A DNA stretch of 64,000 bases, from the NCBI RefSeq assembly GCF_017163755.1, contig NZ_JAFIWC010000009.1, positions 62,001-126,000 of the forward strand, written 5' to 3'. Under the pieces are notes generated by a model that was not told where the DNA came from, did no database searches, and was given only the letters and a program-made list of their open reading frames with translations. Position numbers and translations under genes: made by a program. Source of the DNA: Xanthomonas sp. (GTDB lineage Bacteria > Pseudomonadota > Gammaproteobacteria > Xanthomonadales > Xanthomonadaceae). Numbering within the stretch: the stretch's first letter is position 1; every line of letters starts with the position of its first letter. Shown here one piece after another: positions 1 to 64,000 of this stretch.

Positions 1-903
1 TTGTGCATCGGCATCGCGATCTGGCTGGTGATCCACTGGTCGCTGCGGCCGGTGGTGCAGGTCAGCGAGTCGCTCGCCAGGCGAGCGCCGCTGGATTTGG
101 CGCCACTGCCGGAACGCGGGTTGCCGGACGAGTTCACGCCACTGGTGCGCTCGTTCAACCAGTTGATGGCGCGGCTGGCGCAGGCGCTGCAGCACGAGCG
201 CCAGTTCCTCGACGAGGCCGCGCACGAACTGCGCACGCCGCTGGCGGCGTTGCTGACCCAGGCGCAGGTGCTGCAGCACGCCGGCGACCGCGACGAGGCA
301 CGCGAGGCGCTCGACCATCTGGTCGCCGGGATCGAGCGCGCGTCGCGGCTGGCGCAGCAACTGCTCGATGCCGCGCGGGTGGAGGGCGGCGGCGGCATCG
401 CGCGCGCGGCGGACGTCGACCTGGCGCTGGTCGCAGGGATGGTCGCCGACGAGTTCGAACTGCTCGCGCTGCGTACTGGCCAGTCGATCGAGGTCGAAGG
501 CGGGCACGCGCCGGTGCATGGCGACATCGACGACCTGGGCATCCTGGTCCGGAACCTGCTCGACAATGCCTTGCGGCACGGAGGGCCGGGCACGCGGGTG
601 CGGCTGGAAACCCGGGTCGAGGGCGAGGAGGGGCGCGCGCCGATGGCGGTCCTGACCGTTGCCGACGATGGCCCGGGCATCGCCGAGGGCGAGCGCGAGC
701 GGGTATTCGAGCGGTTCTACCGCGCCGGCACCGGCCATCGCGCACAGGGCATCGGCATGGGGTTGTCGCTGGTCGAGCGCGTGGTCGCCTCGCATGGCGG
801 GCGGCTGCGTTGCGGCGCGGGGCTCGACGGCCGCGGCTTTGGCGTCGAGATCCGCTTGCCTGCCCTCTCTGCAAGCGGTTCCCACGCCGACCGCGGCCGC
901 TAG
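1..903 (+). CDS. Sensor histidine kinase, 5' end outside the window
   Basis: This is the C-terminal 300 residues of a membrane sensor kinase of the QseC/OmpR-partner type. The end of a transmembrane helix leads into a HAMP linker (about residues 10-60). The dimerisation/phosphoacceptor segment carries His75 in an HELRTPL motif. The ATPase domain shows an N box (NLLDNALRHG), a G1 box (DDGPGI) and a G2 box (GIGMGLSLV). The frame is open from base 1, where it begins with TTG, so the periplasmic sensor and first membrane helix almost certainly lie upstream. A partner response regulator would be expected upstream, and none is visible downstream. The family autophosphorylates on His and passes the phosphate to a regulator; the signal is unknown. 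Confidence 0.9.
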   Translation: MCIGIAIWLVIHWSLRPVVQVSESLARRAPLDLAPLPERGLPDEFTPLVRSFNQLMARLAQALQHERQFLDEAAHELRTPLAALLTQAQVLQHAGDRDEAREALDHLVAGIERASRLAQQLLDAARVEGGGGIARAADVDLALVAGMVADEFELLALRTGQSIEVEGGHAPVHGDIDDLGILVRNLLDNALRHGGPGTRVRLETRVEGEEGRAPMAVLTVADDGPGIAEGERERVFERFYRAGTGHRAQGIGMGLSLVERVVASHGGRLRCGAGLDGRGFGVEIRLPALSASGSHADRGR

Positions 904-1227
904 CGCGTACGAAACCACTCCGACCCGGCGCGCCGGCCACGCGCCGCGGCTGCAATCGCGATCTGCGCGCCGGCGGCGGATGGCTGCTTCGCCGCGCCCT
1001 GGCGAGGCTCAGGCCCGCGCTGCGCGAAGCCGTTGGCCGTGGCAGCCGCGGCGCCACGACGAGAACGCGGGTGCGCCACCGGCATCGCAACCGGCGCAGG
1101 ACCGCGCCAGGTGCTTGTCGAAGGCGCTCCCGATGGACACGCTCTGGTAAGCTGAGCGCATAAATCAGTGCACTGGATGCTTGGAATTTTGCGCCAAGTG
1201 CAATCATGCAACGGGCGCCCATTCACG
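904..1227. other. Intergenic stretch, no supported gene
   Basis: GC-rich sequence between the kinase and the TetR gene. Open frames are present on both strands, but they are Arg/Ala/Pro-rich and overlap one another, as expected by chance at this GC content. The only structured part is the palindromic region just before the regulator, described separately. Confidence 0.5.
1166..1198 (+). promoter_or_regulatory. Palindromic region upstream of the TetR-family gene, possible operator
   Basis: A perfect 10-bp palindrome, CAGTGCACTG, lies at 1166-1175. It is followed by the inverted repeat CTTGG-N9-CCAAG (1180-1198). TetR proteins usually bind such dyads in their own promoter, so this is a plausible autoregulatory site 30-60 bp before the start codon. 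This is inference from position and symmetry only. Confidence 0.35.
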
Positions 1228-1839
1228 ATGTCGAAACTCCTTCCCCGCGCGGGCATTGCGCCCGCAGAAGGCTTGCGTGAACGCAAGCGTCGCCAGACAC
1301 AGCAGCGCATCGCCGAGGTCGGCCAGCGCCTGTTCCTCAGCAAGGGGTACGACAGCACGACGCTGGACGCGATCGCGGCAGAGGCCGGCATCTCGCGCCG
1401 TACCTTCTTCTCGTACTTCAAGTCCAAGGACGACATCATATTCTTCTGGCTGGACACCGACCGGGCGAGCCTGATCGCCAGCCTGCTGAAGACCTCGCCC
1501 GACGTGCCTCCGCTCGACGCGGTCCGCGATGTGATGGTCAAGCACATCGCGCAATACACGACGGAACAGATGATCGCGGTCGACAACCTCATGCTGTCGA
1601 GCGAATCGCTGCTTGCGCGCAAGCAGGCACATTACGCGCAGCAGGAACAGGCGCTGTTCGACGCGCTGTGCGAGGTCTGGCGGCAGCCCGAACGCCGCGC
1701 GGCGCTGCGGATGGTGGCCATGGTGTCCATCGGCGCGATGAAGATCGCGCTTCAGGCGTGGCGGGAACAGACCGGCCAGCGAAAGCCCGCCGCCAAGTTC
1801 TTGCGCGACGCCTTCGACAATCTGAAATCGGTACTTTGA
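1228..1839 (+). CDS. TetR/AcrR-family transcriptional regulator
   Basis: This 203-residue protein is a normal length for TetR repressors. The N-terminal helix-turn-helix is clear: a basic helix (RERKRRQTQQRIAEVGQRLF), then TTLDAIAAEAGISRRTFFSYF, the recognition helix ending in the usual YF-K motif. The rest is the helical ligand and dimerisation domain. I chose the ATG at 1228 because it gives the usual short tail before the DNA-binding domain; an in-frame ATG at 1168 would add 20 residues of uncharacteristic sequence. Such proteins typically repress an efflux pump or enzyme gene nearby, but no obvious target adjoins it: the kinase is upstream and a gene-poor gap lies downstream. The ligand cannot be told. 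Confidence 0.85.
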   Translation: MSKLLPRAGIAPAEGLRERKRRQTQQRIAEVGQRLFLSKGYDSTTLDAIAAEAGISRRTFFSYFKSKDDIIFFWLDTDRASLIASLLKTSPDVPPLDAVRDVMVKHIAQYTTEQMIAVDNLMLSSESLLARKQAHYAQQEQALFDALCEVWRQPERRAALRMVAMVSIGAMKIALQAWREQTGQRKPAAKFLRDAFDNLKSVL

Positions 1840-2217
1840 CGGCACGCCGGGATCGGATCCGCCGGCGCTGGCGCACCGATCGGCCAATGCAGCATCCATC
1901 TCAACGAAGCGGCTGATCCGCACGGGCGGGCCGCTCCCGCCTCGCCGCCAGTGCGTGCGCGGCTCGAGCCAGCGGTTCGCAGCTTCGGTGGCCCATACCA
2001 GGTGTCCCGCGTGTAGCCTGGACCAGGCTTGATGCTGCCAAGCCGTCGAGCGACTGGCCGACATCGGACCAGGCGCCGTTGACCAGGTTGGACATCGAGT
2101 TCCCGTGGACGCGCTCGATGTCGCACCGACTCGCGCCGAACAGCGCCCGGCAGCGTTCGGGACTCAGACGGCAAGCGGTTGCCAGGGACGAGCGCGCCAC
2201 GGCTACAATGCAACCGG
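1840..2217. other. Intergenic stretch, no supported gene
   Basis: No convincing gene is present. A minus-strand frame near 2095 begins MSNLVNGAW and faintly recalls the first residues of some glutathione transferases, but it lacks any following domain. A TACAAT hexamer at 2204-2209 could be the -10 of the copper genes. It ends only eight bases before the ATG at 2218, which would make that transcript nearly leaderless. Confidence 0.4.
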
Positions 2218-2619
2218 ATGCGACACCCGGCCTTCCAGCGCAGGATGATCTTGTTGGCGATGCTCGCCGTGGCGTTGCTGTTCGCCATGCCGATCGCATC
2301 GCGGCTGGTCGCGTCCGCCGCCGGCGACGCGCACGGCACGTGGGCCCAGCTGTGCACGGCCAGCGGCATGAAGCTGGTCAAGATCGGCTTCCCACCCGTC
2401 GCGTCCGACGGCGAGCTGCCGTCGGCGCCGGCCATGGACCCGATGCACGACGACTGCCCGTACTGCCCGCTGAGCGCGGGCATGGTGGTGCTGCTGTGCC
2501 TGCTGCTGGCCCTGCACGCCACGCCACGGCGCAACGCATGGACCCGGCGCTTCGATGTCGCGCGCGCGTTCCTGCATCCCACTGGCCTGGGTTCCCGAGG
2601 GCCCCCGCTTCCGGCCTGA
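2218..2619 (+). CDS. DUF2946-type small membrane protein, copper cluster
   Basis: A 133-residue protein with an N-terminal hydrophobic helix (about residues 10-28), a periplasmic loop holding the HDDCPYCPLSAG motif, and a second hydrophobic helix. The Cys-x2-Cys pair with adjacent His and Asp between two membrane segments is typical of DUF2946 proteins. These often sit beside copper TonB receptors, and the next three genes here are exactly of that kind. The likely role is metal (copper) handling at the inner membrane or periplasm, which is inferred from context. I chose the ATG at 2218; an in-frame ATG at 2245 is the alternative. Base composition matches the surroundings. Confidence 0.7.
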   Translation: MRHPAFQRRMILLAMLAVALLFAMPIASRLVASAAGDAHGTWAQLCTASGMKLVKIGFPPVASDGELPSAPAMDPMHDDCPYCPLSAGMVVLLCLLLALHATPRRNAWTRRFDVARAFLHPTGLGSRGPPLPA

Positions 2620-2673
2620 AGTCGATCCTCCGCGCGTCGCGTGCGCGCGTCACTTCATTTTCGGGAGTTCTTC

Positions 2674-4800
2674 ATGTCGATTCTTTCCGTCGCGGCGCCG
2701 CGTGCGTCGCGCTTGGCCGTGGCTGTGGCCGCCATCCTTCTGCCGACCGCCGCGCTGCGCGCCGCCGAGCCGGCCACGCCCACCACTCTGGATGCCGTGC
2801 AAGTCCGCTCGGCGGCGCTCGAGCGCATCCAGGCCGAACAGGCGCTCACGCCGGGCGGCGTGACCGTGCTCGATGGCGATGCGTTCCACGAACGGGCGGT
2901 CGCCACCATGGCCGATTCGCTGCGCTACGTGCCCGGCGTGTGGGCCGAGAGCGGCACCGGCGGCGATGCGATGTTCATCTCCAGCCGCGGCTCCAACCTC
3001 GACGCCACCGACTACGACAACAACGGCGTCAAGCTGTTCCAGGATGGCCTGCCGGTCACCACCGCCGACGGCAACAACCACAACCGCTTCATGGACCCGT
3101 TGGCCGCGCGCCACGCGATCGTCGCCCGCGGCGCCAATGCGCTGACCTACGGCGCCAGCAACCTGGGCGGCGCCATCGACTTCGTGAGCTACACCGCGCG
3201 CAACAGCGCGCCCTGGCAGGCCGCCATCAGCGGCGGCAGCCACGGCCTGATCAGCGGCCGCTTCACCGCCGGCGGCGTCTCCGGCGACCTGGACGGGCAG
3301 GTGACGGTGGAAGGCAAGCATGCGGACGGCTATCGCGAGCACGGCCGGCAGAGCCGCACCGGCGTCTACGCCAATGGCGGTTGGCAGGCGTCGCAGGACC
3401 TGGATCTGCGCGTCTACGCCATGCACGTGGACAACCGCGAACAGCTGGCCGGCGCGCTCACCCGGGCGCAGTTCGACCAGGACGCGGACCAGGCCAACCC
3501 GTCGGCGATCAGCGGCAACTTCCAATGGAACACCACCACCGACCGCCTGGCGCTGAAGGGCGACTGGACGCCGGATGCGGACGGCCGGCTGGAGTTCGGC
3601 CTGTCCTACGAGAACCAGGATCTCTACCATCCCATCGTCGACAAGGTCATGGTCGACTTCGACGGCGGCGGTCCCGCGGCGCCCGTGGAAGTCTTCAGCC
3701 TGCTCAAGAACACCGACCAGCGCACCTGGGCCGGCATGGCGCGCTACAACGTCAAGCGCGGCGATCACGACCTGCTGCTGGGCCTCAACCTGGCCGACAC
3801 GCGCGAGACCGGCGGCAACTACCGCAACCACCACGGGCAGCGCAATGGCCGCACCGGCATCATCGACAACCGCTCCGACAGCACCGAGGTGTTCGTCGTG
3901 GACCGCTGGACGCTCGCCCAGGACTGGACGCTGGTCTACGGCGCGCAGGGCGTGTTCACCGGCCGCGACGTGCGCAACACCGACCTGGCCAGCGGCACGC
4001 TGCGCAATCCGAAGGCCGACTACCGCGCCTTCAATCCCCGCGTCGGTGCGATCTACGCCATCGCCCAGGGCAGCGAGGCCTACGCCAGCATCAGCCGCCT
4101 CTACGAAGCGCCGACCACGTTCGATCTGGAAGACGACGTGCGCGGCGACGGCTCCACCCTCGATGCCATGCGCGGCATCGTCTACGAGCTGGGCGTGCGC
4201 GGCAGCACGCCGCCCGCTTCGCAATCGGTGAGCTGGCAGTGGGACGTGGACGTGTATTACGCGCAGATCCGCGACGAGATCCTCTCCGTCGACGACCCTG
4301 CCGCACCGGGCACCAGCCTGTCCGCGAACATGGATCGCACCGTGCACGCCGGCGTCGAGGCGCTGCTCGGCGCCAGTATTCCGCTCGGCGACGGCGCGCA
4401 GCGCATCGAACCGCTGCTCAGCGCCAGCTACAACCGCTTCGCGTTCGATGGCGATCCGCACTACGGCAACAACGCCCTGCCGGCCGCGCCGGACTACGCG
4501 CTACGCGGCGAGGTGATGTATCGCCACCAGAACGGCTTCTACGCCGGGCCCACATTCGACCTGGTGGGCGCGCGCCATGCCGATTTCAGCAACACCTATC
4601 GCATCGGTAGCTACGGCCTGGTCGGCCTGCGCACGGGCTTCGCCCGCGACCGCTGGCAGGTCTTCCTCGAAGGCAGGAACCTGGCCGACAAACGCTACGT
4701 GGGCAGCATGAGCGTGCGCGACCGGGCGAGCGCCGACGCGGCGATCCTGCAGGCCGGCGCGCCGCGCTCGGTGTATGCGGGCCTGCGGTTCCAGTACTGA
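2674..4800 (+). CDS. TonB-dependent outer-membrane receptor, probably for copper
   Basis: A 708-residue protein beginning with a signal peptide that ends around ALRAAEPA (residue 32). A plug domain (about residues 60-175) carries the usual NLGGAIDFVSY-type segment. A long beta-barrel follows and ends in an aromatic residue (LRFQY), as outer-membrane barrels do. I chose the ATG at 2674 for the GGGAG ribosome site eight bases before it; a GTG at 2641 would precede the signal peptide with extra residues. TonB receptors take up metal complexes using ExbBD-TonB energy. The copper assignment rests on neighbours (DUF2946 before it; SCO and PCu(A)C after it, starting 10 bases downstream) and not on a substrate motif. 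Confidence 0.85.
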   Translation: MSILSVAAPRASRLAVAVAAILLPTAALRAAEPATPTTLDAVQVRSAALERIQAEQALTPGGVTVLDGDAFHERAVATMADSLRYVPGVWAESGTGGDAMFISSRGSNLDATDYDNNGVKLFQDGLPVTTADGNNHNRFMDPLAARHAIVARGANALTYGASNLGGAIDFVSYTARNSAPWQAAISGGSHGLISGRFTAGGVSGDLDGQVTVEGKHADGYREHGRQSRTGVYANGGWQASQDLDLRVYAMHVDNREQLAGALTRAQFDQDADQANPSAISGNFQWNTTTDRLALKGDWTPDADGRLEFGLSYENQDLYHPIVDKVMVDFDGGGPAAPVEVFSLLKNTDQRTWAGMARYNVKRGDHDLLLGLNLADTRETGGNYRNHHGQRNGRTGIIDNRSDSTEVFVVDRWTLAQDWTLVYGAQGVFTGRDVRNTDLASGTLRNPKADYRAFNPRVGAIYAIAQGSEAYASISRLYEAPTTFDLEDDVRGDGSTLDAMRGIVYELGVRGSTPPASQSVSWQWDVDVYYAQIRDEILSVDDPAAPGTSLSANMDRTVHAGVEALLGASIPLGDGAQRIEPLLSASYNRFAFDGDPHYGNNALPAAPDYALRGEVMYRHQNGFYAGPTFDLVGARHADFSNTYRIGSYGLVGLRTGFARDRWQVFLEGRNLADKRYVGSMSVRDRASADAAILQAGAPRSVYAGLRFQY

Positions 4801-4810
4801 GGGCGTGCAC

Positions 4811-5437
4811 ATGAAGACTTCGATACTTGCGATATCGCAGCGGCAGGACAGCCGCCCCGCGTGGCACGTCGTCCGCCATGCGGCGTTCCTGTTGTTCGTC
4901 CTGCTGCTGTGCGGCTGCAGCCGCCCGCCCCTGCACGGTGCCGATTTGAGCGCGGCCGGCCGCGGCGCGAGCTTCTACCTGAAGGACACCGAAGGCGTAC
5001 CCCGCCCGCTGCAGAGCTTCCGCGGCAAGGCGCTGGTGCTGTTCTTCGGCTTCACCCGCTGTCCGGACATCTGCCCCACCACCCTGGTGCGCGCCACGCA
5101 GATCAAGCGGCAGCTCGGCGAGGACGCGCGCCACGTGCAGTTCGCGTTCGTCACGCTGGACCCGCAGCGCGACACCCCCAACGTACTGCGAACCTACGTG
5201 CAGGCCTTCGATCCGGACTTCATCGGCCTGACCGGCAGCGAGGGCGAGATCAGGATCGCCACCACGCAACTCAACGTGGCCTACGCCAAGGTGCCGATCG
5301 GCAACACCTACACCATCGACCATTCCACCCGCAGCTACGTGTTCGACGCCGCAGGCCACCTGCGCGTGGGCCTGGCGCACAAGCAGAGCGTGGAGGCGTG
5401 CGTGGAGGATATCCGCCAGGTGCTGGCGTACGACTGA
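4811..5437 (+). CDS. SCO1/SenC-family copper lipoprotein
   Basis: A 208-residue protein. A hydrophobic leader ends in the lipobox LCGC (Cys36), so it is probably a lipoprotein facing the periplasm. The thioredoxin-like SCO fold is recognised by FFGFTRCPDICPTT, where the CPDIC pair binds copper, and by the downstream His in IDHSTRS. Family members deliver copper to the CuA site of cytochrome oxidase or act as periplasmic thiol/copper proteins. I chose the ATG at 4811, ten bases after the receptor stop; an in-frame start at 4775 would overlap the receptor and push the leader inward. It sits in the copper operon between the receptor and PCu(A)C. Confidence 0.9.
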   Translation: MKTSILAISQRQDSRPAWHVVRHAAFLLFVLLLCGCSRPPLHGADLSAAGRGASFYLKDTEGVPRPLQSFRGKALVLFFGFTRCPDICPTTLVRATQIKRQLGEDARHVQFAFVTLDPQRDTPNVLRTYVQAFDPDFIGLTGSEGEIRIATTQLNVAYAKVPIGNTYTIDHSTRSYVFDAAGHLRVGLAHKQSVEACVEDIRQVLAYD

Positions 5438-5521
5438 TCCGGCGCGCTCCATAGGCCGCACGACAAGAACCCACCCGCCGCATCGCGGCGGTCTTCTCCC
5501 GCAAGCCAAGAGGTATTCACC

Positions 5522-6079
5522 ATGAAAACGCGCGCCACCGCACTCGCCGCCGCGCTGCTCGTCCTGGCAGCCTGCCAGCCGTCCACTGACCATGCGGCGC
5601 ACGACAGGTCGACCGCCACGCCACCAGCGCCCGCCGATGCCGCAGCCCCTCCCGCCCGCGCGGTGTCGCCGGCCGTGCACGCCAGCCAGGCCTGGACGCG
5701 CGCCACGCCGCCCGGCGCCGCCGTGGGCGCGGGCTACATCACCTTGCGCAACGACGCCGACACCGCCGACAAGCTGGTCGCGATCCGGTCGGAGGCGAGT
5801 GCGCGCGTGGAAATCCACGAAATGCGGATGGACGGCGACGTCATGAAGATGCGCCAGCTCGATGAAGGCCTGGCACTGCCGCCCCACGCAACGGTGGTGC
5901 TGCAACCCAGCGGCAACCACCTGATGTTCATCGAGCCGCGCGCGCCGTTCGTCGCCGGCACGCCGGTCGAGGCCACGCTGACGTTCCAGAACGCGCCCCC
6001 GGTGACGGTGCAGTTCGACGTGCAGCCGATGGGGGCCGCTGGCCCTGGCGATGACGACCACGGGCAGCACATGCACTGA
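5522..6079 (+). CDS. PCu(A)C-family copper chaperone lipoprotein
   Basis: A 185-residue protein. The lipobox LAAC (Cys18) is followed by an Ala/Pro-rich linker to residue 55. The PCu(A)C domain carries the methionine/histidine copper site: IHEMRMDGDVMKM, then GNHLMF about 40 residues later. The tail is rich in Asp and His (DDDHGQHMH) and may bind extra metal. The family carries Cu(I) in the periplasm and works with SCO proteins to build the oxidase CuA centre, which matches the gene immediately upstream (84-base gap). A good ribosome site (AAGAGGT) precedes the ATG. It is the last gene of the copper set. Confidence 0.9.
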   Translation: MKTRATALAAALLVLAACQPSTDHAAHDRSTATPPAPADAAAPPARAVSPAVHASQAWTRATPPGAAVGAGYITLRNDADTADKLVAIRSEASARVEIHEMRMDGDVMKMRQLDEGLALPPHATVVLQPSGNHLMFIEPRAPFVAGTPVEATLTFQNAPPVTVQFDVQPMGAAGPGDDDHGQHMH

Positions 6080-6185
6080 CGCGTGGTGGCTCGCATCCGG
6101 TGCGGCGGAACCGAACGTGCGCATAGCATTGCGCTAGCGCCTGCTACCAACGCCCTGACTGCCCGCTTGCGCCTCAAATCTGCAC

Positions 6186-6203
6186 TGTAGTAACGTAACT
6201 ACA
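6186..6203 (+). promoter_or_regulatory. Near-perfect palindrome, likely antitoxin operator
   Basis: An 18-bp near-palindrome, TGTAGTAACGTAACTACA (16 of 18 positions symmetric), lies 24 bases before the antitoxin ATG. Phd/YefM antitoxins repress their own operons through such palindromes. It falls in an AT-richer spot than its surroundings. The binding role is inferred. Confidence 0.5.
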
Positions 6204-6227
6204 TAGAGTGAATGCAGGAGGTGCCCA

Positions 6228-6482
6228 ATGACCATCACAACCTTATCCAGTCGGGAACTGAACCAGGACGTGACGCGGGCAAAGAAGGCTACCAAGAGCG
6301 GCCCGGTGTTCATCACGGACCGCGGCAAGCCTGCGCATGTGTTGTTGAGCTTCGAGGATTACCAACGGCTGACTAGGCAGCGGCGCAACATTGCCGATGC
6401 GCTGGCGATGCCGGGCGTTGCAGACATCGAGTTTGAGCCGCCGCGCGTGACGATTGGAGCTAGGCCGGTTGATCTCTCGTGA
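6228..6482 (+). CDS. Phd/YefM-family antitoxin
   Basis: An 84-residue protein with the Phd signature: SSRELNQDVTRAKKAT at the N-terminus, then GPVFITDRGKPAHVLLSFEDYQRL. This is the DNA-binding dimerisation fold of type II antitoxins. The C-terminal third, which usually wraps round the toxin, follows. Its stop overlaps the toxin start as TGATG, and a palindrome precedes it, so the pair is one autoregulated operon. A good ribosome site (AGGAGGT) lies before the ATG. Antitoxins of this type neutralise a PIN-domain or RelE-type partner; here the partner is a PIN protein. Confidence 0.9.
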   Translation: MTITTLSSRELNQDVTRAKKATKSGPVFITDRGKPAHVLLSFEDYQRLTRQRRNIADALAMPGVADIEFEPPRVTIGARPVDLS

Positions 6483-6907
6483 TGTACGTGCTCGACACTA
6501 ACGTGCTGTCCGAGCTGCGCAAGGTGCGGCTCGGCAGAGCGGATACGAATGTGGCGGCATGGGCGGAAAGCGTCGATGCCGCCGATCTCTTCATCTCGGC
6601 CATCACCGTCATGGAGCTGGAGGTTGGCGTTCTGTCGATCGAACGCAAGGACGCTACCCAGGGCGCCATGCTGCGTTCGTGGCTGGAACAGCACGTATTG
6701 CCTGAGTTCTCCGGGCGCACATTGCCGATCGACACCGCTGTGGCGCAGCGCTGCGCCCGGTTGCATGTACCCGACAAGCGCGGCGAGCGCGACGCGCTTA
6801 TCGCGGCGACGGCGCTGGTGCATGGCATGGCGGTGGTCACGCGCAACGTCTCTGACTTCGAGCCCACGGGAGTTCCCGTCGTCAATGCTTGGGAGCCGTT
6901 GCCATGA
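6482..6907 (+). CDS. PIN-domain (VapC-type) toxin ribonuclease
   Basis: A 141-residue protein with the acidic PIN pattern: YVLDTNVLSEL at the N-terminus, MELEVG in the middle, DALIAATA and then RNVSDF near the end. These residues normally bind the Mg2+ used to cut RNA, often tRNA. The ATG at 6482 overlaps the antitoxin stop (TGATG); a GTG at 6479 in the same frame is the alternative. This arrangement is that of type II toxin-antitoxin systems. The pair marks the start of a lower-GC accessory patch that continues to about 9.5 kb. The RNA target cannot be told. Confidence 0.9.
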   Translation: MYVLDTNVLSELRKVRLGRADTNVAAWAESVDAADLFISAITVMELEVGVLSIERKDATQGAMLRSWLEQHVLPEFSGRTLPIDTAVAQRCARLHVPDKRGERDALIAATALVHGMAVVTRNVSDFEPTGVPVVNAWEPLP

Positions 6908-6971
6908 TCGCCTACGGGCTTATGCGTAAGGCAATTGGAAGTTGTCCGCTATGAAAAAGTGAGGGTTAGAA

Positions 6972-6985
6972 GTCAACCTGACCCC
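6972..6985 (+). repeat. Left copy of island-flanking repeat (GTCAACCTGACCCC)
   Basis: This 14-mer matches the reverse complement of 9479-9492 at 13 of 14 positions, so the two copies face each other across the three-gene unit. A shorter direct copy, AACCTGACCCC, is at 7062-7072. Similar GGGGTCAGG words are familiar beside mobile elements in these bacteria, but no transposase is present here. Confidence 0.5.
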
Positions 6986-7061
6986 GTCTATTCGAAATCG
7001 TTGCCGCCAGCGGCCGTCGATCAGATGGAGATGATTGCATGAAAACGTGGGGAAACCTTAG

Positions 7062-7072
7062 AACCTGACCCC
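7062..7072 (+). repeat. Second left copy, AACCTGACCCC
   Basis: An exact 11-base direct repeat of the core at 6975-6985, 43 bases before the first gene of the island. Between the two copies there is only short AT-richer sequence without a gene. Confidence 0.45.
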
Positions 7073-7114
7073 ATTCTTTAGGGGCTGCAACTCGCGACCG
7101 GGGGAACAAGAAAT

Positions 7115-7762
7115 ATGGCCAAGGACATAGCGGCTTCGCCGAAGCTCCAGCTCACGCTGCCTGAATACAATCGCATCTACGAGATCATCTACTCCGTGCT
7201 TGAAGGAAGGGCAAATACACCTTTTGCATGCATGTTTTTTGCTGCCGCTGGGGCTCTGATCCTTAACAAGCACTACAAGATTCCAGCTCGTGCAGTAGCA
7301 GGCGCTTTTCTGCTATGTGCTGATCTTGCGCCTTCGGTCATCAGCATTGCGAAGAACGAAGATGGCGTGGTCACGTCTGATCGAGATGGGTTCCATATGT
7401 GGGTTCAGACCGAAACCCATGTGATTGATTTCATGGCGCCGATATTTAACGAGGCAATCAAGGGCAAGGGCTATCCTGGCACGGTGCCGCGCAAAATGTT
7501 TCAGCGCTCGCTGTCTGCGGAAGTGGAATCCATCGAGCAGCTGCGCGCGCCCGGCGACTACTTCACGATGCCCAGCATTGAGCTGACCAAGGAGCTTGTT
7601 GATTCACTATTTGAGCGACCTGCAAATGTGGATCTTCTGAATGCAGTCGATCGTTGGTTCAAGAAATACCCAAAGAAACTGGATGGCCTGAGTCTGTTAA
7701 ATGACCTCGGCGAAGTGCACAAGCTGACCTTGAGCGCACCCCGGATTTCGGGGGCTTGGTAA
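7115..7762 (+). CDS. DUF2026-family protein, transglutaminase/papain-like fold suspected
   Basis: A 215-residue protein that I place in DUF2026. The sequence suggests a cysteine-protease-like core: Cys39 in PFACMFFAAAGAL heads a helix, His94 lies in the GFHMWVQTETHVIDF strand, and Asp105 ends the same strand. This Cys-His-Asp order and the HxW...hD pattern resemble transglutaminase and arylamine acetyltransferase folds. No signal peptide or membrane segment is seen, so it should be cytosolic. It opens a unit in which the next genes follow after four-base gaps. Composition is clearly lower in GC than the genome around it (29 of 60 in the line 7201-7260). The substrate is unknown; protease or amide transfer is inference. 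Confidence 0.65.
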   Translation: MAKDIAASPKLQLTLPEYNRIYEIIYSVLEGRANTPFACMFFAAAGALILNKHYKIPARAVAGAFLLCADLAPSVISIAKNEDGVVTSDRDGFHMWVQTETHVIDFMAPIFNEAIKGKGYPGTVPRKMFQRSLSAEVESIEQLRAPGDYFTMPSIELTKELVDSLFERPANVDLLNAVDRWFKKYPKKLDGLSLLNDLGEVHKLTLSAPRISGAW

Positions 7763-7766
7763 GCGC

Positions 7767-8690
7767 ATGATTACACTCAGCAATGAGCGGGGACTTGTTC
7801 GCATTGCGTCTTGGGGTGACATCGAGTCCGTCCCCGGATTCACGGCGGACATTGACCCAAAGACGGTGAAGCTCAAAGAGATCATTGGCAGCTACACGTT
7901 CGATGCTCTGATTCCATGCGGGCTTTCGACTTGTCACCAGCCCCACGGCAACGGATTCCTTGTTGCGGCGGCAGATGGGAGAGTGACCAACATCGGACGC
8001 ATCTGCGGAAAGCGACATTTCTCCGTGGAGTTCACGCAGATGAGTCGCATTTTTCTTGCCGCTGTTAGGGCGCAACAGAACCGCGAGTTCTTGGGTGAAC
8101 TGAGGAGCCGACTTCCCACCATCACGACAGAAGTCGCCACCATCAAGAACGAACAGCATGGTGCCGCGTGGATCAATACCCGCGTTAATCAGCTCACCGG
8201 GAAATCTACTGCTCTTCCGACGCCGATCATCAACGCGGTTCGCCAAGCGGTCCGGCGAGGCAATGGAGTTCTCATCATTGAGCGCGCGGCGACCAAGCAA
8301 GAGCGCGAAGAACGATCCGCTGCGGTAGACGTCAAGGGTCTTGAGCACATGCGCCGAAACGTCTCGTTTGTTGTTGAGGATCAGGTTGGTCAATTGGATG
8401 GATTCGCTGCGCTTGCACCTGGCAATGGACTACGGGAAATCCTTGGGGCGATTGAGCCGTTCCTGAAAGGCCTTTCGGAAGCAGATATTGAGAGCCTGCC
8501 GGACAAACAGCTCCGGGAGCTGTCGAAGGTAGGTGGCGAGCTTGATGCGAATCTTGATCGGCTTCGCGCCATTGTCGCTGCCGGAAGGCGATTGCTGACA
8601 CGGAAGAACATTCAGCAGCTCATGCGGTTCGCCACTAGCAGCGCGGAAAACCGCTTGTTTGCGGTGTTCTTGAGCGACCTTCCTAACTGA
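7767..8690 (+). CDS. Unknown protein with Cys/His metal-site pattern and helical tail
   Basis: I do not recognise a named family for this 307-residue protein. The N-terminal part holds a likely zinc site: Cys51-x4-Cys56, His57 and His60, then Cys80-x3-His84 in RICGKRHF. The middle and C-terminal parts (residues 90-307) are mostly charged helix, with long stretches such as REFLGELRSRL and ELDANLDRLRAIVAAGRRLL that could form coiled coils. It has no signal peptide. It starts four bases after the DUF2026 gene and ends four bases before the Abi gene, so the three are very probably made together. A sensor or adaptor role between enzyme and toxin is possible, but this is speculation. Confidence 0.6.
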   Translation: MITLSNERGLVRIASWGDIESVPGFTADIDPKTVKLKEIIGSYTFDALIPCGLSTCHQPHGNGFLVAAADGRVTNIGRICGKRHFSVEFTQMSRIFLAAVRAQQNREFLGELRSRLPTITTEVATIKNEQHGAAWINTRVNQLTGKSTALPTPIINAVRQAVRRGNGVLIIERAATKQEREERSAAVDVKGLEHMRRNVSFVVEDQVGQLDGFAALAPGNGLREILGAIEPFLKGLSEADIESLPDKQLRELSKVGGELDANLDRLRAIVAAGRRLLTRKNIQQLMRFATSSAENRLFAVFLSDLPN

Positions 8691-8694
8691 GTAC

Positions 8695-9462
8695 TTGACC
8701 TTGAACATTCGCGACGCTTTGCAAGACCCCAGCATGTCAGGCAAGCTGATGCTTGCCTTGCAACGTGCGGTTTCTGACCAGTTCACCCAAACCGATTGGG
8801 AAGAGCTGGGCTACGAAACCGGCGAGCACGATTACATTGCCGGGCACCAGCGCCTCATGCGGAGCCTGTACTTTGGTGATGAAGACTATGGTTCTTGCGT
8901 CTTCCAAGTACTTCGGTACTTCGCTGACCACAACGCGGCTGCCATTGAGGTACTTCTCAAGCGGAAGAAGATTCGGTTTGCATTGGAGAATGACGCTCAG
9001 GAGTTGCTGCATGATTTGGGGCTGATCGAGTCGCATGTTCCGGCAATTCCGTCTGGCACCATCACAGCGTCCCAAGTTGTGGAGCGCGCGCTGGCAGACG
9101 CGAATCATTTGCTAGCGAAGAGCGGTCCCATCAGCTGCATCGACCGCCTGCACACCGCGCTCCATGGATACTTGAAGGACTTGGCTATTCGCGCTGGGCT
9201 CGTCGTTGATGACCAGTCATCCCTTACTCAGCTCTTCAAGCTGCTGCGCGCCAGCCATCCGAAGTTCCAGCACCTCGGTAGCCAAGACAAAGACATTGTG
9301 CGAGTGCTTAACTCGCTCTCCAACGTGGTTGATGCGCTCAACACGATCCGGAATCATGCGTCGGTCGCGCACCCCAACGAAAATCTGCTGGATGAGGCGG
9401 AAGCGATGCTTATGGTGAATATCACGCGCACCCTGTTCCACTACATCAGCGCGAAGGTCTAG
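8695..9462 (+). CDS. Abortive-infection family protein (Abi_C domain, HEPN-like RNase)
   Basis: A 255-residue protein. The C-terminal half (from about residue 130) matches the Abi_C pattern: a helix with IDRLHTALHGYLKDLA, then LLRASHP, then VVDALNTIRNHASVAHPN. Arg219 and His226 give the R-x6-H spacing of HEPN ribonucleases, which are common effectors of phage-defence and toxin systems. The N-terminal half is a helical domain I cannot name. The start is uncertain: TTG at 8695 or 8701, or ATG at 8734. The TTG at 8695 keeps the four-base gap to the previous gene. Codon use is lower in GC than the core genome, fitting acquisition with its two neighbours. Confidence 0.75.
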   Translation: MTLNIRDALQDPSMSGKLMLALQRAVSDQFTQTDWEELGYETGEHDYIAGHQRLMRSLYFGDEDYGSCVFQVLRYFADHNAAAIEVLLKRKKIRFALENDAQELLHDLGLIESHVPAIPSGTITASQVVERALADANHLLAKSGPISCIDRLHTALHGYLKDLAIRAGLVVDDQSSLTQLFKLLRASHPKFQHLGSQDKDIVRVLNSLSNVVDALNTIRNHASVAHPNENLLDEAEAMLMVNITRTLFHYISAKV

Positions 9463-9478
9463 CGGGCGGCAAGATGTC

Positions 9479-9492
9479 GGGGTCAGGCTGAC
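9479..9492 (-). repeat. Right copy of island-flanking repeat, inverted
   Basis: The plus strand reads GGGGTCAGGCTGAC, the inverted partner of 6972-6985 with one mismatch. It lies 17 bases after the stop of the Abi_C gene. The three-gene unit therefore sits between facing copies about 2.5 kb apart, as a transposed or recombined cargo would. Confidence 0.5.
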
Positions 9493-9606
9493 TTACTCCG
9501 CTCCCGCAGGATGTCCTGCAATTGTCTACAGGCGTCCTGCTTTAAACGTTGACAGCTTCTTTTGGTCGAGTAACTATTTATTTGTTGCGGCAAATTCCGC
9601 AGCCGG

Positions 9607-9797
9607 GATTGGTCTCCCGAAATCTACAAGGCGCACCAGCGCCCATCTTCGATGTCCGGCGCTTTTTTGTTTCCCGGCTTCGAGGCGGGGCAGGGCTTGC
9701 AGCTTTATGGCGGGCGGTGCGCGGGGGCCTTCGGGCCCGCCGGTTGCCTTGTGGCCGGTAGACCAACCCGCACCGTCCGCCACCTTTGATTGGTCTC
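9607..9797 (+). ncRNA. Structured leader upstream of symE, possible antisense-RNA locus
   Basis: A 13-bp stem (9708-9720 with 9770-9782, including one G-U pair) encloses a perfect hairpin with a UUCG tetraloop (9725-9738, stem GGGCC/GGCCC). The heptamer AGACCAA (9760-9766) can pair with TTGGTCT either upstream (9609-9615) or downstream (9790-9796), so two folds compete. SymE-type toxins are normally controlled by antisense RNAs, and PtaRNA1 in Xanthomonas lies in this position relative to its symE-like gene. I cannot show that an antisense transcript exists; its strand would be minus. Confidence 0.4.
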
Positions 9798-9832
9798 GGG
9801 GATGGCGGACTCCATTACACAAGGAGAACGTC

Positions 9833-10264
9833 ATGCCCCGTAACGCTTCCGCTCGTTCGAAGTCCGCGTCCACCCGCCGCGCCGCCGAAGCGCCACCCTG
9901 CTGGCTCAAGGTCGAATCGCCCGATCCCCTGGATGCAATTGCCGCCGAACCGCTGTCTGGTGCGTCGGCGCCGCCGGCAAACCCCGTTGCCGACGAGGTG
10001 GTCGCCGCGCCCAGGCGCTCGATCCCACGCCGGCCGACGCACTGCACCATCGGCTATCGCTACTACGATGTGGAACGCAATGGGATGGTGGTCGGGCGGC
10101 AGGTGCCCAGCCTGCGCTTGCATGGGCTGTGGCTGGAAGGCATCGGCTTTGCGGTGGGCGGCAAGGTGCGGATCAGGATGGTCGAAGGCGCTTTGCTGAT
10201 CACCACCGTGCCTACGCAGCCGCCGGTGGAGAAGAAGCGGCGTTCGCGCAAGCCGTCACTTTAG
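9833..10264 (+). CDS. symE: SymE-family type I toxin
   Basis: A 143-residue protein. The N-terminal 65 residues are low-complexity and Ala/Ser/Pro-rich. The SymE domain spans about residues 70-126: HCTIGYRYYDV, then VPSLRLHGLWLEGIGF, then a short beta segment ending GALLITTV. The tail is basic (KKRRSRK). The domain has an AbrB/MazE-like fold; E. coli SymE is an SOS-induced toxin repressed by the antisense RNA SymR. I chose the ATG at 9833 for the AAGGAG six bases before it; the longer open frame upstream runs through the structured leader. A strong hairpin follows the gene. The function of this copy is inferred from the family. Confidence 0.8.
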   Translation: MPRNASARSKSASTRRAAEAPPCWLKVESPDPLDAIAAEPLSGASAPPANPVADEVVAAPRRSIPRRPTHCTIGYRYYDVERNGMVVGRQVPSLRLHGLWLEGIGFAVGGKVRIRMVEGALLITTVPTQPPVEKKRRSRKPSL

Positions 10265-10273
10265 CCATGCCGC

Positions 10274-10302
10274 AAGCGGCCGCAGGCGTTCTGCGGCCGC
10301 TT
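10274..10302 (+). terminator. Hairpin after symE
   Basis: A perfect 11-bp stem, AAGCGGCCGCA with TGCGGCCGCTT, and a 7-base loop begin 9 bases after the symE stop. There is no clear T-run, so efficiency as an intrinsic terminator is uncertain. Confidence 0.55.
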
Positions 10303-10483
10303 GAGCGGTTCTCGGTGACCGGTAACCACAGTCTTCAGTACTGTGATCATCGGTAAAGCGTCCCGTCTCGACTCGAAGCCGCAGAACCCCCGGCGGGCCG
10401 GATCGGGGGGTTGTTGACATTGCGTGAAGATCCCGCAATGCTCCGCGCCATTAGGCCATTGAGGGCCGCATAGCAGGGACGTT

Positions 10484-12645
<2,162 letters not shown>

Positions 12646-12649
<4 letters not shown>

Positions 12650-14064
12650 AGCACGTCGTCGAGGGGTTTGGTGCGTTCGCCCGACGTTACTGGGGCGTGT
12701 TCCGCTCGGCCTGGGCCTCGCGCCGCGAACTGGACTCGCCCGAGCGCAGCGACGACGAACGCGCGTTCCTGCCGGCCCACCTGGAACTGATCGAAACGCC
12801 GGTCTCCCCCACGCTGCGCTGGACGATGCGGATCATCGTCGCGTTCTTCTGCGTCGCCCTGCTGTGGGCGTGCCTGGGCAAGCTGGATATCGTCGCGGTG
12901 GCACCCGGCAGGACCGTGGTCGACTCGCGCACCAAGATCATCCAGCCGGCCGAGACGGCGGTGGTGCGACGCATCCTGGTGCGCGATGGCCAGCAGGTGA
13001 AGGCTGGCGAGGCGCTGATCGAACTGGATGCCACGACCACGGGCGCCGAGCTCGCCCAGGTCGGCGAGACGCTGACAGAGGCGCGCCTGGCTTCGTTGCG
13101 CCTGACCGCCCTGGCCACGGCCATCGACAGCGGCGCAACCCCGCGCCTGACCCCGACGCCGGACGTGCCGGCCGGGCGCTTCGCCGCCGAGCAGGCCCTG
13201 GCCAGCAGCCAGTTCGAGGCATTGCAGGCCAAGCGCCACAACCTGCAGGCGGCCATCGCGCAGCGCCGGGCCGAACTGCGGACCACGCGCGACACGATCG
13301 AGCCGATGGCCGAGTCGGCGCGCATCTCCAAGGCGCGTGCCGAGGACTACGGCCGCCTGGTCGAGGGCAAGTACGTCGGCCGCCACGACTACCTGCTGCG
13401 CGAGCAGGAGCGCATCGCCGCCGAGCGCGACCTGGCCACGCAGCGCAACCGGCTGCAGGAGATCGGCTCGGCGCTGAGCGCGGCCGAGGAGGAACTGCGC
13501 GTGCTGGTGGCCGACTTCCGGCAGCAGACGCTGGACCAGTTGCGCGAGGCCGAGCAGAAGGTGGCGCAGGGCACGCCGGAACTGGCCAAGGCCGGGCGGC
13601 GCGATGGCCTGATGACGCTGCGCGCGCCGGTGGACGGCACCGTGCAGCAACTGGCGGTGCATACCGTCGGCGGGGTGGTCACGCCGGCGCAGGAACTGCT
13701 GGCGGTCGTGCCGCAGGAGGCGCTGGAGGTCGAGGCGACGGTGCTCAACAAGGACATCGGCTTCGTACGGCCGGGACAGCCGGTGACGGTGAAGATCGAG
13801 AGCTTCCCGTATACCCGCTACGGCTACCTGACCGGCAAGGTGGTGAGCGTGTCGCACGACGCGGCGCAGGACGAGAAGCTGGGGCTGGTGTTTCCCGCAC
13901 GCATCCGATTGGACGGCAGCAAGCTGGATATCGACGGCGTGGTGGTGAGCATGAGCGCCGGCATGGCGTTGAGCGCGGAGATCAAGACCGGGAAGCGGCG
14001 GGTGATCGACTACTTGCTGAGCCCGCTGAAGCAGCATGTGGGTGAAGGAATGCGGGAAAGGTGA
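12646..14064 (+). CDS. Type I secretion membrane-fusion protein (HlyD type)
   Basis: A 472-residue protein with a short cytosolic N-terminus, one membrane helix (about residues 62-80, [16 protein letters not shown]) and a lipoyl-like half-motif ([23 protein letters not shown]). A long periplasmic helical hairpin rich in Glu, Arg and Gln spans about residues 150-310. The second lipoyl half ([21 protein letters not shown]) and a beta domain follow. It bridges the ABC exporter to the outer-membrane channel. Its ATG overlaps the exporter stop by four bases, so the two are translationally coupled. Confidence 0.93.
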
Positions 14065-14212
14065 GGCTGCCGACCCCGCCAATCCACGGTGGGCAGCTTT
14101 TGCCCGCAGGACATTGGAAGTGGGAACTATTCGATGCTCGCTTGCACACAGTGGTTACAACGCTATGGGGCGCTCCGCGCTTTATTACAGCCCGGGTTGG
14201 AAGGAGGACTGC

Positions 14213-14971
14213 ATGAGGAAGATGGGCGTAGTGATCGGGTTGACGATCGCGGCGGTGTCGGTGGTCGTCGCCTCCGTTTCGTGGAAGCTCAGGCAGATAG
14301 ATGCGGGAATCTGCCCGAGCACGGGCGTTCAAATGAGTGACGCGGATCTGCGGTCGCGGGTGCTGTCTAGCCTGATTGGCATCGGATTGGAGAATATTCG
14401 TGTTCAGGATGCCGACTATTACCACGGGGGGCGCGGTCTCAAGGTGGCCGGCCCGATGTCGGACCGTGATATTGCAAAGGCGCTGTTTGATCTGAAGAAC
14501 GGCGGGAATGATTTCGCTGGCGAGCTCGGTGCGAAGGAAGTCACGCAGGGGGCCAGTGAGCACATCGACTCGATCAGGGAGCCATTTGTCCTGCTTGATT
14601 ACTCCACTCATGGCACCTATACAGCGACGCGAACGGCATCGCAGGACGTCATTTACGTAGACCCGTCCAGCTTGCCAGCTGGCGCGGGTTGGCCAGGACT
14701 GGTGAACCGGCTGAGGGGCTTCGGGATTCACTACTACAGGATTCAAGTGCGGCAGTTCATCTACGACTGCTGTACCTACAAACACGGCACCCGGGTGCAC
14801 CCAGCCGTACCAGGAGGCACTACCCATTACTGGGAGACGGGTAAGGACGGCAGCGTAATAATTGGTCACCACGATTTGGGAGGAGTGGCCTACGTCTCCA
14901 ACTGTGGCGAAATCATGACTCGCAGGAATGCACTTGGGTTCAACGAAATCAAATGGATCAAAGGAGAATGA
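14213..14971 (+). CDS. Unknown membrane-anchored protein before the RTX gene
   Basis: A 252-residue protein of no family I recognise. The first 25 residues (MGVVIGLTIAAVSVVVASVSW) form one hydrophobic helix, an uncleaved signal or anchor; the rest should lie in the periplasm. The body has several Cys (ICPS, DCCTY, SNCGE) and a Gly/Tyr-rich C-terminal half. I chose the ATG at 14213 for the AAGGAGGA five bases before it; a longer open frame upstream has no such site. It lies between the exporter genes and the RTX gene and overlaps the region of the RTX start, so it may help with folding, immunity or export of that protein. Its GC content is lower than that of the exporter genes. Confidence 0.6.
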   Translation: MRKMGVVIGLTIAAVSVVVASVSWKLRQIDAGICPSTGVQMSDADLRSRVLSSLIGIGLENIRVQDADYYHGGRGLKVAGPMSDRDIAKALFDLKNGGNDFAGELGAKEVTQGASEHIDSIREPFVLLDYSTHGTYTATRTASQDVIYVDPSSLPAGAGWPGLVNRLRGFGIHYYRIQVRQFIYDCCTYKHGTRVHPAVPGGTTHYWETGKDGSVIIGHHDLGGVAYVSNCGEIMTRRNALGFNEIKWIKGE

Positions 14972-14973
14972 AT

Positions 14974-17900
14974 GTGACGATGCCAACCATCAACCAGATC
15001 GTTTCACGGTACCTGTTCAATACGGACGTGCCGCCTTCAAATCTTGCTGACGAAGCGTTGATCCGTAGTGCAGGGCAGCAGGGAGATCAAGTAAATGTCA
15101 ACGCAAACGAATATATGACGACCGGGGCTGGTCGATTCGCAGGTGTCGAAAGATTCAACTTCGTGCGCAATTTCCTTGCTGGAAACGACTACCAAGGAAG
15201 CCTCCCTCCTGGTGTCTACTCGACATCGGATCTGCTGACATTATATGGGATAAAAGAGGGTCGGCTGGCTGTGCAACAGTACTATCAGGGCGTGTACGAG
15301 AGTGATTATGCAGAACGAGCATATGTATTCGGGTCTGGAGCCTATGAGATCAATATGGACGCGGTCTTCTATGTCAACGAAGACGGTACGCGAGAGATTG
15401 ATAACATTTGTGTAGTTCCCGTCGATAACGATTTTGATTATGAGAGCACGAACTGGCTGGCGTCAGTCACCAATGGACTGACGGAGGGAGAGATCGACCC
15501 CTCAGGCATCGGCCGGACTGTGCCGATACATTTCACCGAGACTGTCACGCAGAGGTACAGCTTCAGTGCCGAGGACTGGTATGCGCTGGACTTCAAGAAT
15601 GCACAGGCGCTGGCCGCCGAGCGGGCCGCGAAAGCGGCCTTGGTCGCCGATATCGGTCACTTCGCGGGGGTCTTTGGCTCGTTGCTTGGCGACTTGGTCA
15701 CTGGGGATATCATCACCTACGAGGATGCGGACAATCGCTTTGTCGTCTACGACGGCAAGGACACGAACAATAGCAACTCCAACCTTGACGCGATGACCCT
15801 TTTGAACCTAACGGAGCAGCTTCCGTACAACGGCGTCGTTGTCATTGCCGGAAATGGGAATGACCATCTGCACGGCACGGGTTACACCGCGGGTGATGAA
15901 TTGCGTGGCGGTGCTGGCAACGACACGCTGGACGGAAGGGGGGGCGGTGACACGCTCATCGGTGGCTCTGGCGACGACATCTACCTCGTCGAAGACGAGG
16001 GGGATGAGGTCATCGAAGAGGATGGTGGTGGCGATGACACCGTCAGGTCGGAAATCAACTATACCTTGGCGGCCCACGTTGAGAATCTTGAGCTGACCGG
16101 GAGTGAAAGCATCTCCGCGACGGGCAATAGCTACAAGAACAAGATCCGGGGCAATGATGCCGCCAACGAAATACTCGGCCTTGAAGGGGATGACGATCTA
16201 TACGGGCAAGGCGGCAATGATCTCATCAAGGGCGGCCAGGGTCGGGATCTTCTGGAAGGGGGCGCTGATGTCGATCGCCTGGAGGGTGGCGAGAATTTCG
16301 ATATTTACCAGGCGGACGGCTTGGATACGATATTGGACAATGATGGATCCGGAACCGTCTTCTTGGAGGGGTTCAATCTTACAGGTGGAACGCGGACCGA
16401 GGATGATCCCGAGAATACCTACTACGGCAATGGCGATACCTACGTTCTGAATGGTGCGACACTGGTGGTCAATGGCGGGCTGACCATTGAGCAGTTCAGC
16501 AATGGCGACCTCGGGATCTTTCTGGAGACGGAGCCGGACGAGCCAGAGGAGCCAGAGGAGGGGCCGGATATCGGGCCTGCCGAGAGCAGGACGTCGCCGA
16601 TCGTCATCGACCTCGATGGTGACGGTGTCGAGACCACTGCGCTCCAGAATAACCGCTACTTCGACCATGATGCCAATGGAATGCGCGAGCGAACTGCCTG
16701 GGCATCTGCTGACGACGGGTTTCTCGTTCGCGATCTGAACAGGAATGGGCGGATCGACAATGGACGCGAGATGTTTGGGAATCAGACGCGCCTCGCAAAT
16801 GGCAACTTGGCATCGAATGGTTTCGAAGCGCTCCGAGACCTGGACGACAACCAGGACGGCCTCATCGACCAGAACGACGCAGTGTTTGCCGAGCTGCGGA
16901 TCTGGCGCGACCTGAACGGCAACGGCAGGACTGATTCGGGCGAGCTGCAGACCTTGGCGCAAAGCGGCCTGAGCGCGGTTCGGACGGGTTGGCAATCCTC
17001 GGGTTACGTCGACGCGAACGGACAGATGCATGCGCAGATTGGCACCGCGATCCGCCATGACGGGACGGATGCCGCAGCTGCCGACGTCTGGTTCCAGGTA
17101 GATGCAACACACAGGAGCAATGCACAGTTCGACCCGGCGATTCGGGATTTCTTGCAGCTTCCCGATGCCAAGGCCTTCGGCAACCTGCCTGACCTGCGGC
17201 AGGCGATGGCGAGGGATCCCGCGCTGGTCGACCTGGTTGAAGCGTATACCGCGGAGACGGACCCGGCATCCCGGGCGGCCATGCTGGAAGGCTTGATCTT
17301 CCAGTGGGCAGGCGTGGCCGACGTGGACCCATACAGCAGGGATCCACGCATGGTCTATGGGCATGTCATGGATGCGCGCCAGCTGATCGTACTCGAGCAG
17401 CTGGTTGGCCGGGGCTACGAGGGCACTTGGTGTTGGGGCGAGCGCGACCCCAACCCGCATGGCAATGCGGCTCCGCTGCTGAGGGAGGAGTTCGCAAAGT
17501 TCTCGATGTATGTAGGTGCACAACTGCTGGCCCAGGTCGATTCGGAGAACTACTCGTTCATCAAGGGGGGCTTCGCCTCCGGTTATTCCCACGTCATGAT
17601 CGACTGGGAAGAGTTCAACCAGGTGGCTGCATCTCTCGCTGCAGACGGACGGGACGCCAAGCTGACCGAGATCGTCGACGTCCTGCGCGACCTCGGCGCC
17701 TATTCCCCTGTGTTCCGAGACCAAACCATGCAGGGGTTCGCCCTCGCCATGGCGCTTCACCCCGAACTGTCGTCTTTTTTCGGTATTCCCTCGCTGATTG
17801 GAACCGAGGGAAACGACTGGCTTGTGGGCCAGTACTTAGACGAAGTGATCGTCGCCGACAAGGGGGACGACACCGTGTTCGGCGGCGGAGGCAACGATAC

Positions 17901-20900
17901 TTACCGTTATCGGGCAGGGGACGGCAAGGACAGGATCTACGACACCAGCGGCACGGACCAGCTGGTGTTCATGGAGGGAATAGAGACGACGCACGTGTCC
18001 ATATCGCGCGATCTGACGTCGATCACCTTGACCATAGCCGTGGGGGCGACGGTCGGCGAGATCCGTATCGATAACGTGTTCGATGAGAACGGCCACCAGC
18101 GGGAAGGTGTGATCGAGGCAGTCCACTTCCACAATGGCACGACCTGGGGAATGGCGGATCTCGTGTCGCGCATCGTGCTTCCCGTTACCGCAGGCGATGA
18201 CGTGCTGTACGGTACCGTTTCCGGCGAGATCATTTCCGCCCAGGCCGGGAACGACGGTGTCTTTGGCTTGGATGGCGACGACCAGTTGAACGGTGATGCC
18301 GGTGATGACACGATCCACGGCGGGAACGGAAACGACGTGCTCGCCGGTGGCGCTGGCGATGACCTGCTGAACGGTGGGGCAGGCGACGATACCTATCTAT
18401 TTGGCCCTGGTTTTGGGCATGACGTCATTGAAAGCTACGATGACGAGGCGCAACGTCTCGACAAGATCGCGTTTGAAGCCGGGATCGTGCCTGCCGACGT
18501 CACGTTGACGCGGGTCGGCAATGACCTGCTGTTGATCTTGTCCAGTGGTGACAGCCTGCTGGTGAAATCCCACTTTCAGGCAGATGGCGATGGCGCCTAC
18601 AGCATTAGTGAGATCCAATTTGCCAATGGGACCATCTGGACTACGGAGACGCTAAGGTCGAAGGCACTGGGCGGCACGAACGATAACGACTCGCTGACCG
18701 GGTATGCGTCGGACGACGTGATAGACGGGTTGGCTGGTGATGACGTCATCCGTGGCGGCGAAGGCCATGACCAACTGCTAGGGCGCGATGGAGACGATCG
18801 CTTGTATGGCGGGAACGGGGCGGACGCACTGACTGGCGATGCAGGCCAGGACCAGTTGCTCGGCGAGGATGGAAACGATGTGCTGGACGGCGGTGCAGAC
18901 GATGACCTTTTGGAGGGTGGTTACGGCGCTGATCGGCTGATCGGCGGCGCCGGTAACGATCATCTGTACGGTGGTGCCGATGGCGATCAGCTGGTAGGGG
19001 GATTGGGCGACGATCGGCTGGAAGGCGGCTATAGCGATGATCGGTATTACTTCGCCCGAGGCGATGGGAAGGATACGATCAATGACATTGGTGGTTTCAG
19101 CACGATCCTGGTGTCGAACTTGCCGTTGAATGAAGTCTATTTCCGCCGGGATGGAGATAGGCTCCTCATTCTCTTCACTACCAGTCCTGATGACCAGATC
19201 AGCCTGGAAGGCTTTTTCGACGCTGCAACGGGACTGGCGACATCAGGGATCAGCATCGATACCGGAGAGGGTGAGCCATGGGACATCTCCGCGAACGAAC
19301 TGGACACAGTGGTGCTTCTGGGCACCTCCCTGGATGACACGATCAACGCTAACGCGCTGGACAACACGATCGGTGGCCTGGCGGGGAACGATACGATCCG
19401 GGCCGGGGGTGGCGCCGATGCCCTCAATGGGGGTGGCGGCAATGATCTCCTGTATGGGGACGCTGGCGATGATCTGTTGGCAGGAGATGCTGGCGATGAC
19501 CTGCTCGATGGTGGGACCGGCAGCGATCAACTCGCCGGTGGCAATGGTGACGATTCCTATGTGGTCGACGATGCGGGTGATGTGGTAACCGAGGCCGTCG
19601 ATGGTGGCACGGATCATGTCCGGAGCAGCATCAGCTATGCCTTGCCGGACCATGTCGAACGGCTCGAATTGATTGGTGGAGACGACGTCAACGCCAGCGG
19701 CAACGAGTTGGACAACCAGTTGGTTGGCAACAGCGGAGGCAACTACCTGCAGGGATTTGGCGGAAACGACGTACTGAACGGAGATGACGGCGACGATCGA
19801 CTGGAGGGCGGGGACGGCAACGACACCCTGAACGGCGGCATCGGCATCGATGTGCTGGACGGTGGGGTTGGGCACGATGTGCTTGATGGTGACAGCGGGA
19901 GCGACCAGCTAGTAGGCGGCGCTGGCGACGATACCTACAGAGTCGATGAAAGCACGGATGTGGTAGTTGAACTGTCAGACGAGGGCGCCGACAAGGTCGA
20001 GTCCTCCGCCTACAGCTACAGGCTGACAGACAACATCGAACAGCTGACATTGGTCGAAGGGAGCCGTGCGTACGAGGGTGCTGCGGGCGCAGGCAACCAG
20101 GTCCTGATTGGCAACAGCAACGACAATCGCCTGGATGGCGGCGCTGGAGCCGATGATCTCACCGGTGGCCTAGGCAACGACACATACATGGTCGACCAGG
20201 CCGGTGACGTCATCGTCGAACTGGCCGGGGAAGGGATCGACACGGTCGAGTCCAGCATCAGCTACACGCTGGGCACGAACCTGGAGAACCTGACGCTGTT
20301 GGGCGACGACGATCTCGCTGCGACGGGAAACGACGGCAATAACGTAATCCGCGGCAATGCCGGTAATAATCTTGTCGTTGGCGGTGCCGGTGCCGATATT
20401 CTGTACGGTGGTGCGGGCGATGATATGTATGTGTCCGTATCCGCATCCGACAGCGTGCACGAGCGTGCGAGCGGCGGCATTGATACCGTCGAGCGCGTGT
20501 TCGAAACCAACCTGGTGCTCGACAACAACGTCGAGAACCTGATCCTGGGCAGTGGCATTACCACCGGCAATGGCAACGCGCTTGACAACACCATCACCGG
20601 GAACGCCAGCGCCAACAGCTTGGGTGGCTGGGACGGCGACGATGTTCTGTTCGGCCTGGACGGCGACGACAACCTGTTCGGCGGTACCGGGGCCGACATC
20701 CTGTACGGTGGCAACGGCGCCGACTACTTGGATGGCGGCGAAAGCGTCGATCACCTGGAAGGTGGGGCAGGCAACGATATCTACGTCACGGACGATAGCG
20801 CCGATGTGGTGGTCGAAGCCGCCGGCGCTGGCACGGACCAGGTTCAGACCATCGCCTCATATGTGCTGTCGGCCAACATCGAGAACCTGTTCCTGATGGG

Positions 20901-22932
20901 CAGCAGCGCCATCGACGGCACGGGCAACGACCTGGACAACTACCTTGCCGGCAACAGCGCCGCCAACGTGATCCATGGTGGAGGAGGCAGTGACACGATC
21001 GTGGCCGGCGCTGGCAATGACACGCTGTACGGTGGAACCGGCGACGACAAGTACGTGTTCGACGCAAGCTCCGGCAGCGATGTCATCGACAACAGCGATG
21101 CCGGCTTCGATGGGGTGTTCTTCACCAGCGGCGTCACTCGCGAACGCCTGAGGTTCGGGCGGGACGGTGACGACCTGTTGATCTTCGTGGATGCGTCCAC
21201 CACGCCGTCGGTGCGCGTGCTGAACCATTTCCTTGGCGGGGACGCCGCCATCGACTACGTGCAGCCGGACGGCGGCTACTACCTCACCACGGCGGAGATC
21301 AACCAGATCGTGGCCGGCGGCAGCAGTGGCGGGCAGTTCGACCAGGTCATCACCGGCACCTCCGCCGGCGAACAACTCGTCGGCAGCGCCGGCAAGGACC
21401 TGATCGAAGGCCTGGGCGGCGCCGATACGCTGTTCGGCATGGGCGGCAACGACACTCTGCGCGGCGGCGACGGCAATGATTACATGGCCGGTGGCAACGG
21501 CAATGGCAGCGGATCGGGCAACGACGTGCTCGAGGGCGGAATCGGCAATGACACGTTGCGCGGCGAAGACGGCAGCAACACGCTGACCGGTGGCGCGGGA
21601 GACGACCAGTATGTCTACGGGGGGGGCATCGACGTCATCGACAACACCGGCGGCGGCACGGACTGGCTGATCTTCCAGAATGGCATCACGACGTCGCAGC
21701 TGGCCCTAGTCCGCGACGGCGACGATCTGGTCATCACCGTCAACGGCAACGCCAGCCAGCGCGTCACGGTCACCGACCACTTCCTCGGCGGCGACATGGC
21801 CCTGGACTACCTGCAGCCGGCCAGTGGTTCGGCCCTGAACACGGCGGCGATCAACGCGCTGGTCACCAACAACGGCGGCGGGGGCGACAACGGCGGCGGT
21901 ACGCCGGGGACCGGCAACGATGCGGACTACCCGTCGCAGAAGACCGGCACCGCCACCGGCGAACAGATCGTCGGCACCAGCGGCCGTGACCTGATCAAGG
22001 GGCTGGGCGGGGCCGATACGCTGTTCGGCATGGGAGCCGACGACAAGCTCGATGGCGGCGACGGCGACGACTATCTCTCTGGCGGCAACGGCAGTTTCAG
22101 CGGATCGGGCAACGACATCCTGATTGGCGGCGCCGGCGATGACCAACTGGTGGGCGAGGACGGTGCCGACACGTTGTTCGGCGGCACGGGCAACGACACC
22201 TATTTCTATGCCGCCGGCTCCGGCGTGGACACCATCGACAACACCGGCGGCGGCACCGACTGGCTGTACTTCGATGGCATCGACCGCGCCCGCCTGGCCT
22301 ACCACCGCGATGGCGACGATCTGATCGTGCGCGTGGATGGTGATGCGGGGCAGCAGATGCGTGTGGTTGGACACTTCCTCGGCGGCGAACGTGCGATCGC
22401 TTACGTACAGCCTGGCGATGGCGGCTTTGCGATCTCGGCCGCGACCATCGCTGGCCAACTGACGCCGCTGGGTTCAGCCAGCCGCAGCGCATCCGCGGCC
22501 TCGCTGACGGCGGCGCCGACGCTTGACACGTTCAGCCTGAGCGAGGACGAGGCGAGCAACCTGGCGCAAGCCATCGAAGCCTTCGCCATCGGCGCGCCGG
22601 TCCTCCGCGCGCCGGCGACGATTGAAGCGGGCACGGCGCCGGCGGCAAGTCCACAGCACGGGATCGTTCTGCCGCCGCCGGCCAGTGGTGGCGTCTCAGC
22701 GCTTGGGTTCGGCAAGACGGAACCGCCGATTTCATATTCGGTCCCGGCCGGCGCGGTCCAGCAGCCCCATGCTGAATTGCGCCAGCTTGTCGACAGCTTG
22801 GCCAGCTTCGCCGGCCAAAGCGTGCTGCCGGCGTCCAACGACATCGGGTTTGATGAGCCTGGTATCGCCAACAGGGTGTCGAACTGGAGGATGTCGCACA
22901 CCAGCCTGCGCTTGAGACAGATGGCGCTGTGA
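14974..22932 (+). CDS. Giant RTX calcium-binding protein, type I secreted
   Basis: A protein of about 2652 residues. The N-terminal 285 residues are unique, with no motif I recognise. RTX nonapeptides (GGxGNDxL type) start near residue 289. A region near 545-670 has DxDxDG-like calcium loops (IDLDGDGVET, DLNRNGRIDNG, DLNGNGRTDSGE) common in large RTX proteins. Dense RTX blocks run from about 945 to 2460, mixed with beta modules of the type GTDHVRSSISYALPDHVE. The last three modules are near-copies ending in HFLGGD. The final 160 residues lack repeats and should hold the secretion signal. I recognise no catalytic domain. The GTG at 14974 lies seven bases after AAAGGAG; ATGs at 14953, 14968 and 14980 are alternatives. 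Likely an adhesin or biofilm matrix protein. Confidence 0.88.
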   Translation: MTMPTINQIVSRYLFNTDVPPSNLADEALIRSAGQQGDQVNVNANEYMTTGAGRFAGVERFNFVRNFLAGNDYQGSLPPGVYSTSDLLTLYGIKEGRLAVQQYYQGVYESDYAERAYVFGSGAYEINMDAVFYVNEDGTREIDNICVVPVDNDFDYESTNWLASVTNGLTEGEIDPSGIGRTVPIHFTETVTQRYSFSAEDWYALDFKNAQALAAERAAKAALVADIGHFAGVFGSLLGDLVTGDIITYEDADNRFVVYDGKDTNNSNSNLDAMTLLNLTEQLPYNGVVVIAGNGNDHLHGTGYTAGDELRGGAGNDTLDGRGGGDTLIGGSGDDIYLVEDEGDEVIEEDGGGDDTVRSEINYTLAAHVENLELTGSESISATGNSYKNKIRGNDAANEILGLEGDDDLYGQGGNDLIKGGQGRDLLEGGADVDRLEGGENFDIYQADGLDTILDNDGSGTVFLEGFNLTGGTRTEDDPENTYYGNGDTYVLNGATLVVNGGLTIEQFSNGDLGIFLETEPDEPEEPEEGPDIGPAESRTSPIVIDLDGDGVETTALQNNRYFDHDANGMRERTAWASADDGFLVRDLNRNGRIDNGREMFGNQTRLANGNLASNGFEALRDLDDNQDGLIDQNDAVFAELRIWRDLNGNGRTDSGELQTLAQSGLSAVRTGWQSSGYVDANGQMHAQIGTAIRHDGTDAAAADVWFQVDATHRSNAQFDPAIRDFLQLPDAKAFGNLPDLRQAMARDPALVDLVEAYTAETDPASRAAMLEGLIFQWAGVADVDPYSRDPRMVYGHVMDARQLIVLEQLVGRGYEGTWCWGERDPNPHGNAAPLLREEFAKFSMYVGAQLLAQVDSENYSFIKGGFASGYSHVMIDWEEFNQVAASLAADGRDAKLTEIVDVLRDLGAYSPVFRDQTMQGFALAMALHPELSSFFGIPSLIGTEGNDWLVGQYLDEVIVADKGDDTVFGGGGNDTYRYRAGDGKDRIYDTSGTDQLVFMEGIETTHVSISRDLTSITLTIAVGATVGEIRIDNVFDENGHQREGVIEAVHFHNGTTWGMADLVSRIVLPVTAGDDVLYGTVSGEIISAQAGNDGVFGLDGDDQLNGDAGDDTIHGGNGNDVLAGGAGDDLLNGGAGDDTYLFGPGFGHDVIESYDDEAQRLDKIAFEAGIVPADVTLTRVGNDLLLILSSGDSLLVKSHFQADGDGAYSISEIQFANGTIWTTETLRSKALGGTNDNDSLTGYASDDVIDGLAGDDVIRGGEGHDQLLGRDGDDRLYGGNGADALTGDAGQDQLLGEDGNDVLDGGADDDLLEGGYGADRLIGGAGNDHLYGGADGDQLVGGLGDDRLEGGYSDDRYYFARGDGKDTINDIGGFSTILVSNLPLNEVYFRRDGDRLLILFTTSPDDQISLEGFFDAATGLATSGISIDTGEGEPWDISANELDTVVLLGTSLDDTINANALDNTIGGLAGNDTIRAGGGADALNGGGGNDLLYGDAGDDLLAGDAGDDLLDGGTGSDQLAGGNGDDSYVVDDAGDVVTEAVDGGTDHVRSSISYALPDHVERLELIGGDDVNASGNELDNQLVGNSGGNYLQGFGGNDVLNGDDGDDRLEGGDGNDTLNGGIGIDVLDGGVGHDVLDGDSGSDQLVGGAGDDTYRVDESTDVVVELSDEGADKVESSAYSYRLTDNIEQLTLVEGSRAYEGAAGAGNQVLIGNSNDNRLDGGAGADDLTGGLGNDTYMVDQAGDVIVELAGEGIDTVESSISYTLGTNLENLTLLGDDDLAATGNDGNNVIRGNAGNNLVVGGAGADILYGGAGDDMYVSVSASDSVHERASGGIDTVERVFETNLVLDNNVENLILGSGITTGNGNALDNTITGNASANSLGGWDGDDVLFGLDGDDNLFGGTGADILYGGNGADYLDGGESVDHLEGGAGNDIYVTDDSADVVVEAAGAGTDQVQTIASYVLSANIENLFLMGSSAIDGTGNDLDNYLAGNSAANVIHGGGGSDTIVAGAGNDTLYGGTGDDKYVFDASSGSDVIDNSDAGFDGVFFTSGVTRERLRFGRDGDDLLIFVDASTTPSVRVLNHFLGGDAAIDYVQPDGGYYLTTAEINQIVAGGSSGGQFDQVITGTSAGEQLVGSAGKDLIEGLGGADTLFGMGGNDTLRGGDGNDYMAGGNGNGSGSGNDVLEGGIGNDTLRGEDGSNTLTGGAGDDQYVYGGGIDVIDNTGGGTDWLIFQNGITTSQLALVRDGDDLVITVNGNASQRVTVTDHFLGGDMALDYLQPASGSALNTAAINALVTNNGGGGDNGGGTPGTGNDADYPSQKTGTATGEQIVGTSGRDLIKGLGGADTLFGMGADDKLDGGDGDDYLSGGNGSFSGSGNDILIGGAGDDQLVGEDGADTLFGGTGNDTYFYAAGSGVDTIDNTGGGTDWLYFDGIDRARLAYHRDGDDLIVRVDGDAGQQMRVVGHFLGGERAIAYVQPGDGGFAISAATIAGQLTPLGSASRSASAASLTAAPTLDTFSLSEDEASNLAQAIEAFAIGAPVLRAPATIEAGTAPAASPQHGIVLPPPASGGVSALGFGKTEPPISYSVPAGAVQQPHAELRQLVDSLASFAGQSVLPASNDIGFDEPGIANRVSNWRMSHTSLRLRQMAL

Positions 22933-22940
22933 GACGGGAG

Positions 22941-22964
22941 GGAGGGCAGTGGCTGCTGCCCTCC
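22941..22964. terminator. Hairpin between convergent RTX and FG-GAP genes
   Basis: A perfect 9-bp stem, GGAGGGCAG with CTGCCCTCC, and a 6-base loop begin eight bases after the RTX stop and 20 bases before the stop of the facing gene. It probably ends transcription from at least one side; there is no long T-run. Confidence 0.55.
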
Positions 22965-22983
22965 TGATTACGTCTTGTCATGC

Positions 22984-24273
22984 TCATGGGCAAGGGCACT
23001 TCTGAGGGGGCGGGCCCGGCGACGCCGCAGGCTTCTGCGGGCCGACTTTCACGCGGTCGGTCAGCAGCAGGCGTGCCTGCGAGCGCCAGCCGCCGATGAA
23101 GATGTCGGGCTTGCGGTCGCCGTCCAGATCGCCCTGGGCCATGCTCCAGCCGCGGCCCACGGTGGCGCTGGGCATCGCCTGCAGGGTGACGTCCTCGAAG
23201 TTGCCGCGGCCGTCGTTTTGCCAGGCGCGCACCTGCAGCGGCACGAAGCCCGGCACCTGGATCGCGCTGACGAGCAGGTCGGGCGCGCCGTCGTGGTTGA
23301 AGTCGACCACGGTGCCGCCCCAGCTGGAAAACCGGTGGGCGGGCAGCCGCTTGCCGGTCTGGTCCTTGAAGCGGCCCTTGCCGTCGTTGATCAGCAGCCG
23401 CGTCTGCGGGTCCTTGTCCCAGCCGCCGTTGTTGCTGGTGAGGTTGAAGAACACGAGGTCCGGATGGCCGTCGCGGTTGGCATCGAACACGTGCACCTCG
23501 CGCGTCTCCAGCGGCACCGGCAGCTCGAGCCGGTCGCTCGCATCGGCGAATCGGCCCTTGCCGTCGTTGAGCAGGAGCCGGTTGGGAGGCGACTGGTTGG
23601 CGACCACCATGTCCAGGTCGGCATCGCCATCCAGGTCGGCAAGCGCGATGCCCTGGGTGTGGTCCTCGCTGGCCGGCAGGTGGGTGGCGGTGGCGTCGAT
23701 GAAGTGCCCCGGGCGTTGCTTGTCGTTGAGCCACAGGAAGTTGCGGGCCGGGCCGGGCTTGTCCTCCGGCGTATTGCCGACCACGATGTCCGCCAGGCCG
23801 TCGCCATTGACGTCGCCCACCGCCAGCCCGTTGCCCTGGCTGGTGCGGGGCAGGCGCGAGTTCATGGGCACGAAGCCGCCCTTGCCGTCGCCGAAGAACA
23901 GGTTGTGCACTTCGTCGGCCTCGGCGACGAAGATCACGTCCATGAGGCCGTCGCCATTGAAGTCCGCGGCGCGCACGTGCTCGTTGTCGTTCGCCGCGTC
24001 GCCGAACACGCCGGGCTTCCACGTCAGCTTCCCGTTGCCGTCGTTGAGGTAGAGCACGTTGGCGCCGTGCTCGACGGCGACGACCACGTCCAGGTCGCCG
24101 TCGCGGTCCACGTCGATCATCGTGGCGTCGACCGCATGCAGGTCGGGCGCCTGCGGCACGTGCGTCGTCGTCACGTCGACGTAGGGGCTTGGCGTCTGCC
24201 CCTGCGCGGATGCCGTGGCGGAGGCCAGGCAGCAAAGGAGGGCGGCACCCAGTGTCATGCGCGATCTGTTCAT
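22984..24273 (-). CDS. Exported FG-GAP/VCBS beta-propeller protein
   Basis: A 429-residue protein with a signal peptide ending near ASAQGQ (about residue 24). Repeats of about 50-60 residues follow, each with a calcium loop such as DVDRDGDLDVVV, DFNGDGLMDVIF, DVNGDGLADIVV, DLDGDADLDMVV, DANRDGHPDLVF, DFNHDGAPDLLV or DLDGDRKPDIFI. These seven units are the FG-GAP/VCBS blades of an integrin-like propeller. The protein is therefore periplasmic or secreted and calcium-binding. The C-terminus ends in a Pro/Cys-rich tail. No enzyme motif is seen. It converges on the RTX gene; whether it acts with that calcium-binding protein is unknown. Confidence 0.85.
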   Translation of the reverse strand: MNRSRMTLGAALLCCLASATASAQGQTPSPYVDVTTTHVPQAPDLHAVDATMIDVDRDGDLDVVVAVEHGANVLYLNDGNGKLTWKPGVFGDAANDNEHVRAADFNGDGLMDVIFVAEADEVHNLFFGDGKGGFVPMNSRLPRTSQGNGLAVGDVNGDGLADIVVGNTPEDKPGPARNFLWLNDKQRPGHFIDATATHLPASEDHTQGIALADLDGDADLDMVVANQSPPNRLLLNDGKGRFADASDRLELPVPLETREVHVFDANRDGHPDLVFFNLTSNNGGWDKDPQTRLLINDGKGRFKDQTGKRLPAHRFSSWGGTVVDFNHDGAPDLLVSAIQVPGFVPLQVRAWQNDGRGNFEDVTLQAMPSATVGRGWSMAQGDLDGDRKPDIFIGGWRSQARLLLTDRVKVGPQKPAASPGPPPQKCPCP

Positions 24274-24731
24274 CGAGACAGAAGCTCCCTGGTCGGATGG
24301 ATGATGCGTGCGAGCCCACGATAGTCGCTCGTCACACCATCCTCAAGGATCCCGACGGGCGGCTGGACCGCACTCGAGTACCCACGGCGGAGAATCCGCC
24401 TGCTGCAATCCAGTGGTCACTCCCGCTGGGAAGACAGCGGGGCGACGCAGGAAATTCCCGGCGATGGCACCGAGCTTGCGTTCCCCGCACGTCTTCGCGT
24501 GCAGCCAATGATCGAGGCCTTCGCACGCCGGATCGATGCCGCGACGAGCGCGATGCGTGTCAGTGCGAAGGACGCCACCTTCGCCGACCTGAAGGACGTG
24601 AACTCGCCCTGGTGACCGTGATCTTCGGCGCCGTCCGCAACGCGTTCGAACGGAACCTGCCGCCGTCGGCGGCGCGTGGCCTGCAACGGCAGCCCGCTCT
24701 CATGTGCCGTTCCTACCTTGTCGCGTCGCGG
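24274..24731. other. Intergenic stretch, possible gene remnant
   Basis: No intact gene is supported. A plus-strand frame stays open to the TGA at 24613-24615 and reads protein-like near its end (PMIEAFARRIDAATSAM, then ADLKDVNSPW), but it has no recognisable domain or convincing start. It may be the tail of a decayed gene or chance at high GC. Confidence 0.3.
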
Positions 24732-25025
24732 TCAGCGCTCCGGTAGATGACTCAGCGATACCGAGATCAGCGCCGGCATGCGCAACCGCGCGCGACACTT
24801 CAGGTTGCCTTGCGACGGTACCCAGTCCTTCATCACCAACGGGCAGGCAGCGCGCAGCTCGCTGATGTCCAGCACATCCCCCTTGAATCCAGGGAGCTGC
24901 CATACGTCGCCATGGAACTCGATCAACAAGAGGCCATCGGCCGGGCCCTCGTCCGGGACAGTGGCCGCGAACCTCCATTTGCTGGGACCCCGTTCCATCT
25001 GCGTTCCGATGATGACTGCCGGCAT
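24732..25025 (-). CDS. Hypothetical 97-residue protein downstream of the toxin gene
   Basis: I do not recognise this 97-residue protein. It has an excellent ribosome site (GGAGG about five bases before the ATG) and normal codon use, so it is probably real. The sequence is mixed alpha/beta with Trp- and Asp-containing segments (FHGDVWQLPGFKGDVLDISE) and no signal peptide or membrane helix, so it should be cytosolic. It is the first gene after the nuclease toxin on the same strand, 355 bases away. That is where an immunity gene is often found, and a cytosolic small protein would suit this. It could equally be an unrelated gene. Confidence 0.5.
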   Translation of the reverse strand: MPAVIIGTQMERGPSKWRFAATVPDEGPADGLLLIEFHGDVWQLPGFKGDVLDISELRAACPLVMKDWVPSQGNLKCRARLRMPALISVSLSHLPER

Positions 25026-25380
25026 ACCTTCCTCCGTTGAAAAGACGAACGAGCCCGCGGCACCGCGAAGGGCCGCCGCGCATCATTCCAGCGGGGTGTC
25101 TCACCTCCTGAGACTCGTCGCACGAAGGCAAGGCTGCGGCGGGTGCGGCCTGCCCGCCGAACCATCGGGCCAGTTGAGCCGATGGCCGCCGGGTGCACTC
25201 GATGCAGATGCCTACCGAAATCCGCTCTAGCATTTGACAACCGCTTCGGTTGGGTGGCCGTCTGCGCGCCGCGGCAATGCGCCGTCCGCTTCGGTGTGCC
25301 GGATCTACAGCTCTGCCCTGTACAGGGATGCGGCGGATGGATCGGCAGTCGGCCGGCACCGCTGCCGGCCACGCCGCACC
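25026..25380. other. Gap between the 97-residue gene and the toxin gene
   Basis: No gene is supported on either strand. The last 40 bases carry a dyad, GTCGGCCGGCACCGCTGCCGGCCAC, just after the toxin stop; it could act as a terminator for the toxin operon on the minus strand. If so, the 97-residue gene would need its own promoter in this gap. Confidence 0.35.
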
Positions 25381-27231
25381 TCAGGGCGCCGCAGCCGCCA
25401 GCGTCCCGGCCAGGCCCTGCATCTTCTCGGCCAGGGCCTTCAGTTCGGTGTCCTTGATGTCCACCGCCAGCATTTCGTAGCTCACCTTCTCGGCTTTCAA
25501 TTGCGCCTCGATGCTGTTGAGCGACACGTTCTTGGGCACGACGCCGAAGAACTTGGTCTGGGTCGGCGACATGTTGACCACCAGCCGCTCGGAGCCGATG
25601 CGCAGGCTGGTCTTGCCGCCGGACGGCGCCAGCCGCTCGATGTCGCGCCTTACCTGGCCTCCGTGTTCCGACAGCGCGTACTCGGTCATGATGTCCTCGA
25701 TCTTTTCCGAGTAGGGCTGCCCAGCCAGGCGCGCTTCCGCACGCCGGTCGCGCCACACGTCCTTGGCGTTGGCGCGCAGTTCGTGCTTCTCGGCCTGGGT
25801 CAGCGACGACATGGAGCCCTTGGCCAGGCTCAGTTCGCGTGCGGCGTGCTTGCCGGCCTTGGCTTCGAAGATCCCCACGATGTGCAGTTCGCCGCCGCTG
25901 CGATAGGCCAGGATACCGTCGGTGATCTGCCGTCCTTTCAGGTCCCGGATCATGTGCCCGGGGATGAACTCCAGTTTCTTGCCCGCCGGCACGCGCACGC
26001 CCAGCGCCAGGGGCCCGAGGCGCGTGCGCAGCCAGGGCAGCAGGGAGCTCTCGATCAGCTCTTCCAGCAACTGGCCTTTCAGGTGGTCGACATGGGGGCC
26101 TTTTTCCAGGATGCGCAGCAAGGCGGGGCCGTCGAGGGATTTCATGGCGCTGCTGGATTTCTGCAGTTGCCCGAGCAGGGTTTCCACCGCCGGATCGATG
26201 GCCGCGGACGCTGCGCCGGAGCCTTTGACGACTGCGGGAATCGCTGGCGCGGCGTCCTTGGCCGCCTGGCCCACCAGCTGCTTTTGCGCGCGCAGTTCCG
26301 CGCTGGCCTGCTCCACGTCGCGAAGCGCCTTGCCGCCCGATGCGGCCTCGGCGCGCCCGCTGGCGCGCACGACCTTGTTCCATGCTGCGGCATCGCGCCC
26401 ATACAAGGACACCAGCCGCGCCTCGGTGTAGAGGAGCCTTCCGCCCTTCACCAGGCGGCCGGCGATCGGCAGCAGCACGGTGGCGGCCAGGATGCCGCGC
26501 TCCACGTCGGTGAGCCGATAGCCGAACAGGTCCCGGCCGGCATAGGCCTCATAGGCCGCCACCGCGTTGCCGACGTAGGGAACCAGGCTGATCGCAAGCT
26601 CCATGCCTTCGACCACGGCAGGGCGGTCGACCGGGACGGCGCGCACTTCGCTGTCCAACGGCGCTTCCTGCGCCATGCGCACCAGCACCACCAGGTCGGG
26701 CCGCTCACCGAGCATGGTGGCCAGACCCGCCTGCGCGCTCATGGACATGGCGGCCTTGGCATTGGGCTGAGCCTTGAACCAGGCCGACAGCTCGTCGGCG
26801 ACCAGGGTCATCACTTCGCCGACGATGGGCTTTTCGCCATGGACGAGATAGCTGATGCCGTTTTTCTTGTCGGTGAACGCGTACTGGCGAACATGCCTGT
26901 CCGCCACCAGTTGCTTGCCCAATGCGATGTATTCGCCGGCCTTGCGCGCGTATTCGGCCGGCGGCAGATACGCGGGGTGGAGTTCGGCATCGGCCTTGGC
27001 CGCACAGGCCACGCGCCACAGATCGGCGCCCTTCAGGCCGGTCTTGTTGGCCGGCATCCGCTCGTAGGCGAGCACCGAACCGGGGCGCTTGAGTTCGTCG
27101 GCCATGATCTCGCAGGCGCGCCTGGACACGGCGATCGTCGACGGGCCTGCCGTCCCGCTGCGCAGCAGGGACGACAGGCGCGTCTTCTCGTCGGCCAGCA
27201 CCGCTTCGTAGGGTTTGATGTTGCCTGCCAT
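25381..27231 (-). CDS. Polymorphic-toxin-like protein with C-terminal PD-(D/E)XK nuclease motif
   Basis: A 616-residue protein. Residues about 210-262 (SLVPYVGNAVAAYEAYAGRD, then LTDVERGILAATVLLPIAGR) resemble the pre-toxin TG segment that often precedes the active domain in polymorphic toxins. The C-terminal domain (about 400-560) has ITDGILAY followed 11 residues later by GIFEAKAGK. This D...ExK pattern is that of restriction-endonuclease-fold toxins that cut DNA. There is no signal peptide. I chose the ATG at 27231 for the AGGGAGG before it; the frame remains open further upstream only as a shadow of the next gene. It follows the 1035-residue gene by 26 bases, so the two are one operon. 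DNase activity is inferred from the motif. Confidence 0.6.
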   Translation of the reverse strand: MAGNIKPYEAVLADEKTRLSSLLRSGTAGPSTIAVSRRACEIMADELKRPGSVLAYERMPANKTGLKGADLWRVACAAKADAELHPAYLPPAEYARKAGEYIALGKQLVADRHVRQYAFTDKKNGISYLVHGEKPIVGEVMTLVADELSAWFKAQPNAKAAMSMSAQAGLATMLGERPDLVVLVRMAQEAPLDSEVRAVPVDRPAVVEGMELAISLVPYVGNAVAAYEAYAGRDLFGYRLTDVERGILAATVLLPIAGRLVKGGRLLYTEARLVSLYGRDAAAWNKVVRASGRAEAASGGKALRDVEQASAELRAQKQLVGQAAKDAAPAIPAVVKGSGAASAAIDPAVETLLGQLQKSSSAMKSLDGPALLRILEKGPHVDHLKGQLLEELIESSLLPWLRTRLGPLALGVRVPAGKKLEFIPGHMIRDLKGRQITDGILAYRSGGELHIVGIFEAKAGKHAARELSLAKGSMSSLTQAEKHELRANAKDVWRDRRAEARLAGQPYSEKIEDIMTEYALSEHGGQVRRDIERLAPSGGKTSLRIGSERLVVNMSPTQTKFFGVVPKNVSLNSIEAQLKAEKVSYEMLAVDIKDTELKALAEKMQGLAGTLAAAAP

Positions 27232-27257
27232 CTGCTCGCCTCCCTGGCGTGGCGGGA

Positions 27258-30200
27258 TCAGGCTTCCACCCATTCCCCTTCCGGGTTCTGGGTCCATCGC
27301 GGCAGCGTGTCGTCCGGCCGCAACTGCACCAGGGTGGTCGGAATGCGCACCGTCCATGGGTCGCCCTGCGCGATCTCGTCGCCCGGGCGGTCCAGGCGCT
27401 CGGCGATCTCGTCGGCAATGGGCAGGTACAGGGGGCTGCTGATGGTGGGCAGGGGGCCGCCTTCCCATAGCTCGCCGTAGGTCATGAAATGATCGATGGC
27501 GCCTTCGAATCCGGGCCGGGCTGGTACGGACACGCGGCAGTAGCCCGCTTTCAGGAACTGGGTGAACAAGGGGTCGGGATCGTCGAAGGCGATGCGTTCG
27601 TCCCACTGGCTCTTGCGGCCCCAGAAGTAGGGGTAGGTGACCCAGGTCAGGTGTTCCCACTCGAAGGCCTGCTCGAAGAAGCGCACATAGGTTCCCTCCT
27701 TGGCCGCCTCCGAGACGTCGATCTGCGGCAGGCCGGTGCTGGGGGCGGTGTCGATCGCGTTGAACAGGTCGTAGTGCTGGTCGGTGATGATGCTGATGCA
27801 GTCCTTCTTGAGCTCGTCCTTCATGCGCTCCAGATTGAGCGCCGGGTTGGCGCCGCGGATCGCCACGCCCGCCTGCAGCTCGATCGCCGCCAGCTTTTCC
27901 TCGTACTCGCTCAAGCGCGCGCGATAGGCGCTGGTGAGCTTGGCATGGGTCTCGGCCCGCCACTTGGCCATCGCGCGATCGGTGCGCTTGCACTTGATCT
28001 CGATGGCGAATCCCACCGTGGCCACGCGATTGGTGATCAGTGCGAAGGGGACCGAGCCGGTCTCCTTGCTCATGCTCACCGTATGCATGGCCTGGTAGGT
28101 CATGTCCGGCTTCCTGCTCACCTGCAGGAAGTTGTTACCCACCACCGCGAACAGCTTCCAGTTGTACGCCCAGAAGATCACGAGCGTGCCGATGTAGGCG
28201 GTGATGGCCTCGTAGCCTTCGTCGATGGCGATCTGGCCGGAGTGGCTCAGCATGGTCGGCGCTTCTTCGTCGGTGGCCTTGAAGTCCACCGCTTTGGTCC
28301 GGTACATCTCCGGCGGCGGATCGACGTCGGTAGCCGAGTAGGCCGCGACCCAGTCGCCGTAGTTGGTTTCGGAGATCTGGTCCGGCGTCAGGGCGAACGC
28401 TTCCGGTTTCTCCAGCTCGACGCTGCCTTCGTGCGCTGCCTGCATGGCCTTGATCAGGAAGGCGGCCGGCTCGGGCACCATGAAGTCGAACAGGGTGCGC
28501 AGGCCGTAGTTGAACATCTGCGCCTGATAGACCTTGTTGACCCACTGGTACACGCCCGAGATGTGCCCGGTGCCGGCGACGTTGTCCAGCCTGTGCAGGT
28601 TCTTCTCGGTGACCTCATTGGTCACGCGCAGCGAGGAGCGTTCCAGCACCCGCTCGGTGATCTTGTTGGCGCTGCGCTGGGTGACGTCCTGGGAGAAGCT
28701 GGAGGCCGACTTGGTCGCCTCTTCCTTGGAGCGCGACATGGATCCCTCGGCGCTGGCGGTGAACTCCACCGTGGGGCCGTACTTGCCGGACACGGTCAGT
28801 CCGGCTTTGAGCGAGGCGTCTTCCTTGATCGTCTCGCTGCTCTCGCGCGTCATCTCGTAGCGATCGGTCGTCTCCAGCTCGCGCTCTTCGGAGGTGGACA
28901 CTTCGGTTTCGACGAAGGTGAGCTCTTCGGTTTGCCGGCGAACGGTGTGTTCCCGCTCCTTCAGTTCGCCCTTGAGCACGTTCTCGATATGGGCCACGTC
29001 GGCGCGCTCGTAGCCGATCAGCTGCTGGCGCACCATGAGCAGGTCGGCGATCCCCGCCGGCTCCACCTTGCCGCGCGTGGAGGGAACGCTGGCGGTGCCG
29101 GGGAAGGGGAGGAACGGAGACAGCTCGAAGGACTCGTAGGCCGGGCCCCACAGCGAGGCCCTGGCGGTCCTGGTGGCCACCAGGGTGCTGCCTACCTTGC
29201 GGAACCTGCGCTCCACCAGGGGACCGGCGGCGGCGCGCAGCTCGCGCTGGACGGCCTCGCGCGCCAGGGTCAGCGACGAGACCATCTTCTCGATCCCATC
29301 CTGTTCCGCAGAGAGCTTGCCTGCGGCGAGGACCTTCTGCGTTTGCTCCGACAAGCCTCTGGAGGCCTCCGGCGACAGGCGCAGGCCGTCCTTCCGGAAC
29401 TGTGCCAAGGACACCGCCGGGCTACCGGCCGACGCCGCCAAGCGCGTGGTGGTGTTGTCGATGGTGGGAACGGCGCCGCCGAGGCGTGGAGGGCTCTGCT
29501 CTCGGGGCGAATCCAGCAAGCGCTCCAGGTGCTTGAGCTGCATGTCCGAGAGCCTTTCGGAGAACGACGCGCTGCGCCTGAGCATGGTTTCCAGTTCGAG
29601 GCCCGGCGTGGGCGGCTGCTCTTCCGACGCTTCGGGAACGCTGACCTGGAAGCTGGCCCCATCGAGCTGTTCCAGTTCCGCAAGCGCCGCGCTGAGCGCG
29701 CGGTGCCGGGCGGCCAGGCCTTCGACGGTCCTGCTGCGCGAGGACCGCTGCTTTTCGCGCTGCTCGTCGGCCTTCTTGCGGTCGGCCTCGGAGGGGCGCA
29801 GCACCGAGGGCAGGCGATCCTTGGACGGAAGTTCGATGGACCGGCGGCGGTAGCGCCGCAGCGCGGCCGCAGTGGCCGGGAAGTCCGCGTCGGCCGCTGC
29901 CTTCTCCACCAGTTCCAGCGTGCGTAGCTGATGCGCCAGCGCCTCGACTGGCCTGCGGTGCTCTGCGGGCAGCTGCTTGATGGCGGTGATGCTGTCGCGG
30001 AGCCGCGCCAGGGCCTGCGTGAAGCTGTCGGATCCGGCCAGGCCCGCGGCGTCCTTGTCGAAGACCGACTCGATCGCCTGGCCAAGCGTGCGGGGGCCGG
30101 CGTCGTCGCTGCGCTCGAGCTGGTCCAGTCTGGCCGACAGGCGTTCGATGCCGTGGCTCAGCGGGGTGTCCTGGGGGCTGGCGATGAACTCGGGGCTTGC

Positions 30201-30365
30201 GATGAAGCCGGCGGCGAGCTTCTTGAGGCCTTCGCGATTGCCGCTTCCTTCCAGCCGGCGCAGCGCGGCCTGGTAATGCGAGTCCTGGGTGAGGCGGATG
30301 CTGGGATTGGCGGGGTCCTGGGCGACAGGGGGACGATTCAGCACAAAGCGGAACAGGGGTTCCAT
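27258..30365 (-). CDS. Large unknown protein partnered with the nuclease toxin
   Basis: I cannot name the family of this 1035-residue protein. Residues 1-400 are charged and helical with likely coiled coils. A Ser/Thr/Glu-rich middle (about 490-570) alternates polar and small residues (LKAGLTVSGKYGPTVEFTAS). A conserved-looking block follows (VYQWVNKVYQAQMFNYGLRT, then VPEPAAFLIKAM). The C-terminal third contains aromatic-rich segments and the toxin gene follows it. There is no signal peptide or clear membrane helix. I chose the ATG at 30365 for the AAAGGAG before it. The middle block recalls large proteins of unknown role in other bacteria, some near contractile injection or toxin loci, but I could not check. 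A carrier or delivery role is inferred from pairing. Confidence 0.55.
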   Translation of the reverse strand: MEPLFRFVLNRPPVAQDPANPSIRLTQDSHYQAALRRLEGSGNREGLKKLAAGFIASPEFIASPQDTPLSHGIERLSARLDQLERSDDAGPRTLGQAIESVFDKDAAGLAGSDSFTQALARLRDSITAIKQLPAEHRRPVEALAHQLRTLELVEKAAADADFPATAAALRRYRRRSIELPSKDRLPSVLRPSEADRKKADEQREKQRSSRSRTVEGLAARHRALSAALAELEQLDGASFQVSVPEASEEQPPTPGLELETMLRRSASFSERLSDMQLKHLERLLDSPREQSPPRLGGAVPTIDNTTTRLAASAGSPAVSLAQFRKDGLRLSPEASRGLSEQTQKVLAAGKLSAEQDGIEKMVSSLTLAREAVQRELRAAAGPLVERRFRKVGSTLVATRTARASLWGPAYESFELSPFLPFPGTASVPSTRGKVEPAGIADLLMVRQQLIGYERADVAHIENVLKGELKEREHTVRRQTEELTFVETEVSTSEERELETTDRYEMTRESSETIKEDASLKAGLTVSGKYGPTVEFTASAEGSMSRSKEEATKSASSFSQDVTQRSANKITERVLERSSLRVTNEVTEKNLHRLDNVAGTGHISGVYQWVNKVYQAQMFNYGLRTLFDFMVPEPAAFLIKAMQAAHEGSVELEKPEAFALTPDQISETNYGDWVAAYSATDVDPPPEMYRTKAVDFKATDEEAPTMLSHSGQIAIDEGYEAITAYIGTLVIFWAYNWKLFAVVGNNFLQVSRKPDMTYQAMHTVSMSKETGSVPFALITNRVATVGFAIEIKCKRTDRAMAKWRAETHAKLTSAYRARLSEYEEKLAAIELQAGVAIRGANPALNLERMKDELKKDCISIITDQHYDLFNAIDTAPSTGLPQIDVSEAAKEGTYVRFFEQAFEWEHLTWVTYPYFWGRKSQWDERIAFDDPDPLFTQFLKAGYCRVSVPARPGFEGAIDHFMTYGELWEGGPLPTISSPLYLPIADEIAERLDRPGDEIAQGDPWTVRIPTTLVQLRPDDTLPRWTQNPEGEWVEA

Positions 30366-30659
30366 GGATAACGCTCCTTTGAAATCCGCCGAAAGCAGAC
30401 GAGATCGGTCGGTCTCTTTCCAGGAACGTGGAATCGTCTCGGTCGCGGACAGCGCGACCTCCACTTCGCAGCGTAGTGTGATCCGTGGCCATATCTCAGG
30501 TGCGATGAGAAGCGACGGTCGGAAGCGCGATTCGCATCGGGATGCGATGCGCCTGAAGTTCCGCCAGAGGCCTATCGGGAATGTGGAAAGCCGGGCAATA
30601 GCCGTTCGGCGAACCTACGGTGCCCCCACCACGCATCGGCGGTCACGGACGGCGCGACG

Positions 30660-31548
30660 TTATTTCCCTGATCCGGCGCCTTGCGCATACACGCAGCTTT
30701 CGGGCACGGATCTGACGTGGGAGCGCTTGTAGTTGCTCGCGCTGCGGTCCATGCAGCCGGCGAGGTTGAGCAGCTCCACCTTGCGGATGTCGATCGGGTG
30801 CGATTCGCTCTGCAGCGAGAGGTAGCCGCCTTCGACCGGTTTCCCGTCGGGCGTGGCGGCGGGGTCGAAGTTCGCGCCGCCGCTAACTGCGGCAGCGCGT
30901 ACTGCAGCACGCCCTCGCCGTTGACCAAATGGGTGATCTGCCCGCTGCCCAGCACCAGCATCTCGGCGCGGCCCCCCTGGTCGCCGTCGAAGGCCTTGGA
31001 CGTGGAGTCCAGGCAATGCTCGGGATGGATCGCGCCGCGATAGACCACGTCCGTCCCCGGCGTGCACAGGTTCATGGTCGAGCGCGGCTTGCCATCGCCG
31101 GGGCCGCCGAGGAACTGCGCCTCGATGGAAATGGGGAAGTCCTGGTCGCGCCCCATCGTGCGCGGATGCGGCGAATGCAGCATCACGCCGCTGTTGCGCA
31201 ACGCCCAACTGCCGGGGCCATCGCGCGCCTGCTGGCCGACGAAGCGGTATCCACCTAGGAAAACGGATCCTTGTAGAACAGGTGCCCGAACTTCGTGCCG
31301 AAGGACCGGTACTGGTCGTAGCGCACCTTGAGCAGGCCGTCCTCGACGCGGAACGTGTTGGCAAAATTGTCGCCGAGCGCGTGGCCGGCGATCTTCGGCG
31401 TCCAGCCGTCCAGATCGCGGCCGTTGAACAGCGCGATCCACTCTTCCTTCTCGGCCGAGGCCTGCGCCGCGGCGTTGCCCGCGGCCAATGCGGCGCACAG
31501 CAATGCAAGGCCACCGGATCGCGCGATATGACGGGATTTCGGAGTCAT
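30660..31548 (-). pseudogene. DUF1080 (3-keto-glycoside hydrolase type) gene with two frameshifts
   Basis: Reading on the minus strand, a signal peptide and IALFNGRDLDGWT (DUF1080 start) run to HLFYKDPFS and then hit TAG at 31255. The match resumes in another frame at YRFVGQQARDGPG and continues through NSGVMLHS and FPISIEAQFLGG. Near 30885 it shifts again, to GGANFDPAATPDGKP and a C-terminal DIRKVELLNLAGCMD. Compared with the family, about 13 bases seem missing at the first break and one at the second. Either the gene is dead or the assembly has errors here. Intact homologues cleave 3-keto glycosides in the periplasm. Confidence 0.75.
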
Positions 31549-31608
31549 GCGTCGGCCTGCTGTCGTGGCTGGTGTTGCGTGGCTGCCGCCGGGTACGTGG
31601 AGCGCGGA

Positions 31609-32268
31609 TCAGAACCGGTAGCTCGTCTCCGCGGCCCAGGTCTTGCCGTTGCCCGCCTGCGCCAGCGGCACGCAGGCCTGGTAGGCGCCGGGAACCGGGC
31701 GGTACTGCAACACCTGCGTGGTGCCGGGTTCGGAGCTGAAGTAGCCGAGCAGGGTGAGCTCCTTCATCATGAGGATGAAAGGACGGCGCCGCTGCGCGAT
31801 GGGCGTCTGCAACGCCCGCTCCGCCTCGACCGCCGGGTCGTGCGCCTGCGTCACCATCGCCGCGCGCTGCGCCGGCTCCAGTTCGAGGAAACCGCGCCCG
31901 TGTTCGCGCTGCGCGCGGGCCGCGAAATCGGCGAGTTCGGCGACGAAGCGCGCCTGCTCGTCCCGTGGGTAGGCGTCCTTCAACATCCTGTCGATGAAGG
32001 CAGGAATACCGACATCCTTCGCGCCCGGCGTGTCGGTGCGCGGGATCATGATCTCGGCCACTTCCGCCACCAGCGCGGCCTGCGCCTGGGTGAGGAAGCC
32101 CGGCGTCCAGTCGCTGCCGGTGCCCGCGGCCTGCGTGCCTGCGGTGTCCGTGCCGGGCTCGGCCGAGCAGCCGGCGAGCACGCCGAGCAGGGCCGGCGCC
32201 GACACCGCGCCGCCCATCAGCAGGGCCACGCGGCGGATCGCCTCGCGGCGGTCGATGAGGGTCGTCAT
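31609..32268 (-). CDS. Gluconate 2-dehydrogenase subunit 3-family protein (small partner of GMC enzyme)
   Basis: A 219-residue protein. It opens with a twin-arginine-like leader (DRREAIRRVALLMGGAVS) that also contains a lipobox (LAGC). The body has the subunit-3 pattern: IPRTDTPGAKDVGIPAFID, then YPRDEQARFVAELADF, and a C-terminal MMKELTLLGYFSSEPG. Such proteins form a complex with an FAD GMC subunit and help it cross the membrane folded. Its ATG overlaps the stop of the GMC gene (ATGA), which fits a two-subunit enzyme. The third, cytochrome c, subunit found in fructose or gluconate dehydrogenases is not in the window. Confidence 0.85.
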   Translation of the reverse strand: MTTLIDRREAIRRVALLMGGAVSAPALLGVLAGCSAEPGTDTAGTQAAGTGSDWTPGFLTQAQAALVAEVAEIMIPRTDTPGAKDVGIPAFIDRMLKDAYPRDEQARFVAELADFAARAQREHGRGFLELEPAQRAAMVTQAHDPAVEAERALQTPIAQRRRPFILMMKELTLLGYFSSEPGTTQVLQYRPVPGAYQACVPLAQAGNGKTWAAETSYRF

Positions 32269-33953
32269 AGGTTCATCCGCTTCAGTTCCTGGACCGCGTG
32301 ATCGGCGGCGCGCGCGGTCAGCGCCATGTAGGTGAGCGAGGGGTTCTGGCACGCCGAGGAGGAGGTCATGCAGGCGCCGTCGGTGACATACACGTTCTTG
32401 CAGGCATGCACCTGGTTCCAGGCGTTGAGCACGGAGGTAGCCGGATCGCGGCCCATGCGCGCGGTGCCCATTTCGTGGATGCCCATGCCCAGTTCGTCGC
32501 CGCTGTCGTGCGGGTTGACGTTCTTGAACCCCGCCGCTTCCAGCATCGTCGCGGCCTCGGCCGCCATGTCCTTGCGCATCTTCAGTTCGTTCTCGCGCAT
32601 GGTCGCGTCGAAGGCCAGCACCGCGAAACCGTGCTTGTCCTTGCGCGTGCGATCCAGGGTGACGCGGTTGTCGTGGTACGGCAGGGTCTCGCCGAAACCG
32701 CCCAGCCCCACCTGCCACGGCCCGGGTACCGCGGCCTTGGTCTTCAGGTCCGCGCCCAGCGTGGAATCCTCGAGCAGCCGGGTCCAGCCCGGCCGCCATG
32801 CGCCGCCCTGGTAGCCGAAACCGCGCAGGTACTGGCGCCTGTCGTGGCCGAGGTTGACGAAGCGCGGCACGTAGATGCCGTTGGGCCGCTGGCCGCTGTA
32901 GTACTGGTCGTCGAAGCCTTCGACGAGCGCGGATGCGCCGACGCCCAGGTGATGGTCCATGATGTTGCAGCCGAGCTCGCCGCTGTCGTTGCCGAGGCCG
33001 TCCGGGAACCGGCTGGAGACGGAATTCATCAGGATGAAGGTGGAGCCGAACGTGGACGCGCACAGGAAGATCACCCTGGCGTGGAATTCCATCTGCGCGT
33101 TGGTTTCCGCATCGAGCACGCGCACGCCGCTGGCGCGGTCCTTGTTCGGGTCGTGGATGATTTCGTAGACGATCGAGTTGGGCCGCAGCGTCATGTTGCC
33201 GGTCTGCTCCGCCGCCGGCAGCGTGCTGGAGTTGCTGCTGAAGTACGCGCCGAACGGACAGCCGCGAATGCACAGGTTGCGGTACTGGCAGGTGCCGCGC
33301 TGCGGGCTGTGCGCCAGCGGCGCGGTGAGGTTGGCGGTCCGGCCGATGGTGACCGCGCGGCCCAGCTTGTCGGCGACGGCCTGCTTCAGGTGCAGCTCCA
33401 CGCAGTTCATCGCCATGGGCGGCTGGAACTTGCCGTCCGGCAGCTGCTCGTAGCCCTCGGCCTGGCCGCTGACGCCGATGAAGCTTTCCACGCGGTCGTA
33501 CCACGGCGCGAGATCGGCGTAGCGGATGGGCCAGTCCACGCCGATGCCTTCCTTCGCGTTCGCCTCGAAGTCCATCGGGCTCAAGCGGTACGACTGCCTG
33601 CCCCACATGATGGAACGGCCGCCGACGTGATAGCCGCGCACCCAGGCGAACGGCTGCTTCTCGATGTAGGGATGATCGTTGTCGTTGACGAACCAGTGCT
33701 TGGTCGCCTGCGTGAGCACGCCGCCGCGCTCGGCGACCATCTGCTGCTGGAGGTCGGCCTGCGTGGGGCGGCCGGCGTACGGCGAGTCCCATAGCGGCTC
33801 CATCGCGGTGGGATAGTCGCCGTGCTTCACCATTCGCCCGCGATCGAGCACGAGGGTCTTCAATCCCTTCTCGGTCAGCTCTTTCGCGGCCCATCCACCG
33901 CTGATGCCGGTACCGACCACGATCGCGTCGAAGGAATGGTTTCCTGCCGCCAT
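32265..33953 (-). CDS. GMC-family FAD oxidoreductase, probable sugar 3-dehydrogenase
   Basis: A 562-residue protein. An N-terminal Rossmann FAD motif (VVGTGISGGWAAKELTEKG) is followed by a cysteine-containing segment (QYRNLCIRGCPFGAYF). The GMC C-terminal active-site region has GIHEMGTARMG and VTDGACMTSSSACQNPSLT, where His and Asn are the usual catalytic pair. The gluconate/fructose/glucoside dehydrogenase branch pairs this subunit with a subunit-3 protein, as here. I chose the ATG at 33953, which starts seven residues before the FAD motif. Nearby DUF1080 and Gfo/Idh/MocA pieces point to 3-keto-sugar metabolism, so oxidation of sugar C3 in the periplasm is likely. Confidence 0.88.
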   Translation of the reverse strand: MAAGNHSFDAIVVGTGISGGWAAKELTEKGLKTLVLDRGRMVKHGDYPTAMEPLWDSPYAGRPTQADLQQQMVAERGGVLTQATKHWFVNDNDHPYIEKQPFAWVRGYHVGGRSIMWGRQSYRLSPMDFEANAKEGIGVDWPIRYADLAPWYDRVESFIGVSGQAEGYEQLPDGKFQPPMAMNCVELHLKQAVADKLGRAVTIGRTANLTAPLAHSPQRGTCQYRNLCIRGCPFGAYFSSNSSTLPAAEQTGNMTLRPNSIVYEIIHDPNKDRASGVRVLDAETNAQMEFHARVIFLCASTFGSTFILMNSVSSRFPDGLGNDSGELGCNIMDHHLGVGASALVEGFDDQYYSGQRPNGIYVPRFVNLGHDRRQYLRGFGYQGGAWRPGWTRLLEDSTLGADLKTKAAVPGPWQVGLGGFGETLPYHDNRVTLDRTRKDKHGFAVLAFDATMRENELKMRKDMAAEAATMLEAAGFKNVNPHDSGDELGMGIHEMGTARMGRDPATSVLNAWNQVHACKNVYVTDGACMTSSSACQNPSLTYMALTARAADHAVQELKRMNL

Positions 33954-34125
33954 GCTTGCGCTTCCCCGAGCCAGCTGGTCTAGGACTCTACCGCGGAAAG
34001 ACGCTAACATCGAAACGCCGTTCGAGCGACCCTCGCAACGATGGGCGACGCGAATGCGTTGTCGCAATGCAGCATTGTTCGTTGAATTCCAGCCGGATGT
34101 TTTCCCGAAGGAGCGAAGGAACACG

Positions 34126-34308
34126 ATGTTGACTCGACGCGCATTTCTTCACAGCAGTTCGCTAACGTTGGCGGCGATGACTTCGCTGGATGCCTTTGCC
34201 GCCAAGCCGCGGATCCGCCATTGCTTCGTGGAGCAGGAGAACTTCGAGCGGGCACCACTGGAAAGCGCGGAGCTCGGTTTCGACTGCCTCAGCCGCCTGA
34301 AAGCGTGA
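34126..34308 (+). pseudogene. Tat-leader minigene, probable internal-deletion remnant
   Basis: A 60-residue frame with a ribosome site (GAAGGA). It begins with a twin-arginine leader (TRRAFLHSSSLTLAAMTS, then AFAAKP) and then has only about 28 residues ending ELGFDCLSRLKA. A Tat leader this strong with almost no mature protein suggests that the middle of a gene was lost. Sugar isomerase/epimerase-type TIM barrels with Tat leaders are frequent in such clusters and end similarly, but the match is too short to assign. It stops seven bases before the GMC gene start. Confidence 0.45.
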
Positions 34309-34315
34309 CGCGCCC

Positions 34316-36118
34316 GTGCCTTTCCTGACCGCAGACGCCATCAAGCAGGCGTACGACGTGATCGTGGTGGGCTCCGGCGCGGCCGGCGGACAGACCGCCT
34401 ATACGCTGTGCATGGAAGGCGCCAGGGTGCTGATGCTCGAAGCCGGGCGCAACTACGCGCCGGAGAGCGAGACGCCGATGTTCCAGACCCCGGACCAGGC
34501 GCCGCTGCGCGGCACGGCGACGCCGGAAAAGGCGTTCGGCTTCTACGACGCCACCGTCGACGGCGGCTGGCAGGTGCCGGACGAACCCTACGTCAACGCG
34601 CGGCAGGACGATGCCGGCCGCTTCGAATGGTGGCGCGCGCGCATGCTCGGCGGCCGCACCAACCACTGGGGGCGGATTTCGCTGCGCAACGGCGCCTACG
34701 ACTTCAAGCCCTACAGCCGCGACGGGCTGGGCTTCGACTGGCCGATCGACTACGCCGACGTGGCGCCGTACTACGACAAGGTCGAGATGCTGATCGGCGT
34801 GTACGGCGACAACGACGGCCTGGAGAACACGCCCGATTCGCCCCCCGGCGTATTGCTGCCGCCGCCCAAGCCCAAGGTCAGCGACCTGCTGGTGCAGCAG
34901 CGCGCCGGGCGCCTGGGCGTGCCGGTGGTCGCCGGCCACCGCGCGGTGCTGACCCGGCGCCTGGATGCGGACACCCTGCCGGCCAAGCTGCATCCGGGCA
35001 ACGCCGAGGCGCAGCGGATCCTGCGCGAGTCGATGCTGCGCCGCGCGGCCTGCTGGTGGGCCACCCCGTGCGGCCGCGGCTGCTCGACCGGAGCCAACTA
35101 CCAGTCGACCACCGTGCATCTGCCGCCGGCGCTGGCCACCGGGCGGCTGGACATCGTCTGCAACGCCATGGTGCGCGAGACGGTGCTGGGCGCCAACGGC
35201 AAGGCCGATGGCGTGCGCTTCATCGACAAGACCAGCGGCAAGGAATTCGCCGCCTCGGCGCGCGTGGTGGTGCTGGCCGCCAGCGCCTGCGAGACCGCGC
35301 GCATCCTGCTCAACTCCAAGTCCACCTCGTTCCCCAACGGCCTGGCCAATTCCAGCGGCAAGGTCGGGCGTTATGTGATGGACACGGTCGGCGCCAGCCT
35401 GAGCGGACAGGTGCCGCTGCTGGAGAACCTGCCGCCGCACAACGAGGACGGCGCCGACGGCGGCCACATGTATTCGCCGTGGTGGCTCTACCAGGAACAA
35501 CTGGCCGGCAAGCTGGGTTTCGCGCGCGGCTACCACATCGAGTTCGGCGGCGGCCGGCGCATGCCCGGCCTGAGTACCGGGGCCGGGCTGGAATGGCTCA
35601 CCGGCGGCAGCTACGGCCACAAATTCAAGCAGGACGTGCGCCGCTACTACGGCTCCTTCGTCGGCTTCGCCGGCCGCGGCGAGATGATTCCCAACGAGCA
35701 TTCGTACTGCGAGATCGACCCGCAGGTGAAGGACAAGTGGGGCATCCCGGTGCTGCGTTTCCACTGGCAGTGGTCCGAGCACGAGATCCGCCAGGCCGCA
35801 CACATGCAGCGCACCTTCGCCGACATCATCGAGGCGATGGGCGGACGCGTGCAGGGACAGGTCCAGACCGACGGCGCCAAGGCCATCGAACCCGGCGGCT
35901 CGATCATCCACGAGGTGGGCGGCGCGATCATGGGCGCCGATCCGGGCACCTCGGTCACCGACCGGTGGTGCCGGACCTGGGACGTGGACAATCTGTACAT
36001 CACCGACGGCGCGGTCTTCGCCTCCAACGCCGACAAGAACCCGACGCTGACGATCATGGCGCTGGCCTGGCGCGCGTCCGACCACATCCTGGCGCGCATG
36101 CGCCGCAAGGAGCTCTGA
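34316..36118 (+). CDS. GMC-family FAD oxidoreductase, second copy
   Basis: A 600-residue protein from a GTG start. The FAD-binding motif is VVGSGAAGGQTAYTLCMEG, and the characteristic RTNHWGRISLR segment follows near residue 120. A Cys pair (ACWWATPCGRGCSTGANY) lies in the middle. The C-terminal active-site block reads HEVGGAIMGADPGTS and YITDGAVFASNADKNPTLT, with the catalytic His/Asn positions kept. It is distinct in sequence from the minus-strand GMC gene. Its stop overlaps the next start (TGATG), coupling it to its own subunit-3 protein. Probably oxidises a sugar or sugar derivative in the periplasm after Tat export with its partner. Confidence 0.88.
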   Translation: MPFLTADAIKQAYDVIVVGSGAAGGQTAYTLCMEGARVLMLEAGRNYAPESETPMFQTPDQAPLRGTATPEKAFGFYDATVDGGWQVPDEPYVNARQDDAGRFEWWRARMLGGRTNHWGRISLRNGAYDFKPYSRDGLGFDWPIDYADVAPYYDKVEMLIGVYGDNDGLENTPDSPPGVLLPPPKPKVSDLLVQQRAGRLGVPVVAGHRAVLTRRLDADTLPAKLHPGNAEAQRILRESMLRRAACWWATPCGRGCSTGANYQSTTVHLPPALATGRLDIVCNAMVRETVLGANGKADGVRFIDKTSGKEFAASARVVVLAASACETARILLNSKSTSFPNGLANSSGKVGRYVMDTVGASLSGQVPLLENLPPHNEDGADGGHMYSPWWLYQEQLAGKLGFARGYHIEFGGGRRMPGLSTGAGLEWLTGGSYGHKFKQDVRRYYGSFVGFAGRGEMIPNEHSYCEIDPQVKDKWGIPVLRFHWQWSEHEIRQAAHMQRTFADIIEAMGGRVQGQVQTDGAKAIEPGGSIIHEVGGAIMGADPGTSVTDRWCRTWDVDNLYITDGAVFASNADKNPTLTIMALAWRASDHILARMRRKEL

Positions 36119-36744
36119 TGGACCGCCGCACCTCGTTGAAGTGGATGCTGAGCGCGGCCAGCCTGCCGCTGCTGCACCTGGCCGGATGCAGTGCCGAGGC
36201 GCCGCCGCCCACGCTGCCTTCCGGCACCGGCTACGGCACCGATCCGGACCTGCTCAAGGCCTACGGGCCCGATTCGGTCTGGCCGCTGACGCTGGACGAA
36301 CGGCAGCGGCGCATCGCCACCGCGCTGTGCGACCTGATCGTGCCGGCGGATGCGGAAGGGCCCGGCGCGGTCGCGGTCGGCGTGGTCGATTTCATCAACG
36401 AATGGGTCAGCGCGCCGTATCCGCGACAGGTCGCCGACCGCACGCTGATCCTGGCCGGGTTCGACTGGCTGGATGCGCAGGCGCAGCAGCGCTTCTCGCG
36501 CAGCTTCGGCGGATCGGGCGTGGACCAGCGCCGCGCGATCTGCGACGACATCTGCTATCTGCCCAAGGCGCGCGCCGAGTTCAGGCAGGCCGCGCAATTC
36601 TTCGCCCGCTATCGCGACCTGACCATCGGCGGATTCTCCACGTCGCCGCAAGGGCGGCAGTACCTGGGCTATGTCGGCAACGTGCCGTTGGCCAGCTTCG
36701 ACGGCCCGCCGCCGGACGTGCTCAAGCGTGTGGGGGTGGGCTGA
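36118..36744 (+). CDS. Gluconate 2-dehydrogenase subunit 3-family protein, second copy
   Basis: A 208-residue protein. A leader with RR (MDRRTSLKWMLSAASLPLLH) and lipobox LAGC is followed by the subunit-3 pattern: LCDLIVPADAEGPGAVAVGV, then SAPYPRQVADRTLILAGFDW, and a C-terminal TIGGFSTSPQGRQYLGYVGN. It is the small partner of the GMC enzyme encoded just before it. Start and stop overlap neighbours on both sides (TGATG each), so the GMC gene, this gene and the fusion minigene that follows are translated in series. Confidence 0.87.
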   Translation: MDRRTSLKWMLSAASLPLLHLAGCSAEAPPPTLPSGTGYGTDPDLLKAYGPDSVWPLTLDERQRRIATALCDLIVPADAEGPGAVAVGVVDFINEWVSAPYPRQVADRTLILAGFDWLDAQAQQRFSRSFGGSGVDQRRAICDDICYLPKARAEFRQAAQFFARYRDLTIGGFSTSPQGRQYLGYVGNVPLASFDGPPPDVLKRVGVG

Positions 36745-37043
36745 TGCCGGCGCTCTCGCGCCGCGAACGGCTCGCGGCCGCGGTGGCGTCCGGCGCGCTG
36801 GCGATGCCGGTGGGCGCTGCGCCGTCGGTGCCGCGCGTACGGCGCATCGGACCGAACGACCGGCTCGCTATCGCGACGATCGGCGTGGGCGGGATAGGCG
36901 GCGGCGCCATCGCCGCGCTGCGCGGCGAGAACATCGTCGAAGCGCATGCCGCGCGGTGGCCGCTGCGGCTGCAGGGCCACGGCGCTCCGGTGGCGTTCCG
37001 CAACATCTGGATCCGCACCATCGCACGGCCGGTGCCGCAATGA
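36744..37043 (+). pseudogene. In-frame fusion of a Gfo/Idh/MocA start to a DUF1080 end
   Basis: A 99-residue frame. The first 70 residues are a Tat-type leader (SRRERLAAAVASGALAMPVG) and the opening of a Gfo/Idh/MocA oxidoreductase (IGPNDRLAIATIGVGGIGGG, then ALRGENIVE, the Rossmann start). It then jumps to LRLQGHGAPVAFRNIWIRTI, which is the standard end of DUF1080 proteins. About 300 residues of the first and most of the second are missing, so an in-frame deletion joining two adjacent genes is the simplest explanation. The product cannot bind NAD or hydrolyse sugar. It keeps a coupled TGATG start. Confidence 0.7.
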
Positions 37044-37134
37044 GCGGGCCGCCATGAGCACGGCGTTGCCGCCGTCTGCGGCATCGCACCCATCCATGCC
37101 GGCGGCATGTCGGCCTTCCTCGAGGAGATATCGC

Positions 37135-37776
37135 ATGTACATCCGTTTGCTCGGCACCTGTCTGCTGGCAATGTCCAGCGGCATGAGCGCGCACGCCGCA
37201 GAACCGGCGGCTGCCGATTGGAAGCCGTTGTTCGATGGCAAGACGCTGGACGGCTGGCGCGCCAGCGAGGCGCCCGGTTCGTTCAGCGTGCGCGACGGCG
37301 CGATCGTGGTGCGCGGGCCGCGCTCGCATCTGTACTACCTGGGCCAGGTGCAGCGCCACGAGTTCCGCAATTTCGAGCTGCAGCTCGAGGTGATGACCAA
37401 GCCCGGCGCCAATTCCGGCGTCTACTTCCATACCGCCTGGCAGGATGCGGGCTGGCCGGCCAAAGGCTACGAAGTGCAGGTCAACAACAGCCAGAGCGAT
37501 CCCAAGCGCACCGGCGGCCTGTATGCGGTGGAGGACACCTTCCAGGCGCCGGCCAAGGACGATACCTGGTTCACGCTGCGCATCCGCGTCGAAGGCCACC
37601 GCATCCGCACCTTCGTCGACGACAAGCCGATCGTCGACTACACCCAGCCCGAGCGGCCGGAGCGGCCGGCCGACATGAAGGGCCGGGTGCTGTCCTCGGG
37701 CACCTTCGCGTTGCAGGCGCACGATCCGGGCAGCGAAGTGCACTACCGCAACATCAAGGTACGGGTGTTGCCCTGA
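37135..37776 (+). CDS. DUF1080 protein, 3-keto-disaccharide hydrolase family
   Basis: A 213-residue protein with a signal peptide ending near SAHAAEPA. The single DUF1080 (concanavalin-like sandwich) domain has DWKPLFDGKTLDGWRA at its start, FELQLEVMTKPGANSGVYFH in the middle and SEVHYRNIKVRVLP at the end. It is intact, unlike the minus-strand copy at 30.7 kb. A GAGGAG ribosome site precedes the ATG. Characterised relatives split 3-keto glycosides made by GMC-type dehydrogenases, so in this cluster it probably acts in the periplasm after the GMC/subunit-3 enzymes. The substrate is unknown. Confidence 0.85.
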   Translation: MYIRLLGTCLLAMSSGMSAHAAEPAAADWKPLFDGKTLDGWRASEAPGSFSVRDGAIVVRGPRSHLYYLGQVQRHEFRNFELQLEVMTKPGANSGVYFHTAWQDAGWPAKGYEVQVNNSQSDPKRTGGLYAVEDTFQAPAKDDTWFTLRIRVEGHRIRTFVDDKPIVDYTQPERPERPADMKGRVLSSGTFALQAHDPGSEVHYRNIKVRVLP

Positions 37777-38383
37777 GGCGCCCGTCCCATCCGCGGAGAA
37801 ACCCATGAACCCGCAGCGCCTGTTCCTCGCCGGTTGCATCGCCTGAGCCTGCGCGTGTCCTGTATCGCGAAGCCTTCCGCGCGATCGCCGCGGAAGCCGC
37901 CGGTGCGCCGGCGCCGGACGATCTCGATCTTCCCGGCATCGACGACGGCGTCGCCGGCATGGTCTTCATCGAAGCCGCGGTGGCTGGCGCGCGGCAAGGC
38001 GCGGCCTGGGTGACCTTCGCCGCGTAGCGCAGTGATGGCGCTGGCGAGCGCGAGCGGCTAAGCGCGAGGCAGCGGCGCTGCGCCATGGTCGCTCGGGGAC
38101 GTTCGCTTGCGCGCCGCGTACATGTCGCCACGGCACGGGTCGCCGTAGGGATGGCCAGGGCGAAATGTCGCTACTGGCAGTGTACGTTCGCCGCGCTCGA
38201 GCGATGGGCCTGGCGGATTCACGAGCTTGTGGAAGGCACGCGCGACGCTTTCCGAATCGCCGGCCTACGCCGAGCGCGCGCGGTCCATGGTCGCCGAGCG
38301 CGGCGACGCCTATGCGATGCCTGGCATCGACCTCACGTGCGCGCCGTAGCCGACCGGGCACCGCCTTCGCCCGGCAGCGCCAC
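37777..38383. other. Gene-free stretch holding decayed 3' ends
   Basis: No intact gene is present. It contains a 13-codon start (37805-37846), a Gfo/Idh/MocA tail (37848-38027, separate entry) and another protein-like tail at 38203-38349. That tail reads DGPGGFTSLWKARA and ends YAMPGIDLTCAP, then a stop; I cannot assign it. This looks like a graveyard of deleted genes. Confidence 0.45.
37805..38027 (+). pseudogene. Short gene start plus Gfo/Idh/MocA C-terminal remnant
   Basis: An ATG at 37805 with a GGAG site gives only 13 codons (MNPQRLFLAGCIA) before a stop. In another frame, from 37848, the sequence reads ARVLYREAFRAIAAEA, then DLPGIDDGVAGMVFIEAAV and AAWVTF before TAG at 38025. This is the usual end of a Gfo/Idh/MocA oxidoreductase. 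So the head of one gene has been joined to the tail of another with loss of frame. It complements the head-only Gfo/Idh/MocA fragment at 36744. Confidence 0.55.
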
Positions 38384-39316
38384 TCACGGCGCGACGCTGC
38401 GGTCGAGGAATTCCAGCATCGCCGCGGCGATTTCCCCGCCATGGGTTTCGATGGCGAAGTGGCCGGTATCGAGGAACCGCACTTCGGCGTTCGCATTGTC
38501 GCGCTTGAACGCTTCGGCGCCGGTGGGGGTGAAGAAGGGATCGTTCAGGCCCCAGATCGCCAGCGTCGGCGGTTGGTGCTGGCGGAAGAATTCGTGCAGC
38601 TGCGCGTACTGCTCGATGTTGGCGCCGTAGTCGAGCAGAAGATCCATCTGCGCTTCGACGCCGATGCGTTCGATCGCCGCGGAGGCCAGCTGATGGCTTT
38701 CCGGCGCGAGCAGCGAGACGTCCTTCACGCCTTCGGTGTACTGCCACTCGATCATCTCCGGCGTATTGAAGCGGCGCAGTGCCTCGCGGTTCGCGGCGGT
38801 GGGTGCGTTCCAGGCCTTGCGCATGTCGGCCCAGCCCGCGCTCAATCCTTCTTCGTAGGCATTGCCGTTCTGGCTCACGATCGCGCTGATCTTGTGCGGG
38901 TTGCCCACCGCCAGGCGCCAACCGACCGGGGCGCCGTAGTCGAAGACGTAGAGCGCGTAGCGGTCCATGCCCTTGGCGACGGTGAACGCGTCGATGACCG
39001 ATGCGAGCGTGTCGAACGTGTAGTCGAACCGGACCCCGGGCATCACCGTGGTCTGGCCGAAGCCGGGCAGGTCCGGGGCGATCACGTGATAGCGCTGCGC
39101 CAGCGCCGGTATCAGCTCGCGGAACATGTGCGAGGAAGCGCCGAATCCGTGCAGCAACAGGACCGTGGGCGCTTGCGGCCGGCCGGCCTCGCGGTAGAAG
39201 ACGTCGACGCCTTCGACCTGCATCGTCCGGTGGTGCACGCGTACGGGAGCGTCCGCGGCCGCTGCGGAGAACGCGGTGCCGAGGGCGGCCGCAAGAAGGG
39301 CAGGCTGGAGGTTCAT
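38384..39316 (-). CDS. Exported alpha/beta hydrolase with Asp nucleophile (dehalogenase/epoxide-hydrolase type)
   Basis: A 310-residue protein with a signal peptide ending near AAAADAP. The alpha/beta fold shows VLLLHGFGASSHMF (oxyanion strand) and the nucleophile elbow YVFDYGAPVG with Asp126 where esterases have Ser. Asp at the elbow is typical of haloalkane dehalogenases and epoxide hydrolases, which form an ester with the substrate. LAIWGLNDPFF and DTGHFAIE supply the usual acid/His region. Secretion to the periplasm is unusual for these enzymes but known. The gene faces away from a CGNR zinc-finger regulator, and two matching operators lie between them, so it is probably that regulator's target. 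Confidence 0.85.
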   Translation of the reverse strand: MNLQPALLAAALGTAFSAAAADAPVRVHHRTMQVEGVDVFYREAGRPQAPTVLLLHGFGASSHMFRELIPALAQRYHVIAPDLPGFGQTTVMPGVRFDYTFDTLASVIDAFTVAKGMDRYALYVFDYGAPVGWRLAVGNPHKISAIVSQNGNAYEEGLSAGWADMRKAWNAPTAANREALRRFNTPEMIEWQYTEGVKDVSLLAPESHQLASAAIERIGVEAQMDLLLDYGANIEQYAQLHEFFRQHQPPTLAIWGLNDPFFTPTGAEAFKRDNANAEVRFLDTGHFAIETHGGEIAAAMLEFLDRSVAP

Positions 39317-39346
39317 GGCGATTCCTTGGGTGGAAGGGTGCAGCGT

Positions 39347-39381
39347 AAGTAACCTGTATTAAACAAATATAGAGGTTACTT
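39347..39381. promoter_or_regulatory. Operator 1: AAGTAACCT-N17-AGGTTACTT
   Basis: A perfect 9-bp inverted repeat with a 17-base AT-rich spacer, 31 bases before the hydrolase ATG (minus strand). It has the same arm core and the same spacing as operator 2, centred 56 bases away. It is a strong candidate for the binding site of the adjacent CGNR regulator. Confidence 0.6.
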
Positions 39382-39405
39382 GAGCGTAGTGTGCGGTGGA
39401 CGTAG

Positions 39406-39434
39406 TAACCTGTCAAATCATATTTTTGAGGTTA
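39406..39434. promoter_or_regulatory. Operator 2: TAACCT-N17-AGGTTA
   Basis: The second copy of the AACCT-N17-AGGTT dyad. It ends four bases before the GTG of the CGNR gene and covers its GAGG ribosome site. Binding there would block that gene's own expression, suggesting autorepression. Confidence 0.55.
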
Positions 39435-39438
39435 TGAC

Positions 39439-40044
39439 GTGGCCGACACACAGCATCAGCGCGACGGCGACGCCGGCGAGGCTCCGATGGTCGGCGACCA
39501 TCTGGCGATGGACCTGCTCAACACGCAGGCGCGTGCGCAGGGCAGGGTCGTCGACCACTGGAACACCGATGGCGACGTGCTCCGCTGGTTGGCACGGCAT
39601 GGCCTGGCGTCGCCGCGCGGGCGCGGGGGCACCGCACCGGCGGGCCTGCTGGCTCGTGCGAGGACGCTGCGGACACAGGCCCATGAGCTGATCGCCAGGC
39701 GCAAGCAGGGGAAGGCCGGCGACATCGGCGGCCTCAACGAGTACCTGCATGCCTACCTCAGCGCGCCGGACCTGCAGCGCGATGGCGAGGGCAAGCTGGT
39801 GTTGGCGCGGGTGCCGCGCGGCGATGCGATGGCGTCGTTGCTCGGCCCGGTGGCCGAAGCGGTGGCGCAGCTGCTGGTGGAGGGCGACTTCGCCCTGGTC
39901 AGGCAGTGCGAACACCCGGACTGCATCCTGTGGTTCTACGATCGCACGAAATCGCACAAGCGCCGGTGGTGCAGCATGGCCCAGTGCGGGAATCGCCACA
40001 AAGCCGCGCAGTTCAGGAAAAGAAGCAGCGGCGAAAGCGTCTAG
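39439..40044 (+). CDS. ABATE/CGNR zinc-finger transcriptional regulator
   Basis: A 201-residue protein. The N-terminal ABATE domain (GDHLAMDLLNTQA, about residues 18-130) is a stress-binding helical domain. The C-terminal CGNR zinc finger has CEHPDC, a 15-residue gap, then CSMAQCGNR, giving the CX4C...CX4C ligands and the CGNR signature in a basic tail. The finger is thought to bind DNA. The gene starts with GTG at 39439 with GAGG seven bases before. It is divergent from the exported hydrolase, and both promoters hold the same inverted repeat, so it probably represses both until a substrate of the hydrolase appears. Confidence 0.87.
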   Translation: MADTQHQRDGDAGEAPMVGDHLAMDLLNTQARAQGRVVDHWNTDGDVLRWLARHGLASPRGRGGTAPAGLLARARTLRTQAHELIARRKQGKAGDIGGLNEYLHAYLSAPDLQRDGEGKLVLARVPRGDAMASLLGPVAEAVAQLLVEGDFALVRQCEHPDCILWFYDRTKSHKRRWCSMAQCGNRHKAAQFRKRSSGESV

Positions 40045-40081
40045 CCCGGACAGCGCCGGGCCCGATCCAACCCCGGGCTAG
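40041..40081. terminator. Dyad between convergent regulator genes
   Basis: CTAGCCCGG and CCGGGCTAG form perfect 9-bp arms 23 bases apart, beginning at the stop codon of the CGNR gene. The XRE regulator gene converges from the other side. It may serve as a shared terminator, but it lacks T-runs. Confidence 0.35.
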
Positions 40082-40289
40082 TACCGGTTATCGGCAGCCC
40101 CGTATCCGAGGACCAGGCCGACCGGGCCTGGCCACCCACCGCCGGATCGAGCATTGCCACTGAATCGCGTTGCCGCCGAGTCCGCGTCGGCTTGCACACG
40201 GGGCGTGTGCGCTCAGGCTGCGGCTGCGCCTGTAGGCGATCCACCGACAACTGCGAGTGTGCTGGCAGTGCACGGTGCCATGCCAGGCG

Positions 40290-41018
40290 TCATGTCTTTT
40301 TCCGCGACGCGGAGGCGCTGCGCCGGACCGCCTTCGCCTTGGGCTTGGCCGGCTTGGTCGCGACGGCCGGGGCGTTGCGCTCGCGCTGCGCCGCGGTCTC
40401 GTCGCCGTGCAGGGTCATCAGCGATTCCATCAGCTGCTCGTCCGAACTGGAGCACACGCCCAACAGCAGGGCTTCCTTGCAGCCTGCGGCGGCCAGGTAG
40501 GCATGGCCCATGTTGGAGTCGATGTAGACCGATTGCCCGGCGTCCAGGACGATCGGGTCGTAGAACTCGGTATGGACTTCGACGCGGCCTTCGAGCACGT
40601 GGATGTATTCCTCGCCGGAGTGGTGCACGAGTTCGCCGAACTCCTCGATGCTCTTGGCGCGCACCCGGGTCAGCACCGGGATCATGCGCTTGCGGCGCAG
40701 TTCCGGGCACAGGTAGTAGTAGTCGTAGTTGGGCGTGTTGACGCGGATCGCGTCCTCGATGCGTCCGATGCTGCGGCGCGCGGTCACCGCCGGCTCGGGC
40801 GTGTCGTCCTGCTCGGCGAACAGCTCGGACATGCGCAGCTGCAGGCGCTGGCTGAGCTGCAGCAGCTTGTCGTAGGTCAGGGTCAAACGGTCGTGTTCGA
40901 CCTTGGACAGCGTGGAGAGCGGAATGCCGGAATGCTGGCTCATCTGCTTCAGCGTCCAGCCCTTGCGCGCGCGCAGCGAGCGCAGCAGTCCGCCGATGGT
41001 GGGGTGTTGCGATTTCAT
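40290..41018 (-). CDS. XRE-family regulator with cupin domain
   Basis: A 242-residue protein. An N-terminal XRE helix-turn-helix (about residues 7-62; LRARKGWTLKQMSQHSGIPL, then STLSKVEHDRLTLTY) is joined to a cupin effector domain (about 110-190; HHSGEEYIHVLEGRVEVHTE, then AGQSVYIDSNMGHAY). A Lys/Ala-rich tail follows. This class senses a small metabolite in the cupin and controls amine, amino-acid or sugar catabolism. It is divergent from the peptidase operon, and the promoter there holds a dyad repeated almost exactly before the receptor operon at 47.6 kb. It is therefore the best candidate regulator for both. Confidence 0.9.
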   Translation of the reverse strand: MKSQHPTIGGLLRSLRARKGWTLKQMSQHSGIPLSTLSKVEHDRLTLTYDKLLQLSQRLQLRMSELFAEQDDTPEPAVTARRSIGRIEDAIRVNTPNYDYYYLCPELRRKRMIPVLTRVRAKSIEEFGELVHHSGEEYIHVLEGRVEVHTEFYDPIVLDAGQSVYIDSNMGHAYLAAAGCKEALLLGVCSSSDEQLMESLMTLHGDETAAQRERNAPAVATKPAKPKAKAVRRSASASRKKT

Positions 41019-41153
41019 CCTTACCTGCTCTCCTGGGGGAATGCCCGCAGCGGTGGAAGCGTCCTGGGCAGGATCATCATCGCCCCAGCGGGGAGCGTTG
41101 GAAAGGCCGGCAGCCCCCTGGATCCGCAGGCGATGGCGCGGCCAGGGGCGTGG

Positions 41154-41192
41154 TTGACAATTCTCTGATTAGGATCATTATTACCAAATCAG
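41154..41192 (+). promoter_or_regulatory. Promoter with overlapping operator, copy 1
   Basis: TTGACA (41154-41159), 16 bases, then CATTAT (41176-41181) make a good sigma-70 promoter for the peptidase operon. An inverted repeat, CTGATTAGG-N10-CCAAATCAG (41165-41192), covers its -10 region. Bases 41154-41181 match 47515-47542 with one change in 28. A repressor bound here would block RNA polymerase. Confidence 0.7.
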
Positions 41193-41263
41193 GACAAATA
41201 CAGCCCGCCTGGCCGATGATCGAATGCGGCGGGATTGCCCATCACCGCTCCGGAGAGTAAGCG

Positions 41264-43282
41264 ATGCGCGTAATTCCGTTCACGCTGTACGGCTGTCTGT
41301 TGACCCTGGGCCTGGCGTCGACAGCGGGCGCGCAACAGGCGCCCTCGGTGCCGCCCGCTGTCCCGCCGGTGACCGCGCCGGCGACCGCGACGCCGTCGCA
41401 ACCGCCGCAGACGCCCAGCCCCGACGGGGTGCCCGCGCTGACCCGCGCCGACGCGCAGGCCTGGCTGGACGGCTACCTGCCCTACGCGCTGGAGAGCGGC
41501 GACATCGCCGGCGCGGTGGTGGTGGTGGTCAAGGACGGCCAGGTGCTGCTGCAGAAGGGCTATGGCTATTCCGACCTGGACAAGCGCGTGCCGGTGGATC
41601 CGGAAGGCACGCTGTTCCGGCCCGGCTCGGTGTCCAAGCTCTTCACCTGGACCGCGGTCATGCAACTGGTCGAGCAGGGCAAGCTGGACCTGGACGCGGA
41701 CATCAACCAGTACCTCGACTTCGAGATCCCGCCGCACAACGGCAAGGCGATGACGCTGCGCCAGGTGATGACCCATACCACCGGCCTGGAGGAGCAGATC
41801 CGCGGGCTGATCAGCTCGCGCGCCGAGGAGATCGTGCCGCTGGACGCGGCGCTGAAGCGCTGGGTGCCCGAACGCATCCACGTGCCCGGCGCCACGCCGG
41901 CCTATTCCAACTATGCGACCGCGCTGGCGGGCTACGTCGTGCAGCGCGTGTCGGGCGAGCCGTTCGACGCCTATGTCGCGCGCCATATCTTCCAGCCGCT
42001 GGGCATGGCCCATGCGAGCTTCAGCCAGCCGCTGCCGCCGGCCTTGCTGGCCAAGGTGTCCAAGGGCTACGACAAGGCCTCCGACGGCACGCCGAAGGAC
42101 TACGAGTTCATCAGCCTGGCGCCGGCGGGCAGCCTGGCCGCCACCGGCGCGGACATGGCCCGTTTCATGATCGCGCACCTGCAGGACGGCGCCTATGGGG
42201 ACGCGCGCATCCTGGGTGCGCAGACCGCGCGCACGATGCATTCCACCGGGCAGGCGTCGGTGGGCCCGCTGAACCGGATGATGCTCGGCTTCTACGAAAC
42301 CACCGTCAACGGCCATCGGGCGATCGCCCATGGCGGCGACACGCTGTGGTTCCACAGCGACCTGCAGCTGTTCCTGAACGACGGCGTGGGCATTTTCGTG
42401 TCGATGAACAGCAGCGGCCGCGACGGCGCGACCGGGCACATCCGTGGCGCGCTGGTGCGCGGATTCGCCGATCGCTACTTCCCCGGATCCAAGGCGCGCG
42501 CGCCGGTGTTCGATCCGGAGCAGGCCAAGCTGCACGCCGCGCAGATGGCCGGCAGCTACGAAAGCAGCCGCCGCGCGCAGAGCAACCTGCTGTCGCTGGC
42601 GAACCTGCTTGGCCAGGTCAAGGTGATCGCCAACGAGGACGGCACGATCAGCGTGCCGATGGCCACGGACGCCAGCGGCGCGCCGAAGAAGTGGCGCGAG
42701 ACGGCGCCCTACCTGTGGCAGGACGTGGCCGGCAGCGACCGCCTGGCCGCCGACGTGGTCGACGGCAAGGTGGTGCGCTTCAGCATGGAACCGTATGCGC
42801 CGATCATGGTGTTCGAGCGCTTGTCGCTGTGGCGCTCGCTGTCGCTGCCGTTGCTGGCGGCCAGCCTGGCGGTGCTGCTGCTGACCGTACTGGCCTGGCC
42901 GGTATCGGCGCTGGTGCGGCGCCACTATGGCGTCGCCTACGGCCTGTCGGGCGCCGATGCGCGCGCCCACCGCGTGGCGCGACTGACGGCCCTGGCCGTG
43001 TTCGTGGCGATCGCCGGGGCGATGGGGCTGGTGGTGGCGATGCTCAACGACCTGGAACTGACCGGTCCCGGATCGGACCTGACGATCAACGCGCTGCGAC
43101 TGTTCGCGTTGGTGGCGCTGCCGGTCGGCGCGGCGCTGTCGGCATGGAACGCGTGGCAGGTGCTGCGCAGCCGGCGCCGCTGGCTCGCCAAGGTGTGGGC
43201 GGTGCTGCTGGCGCTGGCGTGCCTGTTCCTGCTGTGGGTGGGCCTGGCCAACCACCTGATCGGCTATGGCGCGTACTACTGA
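41264..43282 (+). CDS. Exported serine beta-lactamase-fold hydrolase with membrane tail
   Basis: A 672-residue protein. A signal peptide ends near TAGAQQ, then a Pro-rich linker to residue 55. The class C beta-lactamase/D-peptidase fold shows Ser122-x-x-Lys125 (SVSK), a YSN at about 214 and HGG at about 356, the three active-site motifs. After a beta-rich extension, four hydrophobic helices occupy about residues 525-670, so the enzyme is tethered in the inner membrane with its domain in the periplasm. Such enzymes act as D-Ala peptidases, esterases or D-aminopeptidases. As first gene of an operon with a D-Glu-type epimerase and peptide transporter, it probably trims D-amino-acid peptides. Confidence 0.88.
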   Translation: MRVIPFTLYGCLLTLGLASTAGAQQAPSVPPAVPPVTAPATATPSQPPQTPSPDGVPALTRADAQAWLDGYLPYALESGDIAGAVVVVVKDGQVLLQKGYGYSDLDKRVPVDPEGTLFRPGSVSKLFTWTAVMQLVEQGKLDLDADINQYLDFEIPPHNGKAMTLRQVMTHTTGLEEQIRGLISSRAEEIVPLDAALKRWVPERIHVPGATPAYSNYATALAGYVVQRVSGEPFDAYVARHIFQPLGMAHASFSQPLPPALLAKVSKGYDKASDGTPKDYEFISLAPAGSLAATGADMARFMIAHLQDGAYGDARILGAQTARTMHSTGQASVGPLNRMMLGFYETTVNGHRAIAHGGDTLWFHSDLQLFLNDGVGIFVSMNSSGRDGATGHIRGALVRGFADRYFPGSKARAPVFDPEQAKLHAAQMAGSYESSRRAQSNLLSLANLLGQVKVIANEDGTISVPMATDASGAPKKWRETAPYLWQDVAGSDRLAADVVDGKVVRFSMEPYAPIMVFERLSLWRSLSLPLLAASLAVLLLTVLAWPVSALVRRHYGVAYGLSGADARAHRVARLTALAVFVAIAGAMGLVVAMLNDLELTGPGSDLTINALRLFALVALPVGAALSAWNAWQVLRSRRRWLAKVWAVLLALACLFLLWVGLANHLIGYGAYY

Positions 43283-43320
43283 TTGAGCCGGCGGGCCGCG
43301 TCTGCTGCCCGCCGCCTTCC

Positions 43321-44355
43321 ATGGGTGTCCTTGCCGAGGTGCGCGTGATCGCCGGACCCATCGAACTGGAGCTGCACAACGAACCGCTGCCGCTGTCGGC
43401 GCCGTTCCGTATCGCCGGGCACGTGTTCGACGCGATGCCGGCGACGCTGGTCACCCTGCGCGACGGCGCGCACGTCGGGCGGGGAGAGGCGGCGGGCGTG
43501 TACTACACGCACGACCATCCCGAGGCGATGATCGCCACGCTCGAGGCGTTGCGGCCGCGCATCGAGGCCGGCATCGACCGGCAGGCGCTGCGCACGCTGC
43601 TGCCTGCCGGCGGCGCGCGCAATGCGCTGGACTGCGCGCTGTGGGAGCTGGAATCGCAACGCAGCGGCGTGCCGGTGTGGAAGCTGGCCGGTCTGCAGCA
43701 AGTGCGCCCGCTGCTGACCACCTTCACCGTCGGCGCCGACGATCCGGCGGTGATGGCCGAGCGCGCGGCGGCCTATGTGCAGGCGCGCGCGTTGAAGCTC
43801 AAGCTGACCGGCGATGCGGAACTGGACGCCGCGCGCGTGCGCGCGGTGCGCGCGCGCTGTCCGGACGCGTGGATCGGGGTCGACGCCAACCAGGGCTACG
43901 ACGCGCACAGCCTGCCGCCGCTGCTGCCGGCGCTGGTCGAGGCGAAGGTCGCGCTGCTCGAGCAGCCGTGCGCGCGCGGCCGCGAGGCCGACCTGGACGG
44001 CATCGAACGCGCGCTGCCGTTTGCCGCGGACGAGAGCATCCTGGACCTGGCCGAACTCGAGGCGCGCCACCACCGCTTCGACGTGATCAACATCAAGCTG
44101 GACAAGTGCGGCGGGCTCACCGAAGGCTTGCTGATGGCCAGGCGCGCGCGCGAACTGGGCAAGCGGGTGATGGTCGGCAACATGTGCGGCACCAGCCTGG
44201 CCGCGGCGCCGGCGTTCGTGCTGGGGCAGCTGTGCGACGTGGTCGACCTGGATGGGCCGATCTTCCTGGCCCAGGACCGCGCGCCGTCGGTGCGCTACGA
44301 GGACGGCCGCATCTTCTGCGGCGACGAGGTCTGGGGCTGCAGGGCCGGCGCATGA
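43321..44355 (+). CDS. dgcA: Enolase-superfamily dipeptide epimerase / N-acetyl-D-Glu racemase (DgcA-like)
   Basis: A 344-residue protein with the muconate-lactonizing subgroup plan. An N-terminal capping domain is followed by a barrel with the catalytic KxK (Lys159-Leu-Lys161 in LKLKLTG) and metal ligands in GVDANQGY, LLEQP and ADESI. Lys in INIKLDKCGG is the second base. This set fits L-Ala-D/L-Glu epimerases and the related N-acetyl-D-glutamate racemase DgcA. The presence of a DgcN-like gene in the same regulon favours DgcA; dipeptide epimerase is the alternative. Starts at ATG 43321; its stop overlaps the transporter start (ATGA). Cytosolic. Confidence 0.78.
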   Translation: MGVLAEVRVIAGPIELELHNEPLPLSAPFRIAGHVFDAMPATLVTLRDGAHVGRGEAAGVYYTHDHPEAMIATLEALRPRIEAGIDRQALRTLLPAGGARNALDCALWELESQRSGVPVWKLAGLQQVRPLLTTFTVGADDPAVMAERAAAYVQARALKLKLTGDAELDAARVRAVRARCPDAWIGVDANQGYDAHSLPPLLPALVEAKVALLEQPCARGREADLDGIERALPFAADESILDLAELEARHHRFDVINIKLDKCGGLTEGLLMARRARELGKRVMVGNMCGTSLAAAPAFVLGQLCDVVDLDGPIFLAQDRAPSVRYEDGRIFCGDEVWGCRAGA

Positions 44356-45686
44356 GCCAGACGGCGGAAAAGACCTGGTTCGGCCAGCCGCGCGGGCTGA
44401 CCATCCTGTTCCTGACCAACATGTGGGAGCTGTTCTCCTACTACGGCATGCGCACGCTGCTGGTCTACTACATGACCAAGGAGCTGCTGTTCGCCCAGGA
44501 AAAATCTTCCTTCATCTACGGCACCTACACCGCGATGGCGTACTTCACCCCGATCCTGGGCGGGGCGCTCGCCGACCGCTGGCTGGGCAAGCGCAACGCG
44601 GTGATCATCGGCGGCAGCGTGATGGCGCTGGGCCATTTCCTGATGACGTTCGAGCCGCTGTTCTACGTCGCGCTGGCGACCATCGCGCTGGGCAACGGCC
44701 TGTTCCTGCCCAGCCTGCCCAGCCAGATCAACGACCTGTACCGTGCCGACGACCCGCGCCGCGGCCGGGCCTACAACGTCTACTACGTCGGCCTGAACAT
44801 CGGCGGTTTCATGGCGCCGCTGGTCTGCGGCACCCTGGGCGAGGTCTACGGCTGGCACTACGGCTTCGGCGCCGCCGGCATCGGCATGTTCGTCGGCCTG
44901 ATCATCTACGTGCTGGGCCGCGGCTATCTCCCGCCGGACAGCCGCACGCGGGTGCGCACCGCCGCCGCGGCGGACGAACGCGGCGGCAATGGCGCGCGGC
45001 TGTGGCTGCTGCTGCTGTGCGTGGGCCTGGCGGCGACGATCTTCCGCGGTGCCTACGAGCAGATCGGCAACACGCTGCCGCTGTGGATCGACAGCGGCGT
45101 GGATCGGAGCTGGGGCGACGCGGTCATTCCGATGACCTGGTTCCAGGCGCTCAATCCGCTGCTGGTGATCAGCATGACGCCGCTGCTGCTGTTGCACTGG
45201 CGGCGGCGCGCCGATGCCGGCCGCGACATGTCGCCGGCGCGCAAGATGGCGATCGGCGCGGTCATCGTCGCGCTGGCCTACCTGCTGCTGGCGGCGCTGG
45301 ATGGGTCGGCCGGCGGCGGGCGCGTCGGCTGGCCATGGCTGCTCGCGTTCTTCGCGATCCTCACCCTGGGCGAGCTGTACATCCTGCCGACCGGGCTGGG
45401 ACTGTTCGCGCGCCTGGCGCCGCCGCGGCTGGGCGCGACCACGGTGGCGGCGTGGTTCCTGGCGATCTTCACCGGCAGCCTGCTGGCCGGCGCGGTGGGC
45501 GCCCTGTGGTCGTGGATCGGCCACGCCGGATTCTTCGTGCTGCTGGCGGGACTGGCGCTGCTCGCCGCCTGCGCGCTGTGGATGCTGGACCGGCCGATCC
45601 GCGCCATGGAACGGGAGCGCCGCCCTGCGTCCGTCGAACCGCCGCCCGCCGCGGCGCACGCGCCGGCGGAGAACCCCCATCGTTGA
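44352..45686 (+). CDS. POT-family peptide transporter (MFS)
   Basis: A 444-residue protein with about twelve hydrophobic helices. The family signature is near the N-terminus: TNMWELFSYYGMRTLLVYYM, the ExxER-like region where Glu and Arg couple protons, and GGALADRWLGKRN after helix 2. The gene overlaps the epimerase stop by four bases. POT proteins bring di- and tripeptides into the cytosol with protons. Here it would import the peptides released by the periplasmic peptidases, feeding the epimerase and D-aminoacylase encoded beside it. The C-terminal tail is Pro/Ala-rich. Confidence 0.88.
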   Translation: MSQTAEKTWFGQPRGLTILFLTNMWELFSYYGMRTLLVYYMTKELLFAQEKSSFIYGTYTAMAYFTPILGGALADRWLGKRNAVIIGGSVMALGHFLMTFEPLFYVALATIALGNGLFLPSLPSQINDLYRADDPRRGRAYNVYYVGLNIGGFMAPLVCGTLGEVYGWHYGFGAAGIGMFVGLIIYVLGRGYLPPDSRTRVRTAAAADERGGNGARLWLLLLCVGLAATIFRGAYEQIGNTLPLWIDSGVDRSWGDAVIPMTWFQALNPLLVISMTPLLLLHWRRRADAGRDMSPARKMAIGAVIVALAYLLLAALDGSAGGGRVGWPWLLAFFAILTLGELYILPTGLGLFARLAPPRLGATTVAAWFLAIFTGSLLAGAVGALWSWIGHAGFFVLLAGLALLAACALWMLDRPIRAMERERRPASVEPPPAAAHAPAENPHR

Positions 45687-45749
45687 AGCCGCCGTTGCAC
45701 CTTCCGGCGGCGCCTGCCCGTCATCGCGGTATCCACCAGGAGCAAACCG

Positions 45750-47456
45750 ATGTACCGATTGCGACCTTCCGTTCTGATGCTGATGCTGGCCGGCTGCGCG
45801 TCGATGCCCGCCGCCATGGCCGCCGGCGAATCGTACGACGTGCTGATACGCAACGGCGTGGTCTACGACGGCAGCGGCGCCGCCGGCCGGCGCGTGGACG
45901 TGGCGGTGCGCGCGGACCGCATCGCCGCGCTGCTGCCGGCGGGGAGCGCGGCGGTGGCCACGCGCACCGTCGATGCCCGCGGCCATGCGGTGGCGCCGGG
46001 CTTCATCAACATGCTGAGCTGGGCGCCGGAAGCGCTGATCGTCGATGGCCGCGGCGTGAGCGACACCAAGCAGGGCGTGACCCTGGAGGTATTCGGCGAA
46101 GGCTGGTCGATGGGCCCGTACACCCCGGCGATGAAGGCCGATGCGCTGAAGCAGCAGGGCGACATCCGCTACCCGATCGAATGGACCACGCTGGGCGAGT
46201 ACCTGGACTACCTGCAACGGCGCGGCATCACGCCGAACGTGGCCTCGTTCGTCGGCGCCACCACGGTGCGCATCCACGAACTGGGCGAAGGCGACGTCGA
46301 GCCGGACGCCGCGCAGCTTGCGCGCATGCAGGCGCTGGTGCGCCAGGCGATGGCCGAAGGCGCGCTGGGCGTGGGCGGCTCGCTGATCTATCCGCCGGCC
46401 GCGTTCGCCGACACCGGCGAGCTGGTCGCGCTCGCGCAGGCCGCGGCCGAATCCGGCGGCGGCTATGTCGCGCACATGCGCAGCGAGGCGGACCGGTTCC
46501 TGGAAGCGCTGGACGAGACCATCGCCATCGCCCGCGCCACCGGACAGCGCGCCGAGGTCTACCACCTCAAGGCGGCGGGCGAGAAGAACTGGCCGAAGAT
46601 GGCCCAGGCGATCGCCAGGATCGACCAGGCGCGCAAGCAAGGCCTGGCGGTCAGCGCCAACATGTACGCCTACACCGCCGGCGCCACCGGCCTGACCGCG
46701 GGCCTGCCGCCCTGGGTGCAGGCCGGCGGCCACGACGCGATGGTCGCCCGGCTCAAGGATCCGGCCACCCGCGCGCGGGTGATCGCCGAGATGAAGGACC
46801 CCAACGTGGACTGGGAGAACATCCGCCTGCTCACCGGTTCCGACGAGCGCGTGCTGTTCATCGAGTTCAAGAACGAAAAGCTCAAGCCGTTGCTCGGAAA
46901 GACCCTGGCCGAAGTGGCCAGGGCGCGCGGCAAGTCCGCCGAGGAGACCGTGCTCGACCTGATCGTGGAGGACGATTCGCGCGTGGTCGCCGCGTATTTC
47001 CTGATGAGCGAGGAGAACGTCGAGCTGGGCCTGAAGCAGCCGTGGACCAGCCTGGGTTCGGACGCCGAATCGTCGGCGCCGGAGGGCGTGTTCCTCGAAT
47101 CCAGCACGCATCCGCGCGCCTACGGCAACGTCGCCCGGTTCCTGGGCCACTACGTGCGCGAGCGCAAGCTGATGCCGCTGGAAGAGGGCATCCACCGGCT
47201 GACCGGCTTGCCGGCGGCGAACTGGAAACTGCGCGACCGCGGATGCCTGAAGCCGGGCTGCTACGCCGACATCGTGGTGTTCGACCCGGCCACGATCGCC
47301 GACCACGCCACCTACAAGGCGCCGCAGCAGTACGCGACCGGCGTCAGCGACGTGTTCGTCAATGGCGTGCAGGTGCTGCGCCAGGGCGAGCACACCGGCG
47401 CCAAGCCGGGGCGGGTGGTGCGCGGGCCGGGATGGCGCGAACCCAAGCGGGAATGA
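45750..47456 (+). CDS. N-acyl-D-amino-acid deacylase (D-aminoacylase) family amidohydrolase
   Basis: A 568-residue protein. A leader with lipobox-like LAGC (about residue 16) places it outside the cytosol. The amidohydrolase start is YDVLIRNGVVYDGSG, and later motifs include VAHMRSE, EVYHLKAAG, LTGSDERV and GCYADIVVFDP. The usual HxH of the family (GFIDxHxH) is replaced by GFINMLSWA, and the usual Cys/Lys metal position reads VFGEGWSMGP with Glu. The two later His residues and the Asp remain, so one metal site should persist, as in D-aminoacylase. The role would be to free D-amino acids from acyl or peptide linkage. It is the last gene of the first operon. Confidence 0.83.
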   Translation: MYRLRPSVLMLMLAGCASMPAAMAAGESYDVLIRNGVVYDGSGAAGRRVDVAVRADRIAALLPAGSAAVATRTVDARGHAVAPGFINMLSWAPEALIVDGRGVSDTKQGVTLEVFGEGWSMGPYTPAMKADALKQQGDIRYPIEWTTLGEYLDYLQRRGITPNVASFVGATTVRIHELGEGDVEPDAAQLARMQALVRQAMAEGALGVGGSLIYPPAAFADTGELVALAQAAAESGGGYVAHMRSEADRFLEALDETIAIARATGQRAEVYHLKAAGEKNWPKMAQAIARIDQARKQGLAVSANMYAYTAGATGLTAGLPPWVQAGGHDAMVARLKDPATRARVIAEMKDPNVDWENIRLLTGSDERVLFIEFKNEKLKPLLGKTLAEVARARGKSAEETVLDLIVEDDSRVVAAYFLMSEENVELGLKQPWTSLGSDAESSAPEGVFLESSTHPRAYGNVARFLGHYVRERKLMPLEEGIHRLTGLPAANWKLRDRGCLKPGCYADIVVFDPATIADHATYKAPQQYATGVSDVFVNGVQVLRQGEHTGAKPGRVVRGPGWREPKRE

Positions 47457-47514
47457 GCGCGGCGCCGGCGCGTCGTGCGCCGGCGCCCGCGCGCGCAATG
47501 GTTTTCCAAGCGTA

Positions 47515-47552
47515 TTGACAATTCTCTGATTAGGACCATTATCCCTGATCAG
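47515..47552 (+). promoter_or_regulatory. Promoter with overlapping operator, copy 2
   Basis: TTGACA (47515-47520), 16 bases, then CATTAT (47537-47542). The dyad CTGATTAGG-N9-CCTGATCAG (47526-47552) overlaps the -10. This is a near-exact repeat of copy 1 at 41154 and lies 75 bases before the TonB-receptor ATG. It implies shared control of both operons. Confidence 0.7.
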
Positions 47553-47626
47553 AGCATGCCGCTCGCCGCGAGCGCCCCACCGCCGGGCACCCCGCCGCGA
47601 ACCGATCGCCCTTCCGGGAGAGCAAG

Positions 47627-49972
47627 ATGAACGCGCTTCAGTCCACCCGCTCGTGGTATCGCTCGCCGTTGTCCCTCGCCATCGCCGGCACCCTGGCGTG
47701 GACGGCCGCGGTCCCGGCCCTGGCGCAGGCGAGTTCCGAGGCCGCCGGGCCGCCGGTCTCCGCCGAGCGCATGGCCACGCTCGACAGGATCGAGGTCACC
47801 GCCAACAAGCGCGTGGAGAACATCCGCGACGTCGCCGCCTCGATCAGCGTCATCGGCGAGCGCCAGCTGGAGAACCTCGGGGTCAATTCGCTGGCCGACT
47901 ACGCCGGCCTGATTCCAGGAATGCAGGTGCAGGACAGCGGCAGTCCCGGGCAGACCTCGGTGTCGTTGCGCGGCATCTCCGCGCTGTCCTCCGGCGCCAC
48001 GGTGGCGACCTACATCGACGAGGTGCCGGTGGGCTCCAGCGGCATCTACCAGGGCGCCAACACCTTGATGCTGGACGTGCTGCCCTACGACATCACCCGG
48101 GTCGAGGTGCTGCGCGGGCCGCAGGGCACGCTCTACGGTGCCGGCGCGATCGGCGGATTGCTCAAGTACGTCACGCGCGCGCCCGAGGTGAGCGGCGAGG
48201 AGTTCCGTGTCGGTTTCGGCCTGCGCTCGGTGGCCGGCGGCGGACAGGGCTGGAACACGCGTTTCGGGGCGAGCGTGCCGCTGAAGGAGGATCGCCTGGG
48301 ACTGCGCATGAGCTTTGCGCGCAACGCGCTGCCCGGATACACCGACAACGCCACCGACGGCCGCAAGGACATCAACGACAGCGAACAGATGGGCGCGCGC
48401 GCGGCGCTGTTCTGGGACGGCGACGCGTTCGACGCGAACCTGTCGGTGCTGCACCAGCGCATCGATGCCGACGGACGCGGCGGGACCGCGCTGGACCCGG
48501 ACACGCTCGAGCCGCTGTTCGGCGACCACGTGGACCGGACCTGGCAACCGCAGCCGTTCTCCAAGGAACTGACCCTGACCTCGCTGAGCCTGGAATGGGA
48601 CCTGGGCTGGGCGGACCTGGTGTCGGCCACCGGCTGGTCGCAGACCGACACCATGACCCAGACCGATTCGACCATCCAGTTCGGCGAGGTGGCCAATCTG
48701 CTGCTGGGCCTGCCGGAGGCGGGCAGTTCCTTCGTGCGCTACACGTTCGACCTGGACAAGGTGACCCAGGAACTGCGGCTGAGCTCCAAGAGCGGCGGCA
48801 CGTTCGAGTGGCTGCTGGGCGCGTTCTACACCAAGGAGGACGCGTTGCAGCGCCAGCTCGCCTCGCTCAGCCAGCTCGACGGTTCGCCGCTGCCGGCGCC
48901 TTACGACGCGATGTACTCGACGCTGACCTTGCTCGGCATGCCGAGCACCTACAAGGAGTTCGCGGTGTTCGCCAACGGCTCGTGGCGCATCGGCGATCGT
49001 TTCAAGATCGATGCCGGCGTGCGCCAGGCGCGCAACGAACAATGGTTCAGCCAGAACGTGAGCGAGGGCATCCTGGTCCCGCTCGGCGATACGCCCGGCG
49101 AATCCGAGGAGGACGTGTTCACCTGGAGCCTGAGCCCGCAGTTCAAGCTGGGCGAGGAATCCATGCTCTATGCGCGCGTGGCGACCGGCTATCAACCGGG
49201 CGGGCCGAACGTGGCGCTTCCGGGCATACCGCCCAAGGTGGATTCCTCGATGCTGACCAGCTACGAACTCGGGCTGAAGTCCCAGTTCGCCGACCGGCGC
49301 GTGCAACTGGACCTGGCCGCGTTCCGCATCGAGTGGGACGACATCCAGGTGAGCTCGTCCTTCAACGGCATCGGCGGCCTGGTCAACGGCGGCGAGGCGA
49401 CCAGCGAAGGCGCCGAACTGTCCACCCAGTTCCTGGCCACCGACCACTGGACCGTCGGCTTCAATGTCGCCTACACCAAGGCCCGCATCAAGAACGACTT
49501 CGAGCCCACGGTGATCCCGCAGGACGGCTTCGACATCGTGCTCAATACCGGCCTGGCCGGCGACCGCATGCCGTACGCGCCGCGGCTGGCGTGGGCGCTG
49601 AACACCGAATACGCCTTCGCCACCGGTGGCGGCTTCACCGGCCAGGTGGGCGCTTCGCTGCGCGGCGTGGGCTCGCAGCTCAACGACACCACCGAGCGCC
49701 AGCGGGTGACCGCGCCGGGCGACCCGTCGACCGTGCTGGACGAGGTGGTGACGCCGCCGCTGCGGCTGGACAGTTACCGTACCGTGGACGTGTACGCGGG
49801 CATCGGCAGGAACAACTGGGAACTGCGCGTCTATGCCAACAACCTCACCAACGAAGACGCCTGGTCGTCGTTGACGCCGGTGGACAGCGAGGTGAGCGGC
49901 ACGCCGGTGCAGGTGGCGGCGGTGCCGATCCGGCCGCGCACCGTGGGCATCGAGATCGACTACCGGTTCTAG
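47627..49972 (+). CDS. TonB-dependent outer-membrane receptor of the peptide/D-amino-acid regulon
   Basis: A 781-residue protein. A long signal peptide ends near PALAQA, and the TonB-box region reads LDRIEVTANKRVENI. The plug domain (about 65-180) contains SVSLRGISALSSG and VEVLRGPQGTLYGAGAIGGL. The beta-barrel ends VGIEIDYRF with a C-terminal Phe, as needed for barrel assembly. It belongs to the large group of receptors without known siderophore role that xanthomonads use for carbohydrates and peptides. A good ribosome site (GGGAG) precedes the ATG. The shared operator with the peptidase operon suggests that it imports peptide or muropeptide fragments across the outer membrane. Confidence 0.88.
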   Translation: MNALQSTRSWYRSPLSLAIAGTLAWTAAVPALAQASSEAAGPPVSAERMATLDRIEVTANKRVENIRDVAASISVIGERQLENLGVNSLADYAGLIPGMQVQDSGSPGQTSVSLRGISALSSGATVATYIDEVPVGSSGIYQGANTLMLDVLPYDITRVEVLRGPQGTLYGAGAIGGLLKYVTRAPEVSGEEFRVGFGLRSVAGGGQGWNTRFGASVPLKEDRLGLRMSFARNALPGYTDNATDGRKDINDSEQMGARAALFWDGDAFDANLSVLHQRIDADGRGGTALDPDTLEPLFGDHVDRTWQPQPFSKELTLTSLSLEWDLGWADLVSATGWSQTDTMTQTDSTIQFGEVANLLLGLPEAGSSFVRYTFDLDKVTQELRLSSKSGGTFEWLLGAFYTKEDALQRQLASLSQLDGSPLPAPYDAMYSTLTLLGMPSTYKEFAVFANGSWRIGDRFKIDAGVRQARNEQWFSQNVSEGILVPLGDTPGESEEDVFTWSLSPQFKLGEESMLYARVATGYQPGGPNVALPGIPPKVDSSMLTSYELGLKSQFADRRVQLDLAAFRIEWDDIQVSSSFNGIGGLVNGGEATSEGAELSTQFLATDHWTVGFNVAYTKARIKNDFEPTVIPQDGFDIVLNTGLAGDRMPYAPRLAWALNTEYAFATGGGFTGQVGASLRGVGSQLNDTTERQRVTAPGDPSTVLDEVVTPPLRLDSYRTVDVYAGIGRNNWELRVYANNLTNEDAWSSLTPVDSEVSGTPVQVAAVPIRPRTVGIEIDYRF

Positions 49973-50062
49973 CCGCGGTGCCGCGCGCACGGACGGTTCG
50001 CTTCGCATCCGCCGCGCCGCCCTGGCGCGGCGCCTCCATGATCTTCCAGTGACCGACACCGT

Positions 50063-51106
50063 ATGCCACAGACCCGCTTGTCCGCTCCACCGGCATTGCA
50101 GGCGTTGCCCGCGCCGCACCTGCTGTTCCTGGGCGACATCGCCGAGCCCGGCTACGCCAAGACCGCCTTCGGATTGCGCGACTGGGCGCCGGAGCGCTGC
50201 ATCGGCGAGTTCGCCTGCGCCGGCGCGGGCGTCACCACCGGGCTGCCGCCGATGGTGCCGGCCGAGGCCGCGGCGCGGGGCGCGCGCTCGATGGTGATCG
50301 GCGTGGCCAATCCCGGCGGGGTCGTCCCGGAGGCGTGGGTGGCGCCGCTGCTGCAGGCGATGGAAGCCGGCCTGGACATCGTCAGCGGCATGCACGTGCG
50401 GATGGGCGAGATCGGGCGCCTGCGCGACGCGGCGGCCGCGCTGGGATGCCGGCTCATCGACGTGCGCCAGCCGCCGCCGGGGATCGGCGTGGCCAGCGGC
50501 CGGCCGCGCAGCGGCAAGCGGCTGCTGACGGTGGGCACCGACTGCGCATTGGGCAAGAAATACACCGCGCTGGCGCTGGCCAGGGCGTTCGCGCAGCGCG
50601 GCGCCGATGCGGATTTCCGCGCCACCGGCCAGACCGGGATCATGATCGCCGGCAGCGGCATCCCGATGGACGCGGTGGTGTCGGACTTCGCCGCCGGCGC
50701 GGCCGAACTGCTGTCGCCCGACGCCGCCGACGACCACTGGGACGTGATCGAAGGGCAGGGTTCGCTGTTCCATCCGGCCTATGCCGGCGTCTCGCTGGCG
50801 CTGCTGCACGGCAGCCAGCCGGACGTGGTGGTGGTCTGCCACCAGCCCGGGCGCGAGCGCGTGCTGGGCCATCCCGGGTTCGCGCTGCCCAGCATCGAGG
50901 AGACCATCGCGCTGGCGTTGCAGCTGGGGCGGCGCACCAATCCGTCCATCCGCTGCGCCGGGGTGAGCCTCAACACATCGCACCTGGACGAGGCCGCCGC
51001 GCACGCGCTGTGCGCGGCGGAGAGCCGGCGGCTGGGCTGCGCGGTCGCCGATCCGATGCGCGGCGGTGCGGCGTTCGACCGTTTGGTGGAGGATTGCCTG
51101 GCATGA
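50063..51106 (+). CDS. dgcN: DUF1611 protein, D-glutamate N-acetyltransferase DgcN type
   Basis: A 347-residue protein. An N-terminal Rossmann-like domain (about 15-140) is followed by a P-loop domain with TVGTDCALGKKYTALALARA near residue 157, and DVIEGQGSLFHPAYAG, which marks DUF1611. NCBI-type annotation calls this family DgcN: it acetylates D-Glu so that the DgcA racemase can convert it to N-acetyl-L-Glu. With the DgcA-like enzyme under the same operator, this pathway is likely here. It follows the receptor by 90 bases and overlaps the next tiny frame (ATGA). Cytosolic. The acceptor amino acid is inferred. Confidence 0.8.
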   Translation: MPQTRLSAPPALQALPAPHLLFLGDIAEPGYAKTAFGLRDWAPERCIGEFACAGAGVTTGLPPMVPAEAAARGARSMVIGVANPGGVVPEAWVAPLLQAMEAGLDIVSGMHVRMGEIGRLRDAAAALGCRLIDVRQPPPGIGVASGRPRSGKRLLTVGTDCALGKKYTALALARAFAQRGADADFRATGQTGIMIAGSGIPMDAVVSDFAAGAAELLSPDAADDHWDVIEGQGSLFHPAYAGVSLALLHGSQPDVVVVCHQPGRERVLGHPGFALPSIEETIALALQLGRRTNPSIRCAGVSLNTSHLDEAAAHALCAAESRRLGCAVADPMRGGAAFDRLVEDCLA

Positions 51107-51165
51107 CACCGACCGCCCACCGCATCGCCCTGGCCCGCGCCGACGCGCGAGGGTACGCGCCGTGA
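51103..51165 (+). other. Twenty-codon frame coupling dgcN to the transporter gene
   Basis: A short frame whose ATG overlaps the dgcN stop (ATGA) and whose TGA overlaps the transporter GTG (GTGA at 51162-51165). It begins MTPTAHRIAL and ends GYAP. Precise overlap at both ends suggests translational coupling, either as a leader-like peptide or as what is left of a deleted gene. Its sequence matches nothing I know. Confidence 0.4.
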
Positions 51166-52277
51166 CCGCCGCGCCCAGCTGGTTCCAGCGCTACCTGCTG
51201 CCGGGCTTCGTGTTCCAGGCGGCGGTGATCGCCGGCGGCTACGCCACCGGGCGCGAACTGGTGGAGTTCTTCCTGCCGGCCGGGCCATGGGGCGGCCTGC
51301 TGGGCATGGCGGTCAGCATGCTGGTGTGGAGCGCGGTGCTGATGCTCAGTTTCGAACTGGCGCGGGTCACGCGGGCGTACGACTACCGGTCCTTCTTCAA
51401 GGTGTTGCTGGGCCGCGCCTGGTTCCTGTTCGAGATCGGCTACGTCGCGCTGATGATCGTGATCCTGGCGGTGATGGGCGCGGCCGCCGGCGAGATCGCG
51501 CACAGCCTGTTCGGCCTGCCGAAGCTGGCCGGCTCGCTGGGCATGATCGCCGCCACCGGGCTGATGCTGGTCTACAGCAGCGCGGCGATCGAGACGTTCC
51601 TCACCGCCTCGGTGGGCTATCTGTACCTGGTCTATTTCGTGTTCCTGGTCTGGAGCGTGGTCGCGTTCGGCGGGCGCATCGAAGCCAACTTCGCCGCCGT
51701 GCCGCTCGCCGATGGCTGGTTCGCCGCCGGGATCACCTACGCCGGCTACAACGTCGCCACCATCCCGGCGGTGCTGTTCTGCATCCGCCACCTGCGCAGC
51801 CGCCGCGAGGCGCTCGCCGCCGGCGCGCTGGCCGGTCCGCTGGGCATGCTGCCGGGCGTGGTGTTCTACATCGCGATGATGGGCTACTACCACGAGATCG
51901 GCGCCGAGGCGCTGCCGTCGGCGTTCCTGCTCGGCAAGCTGCACGCGCCGTGGTTCGAGTGGGCGTTCCAGATCGCGGTGCTGCTGACCCTGGTGGACAC
52001 CGGCGTGGCCCTGCTGCACGCCCTCAACGAGCGCGTGGCCAAGGCCTTCGAGGAGCGGCGCCGGCCGATGCCGCAGGCGCTGCGTCCGGCGCTGGCGGTG
52101 GGCACGATGCTGCTCGCGGTGTACGCCGCCAGCGCCGTCGGCCTGGTCGAGCTGATCGCCAAGGGCTATGGCACGCTGACCTGGCTGTTCCTGGCGGTGT
52201 ACGTGCTGCCGCTGATCACCTGGGGCGTGTGGCTGCTGTGGCGCCGTCCGCGGCGCGTCGACGCCGACCTTCGCTAG
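51162..52277 (+). CDS. YkvI-like multi-spanning membrane transporter
   Basis: A 371-residue protein with about ten hydrophobic helices and no signal peptide. The N-terminal GFVFQAAVIAGGYATGRELV, with a Gly-rich unwound segment, and VYSSAAIETFL resemble the YkvI-like branch of the APC/LeuT-fold superfamily. The substrate is not known from sequence. The GTG at 51162 overlaps the stop of the 20-codon frame. Since it is in the operon with receptor, DgcN-like enzyme and D-peptidase, it is a good candidate for uptake of a free D-amino acid, perhaps D-Glu. Confidence 0.75.
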   Translation: MTAAPSWFQRYLLPGFVFQAAVIAGGYATGRELVEFFLPAGPWGGLLGMAVSMLVWSAVLMLSFELARVTRAYDYRSFFKVLLGRAWFLFEIGYVALMIVILAVMGAAAGEIAHSLFGLPKLAGSLGMIAATGLMLVYSSAAIETFLTASVGYLYLVYFVFLVWSVVAFGGRIEANFAAVPLADGWFAAGITYAGYNVATIPAVLFCIRHLRSRREALAAGALAGPLGMLPGVVFYIAMMGYYHEIGAEALPSAFLLGKLHAPWFEWAFQIAVLLTLVDTGVALLHALNERVAKAFEERRRPMPQALRPALAVGTMLLAVYAASAVGLVELIAKGYGTLTWLFLAVYVLPLITWGVWLLWRRPRRVDADLR

Positions 52278-52298
52278 CCAACCTTTGGGGAATCCACG

Positions 52299-53909
52299 AT
52301 GAGCGCCATTGCGAACTGCCTGCGGGTCCTGCTCGCCGCGACCGGCCTCGCGCTGGCCGCCGCGGCCTGGGCCGCGCCGCCGCCGGGCTTCGACGCGCGC
52401 GTGGAGAAAGCGCTGCGCGAACACGGCGTGCCGGGCATGGCGATCGCCATCGTCGAACACGGCAGGATCGTGCACGCCAAGGGCTACGGTGTGCGCAGGC
52501 TGGGCGCGACCGACGCGGTCGATGCGGACACCATCTTCCCCACCGGCTCCACCGGCAAGGCCTTCACCGCCGCGGCGCTGGCGATCCTGGTGGACGAGGG
52601 CAAGCTGGGCTGGGACGACAAGGTCATCGACCACCTGCCCGAGTTCCGCATGTACGACGCCTGGGTGACGCGCGAGATGACCGTGCGCGACCTGCTGGTG
52701 CACCGCAGCGGCCTGGGGCTGGGCGCCGGCGATCTGCTGTTCGTGCCACGCAGCTCGCGCAGCCGCGGCGACATCGTCCGCGCGCTGCGCCACATCAGGC
52801 CGGCCACCAGCTTCCGCAGCAACTACGCCTACGACAACATCCTGTACATCGTCGCCGGCGAGGTGATCGCCGCGGCCAGCGGACAGGACTGGGAAAGCTT
52901 CATGCGCGAGCGCGTGTTCAAGCCGGCGGGCATGAGCCGCTCGGTCAGCGACGAGAAGGACCGGTTCGCCAATCCGAACCGGGCGCAGCCGCATGCGCGC
53001 CTGGACCCGCGCGCGCGCGGGCTCGGCCCGCAGCAGGCGCTGCCCGAGCGCGAGGGCCTGGGCCAGGTAGGCGCGCCGGCCGGCGGCCTGTCGTCCAGCG
53101 CCAACGACCTGGCGCGCTGGCTGCAGATACAGCTGGCGCGCGGCGAGTTGCCCGGCGCCGACGGCAAGCGCCTGTACAGCGAGGCGTCGGCACAGGCGAT
53201 GTGGACCCCGCAGGTGCCGGTGCCGATCAATGCGTATCCGGCGCCGATCGCCGACATCACGCCGAACTTCTCCGGCTACGCGCTGGGCTGGAACGTGCAG
53301 GACTATCGCGGGGTCAAGGTGGTGCAGCACGGCGGCGCGGTGTTCGGCGTGCTGACCTTCATCGTGCTGGTGCCCGGGCGCGATGTGGGCATCTCGCTGC
53401 AGATGAACGCCGAGGACGTGGGCGTGATGCGCGGGCTGGGCTACGAACTGCTCGACCACTACCTGGGCCTGGAGCCGCGCGACTGGGTGGCGGCGTTCCA
53501 GGCCTGGAACCGGCAGCGCCTGGATGCCGGCCTGGCGGCGCTGCAGGCGGCCGGCGGCGGCGTGCGCAAGGCCTCGCGTCCGTCGCTGCCCGCCGCCGGT
53601 TACGCCGGCCGCTATGCCGATGCCTGGTACGGGCCGATCGAGATCGCCGAGCGCTCGGGCAAGCTGCGCATCGACTTCAAGCAGACCCCGAACATGGCCG
53701 GGACGCTCGGCCATTGGCAGTACGACACCTTCCGCGTGCAGTGGGACGACAGTGCGATCGAGCCGGCCTACGTCACCTTCGCGCTGGATGCCGAGGGCAA
53801 GGTCGCGCAGATCACGATGAAGCCGGTGTCGCCGCTCGCCGACTTCAGCTACGACTACCAGGATCTGCTGTTCACGCCGGTGGCCGACGCGCGCGCCGCT
53901 GCGCCGTAG
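52299..53909 (+). CDS. Exported serine D-peptidase / beta-lactamase-fold hydrolase
   Basis: A 536-residue protein with a signal peptide ending near AAWAAPP. The catalytic fold shows Ser84-Thr-Gly-Lys87, YAYDN (the Y-x-N motif) and His344-Gly-Gly. The C-terminal part after about residue 425 (AAGYAGRYADAWYGPIEIAE) is a lipocalin-like beta domain of the DUF3471 type, often attached to such peptidases. It has no membrane tail, unlike the related enzyme at 41.3 kb, so it should be soluble in the periplasm. It closes the second operon of the D-amino-acid regulon, 21 bases after the transporter, and is likely to be a D-aminopeptidase or carboxypeptidase. Confidence 0.88.
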   Translation: MSAIANCLRVLLAATGLALAAAAWAAPPPGFDARVEKALREHGVPGMAIAIVEHGRIVHAKGYGVRRLGATDAVDADTIFPTGSTGKAFTAAALAILVDEGKLGWDDKVIDHLPEFRMYDAWVTREMTVRDLLVHRSGLGLGAGDLLFVPRSSRSRGDIVRALRHIRPATSFRSNYAYDNILYIVAGEVIAAASGQDWESFMRERVFKPAGMSRSVSDEKDRFANPNRAQPHARLDPRARGLGPQQALPEREGLGQVGAPAGGLSSSANDLARWLQIQLARGELPGADGKRLYSEASAQAMWTPQVPVPINAYPAPIADITPNFSGYALGWNVQDYRGVKVVQHGGAVFGVLTFIVLVPGRDVGISLQMNAEDVGVMRGLGYELLDHYLGLEPRDWVAAFQAWNRQRLDAGLAALQAAGGGVRKASRPSLPAAGYAGRYADAWYGPIEIAERSGKLRIDFKQTPNMAGTLGHWQYDTFRVQWDDSAIEPAYVTFALDAEGKVAQITMKPVSPLADFSYDYQDLLFTPVADARAAAP

Positions 53910-54121
53910 CCGGCGGGCGTCCGGCAGGACCTCGTCTGCCCGGATGGCGGCGACATCCGGGGTTCGTCTCGCGGCCATCGCCGCGGGATCGGCGCGCGCC
54001 TCGGTGGCAGGGCCTGCGAGGGACAAGCACCGGCGTTCATGGCGCCAAGGCTGCGTCGCGGCACCGAAAGCCCCAGGCCTGCCGCGGGCGGGGAGTGGTG
54101 TCGCGAAGGGTTGTAAGGGCG

Positions 54122-54147
54122 TATACGGAACATATACGATACGTATA
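54122..54147 (+). promoter_or_regulatory. TATACG repeats upstream of the ParD-like gene
   Basis: TATACG occurs at 54122-54127, and the dyad TATACG-ATA-CGTATA at 54133-54147. This AT-rich island ends 22 bases before the ATG. ParD-type antitoxins are ribbon-helix-helix repressors of their own operon, so this is a probable autoregulatory operator and promoter. Confidence 0.5.
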
Positions 54148-54169
54148 TTCGCCAGACCCCGGAACCGCC

Positions 54170-54382
54170 ATGGGCATCGTCAACATCGACGACGAACTGC
54201 ACGACCAGCTACGCCGCGCCTGCACGGTGACCAGCCGTTCCATCAATGCGCAGGCCAACTTCTGGATCAAGGTCGGCATGCTGTGCGAGATGCACCCGGA
54301 GTTGTCGTTCCAGGACCTCGTCGCGCGCGAGCTGCGCGAGGCCGGGGTCCGGCCGCAGGCGTTGAAGCCGGGGCGGGCGTGA
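54170..54382 (+). CDS. ParD-like family protein (putative antitoxin)
   Basis: A 70-residue protein of the ParD_like family: MGIVNIDDELHDQLRRACTV, a ribbon-helix-helix opening, then SRSINAQANFWIKVGMLCEM and a short tail. It should dimerise and bind DNA through the N-terminal ribbon. It is followed directly by a methionine aminopeptidase gene with overlap GTGA. There is no ParE toxin, so either the aminopeptidase is its partner or the family has another role. The upstream TATACG dyad suggests autoregulation. Confidence 0.8.
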   Translation: MGIVNIDDELHDQLRRACTVTSRSINAQANFWIKVGMLCEMHPELSFQDLVARELREAGVRPQALKPGRA

Positions 54383-55152
54383 TCAAGCGGCCGGAGGAGA
54401 TCGCGCTGCTGGCCGAATCCGGCCGGCTGCTGGCGCAGGTGTTCCATGCGCTGGACCAGCTGCCGCTCGAAGGCCGCAGCACGCTGGCGATCAACGACTT
54501 CGTCGAACGCATGATCGTCGAGGAGTTGGGCGCGCGGCCGGCCAGCAAGGGCCAGTACGGCTTCCCGTTCGTGCTCAACGCCTCGATCGACGACGTGGTC
54601 TGCCACGGCATGCCCGCGGCCGGTGACGTGCTGCGCAGCGGCCAGATCGTCAACCTGGACATCACCCTGGAGAAGAACGGCTACATCGCCGATTCCAGCA
54701 CCACCTACCTGGTCGGCGAGGTCGCCTATCCGGCGCGGCGGCTGGTGCGCACGGCCTACCAGGCGATGTGGAAGGGCATCGCCGCGGTGCGCCCGGGCGC
54801 GCGCCTGGGCGACATCGGCCATGCCATCGCCCGCCATGCGCGCGAGCACGGCTACAGCGTGGTGAAGGAATACTGCGGGCACGGCATCGGCCGGCAGATG
54901 CACGAAGAGCCGCAGATCCTGCACTACGGCCACGCCGGCACCGGGCTGGAACTGCGCGAAGGCATGGTGTTCACCATCGAACCGATGCTCAACCAGGGCA
55001 GGGCGGCGATCCGCGCCGAGCCGGATCGATGGCCGGTGCATACCCGCGACGGCAAGCTGTCGGCGCAGTTCGAGCACACCGTGGCGGTGACGCGCACGGG
55101 AGTGCGCGTGCTCACGCTGCGGCCCGGGGAAAAGCCGCTGTGCCGTCGATGA
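54379..55152 (+). CDS. map: Type I methionine aminopeptidase paired with a ParD-like protein
   Basis: A 257-residue protein with the complete pita-bread metalloprotease site: Asp in VNLDITLEKNG, Asp in IADSST, His in YCGHGIGRQMHEEP, Glu in FTIEPML and Glu in FEHTVAVT. It lacks the N-terminal zinc-finger extension, like E. coli Map. The enzyme removes the initiator Met from new proteins. Starting with GTG inside the ParD-like stop codon, it is unlike the usual map near rpsB, so this is probably an additional copy. Since all metal ligands are kept, it should be active. Whether it is a toxin, a target or merely linked is not known. Confidence 0.9.
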   Translation: MIKRPEEIALLAESGRLLAQVFHALDQLPLEGRSTLAINDFVERMIVEELGARPASKGQYGFPFVLNASIDDVVCHGMPAAGDVLRSGQIVNLDITLEKNGYIADSSTTYLVGEVAYPARRLVRTAYQAMWKGIAAVRPGARLGDIGHAIARHAREHGYSVVKEYCGHGIGRQMHEEPQILHYGHAGTGLELREGMVFTIEPMLNQGRAAIRAEPDRWPVHTRDGKLSAQFEHTVAVTRTGVRVLTLRPGEKPLCRR

Positions 55153-55268
55153 TGCGTAGCGGCGGCGTGGTCGCGACGACCACGAGCGACGGCGGACGCC
55201 GCAGAAGTAGCGGCTCGCGCGAGAGGGTGCGCAAGGAACTGGCCAAGCAGCGCAAGCGCGTGGCCTGA
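55149..55268 (+). CDS. Small basic protein after the aminopeptidase
   Basis: A 39-residue frame whose ATG overlaps the map stop (ATGA). It is rich in Ser, Arg and Lys, ending SRERVRKELAKQRKRVA. The coupled start and basic helix-like tail suggest a real small protein, perhaps nucleic-acid binding, but chance cannot be excluded at this length. Confidence 0.4.
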   Translation: MMRSGGVVATTTSDGGRRRSSGSRERVRKELAKQRKRVA

Positions 55269-55711
55269 AGCCGGGAGTCCGGCGCCGATGCCGTCGCGGC
55301 TACGGCATGCCGCCGGCATCCAGCGCCCATGCGCTGCGGCCGTCTCCGATGCCCGGGGTGCGGTCGGCTGAAGAGTTCCGTCCGTTCGACGTGGCAAAGA
55401 AGTCCTGCTTGCCGGCGGCAGCGGCATTGGCCTCGAGCTCGACAGGCGCTGTGCACTAGCTGGCCATCGGACGTGCATGCATCGCCGAGGCGATGCCGCC
55501 GCCGCACCGGAACATGCCGCAAGCCGCGTGCCGCAGCACGCCGCACCCACCGCGGCGCTCGGCACTGAGCCACCTGCAGATCCCGATCTCTCCGGGCCGA
55601 TGAGCGCCCGCCGACGCCGTGCGCGACATTTCCGCGACATCGCATGCCGATGATCGTCGCGGGCTCCATCTCCGGCCCGGCAACAAGCGCGCCACACGCA
55701 AAGGAATCCCA
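55269..55711. other. Intergenic stretch before the efflux operon
   Basis: No gene is supported. The notable feature is the tandem GCGACAT repeat at 55623-55640, described separately. Downstream of it a 70-base leader runs to the AAGGA site and ATG at 55712. Confidence 0.5.
55623..55640 (+). promoter_or_regulatory. Tandem GCGACAT repeat, probable response-regulator box 1
   Basis: GCGACAT-N4-GCGACAT, two direct repeats 11 bases apart, which places both on one DNA face. OmpR/PhoB-type regulators bind such direct repeats as dimers. An almost identical box is at 62358-62375, and an OmpR-type regulator is encoded in the same locus. Confidence 0.6.
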
Positions 55712-56866
55712 ATGAAGCAACGCCGAATCGCCCTGGTCGGGGCGGTGGTCCTGGTCATCGCCGTCGCCCTGGTGGGCGTGACAGTCGCAGGCGGCAGCCG
55801 CACCGAGGACGGCGCCGCAGCGCCCGCGCCGGTGCTGTCGGTCGTCATGACCGCCGCGCAGCCGACCGCGCTTCCCGTCCGGGTGACGGCCAGCGGCAAC
55901 ATCGCCGCATGGCAGGAAGCCAGCGTCGGCACCGAAGTGGAGGGGCTGCGCCTCACCGACGTGAAGGTCAATGTGGGCGACACGGTCCGGCGCGGCCAGG
56001 TCCTGGCGCGGTTCGCCGCGGAGATGGTGGCGGCCGACCTGGCCGAGGCGCGGGCGTCGGTCGCCGAGGCCAAGGCGCAGGCCTGGGAGGCGCAGGCCAA
56101 TGCCGAGCGCGCGCGTGCGCTGGACAAGTCGGGTGCGATGTCCAGCCAGCAGGTCGATCAGCTGGTCGTGGCGGCACGGACGGCGCAGGCCAGGCTGGAC
56201 GCCGTGCAGGCGGTCGAGAACCGGCACCGGCTGCGGCTGGCGCAGACCCAGGTGCTGGCGCCCGGCGACGGGATCATCACCTCGCGCACCGCCACGGTCG
56301 GCGCGGTGATGCCGGCGGGGCAGGAGCTGTTCCGCCTGATCCAGGACGGCAGGCTCGAATGGCGCGCCGCCGTCGCCATGGCCGACGTCGCCAAGCTCGC
56401 GCCGGGGCAGCGGGTGGTGATCGCGATCCAGGGCCAGCCGCCGGTCGAGGGCAGGCTGCGCATGGTCGCGCCGGCGATCGACACGCAGACGCACAACGGC
56501 CTGGTCTACGTGGACCTGCCGCGCGATCGCGCGATCCAGGCCGGCGCGTTCGCACGGGGGCACGTGGAGGTCGGCCAGAGCAAGGCGCTGACCGTGCCGC
56601 AGGGCGCGGTGGTGCTGCGGGACGGCTTCCACTACGTGATGCGCCTGGACCCGGGATCCAAGGTGATGATGACCAAGGTGTCGATCGGGCGGCGGGTGGG
56701 CGACCGGATCGAAATCGTCGCCGGGCTCGCCGGTTCCGAGGCCATCGTCGCGTCGGGGCTGAGCTTCCTGAGCGAGGGCGACACGGTCACGGTGGTGAGC
56801 GCGCAGGACGCCGGCCGGTCCGGTAGCGGCGCCGCGGCCGCCGCCTCGCGCGGGGCCGCGCCATGA
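55712..56866 (+). CDS. RND efflux periplasmic adaptor (membrane-fusion protein)
   Basis: A 384-residue protein. An N-terminal membrane helix (ALVGAVVLVIAVALVGVTVA) is followed by the lipoyl half (VTASGNIAAWQEASVGTEVE), a periplasmic helical hairpin (about 115-195), the second lipoyl half (LAPGDGIITSRTATVGAVMP) and beta-barrel domains to the end. This is the AcrA/MdtA plan. It links the RND pump to the outer-membrane channel. I chose the ATG at 55712 for the AAGGA before it. Its stop overlaps the pump start (ATGA). The substrate is unknown. Confidence 0.92.
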   Translation: MKQRRIALVGAVVLVIAVALVGVTVAGGSRTEDGAAAPAPVLSVVMTAAQPTALPVRVTASGNIAAWQEASVGTEVEGLRLTDVKVNVGDTVRRGQVLARFAAEMVAADLAEARASVAEAKAQAWEAQANAERARALDKSGAMSSQQVDQLVVAARTAQARLDAVQAVENRHRLRLAQTQVLAPGDGIITSRTATVGAVMPAGQELFRLIQDGRLEWRAAVAMADVAKLAPGQRVVIAIQGQPPVEGRLRMVAPAIDTQTHNGLVYVDLPRDRAIQAGAFARGHVEVGQSKALTVPQGAVVLRDGFHYVMRLDPGSKVMMTKVSIGRRVGDRIEIVAGLAGSEAIVASGLSFLSEGDTVTVVSAQDAGRSGSGAAAAASRGAAP

Positions 56867-59800
56867 ACCTCAACGTATCCACCTGGTCGATCCACAATCC
56901 CGTGGCGACGACGCTGCTGTTCGTCCTGCTCACGATCGCCGGCATCGGCGGCTTTGTGGCGATGAAGGTGCAGAACTTCCCGGACATCGATTTCCCGATC
57001 GTCACGGTCACCGCGGAGTTGCCCGGCGCATCGCCGCCGCAGCTGGAAAGCGACGTCGCGCGGAAGATCGAGGACGCGCTGGCGAACATCCCGCGGATCA
57101 AGCACATCACCACCTCCATCGCCGACGGGGTGGCCACCGTCACCGCCGAATTCCATCTCGACAAGTCGGTGCAGGACGCGATGGACGACGTCCGCGATGC
57201 GGTGTCCAGCACCCGCGCCGACCTGCCGGCGGACCTGCGCGACCCGGTGATCACCAAGCGCGAGCTGGCGAGCACGCCGGTGCTGACGTACGCGGTGTCC
57301 TCGTCGCGGCTGGACGACGAGGCGCTGTCGTGGTTCGTGGACAACCTGGTGCGCAAGCGGCTGCTGGCGGTTCCGGGCATCGGCGCGGTGGCGCGCGTGG
57401 GCGGGGTGACGCGGGAAGTGCGGGTCGAGCTGGACCCGGACCAGCTGCTGGCCCTGAACGCCAGCGCGGCGGACATCTCCACGCAGATCCGCGAACTCCA
57501 GCAGGAAGCCTCCGGCGGGCGGGTGGAAGTCGGCAGCGCCGAGCAGTCGGTGCGCACCATCGCCACGGTCGGCTCGGCCGAGGAGATCGCGGCGCTGGAC
57601 ATATCGCTGGGCGATGGGCGCAGGGTGCGCCTGGACCAGGTCGCGACGGTCACCGACACCGCGGCCGAGCCGAGGTCGCTGGCCTTGTTCGACGGCCGGC
57701 CCGCGGTGGGCTTCGACGTGCTGCGCGCCAGGGGCGCCGGCGAGATCGACGTCGCCGACGCCGCCCGCGCGATCGTCCAGGAACTGAAGGCGGCGCATCC
57801 GCAGGTCGAGTTCGTCGAGGCGGTGAACTCGGTCGATCCGATCGTGGACAACTACCGCGGGTCGATGACCCTGCTGCTCGAGGGCGCGGTGCTGGCCGTG
57901 ATCGTGGTGTTCTTCTTCCTGCGCGACTGGCGCGCGACGCTGATCGCCGCGGTCGCGTTGCCGCTGTCGGCCATTCCGACCTTCGCGGTGATGCACCTGA
58001 TCGGGTTCTCGCTGAACACGGTCTCGCTGCTGTCGCTGTCGCTGGTGATCGGCGTGCTGGTGGACGATGCGATCGTGGAGATCGAGAACATCGAGCGGCA
58101 CCTGTTGCTGGGCAAGCCGCCGTTCCGCGCCGCGATCGAGGCCGCCAACGAGATCGGGCTGGCGGTGGTGGCCACCACGTTCACGCTGATCGCGGTGTTC
58201 CTGCCCACCTCGCTGATGGGCGGGGTGGTCGGCAGGTACTTCGTGCAGTTCGGCTGGACCGCGGCCATCGCGGTGTTCTTCTCGCTGGTCGTGGCGCGCA
58301 TGCTCACGCCGATGATGGCCGCGTACCTGCTCAAGGCGCCCAAGCGGGAGCACAAGCCGCCGAAGTGGATCGACGCCTACCTGCGCTGGGTGCATGCCTG
58401 CCTGCGGCACCGCGCGATCACCCTGGGCGCCACGGCGATGCTGGTGCTCGGCGGCCTGGCGATCGGCATGAACCTTCCCGGCGAGTTCATTCCGGCCGAC
58501 GACGGCGACCAGGCCCAGGTCACCCTTACGCTGCCGCCCGGCAGCAGGTTGGCCGACACCCGCGCATTGGCCGAGCAGGCGCGGCGGTTGATGGGCGAGA
58601 ACCCGCACGTGGTGTCGGTGTACACCGCCATCGGCGCGGCGACCGCGGCGGCCGGGCCGGACGAGGGAAGCGGGCCGGCGGCAGGCGTCGCCACCGCCGT
58701 GCTCACCGCGAACCTGACGCCGCGCAGGGACCGCGGCGGCACCACCCGGCAGGCGATCGAAGCCCAACTGCGCAAGGCCCTGGCGCCGGTGCCGGGCGCG
58801 CGCGTGCGCGTCGGCAGCGGCGAGAGCGACGAGGGCTACCAGCTGGTGCTGGCGGCCGAGGACGGAGCGCTGCTCGCGCAGCACGCCAGCCGGGTGGAAC
58901 GGGAGCTCCGGCGCATCCCGGGCATCGGCGCGGTCACTTCGTCGGCGAGCCTGGTGCGGCCGGAACTGGTGGTGCGACCGGACTTCGCCCTGGCCGCCGA
59001 TCTGGGCGTGACCTCCGCGGCGATCGCCGAGACGCTCCGGGTGGCGACCGCCGGCGACTACAGCCAGGAACTGGCCAAGCTCAACCTCAGCGAACGGCAG
59101 GTGCCTATCGTCGTGCGCCTGGCCGACAGCGGCCGCAACGACCTGCAGACGCTGCGCCGGCTGCCGGTCCCGGGCGCGCGCGGGCCGGTGCCGTTGGAGA
59201 GCGTCGCCGACCTGCAGATCCTCAGCGGCCCGTCCGAACTCACCCGCTACGACCGGACCCGCAACATCAACCTGAGCGTCGAGCTCAACGGCCTGCCCCT
59301 GGGCGAGGTCGAGGACGCCGCGTCGGCGCTGCCGAGCCTGCGCACCCTTCCCAAGGGCGTGTCGGTGGCCTCCACCGGCGACGCCGAGGCCATGGGCGAA
59401 CTGGCCAGCGGCTTCGCGGTGGCGATGCTGGCGGGCGTGCTGTGCGTCTACATGGTGCTGGTGCTGCTGCTGAAGGACTTCGCGCAGCCGCTCACGGTGC
59501 TGGTCGCGCTGGTGCTTTCGGTGCCCGGCGCCTTCCTGGCCCTGCTCGTCACCGGCGCCACGCTGTCGATGCCGTCGATGATCGGCCTGATCATGCTGAT
59601 GGGCATCACCACCAAGAACTCCATCCTGCTGGTGGACTACATCGTCATCGCCCGCCGCGAGCATGGGCTGGACCGGCGGGAGGCCATCGTCGATGCCTGC
59701 CGCAAGCGCGCGCGCCCGATCGTGATGACCACCATCGCCATGGGCGCGGGCATGTTGCCGATCGCGATCGGCCTGGGCGCCGATCCCAGCTTCCGCGCGC

Positions 59801-59967
59801 CGATGGCGATCGGCGTCATCGGCGGGCTCATCACCTCCACCGTGCTGTGCCTGCTGGTGATACCGGTCGCCTACAGCTACATGGACGACGCCATCGCCGC
59901 CATCAGGGCGCGCCTGGGCGCGCGTGCCGATGGCGTCGCGATCGATCCAGCGGGGCATGCCGCGTGA
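56863..59967 (+). CDS. RND efflux pump, HAE1/MdtBC type
   Basis: A 1034-residue protein, full length for the family. N-terminal helix 1 leads to QNFPDIDFPIVTVT, a typical RND opening. Two large periplasmic loops alternate with twelve membrane helices. The proton relay is present: VLVDDAIVEIENIERHL has the Asp-Asp pair of helix 4, and a Lys-containing segment (GITTKNSILLVDYIV) lies near helix 10. The pump uses the proton gradient to expel drugs, detergents or similar compounds from the periplasm. It works with the adaptor encoded before it and the NodT-type channel at the end of the window. Confidence 0.93.
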   Translation: MNLNVSTWSIHNPVATTLLFVLLTIAGIGGFVAMKVQNFPDIDFPIVTVTAELPGASPPQLESDVARKIEDALANIPRIKHITTSIADGVATVTAEFHLDKSVQDAMDDVRDAVSSTRADLPADLRDPVITKRELASTPVLTYAVSSSRLDDEALSWFVDNLVRKRLLAVPGIGAVARVGGVTREVRVELDPDQLLALNASAADISTQIRELQQEASGGRVEVGSAEQSVRTIATVGSAEEIAALDISLGDGRRVRLDQVATVTDTAAEPRSLALFDGRPAVGFDVLRARGAGEIDVADAARAIVQELKAAHPQVEFVEAVNSVDPIVDNYRGSMTLLLEGAVLAVIVVFFFLRDWRATLIAAVALPLSAIPTFAVMHLIGFSLNTVSLLSLSLVIGVLVDDAIVEIENIERHLLLGKPPFRAAIEAANEIGLAVVATTFTLIAVFLPTSLMGGVVGRYFVQFGWTAAIAVFFSLVVARMLTPMMAAYLLKAPKREHKPPKWIDAYLRWVHACLRHRAITLGATAMLVLGGLAIGMNLPGEFIPADDGDQAQVTLTLPPGSRLADTRALAEQARRLMGENPHVVSVYTAIGAATAAAGPDEGSGPAAGVATAVLTANLTPRRDRGGTTRQAIEAQLRKALAPVPGARVRVGSGESDEGYQLVLAAEDGALLAQHASRVERELRRIPGIGAVTSSASLVRPELVVRPDFALAADLGVTSAAIAETLRVATAGDYSQELAKLNLSERQVPIVVRLADSGRNDLQTLRRLPVPGARGPVPLESVADLQILSGPSELTRYDRTRNINLSVELNGLPLGEVEDAASALPSLRTLPKGVSVASTGDAEAMGELASGFAVAMLAGVLCVYMVLVLLLKDFAQPLTVLVALVLSVPGAFLALLVTGATLSMPSMIGLIMLMGITTKNSILLVDYIVIARREHGLDRREAIVDACRKRARPIVMTTIAMGAGMLPIAIGLGADPSFRAPMAIGVIGGLITSTVLCLLVIPVAYSYMDDAIAAIRARLGARADGVAIDPAGHAA

Positions 59968-60063
59968 GCGCGGGCGCCTGCGGCGCGGCGCCGCCGCGCG
60001 CCATTGAGGGCGGGGAGGACTTTCGCTAACGTGGACGACTGCATCGGCACAGGCGCCAAGACC

Positions 60064-60759
60064 GTGAGCAAGGAAAGCCTGTCCATCCTGATCATCGAGG
60101 ACAACGCGCAGCTGGCCGCGAACCTCTACGACTACCTGGCCGCCTGCGGGCACAGCCTGGATGCGGCGCCCGACGGCCTTTCCGGATTGCACCTGGCATC
60201 GTCCAAGGACTACGACGCGATCCTGCTGGACTGGAACCTGCCGCGGCTCGACGGCCTCAGCGTGCTGCGCAGGCTGCGCGAGGCCAAGAAGAAGGTGCCG
60301 GTGATCATGCTCACCGCGCGCGACCAGCTTGCGGACAAGATCGACGGGTTCGAATCGGGCCTGGACGACTACCTGGTCAAGCCGGTGGCGTTGCCGGAGA
60401 TCGAGGTCCGGTTGCGGTCGCTGGTCGCGCGCCTGAAGCAATCGGCCGCCCCCGACGACCTCCTGGTCGTCGGCGACCTGCAGTTCAACCTGCGCACGCT
60501 GCAGATCCGCCGCGGCGAGCGGACCATCGCGCTGACCCGGATCGGACGCCGCCTGCTGGAGCTGCTGATGCGGCAGAGCCCGGACATCGTGAGCCGGGCG
60601 CGCCTGGAGCGCGCCGCATGGGGCGACGTGGTGCCCGGGACGGACCTGCTGCGCTCGCATATGCACGTGCTGCGCCGGGCGATCGAGGCGGATCCGGAAA
60701 CGCCGCTGCTGCATACCGTCTCCGGCTACGGGTACAGGCTGTGCGAACGCGATGAGTAG
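60064..60759 (+). CDS. OmpR-family response regulator of the efflux locus
   Basis: A 231-residue protein. The receiver domain (about 1-120) has the acidic pair IIEDNAQ, the phosphorylated Asp in AILLDWNLPRLDG, the Thr of IMLTARD and the Lys of YLVKPV. The winged-helix DNA-binding domain follows, ending HTVSGYGYRLC. The start is uncertain: GTG at 60064 gives a normal N-terminus, while GTG at 60031 is closer to a GGGGAGGA site. Its stop overlaps the kinase start by eight bases. It probably binds the GCGACAT tandem repeats before the pump operon and the mipA-like gene. Confidence 0.9.
   Translation: MSKESLSILIIEDNAQLAANLYDYLAACGHSLDAAPDGLSGLHLASSKDYDAILLDWNLPRLDGLSVLRRLREAKKKVPVIMLTARDQLADKIDGFESGLDDYLVKPVALPEIEVRLRSLVARLKQSAAPDDLLVVGDLQFNLRTLQIRRGERTIALTRIGRRLLELLMRQSPDIVSRARLERAAWGDVVPGTDLLRSHMHVLRRAIEADPETPLLHTVSGYGYRLCERDE

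Positions 60760-64000: not shown

Follow-up and report, generated by a model that had tools for sequence, protein, structure and literature searches.

A block of three closely spaced genes in a Xanthomonas sp. genome raises the question of whether a protease-like protein, a Cys/His-rich protein and a putative RNase constitute a single anti-phage system, and whether the site that they occupy is a recurrent place for such systems. The genes are located in a 64,000-nucleotide stretch of DNA, referred to here as the window. An earlier reading of the letters without database searches (the sequence-only reading) described them as a low-GC, three-gene unit with four-base gaps, adjacent to a Phd/PIN toxin pair and bracketed by inverted repeats, and proposed an abortive-infection circuit. 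The genes, here called A, B and C, are:

7115..7762, + strand: gene A, a DUF2026 protein of the papain-like family with Cys39-His94-Asp105 (PF09641, E 2.7e-58)
7767..8690, + strand: gene B, a member of phrog_7003, where its function is listed as unknown (E 9.9e-56)
8695..9462, + strand: gene C, an AbiJ_NTD5 plus Abi_C HEPN protein with R219-x6-H226 and a TTG start

The family assignments, the residue patterns and the two gaps of 4 nt were all borne out. Gene A scores 197.5 bits against a PF09641 cut-off of 25, which places it in DUF2026, its sole Pfam match at E values up to 1. The Cys39-His94-Asp105 pattern is kept in 8/8 aligned DUF2026 proteins and in two more inspected by eye (10/10 in all), and gene A appears to have papain-like Cys, His and Asp at the active-site positions; in the alignment with its homologue of structure 2HLY (E 1.2e-28) a Ser of 2HLY takes the place of the Cys. 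Gene B has no significant match in Pfam (best E 0.13). Alignments reveal an N-terminal CCHC group (C51, C56, H60, C80), and structure models predict a beta domain after it followed by a long helical tail, in keeping with the Cys/His protein with a helical tail described earlier. Gene C matches both AbiJ_NTD5 (PF18865, E 9.2e-23) and Abi_C (PF14355, E 4.6e-17) above their cut-offs, and it alone is recognised in a PADLOC scan of the three proteins (AbiJ, E 1.8e-6). Its R219-NHASVA-H226 corresponds to the R-x4-6-H RNase motif of HEPN proteins, with identical spacing in 5/5 aligned proteins. The TTG start at 8695 is supported because a 90% identical copy of the gene at another locus (L028, below) has GTG at the aligned position.

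The GC content of the unit is 55.0% compared with 67.2% for the window, with just one of 124 sliding segments of unit length as low, which agrees with the low GC noted earlier and suggests a recent foreign origin. All three reading frames are open in both copies of A-B-C (the window and L028), and the dN/dS values (0.12–0.14 for A, 0.09 for B and 0.12 for C) indicate that the genes are under purifying selection.

The surroundings of the unit are organized as follows:

6228..6482, + strand: Phd/YefM-type antitoxin, conserved left border (PF02604, E 2.4e-10)
6479..6907, + strand: PIN-domain (VapC-like) toxin, conserved left border (PF01850, E 9.2e-15)
6970..6986, + strand: left arm of the inverted repeat, slot edge; 12–16 of 17 letters kept in 6/6 other left flanks
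9478..9494, + strand: right arm of the inverted repeat; 14–16 of 17 letters in 6/8 other right flanks
9584..9668, + strand: isrK-like RNA, right border (RF01394, 52.7 bits, gathering 50)
9703..9787, + strand: C4 antisense RNA, right border (RF01695, E 3e-14)
9836..10264, + strand: SymE-family protein, right border (PF08845, E 2.6e-14)

The adjoining Phd/PIN pair is thus real, both profile matches being clear. On the other side the isrK-like RNA, the C4 antisense RNA and SymE form one block next to the slot (9571–10264), within which a C4 a1b1 target region is matched below the gathering threshold. C4 RNA is known mainly for its role in phage immunity, and SymE may be the gene that it regulates here. 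According to PMC12444791, no integron cassette of Xanthomonas is more widespread than the one that combines symE with sRNA-Xcc1, and the right border may be that cassette. A simple core-site pattern found no attC next to the unit (5500–10700), a pattern that a degenerate attC could escape. Further to the right (10484–22932), an ABC transporter and membrane-fusion pair is followed by a 2659-aa repeat-rich, RTX-like protein, as judged by eye from the open reading frame list.

Both borders recur in related genomes with different DNA between them. A search of 20 same-genus genomes, one of them that of the window, showed the left flank (window 6167–6987, containing Phd/PIN) at 90–94% identity in six of the other 19 and a partial flank (312 nt at 83%) in a seventh; matches in the remaining 12 are absent or short and weak. 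The right flank (isrK, C4 and SymE) is located within 5 kb of the left flank in all seven genomes that have the latter. Homology to the window on the left side stops at 6976–6993 in 6/6 flanks, and on the right side has its edge at 9473–9486 in 6 of 10 aligned flanks, with the match in the other four beginning further in, at 9523 or 9584. The DNA between the arms spans 1070, 1273, 1971, 3103, 3519 and 4219 bases in the six full-flank genomes and 2491 bases in the window. Genes for tRNAs are present in 5 of 10 fetched slot loci, and none was found in the window.

The two arms are 17 nt long and complementary at 16 of 17 positions. Judged by shuffling alone the inverted repeat is weak and not clearly beyond chance within the window: the 14-mer was matched twice at up to two mismatches (0.46 matches expected), and at least as many matches arose in 12 of 100 shuffles. 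Across the whole genome there are 17 matches at up to one mismatch, compared with four for a reversed control. In one related locus (L104) both arms are altered jointly and are still complementary at 16/17, and in four other compared loci complementarity is only 10–13/17; the right arm was not found in two of the eight right flanks tested (L102 and L110, with L107 and L108 outside the scoring). The repeat is considered meaningful because in related genomes arm-like sequence marks where a variable slot begins and ends. The earlier statement that repeats bracket the unit holds, with the arms being borders of the slot: no arm match at up to two mismatches is present in the stretches fetched around two other loci with A and B (L028 and L002).

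The slot contents differ from genome to genome and are frequently recognisable as defence genes. Where both flanks are present the cargo is Lamassu, a type II-A retron, an AAA_15 plus RelA_SpoT pair, or genes not recognised. The Lamassu locus (G291) has LmuB (E 8.9e-210) and two open reading frames matching the first and second parts of one LmuA-type profile, so that lmuA looks split. The retron (G134) is identified by RT_II-A (E 7.7e-98) and NDT_II-A (E 9.9e-74), and the AAA_15 plus RelA_SpoT pair of G300 is the PADLOC candidate PDC-S33 (E 6.6e-53); the same pair is present in G271, as identified by matching sequence and not by PADLOC scan. Counting the window, and G271 by sequence, five of the eight both-flank loci carry PADLOC-recognised genes. 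The other three (G238, G250 and G281) contain genes not recognised as defence, with no PADLOC match and no Pfam match over cut-off. Three loci with a right flank only were also fetched (G308, G085 and G111), two of them covered by PADLOC: G308 gave one weak match among three scanned proteins (PDC-M63A, E 7.8e-5), and the 560-aa gene of G085 gave none.

The slot between Phd/PIN and isrK/C4/SymE is accordingly well supported as a hotspot for defence cargo, and the unit is likely to be defence cargo as such. This reading rests on the Lamassu, retron II-A and AAA plus RelA_SpoT cargo of relatives, on the AbiJ-type HEPN domain of C and on Gabija genes found beside DUF2026 elsewhere (below). Whatever the mechanism of the unit, this repeat-edged slot is a place to seek new defence systems. 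Cargo genes with neither a PADLOC match nor a Pfam match over cut-off (L102:2769–4470, L105:7011–7871, L106:3015–4214 and L111:4548–6230) are candidate new defence genes.

Searches of family genomes show how far the three genes travel together. B is matched in 12 of 395 genomes, over its full length in seven (an internal stop interrupts one of those seven), and A is matched in five. Three genomes have both, an overlap with P 2.1e-4, and in each of them A directly precedes B with a junction of 3–4 nt. The gene that follows is C in two genomes and an HNH-like gene in the third. The second A-B-C copy, in L028, is adjoined by a tRNA-Met gene and corresponds to the window as follows:

7097..9462, + strand: block common to the window and the A-B-C copy of L028 (87% DNA identity, blastn)

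The match extends over 2371 alignment columns from 18 nt before A to the stop codon of C. Coding DNA identity among the three A-B loci is 84–92% where compared, which argues that they are one lineage and represent one event. Co-occurrence in the same order, proposed earlier as a check, is thus found as A-B-C in L028 and as A-B with a different third gene in L002, all within that single lineage.

The alternative third gene encodes a 269-aa protein in L002 (Lysobacter arseniciresistens). It is called HNH-like on the basis of a motif seen by eye and of one plasmid homologue annotated as an HNH endonuclease (32.5% identity), with most other homologues annotated as hypothetical protein or chaperonin and nothing significant in Pfam. 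It also follows a remnant of B, without A, at two further loci (L038 and L039). B is broken in all three B-HNH loci, by a stop in L002, by an internal deletion in L038 and by loss of all except the C-terminal end in L039, and at each of them the HNH-like frame is open (L038:1813–3188, L039:7412–8472, L002:8001–9745). A direct search found the HNH-like gene in 3 of 198 family genomes, and near two of these three (G061 contig C12, and G103) B was not found.

Each of the three genes also occurs elsewhere without the other two. C-type proteins (PF18865) are present in 6 of 316 family genomes, four of which have no A or B within the 8–10 kb fetched, and in two further loci (L043 and L044) without A or B; C is therefore not, in general, dependent on A and B. 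Full-length C homologues without A or B share 55% (L122), 43% (L124), 37% (L123) and 34% (L125) identity with C. The lone homologue of L124 adjoins genes resembling the TniB/TniQ transposition genes by eye (1408–5513). On the Cupriavidus necator plasmid pHG1 two AbiJ-type genes are in tandem (L044:5115–11711), and an ATP-binding and UvrD-helicase pair that is Gabija-like by annotation lies ~1.8 kb after them. B occurs in 25 of 72,556 plasmid records, none of them among the 13 records that have A, as well as in four phage records and 16 loci of viral contigs; six neighbourhoods on plasmids and two in phages were read. One B homologue (L032:7652–8548) is situated in an array with 11 attC-like 81-nt repeats, which shows that integrons can move phrog_7003 as a cassette.

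DUF2026 is rare, exceeding the cut-off in 3 of 398 phylum genomes, the window's own included. Ten A loci were read, three with B and seven without. DUF2026 abuts Gabija in two of them: L002, which has B (GajA, E 2.2e-62; GajB, E 1e-54), and L040, a Caulobacter plasmid in which A begins 58 nt after gajB (GajA, E 9.4e-269; GajB, E 2.7e-210). In the stretches read at the other A loci no defence gene was recognised by annotation or eye.

A-B-C is probably an anti-phage cassette, in a combination not met in the searches made. In the reading preferred here, to which we assign a probability of about 0.4, C (or the HNH-like protein) is the effector, and A with B controls it by proteolysis. A-B-C would be an abortive-infection cassette carried as cargo of a chromosomal defence hotspot. 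C would be the executioner, an AbiJ-type HEPN RNase that cuts RNA and so stops the infected cell, as its family and intact R-x6-H suggest. From its residues A is predicted to be an active papain-like cysteine protease, and B may be a zinc-binding, coiled adaptor made together with it. The two together would sense or hold the trigger, and we infer that they control the third-gene nuclease by proteolysis, A putatively acting on C itself. The earlier abortive-infection proposal is strengthened with respect to defence; the obligatory three-part circuit is doubted because A, B and C each occur alone, all A-B loci belong to one lineage, and no B-HNH locus has an unbroken B.

These same observations invite the alternative that C, as an Abi protein of the AbiJ type, works on its own, and that A and B, accessory or defence genes in their own right, only share its transcript within a compact cassette. 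This is nearly as probable as the preferred reading: besides the separate occurrences, homologues of C keep their full length where A and B are missing, and the HNH-like gene persists next to broken B. It accounts less readily for the short A-B junction kept with a nuclease-type gene next in 3/3 loci, albeit of one lineage, and for purifying selection on the genes tested. A more ambitious version of proteolytic control takes the change of third gene as its starting point: the DUF2026 protease and a zinc-binding, chromo-like adaptor would be an exchangeable sensing module that activates a third nuclease, HEPN RNase or HNH-like, as a papain-type counterpart of the canu system (below) that kills by RNA cleavage and travels as repeat-edged hotspot cargo. 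We regard it as doubtful. Compared with three homologues that lack A and B, C has no insertion over three residues, so that no canu-like gating loop is visible; for the preferred reading too, this weakens the case for a gating mechanism copied from canu.

A role in plasmid or island maintenance in place of phage defence, with C or the HNH-like protein as a toxin checked by A and/or B, would also fit an operon of three genes that ends in a nuclease-type gene, the Phd/PIN and SymE neighbours and the presence of B on plasmids. Such an addiction module is improbable given that C and HNH homologues exist without A and B and that the recognised slot cargo of relatives is phage defence. The low GC and the broken copies of B could alternatively point to cargo that is decaying or neutral and serves no function today, a view that the dN/dS values and the open frames of both A-B-C copies render very improbable.

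Returning to proteolytic control of a nuclease by A and B, comparison with known systems shows both precedents and differences. Among the listed titles and abstract openings of open-licence papers, no description was found of an anti-phage operon of a papain-like protease and a HEPN protein, and none in hotspot or AbiJ accounts of the Phd/PIN-isrK/C4/SymE slot or of the A-B-C operon; DUF2026 was found in open-licence full text only in PMC10318531. That paper deals with the Atu2299 structure (2HLY), which like A is a papain-like DUF2026 protein that keeps the His and Asp positions, although Ser replaces the catalytic Cys that A retains as Cys39. The same source proposes a virulence role for DUF2026, whereas the genomic contexts seen here point to defence. 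Gabija is a neighbour of DUF2026 in two loci; the unit itself is not Gabija, with no GajA or GajB among A, B and C in the PADLOC scan. With the AbiJ abortive-infection proteins (PMC3710099), C shares AbiJ_NTD5 and an AbiJ-type HEPN domain that contains the RNase motif; neither A nor B accompanies the relatives read here, whereas C comes third in an operon, after the genes for a protease-like protein and a CCHC protein.

The closest parallel in layout is canu (KaeCanABC; PMC12799240), a three-gene operon found in defence islands in which a cysteine-type protease and a downstream nuclease are separated by a protein whose role is unclear. There, a caspase activates the downstream pro-nuclease, the protease and the middle protein assemble into a soluble complex, and CanA-CanB are thought to control CanC. 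The components nevertheless differ: the canu protease is a caspase that carries an Ig-like domain, and the canu nuclease is a hydrolase of the MBL fold that has gating loops, whereas A matches DUF2026 and C is an AbiJ_NTD5 plus Abi_C HEPN protein, and the unit is therefore not canu. If proteolytic control by A and B is correct, another protease class would be added to those that trigger nucleases by proteolysis in bacterial immunity, and a function would be provided for two families without one, DUF2026 and phrog_7003.
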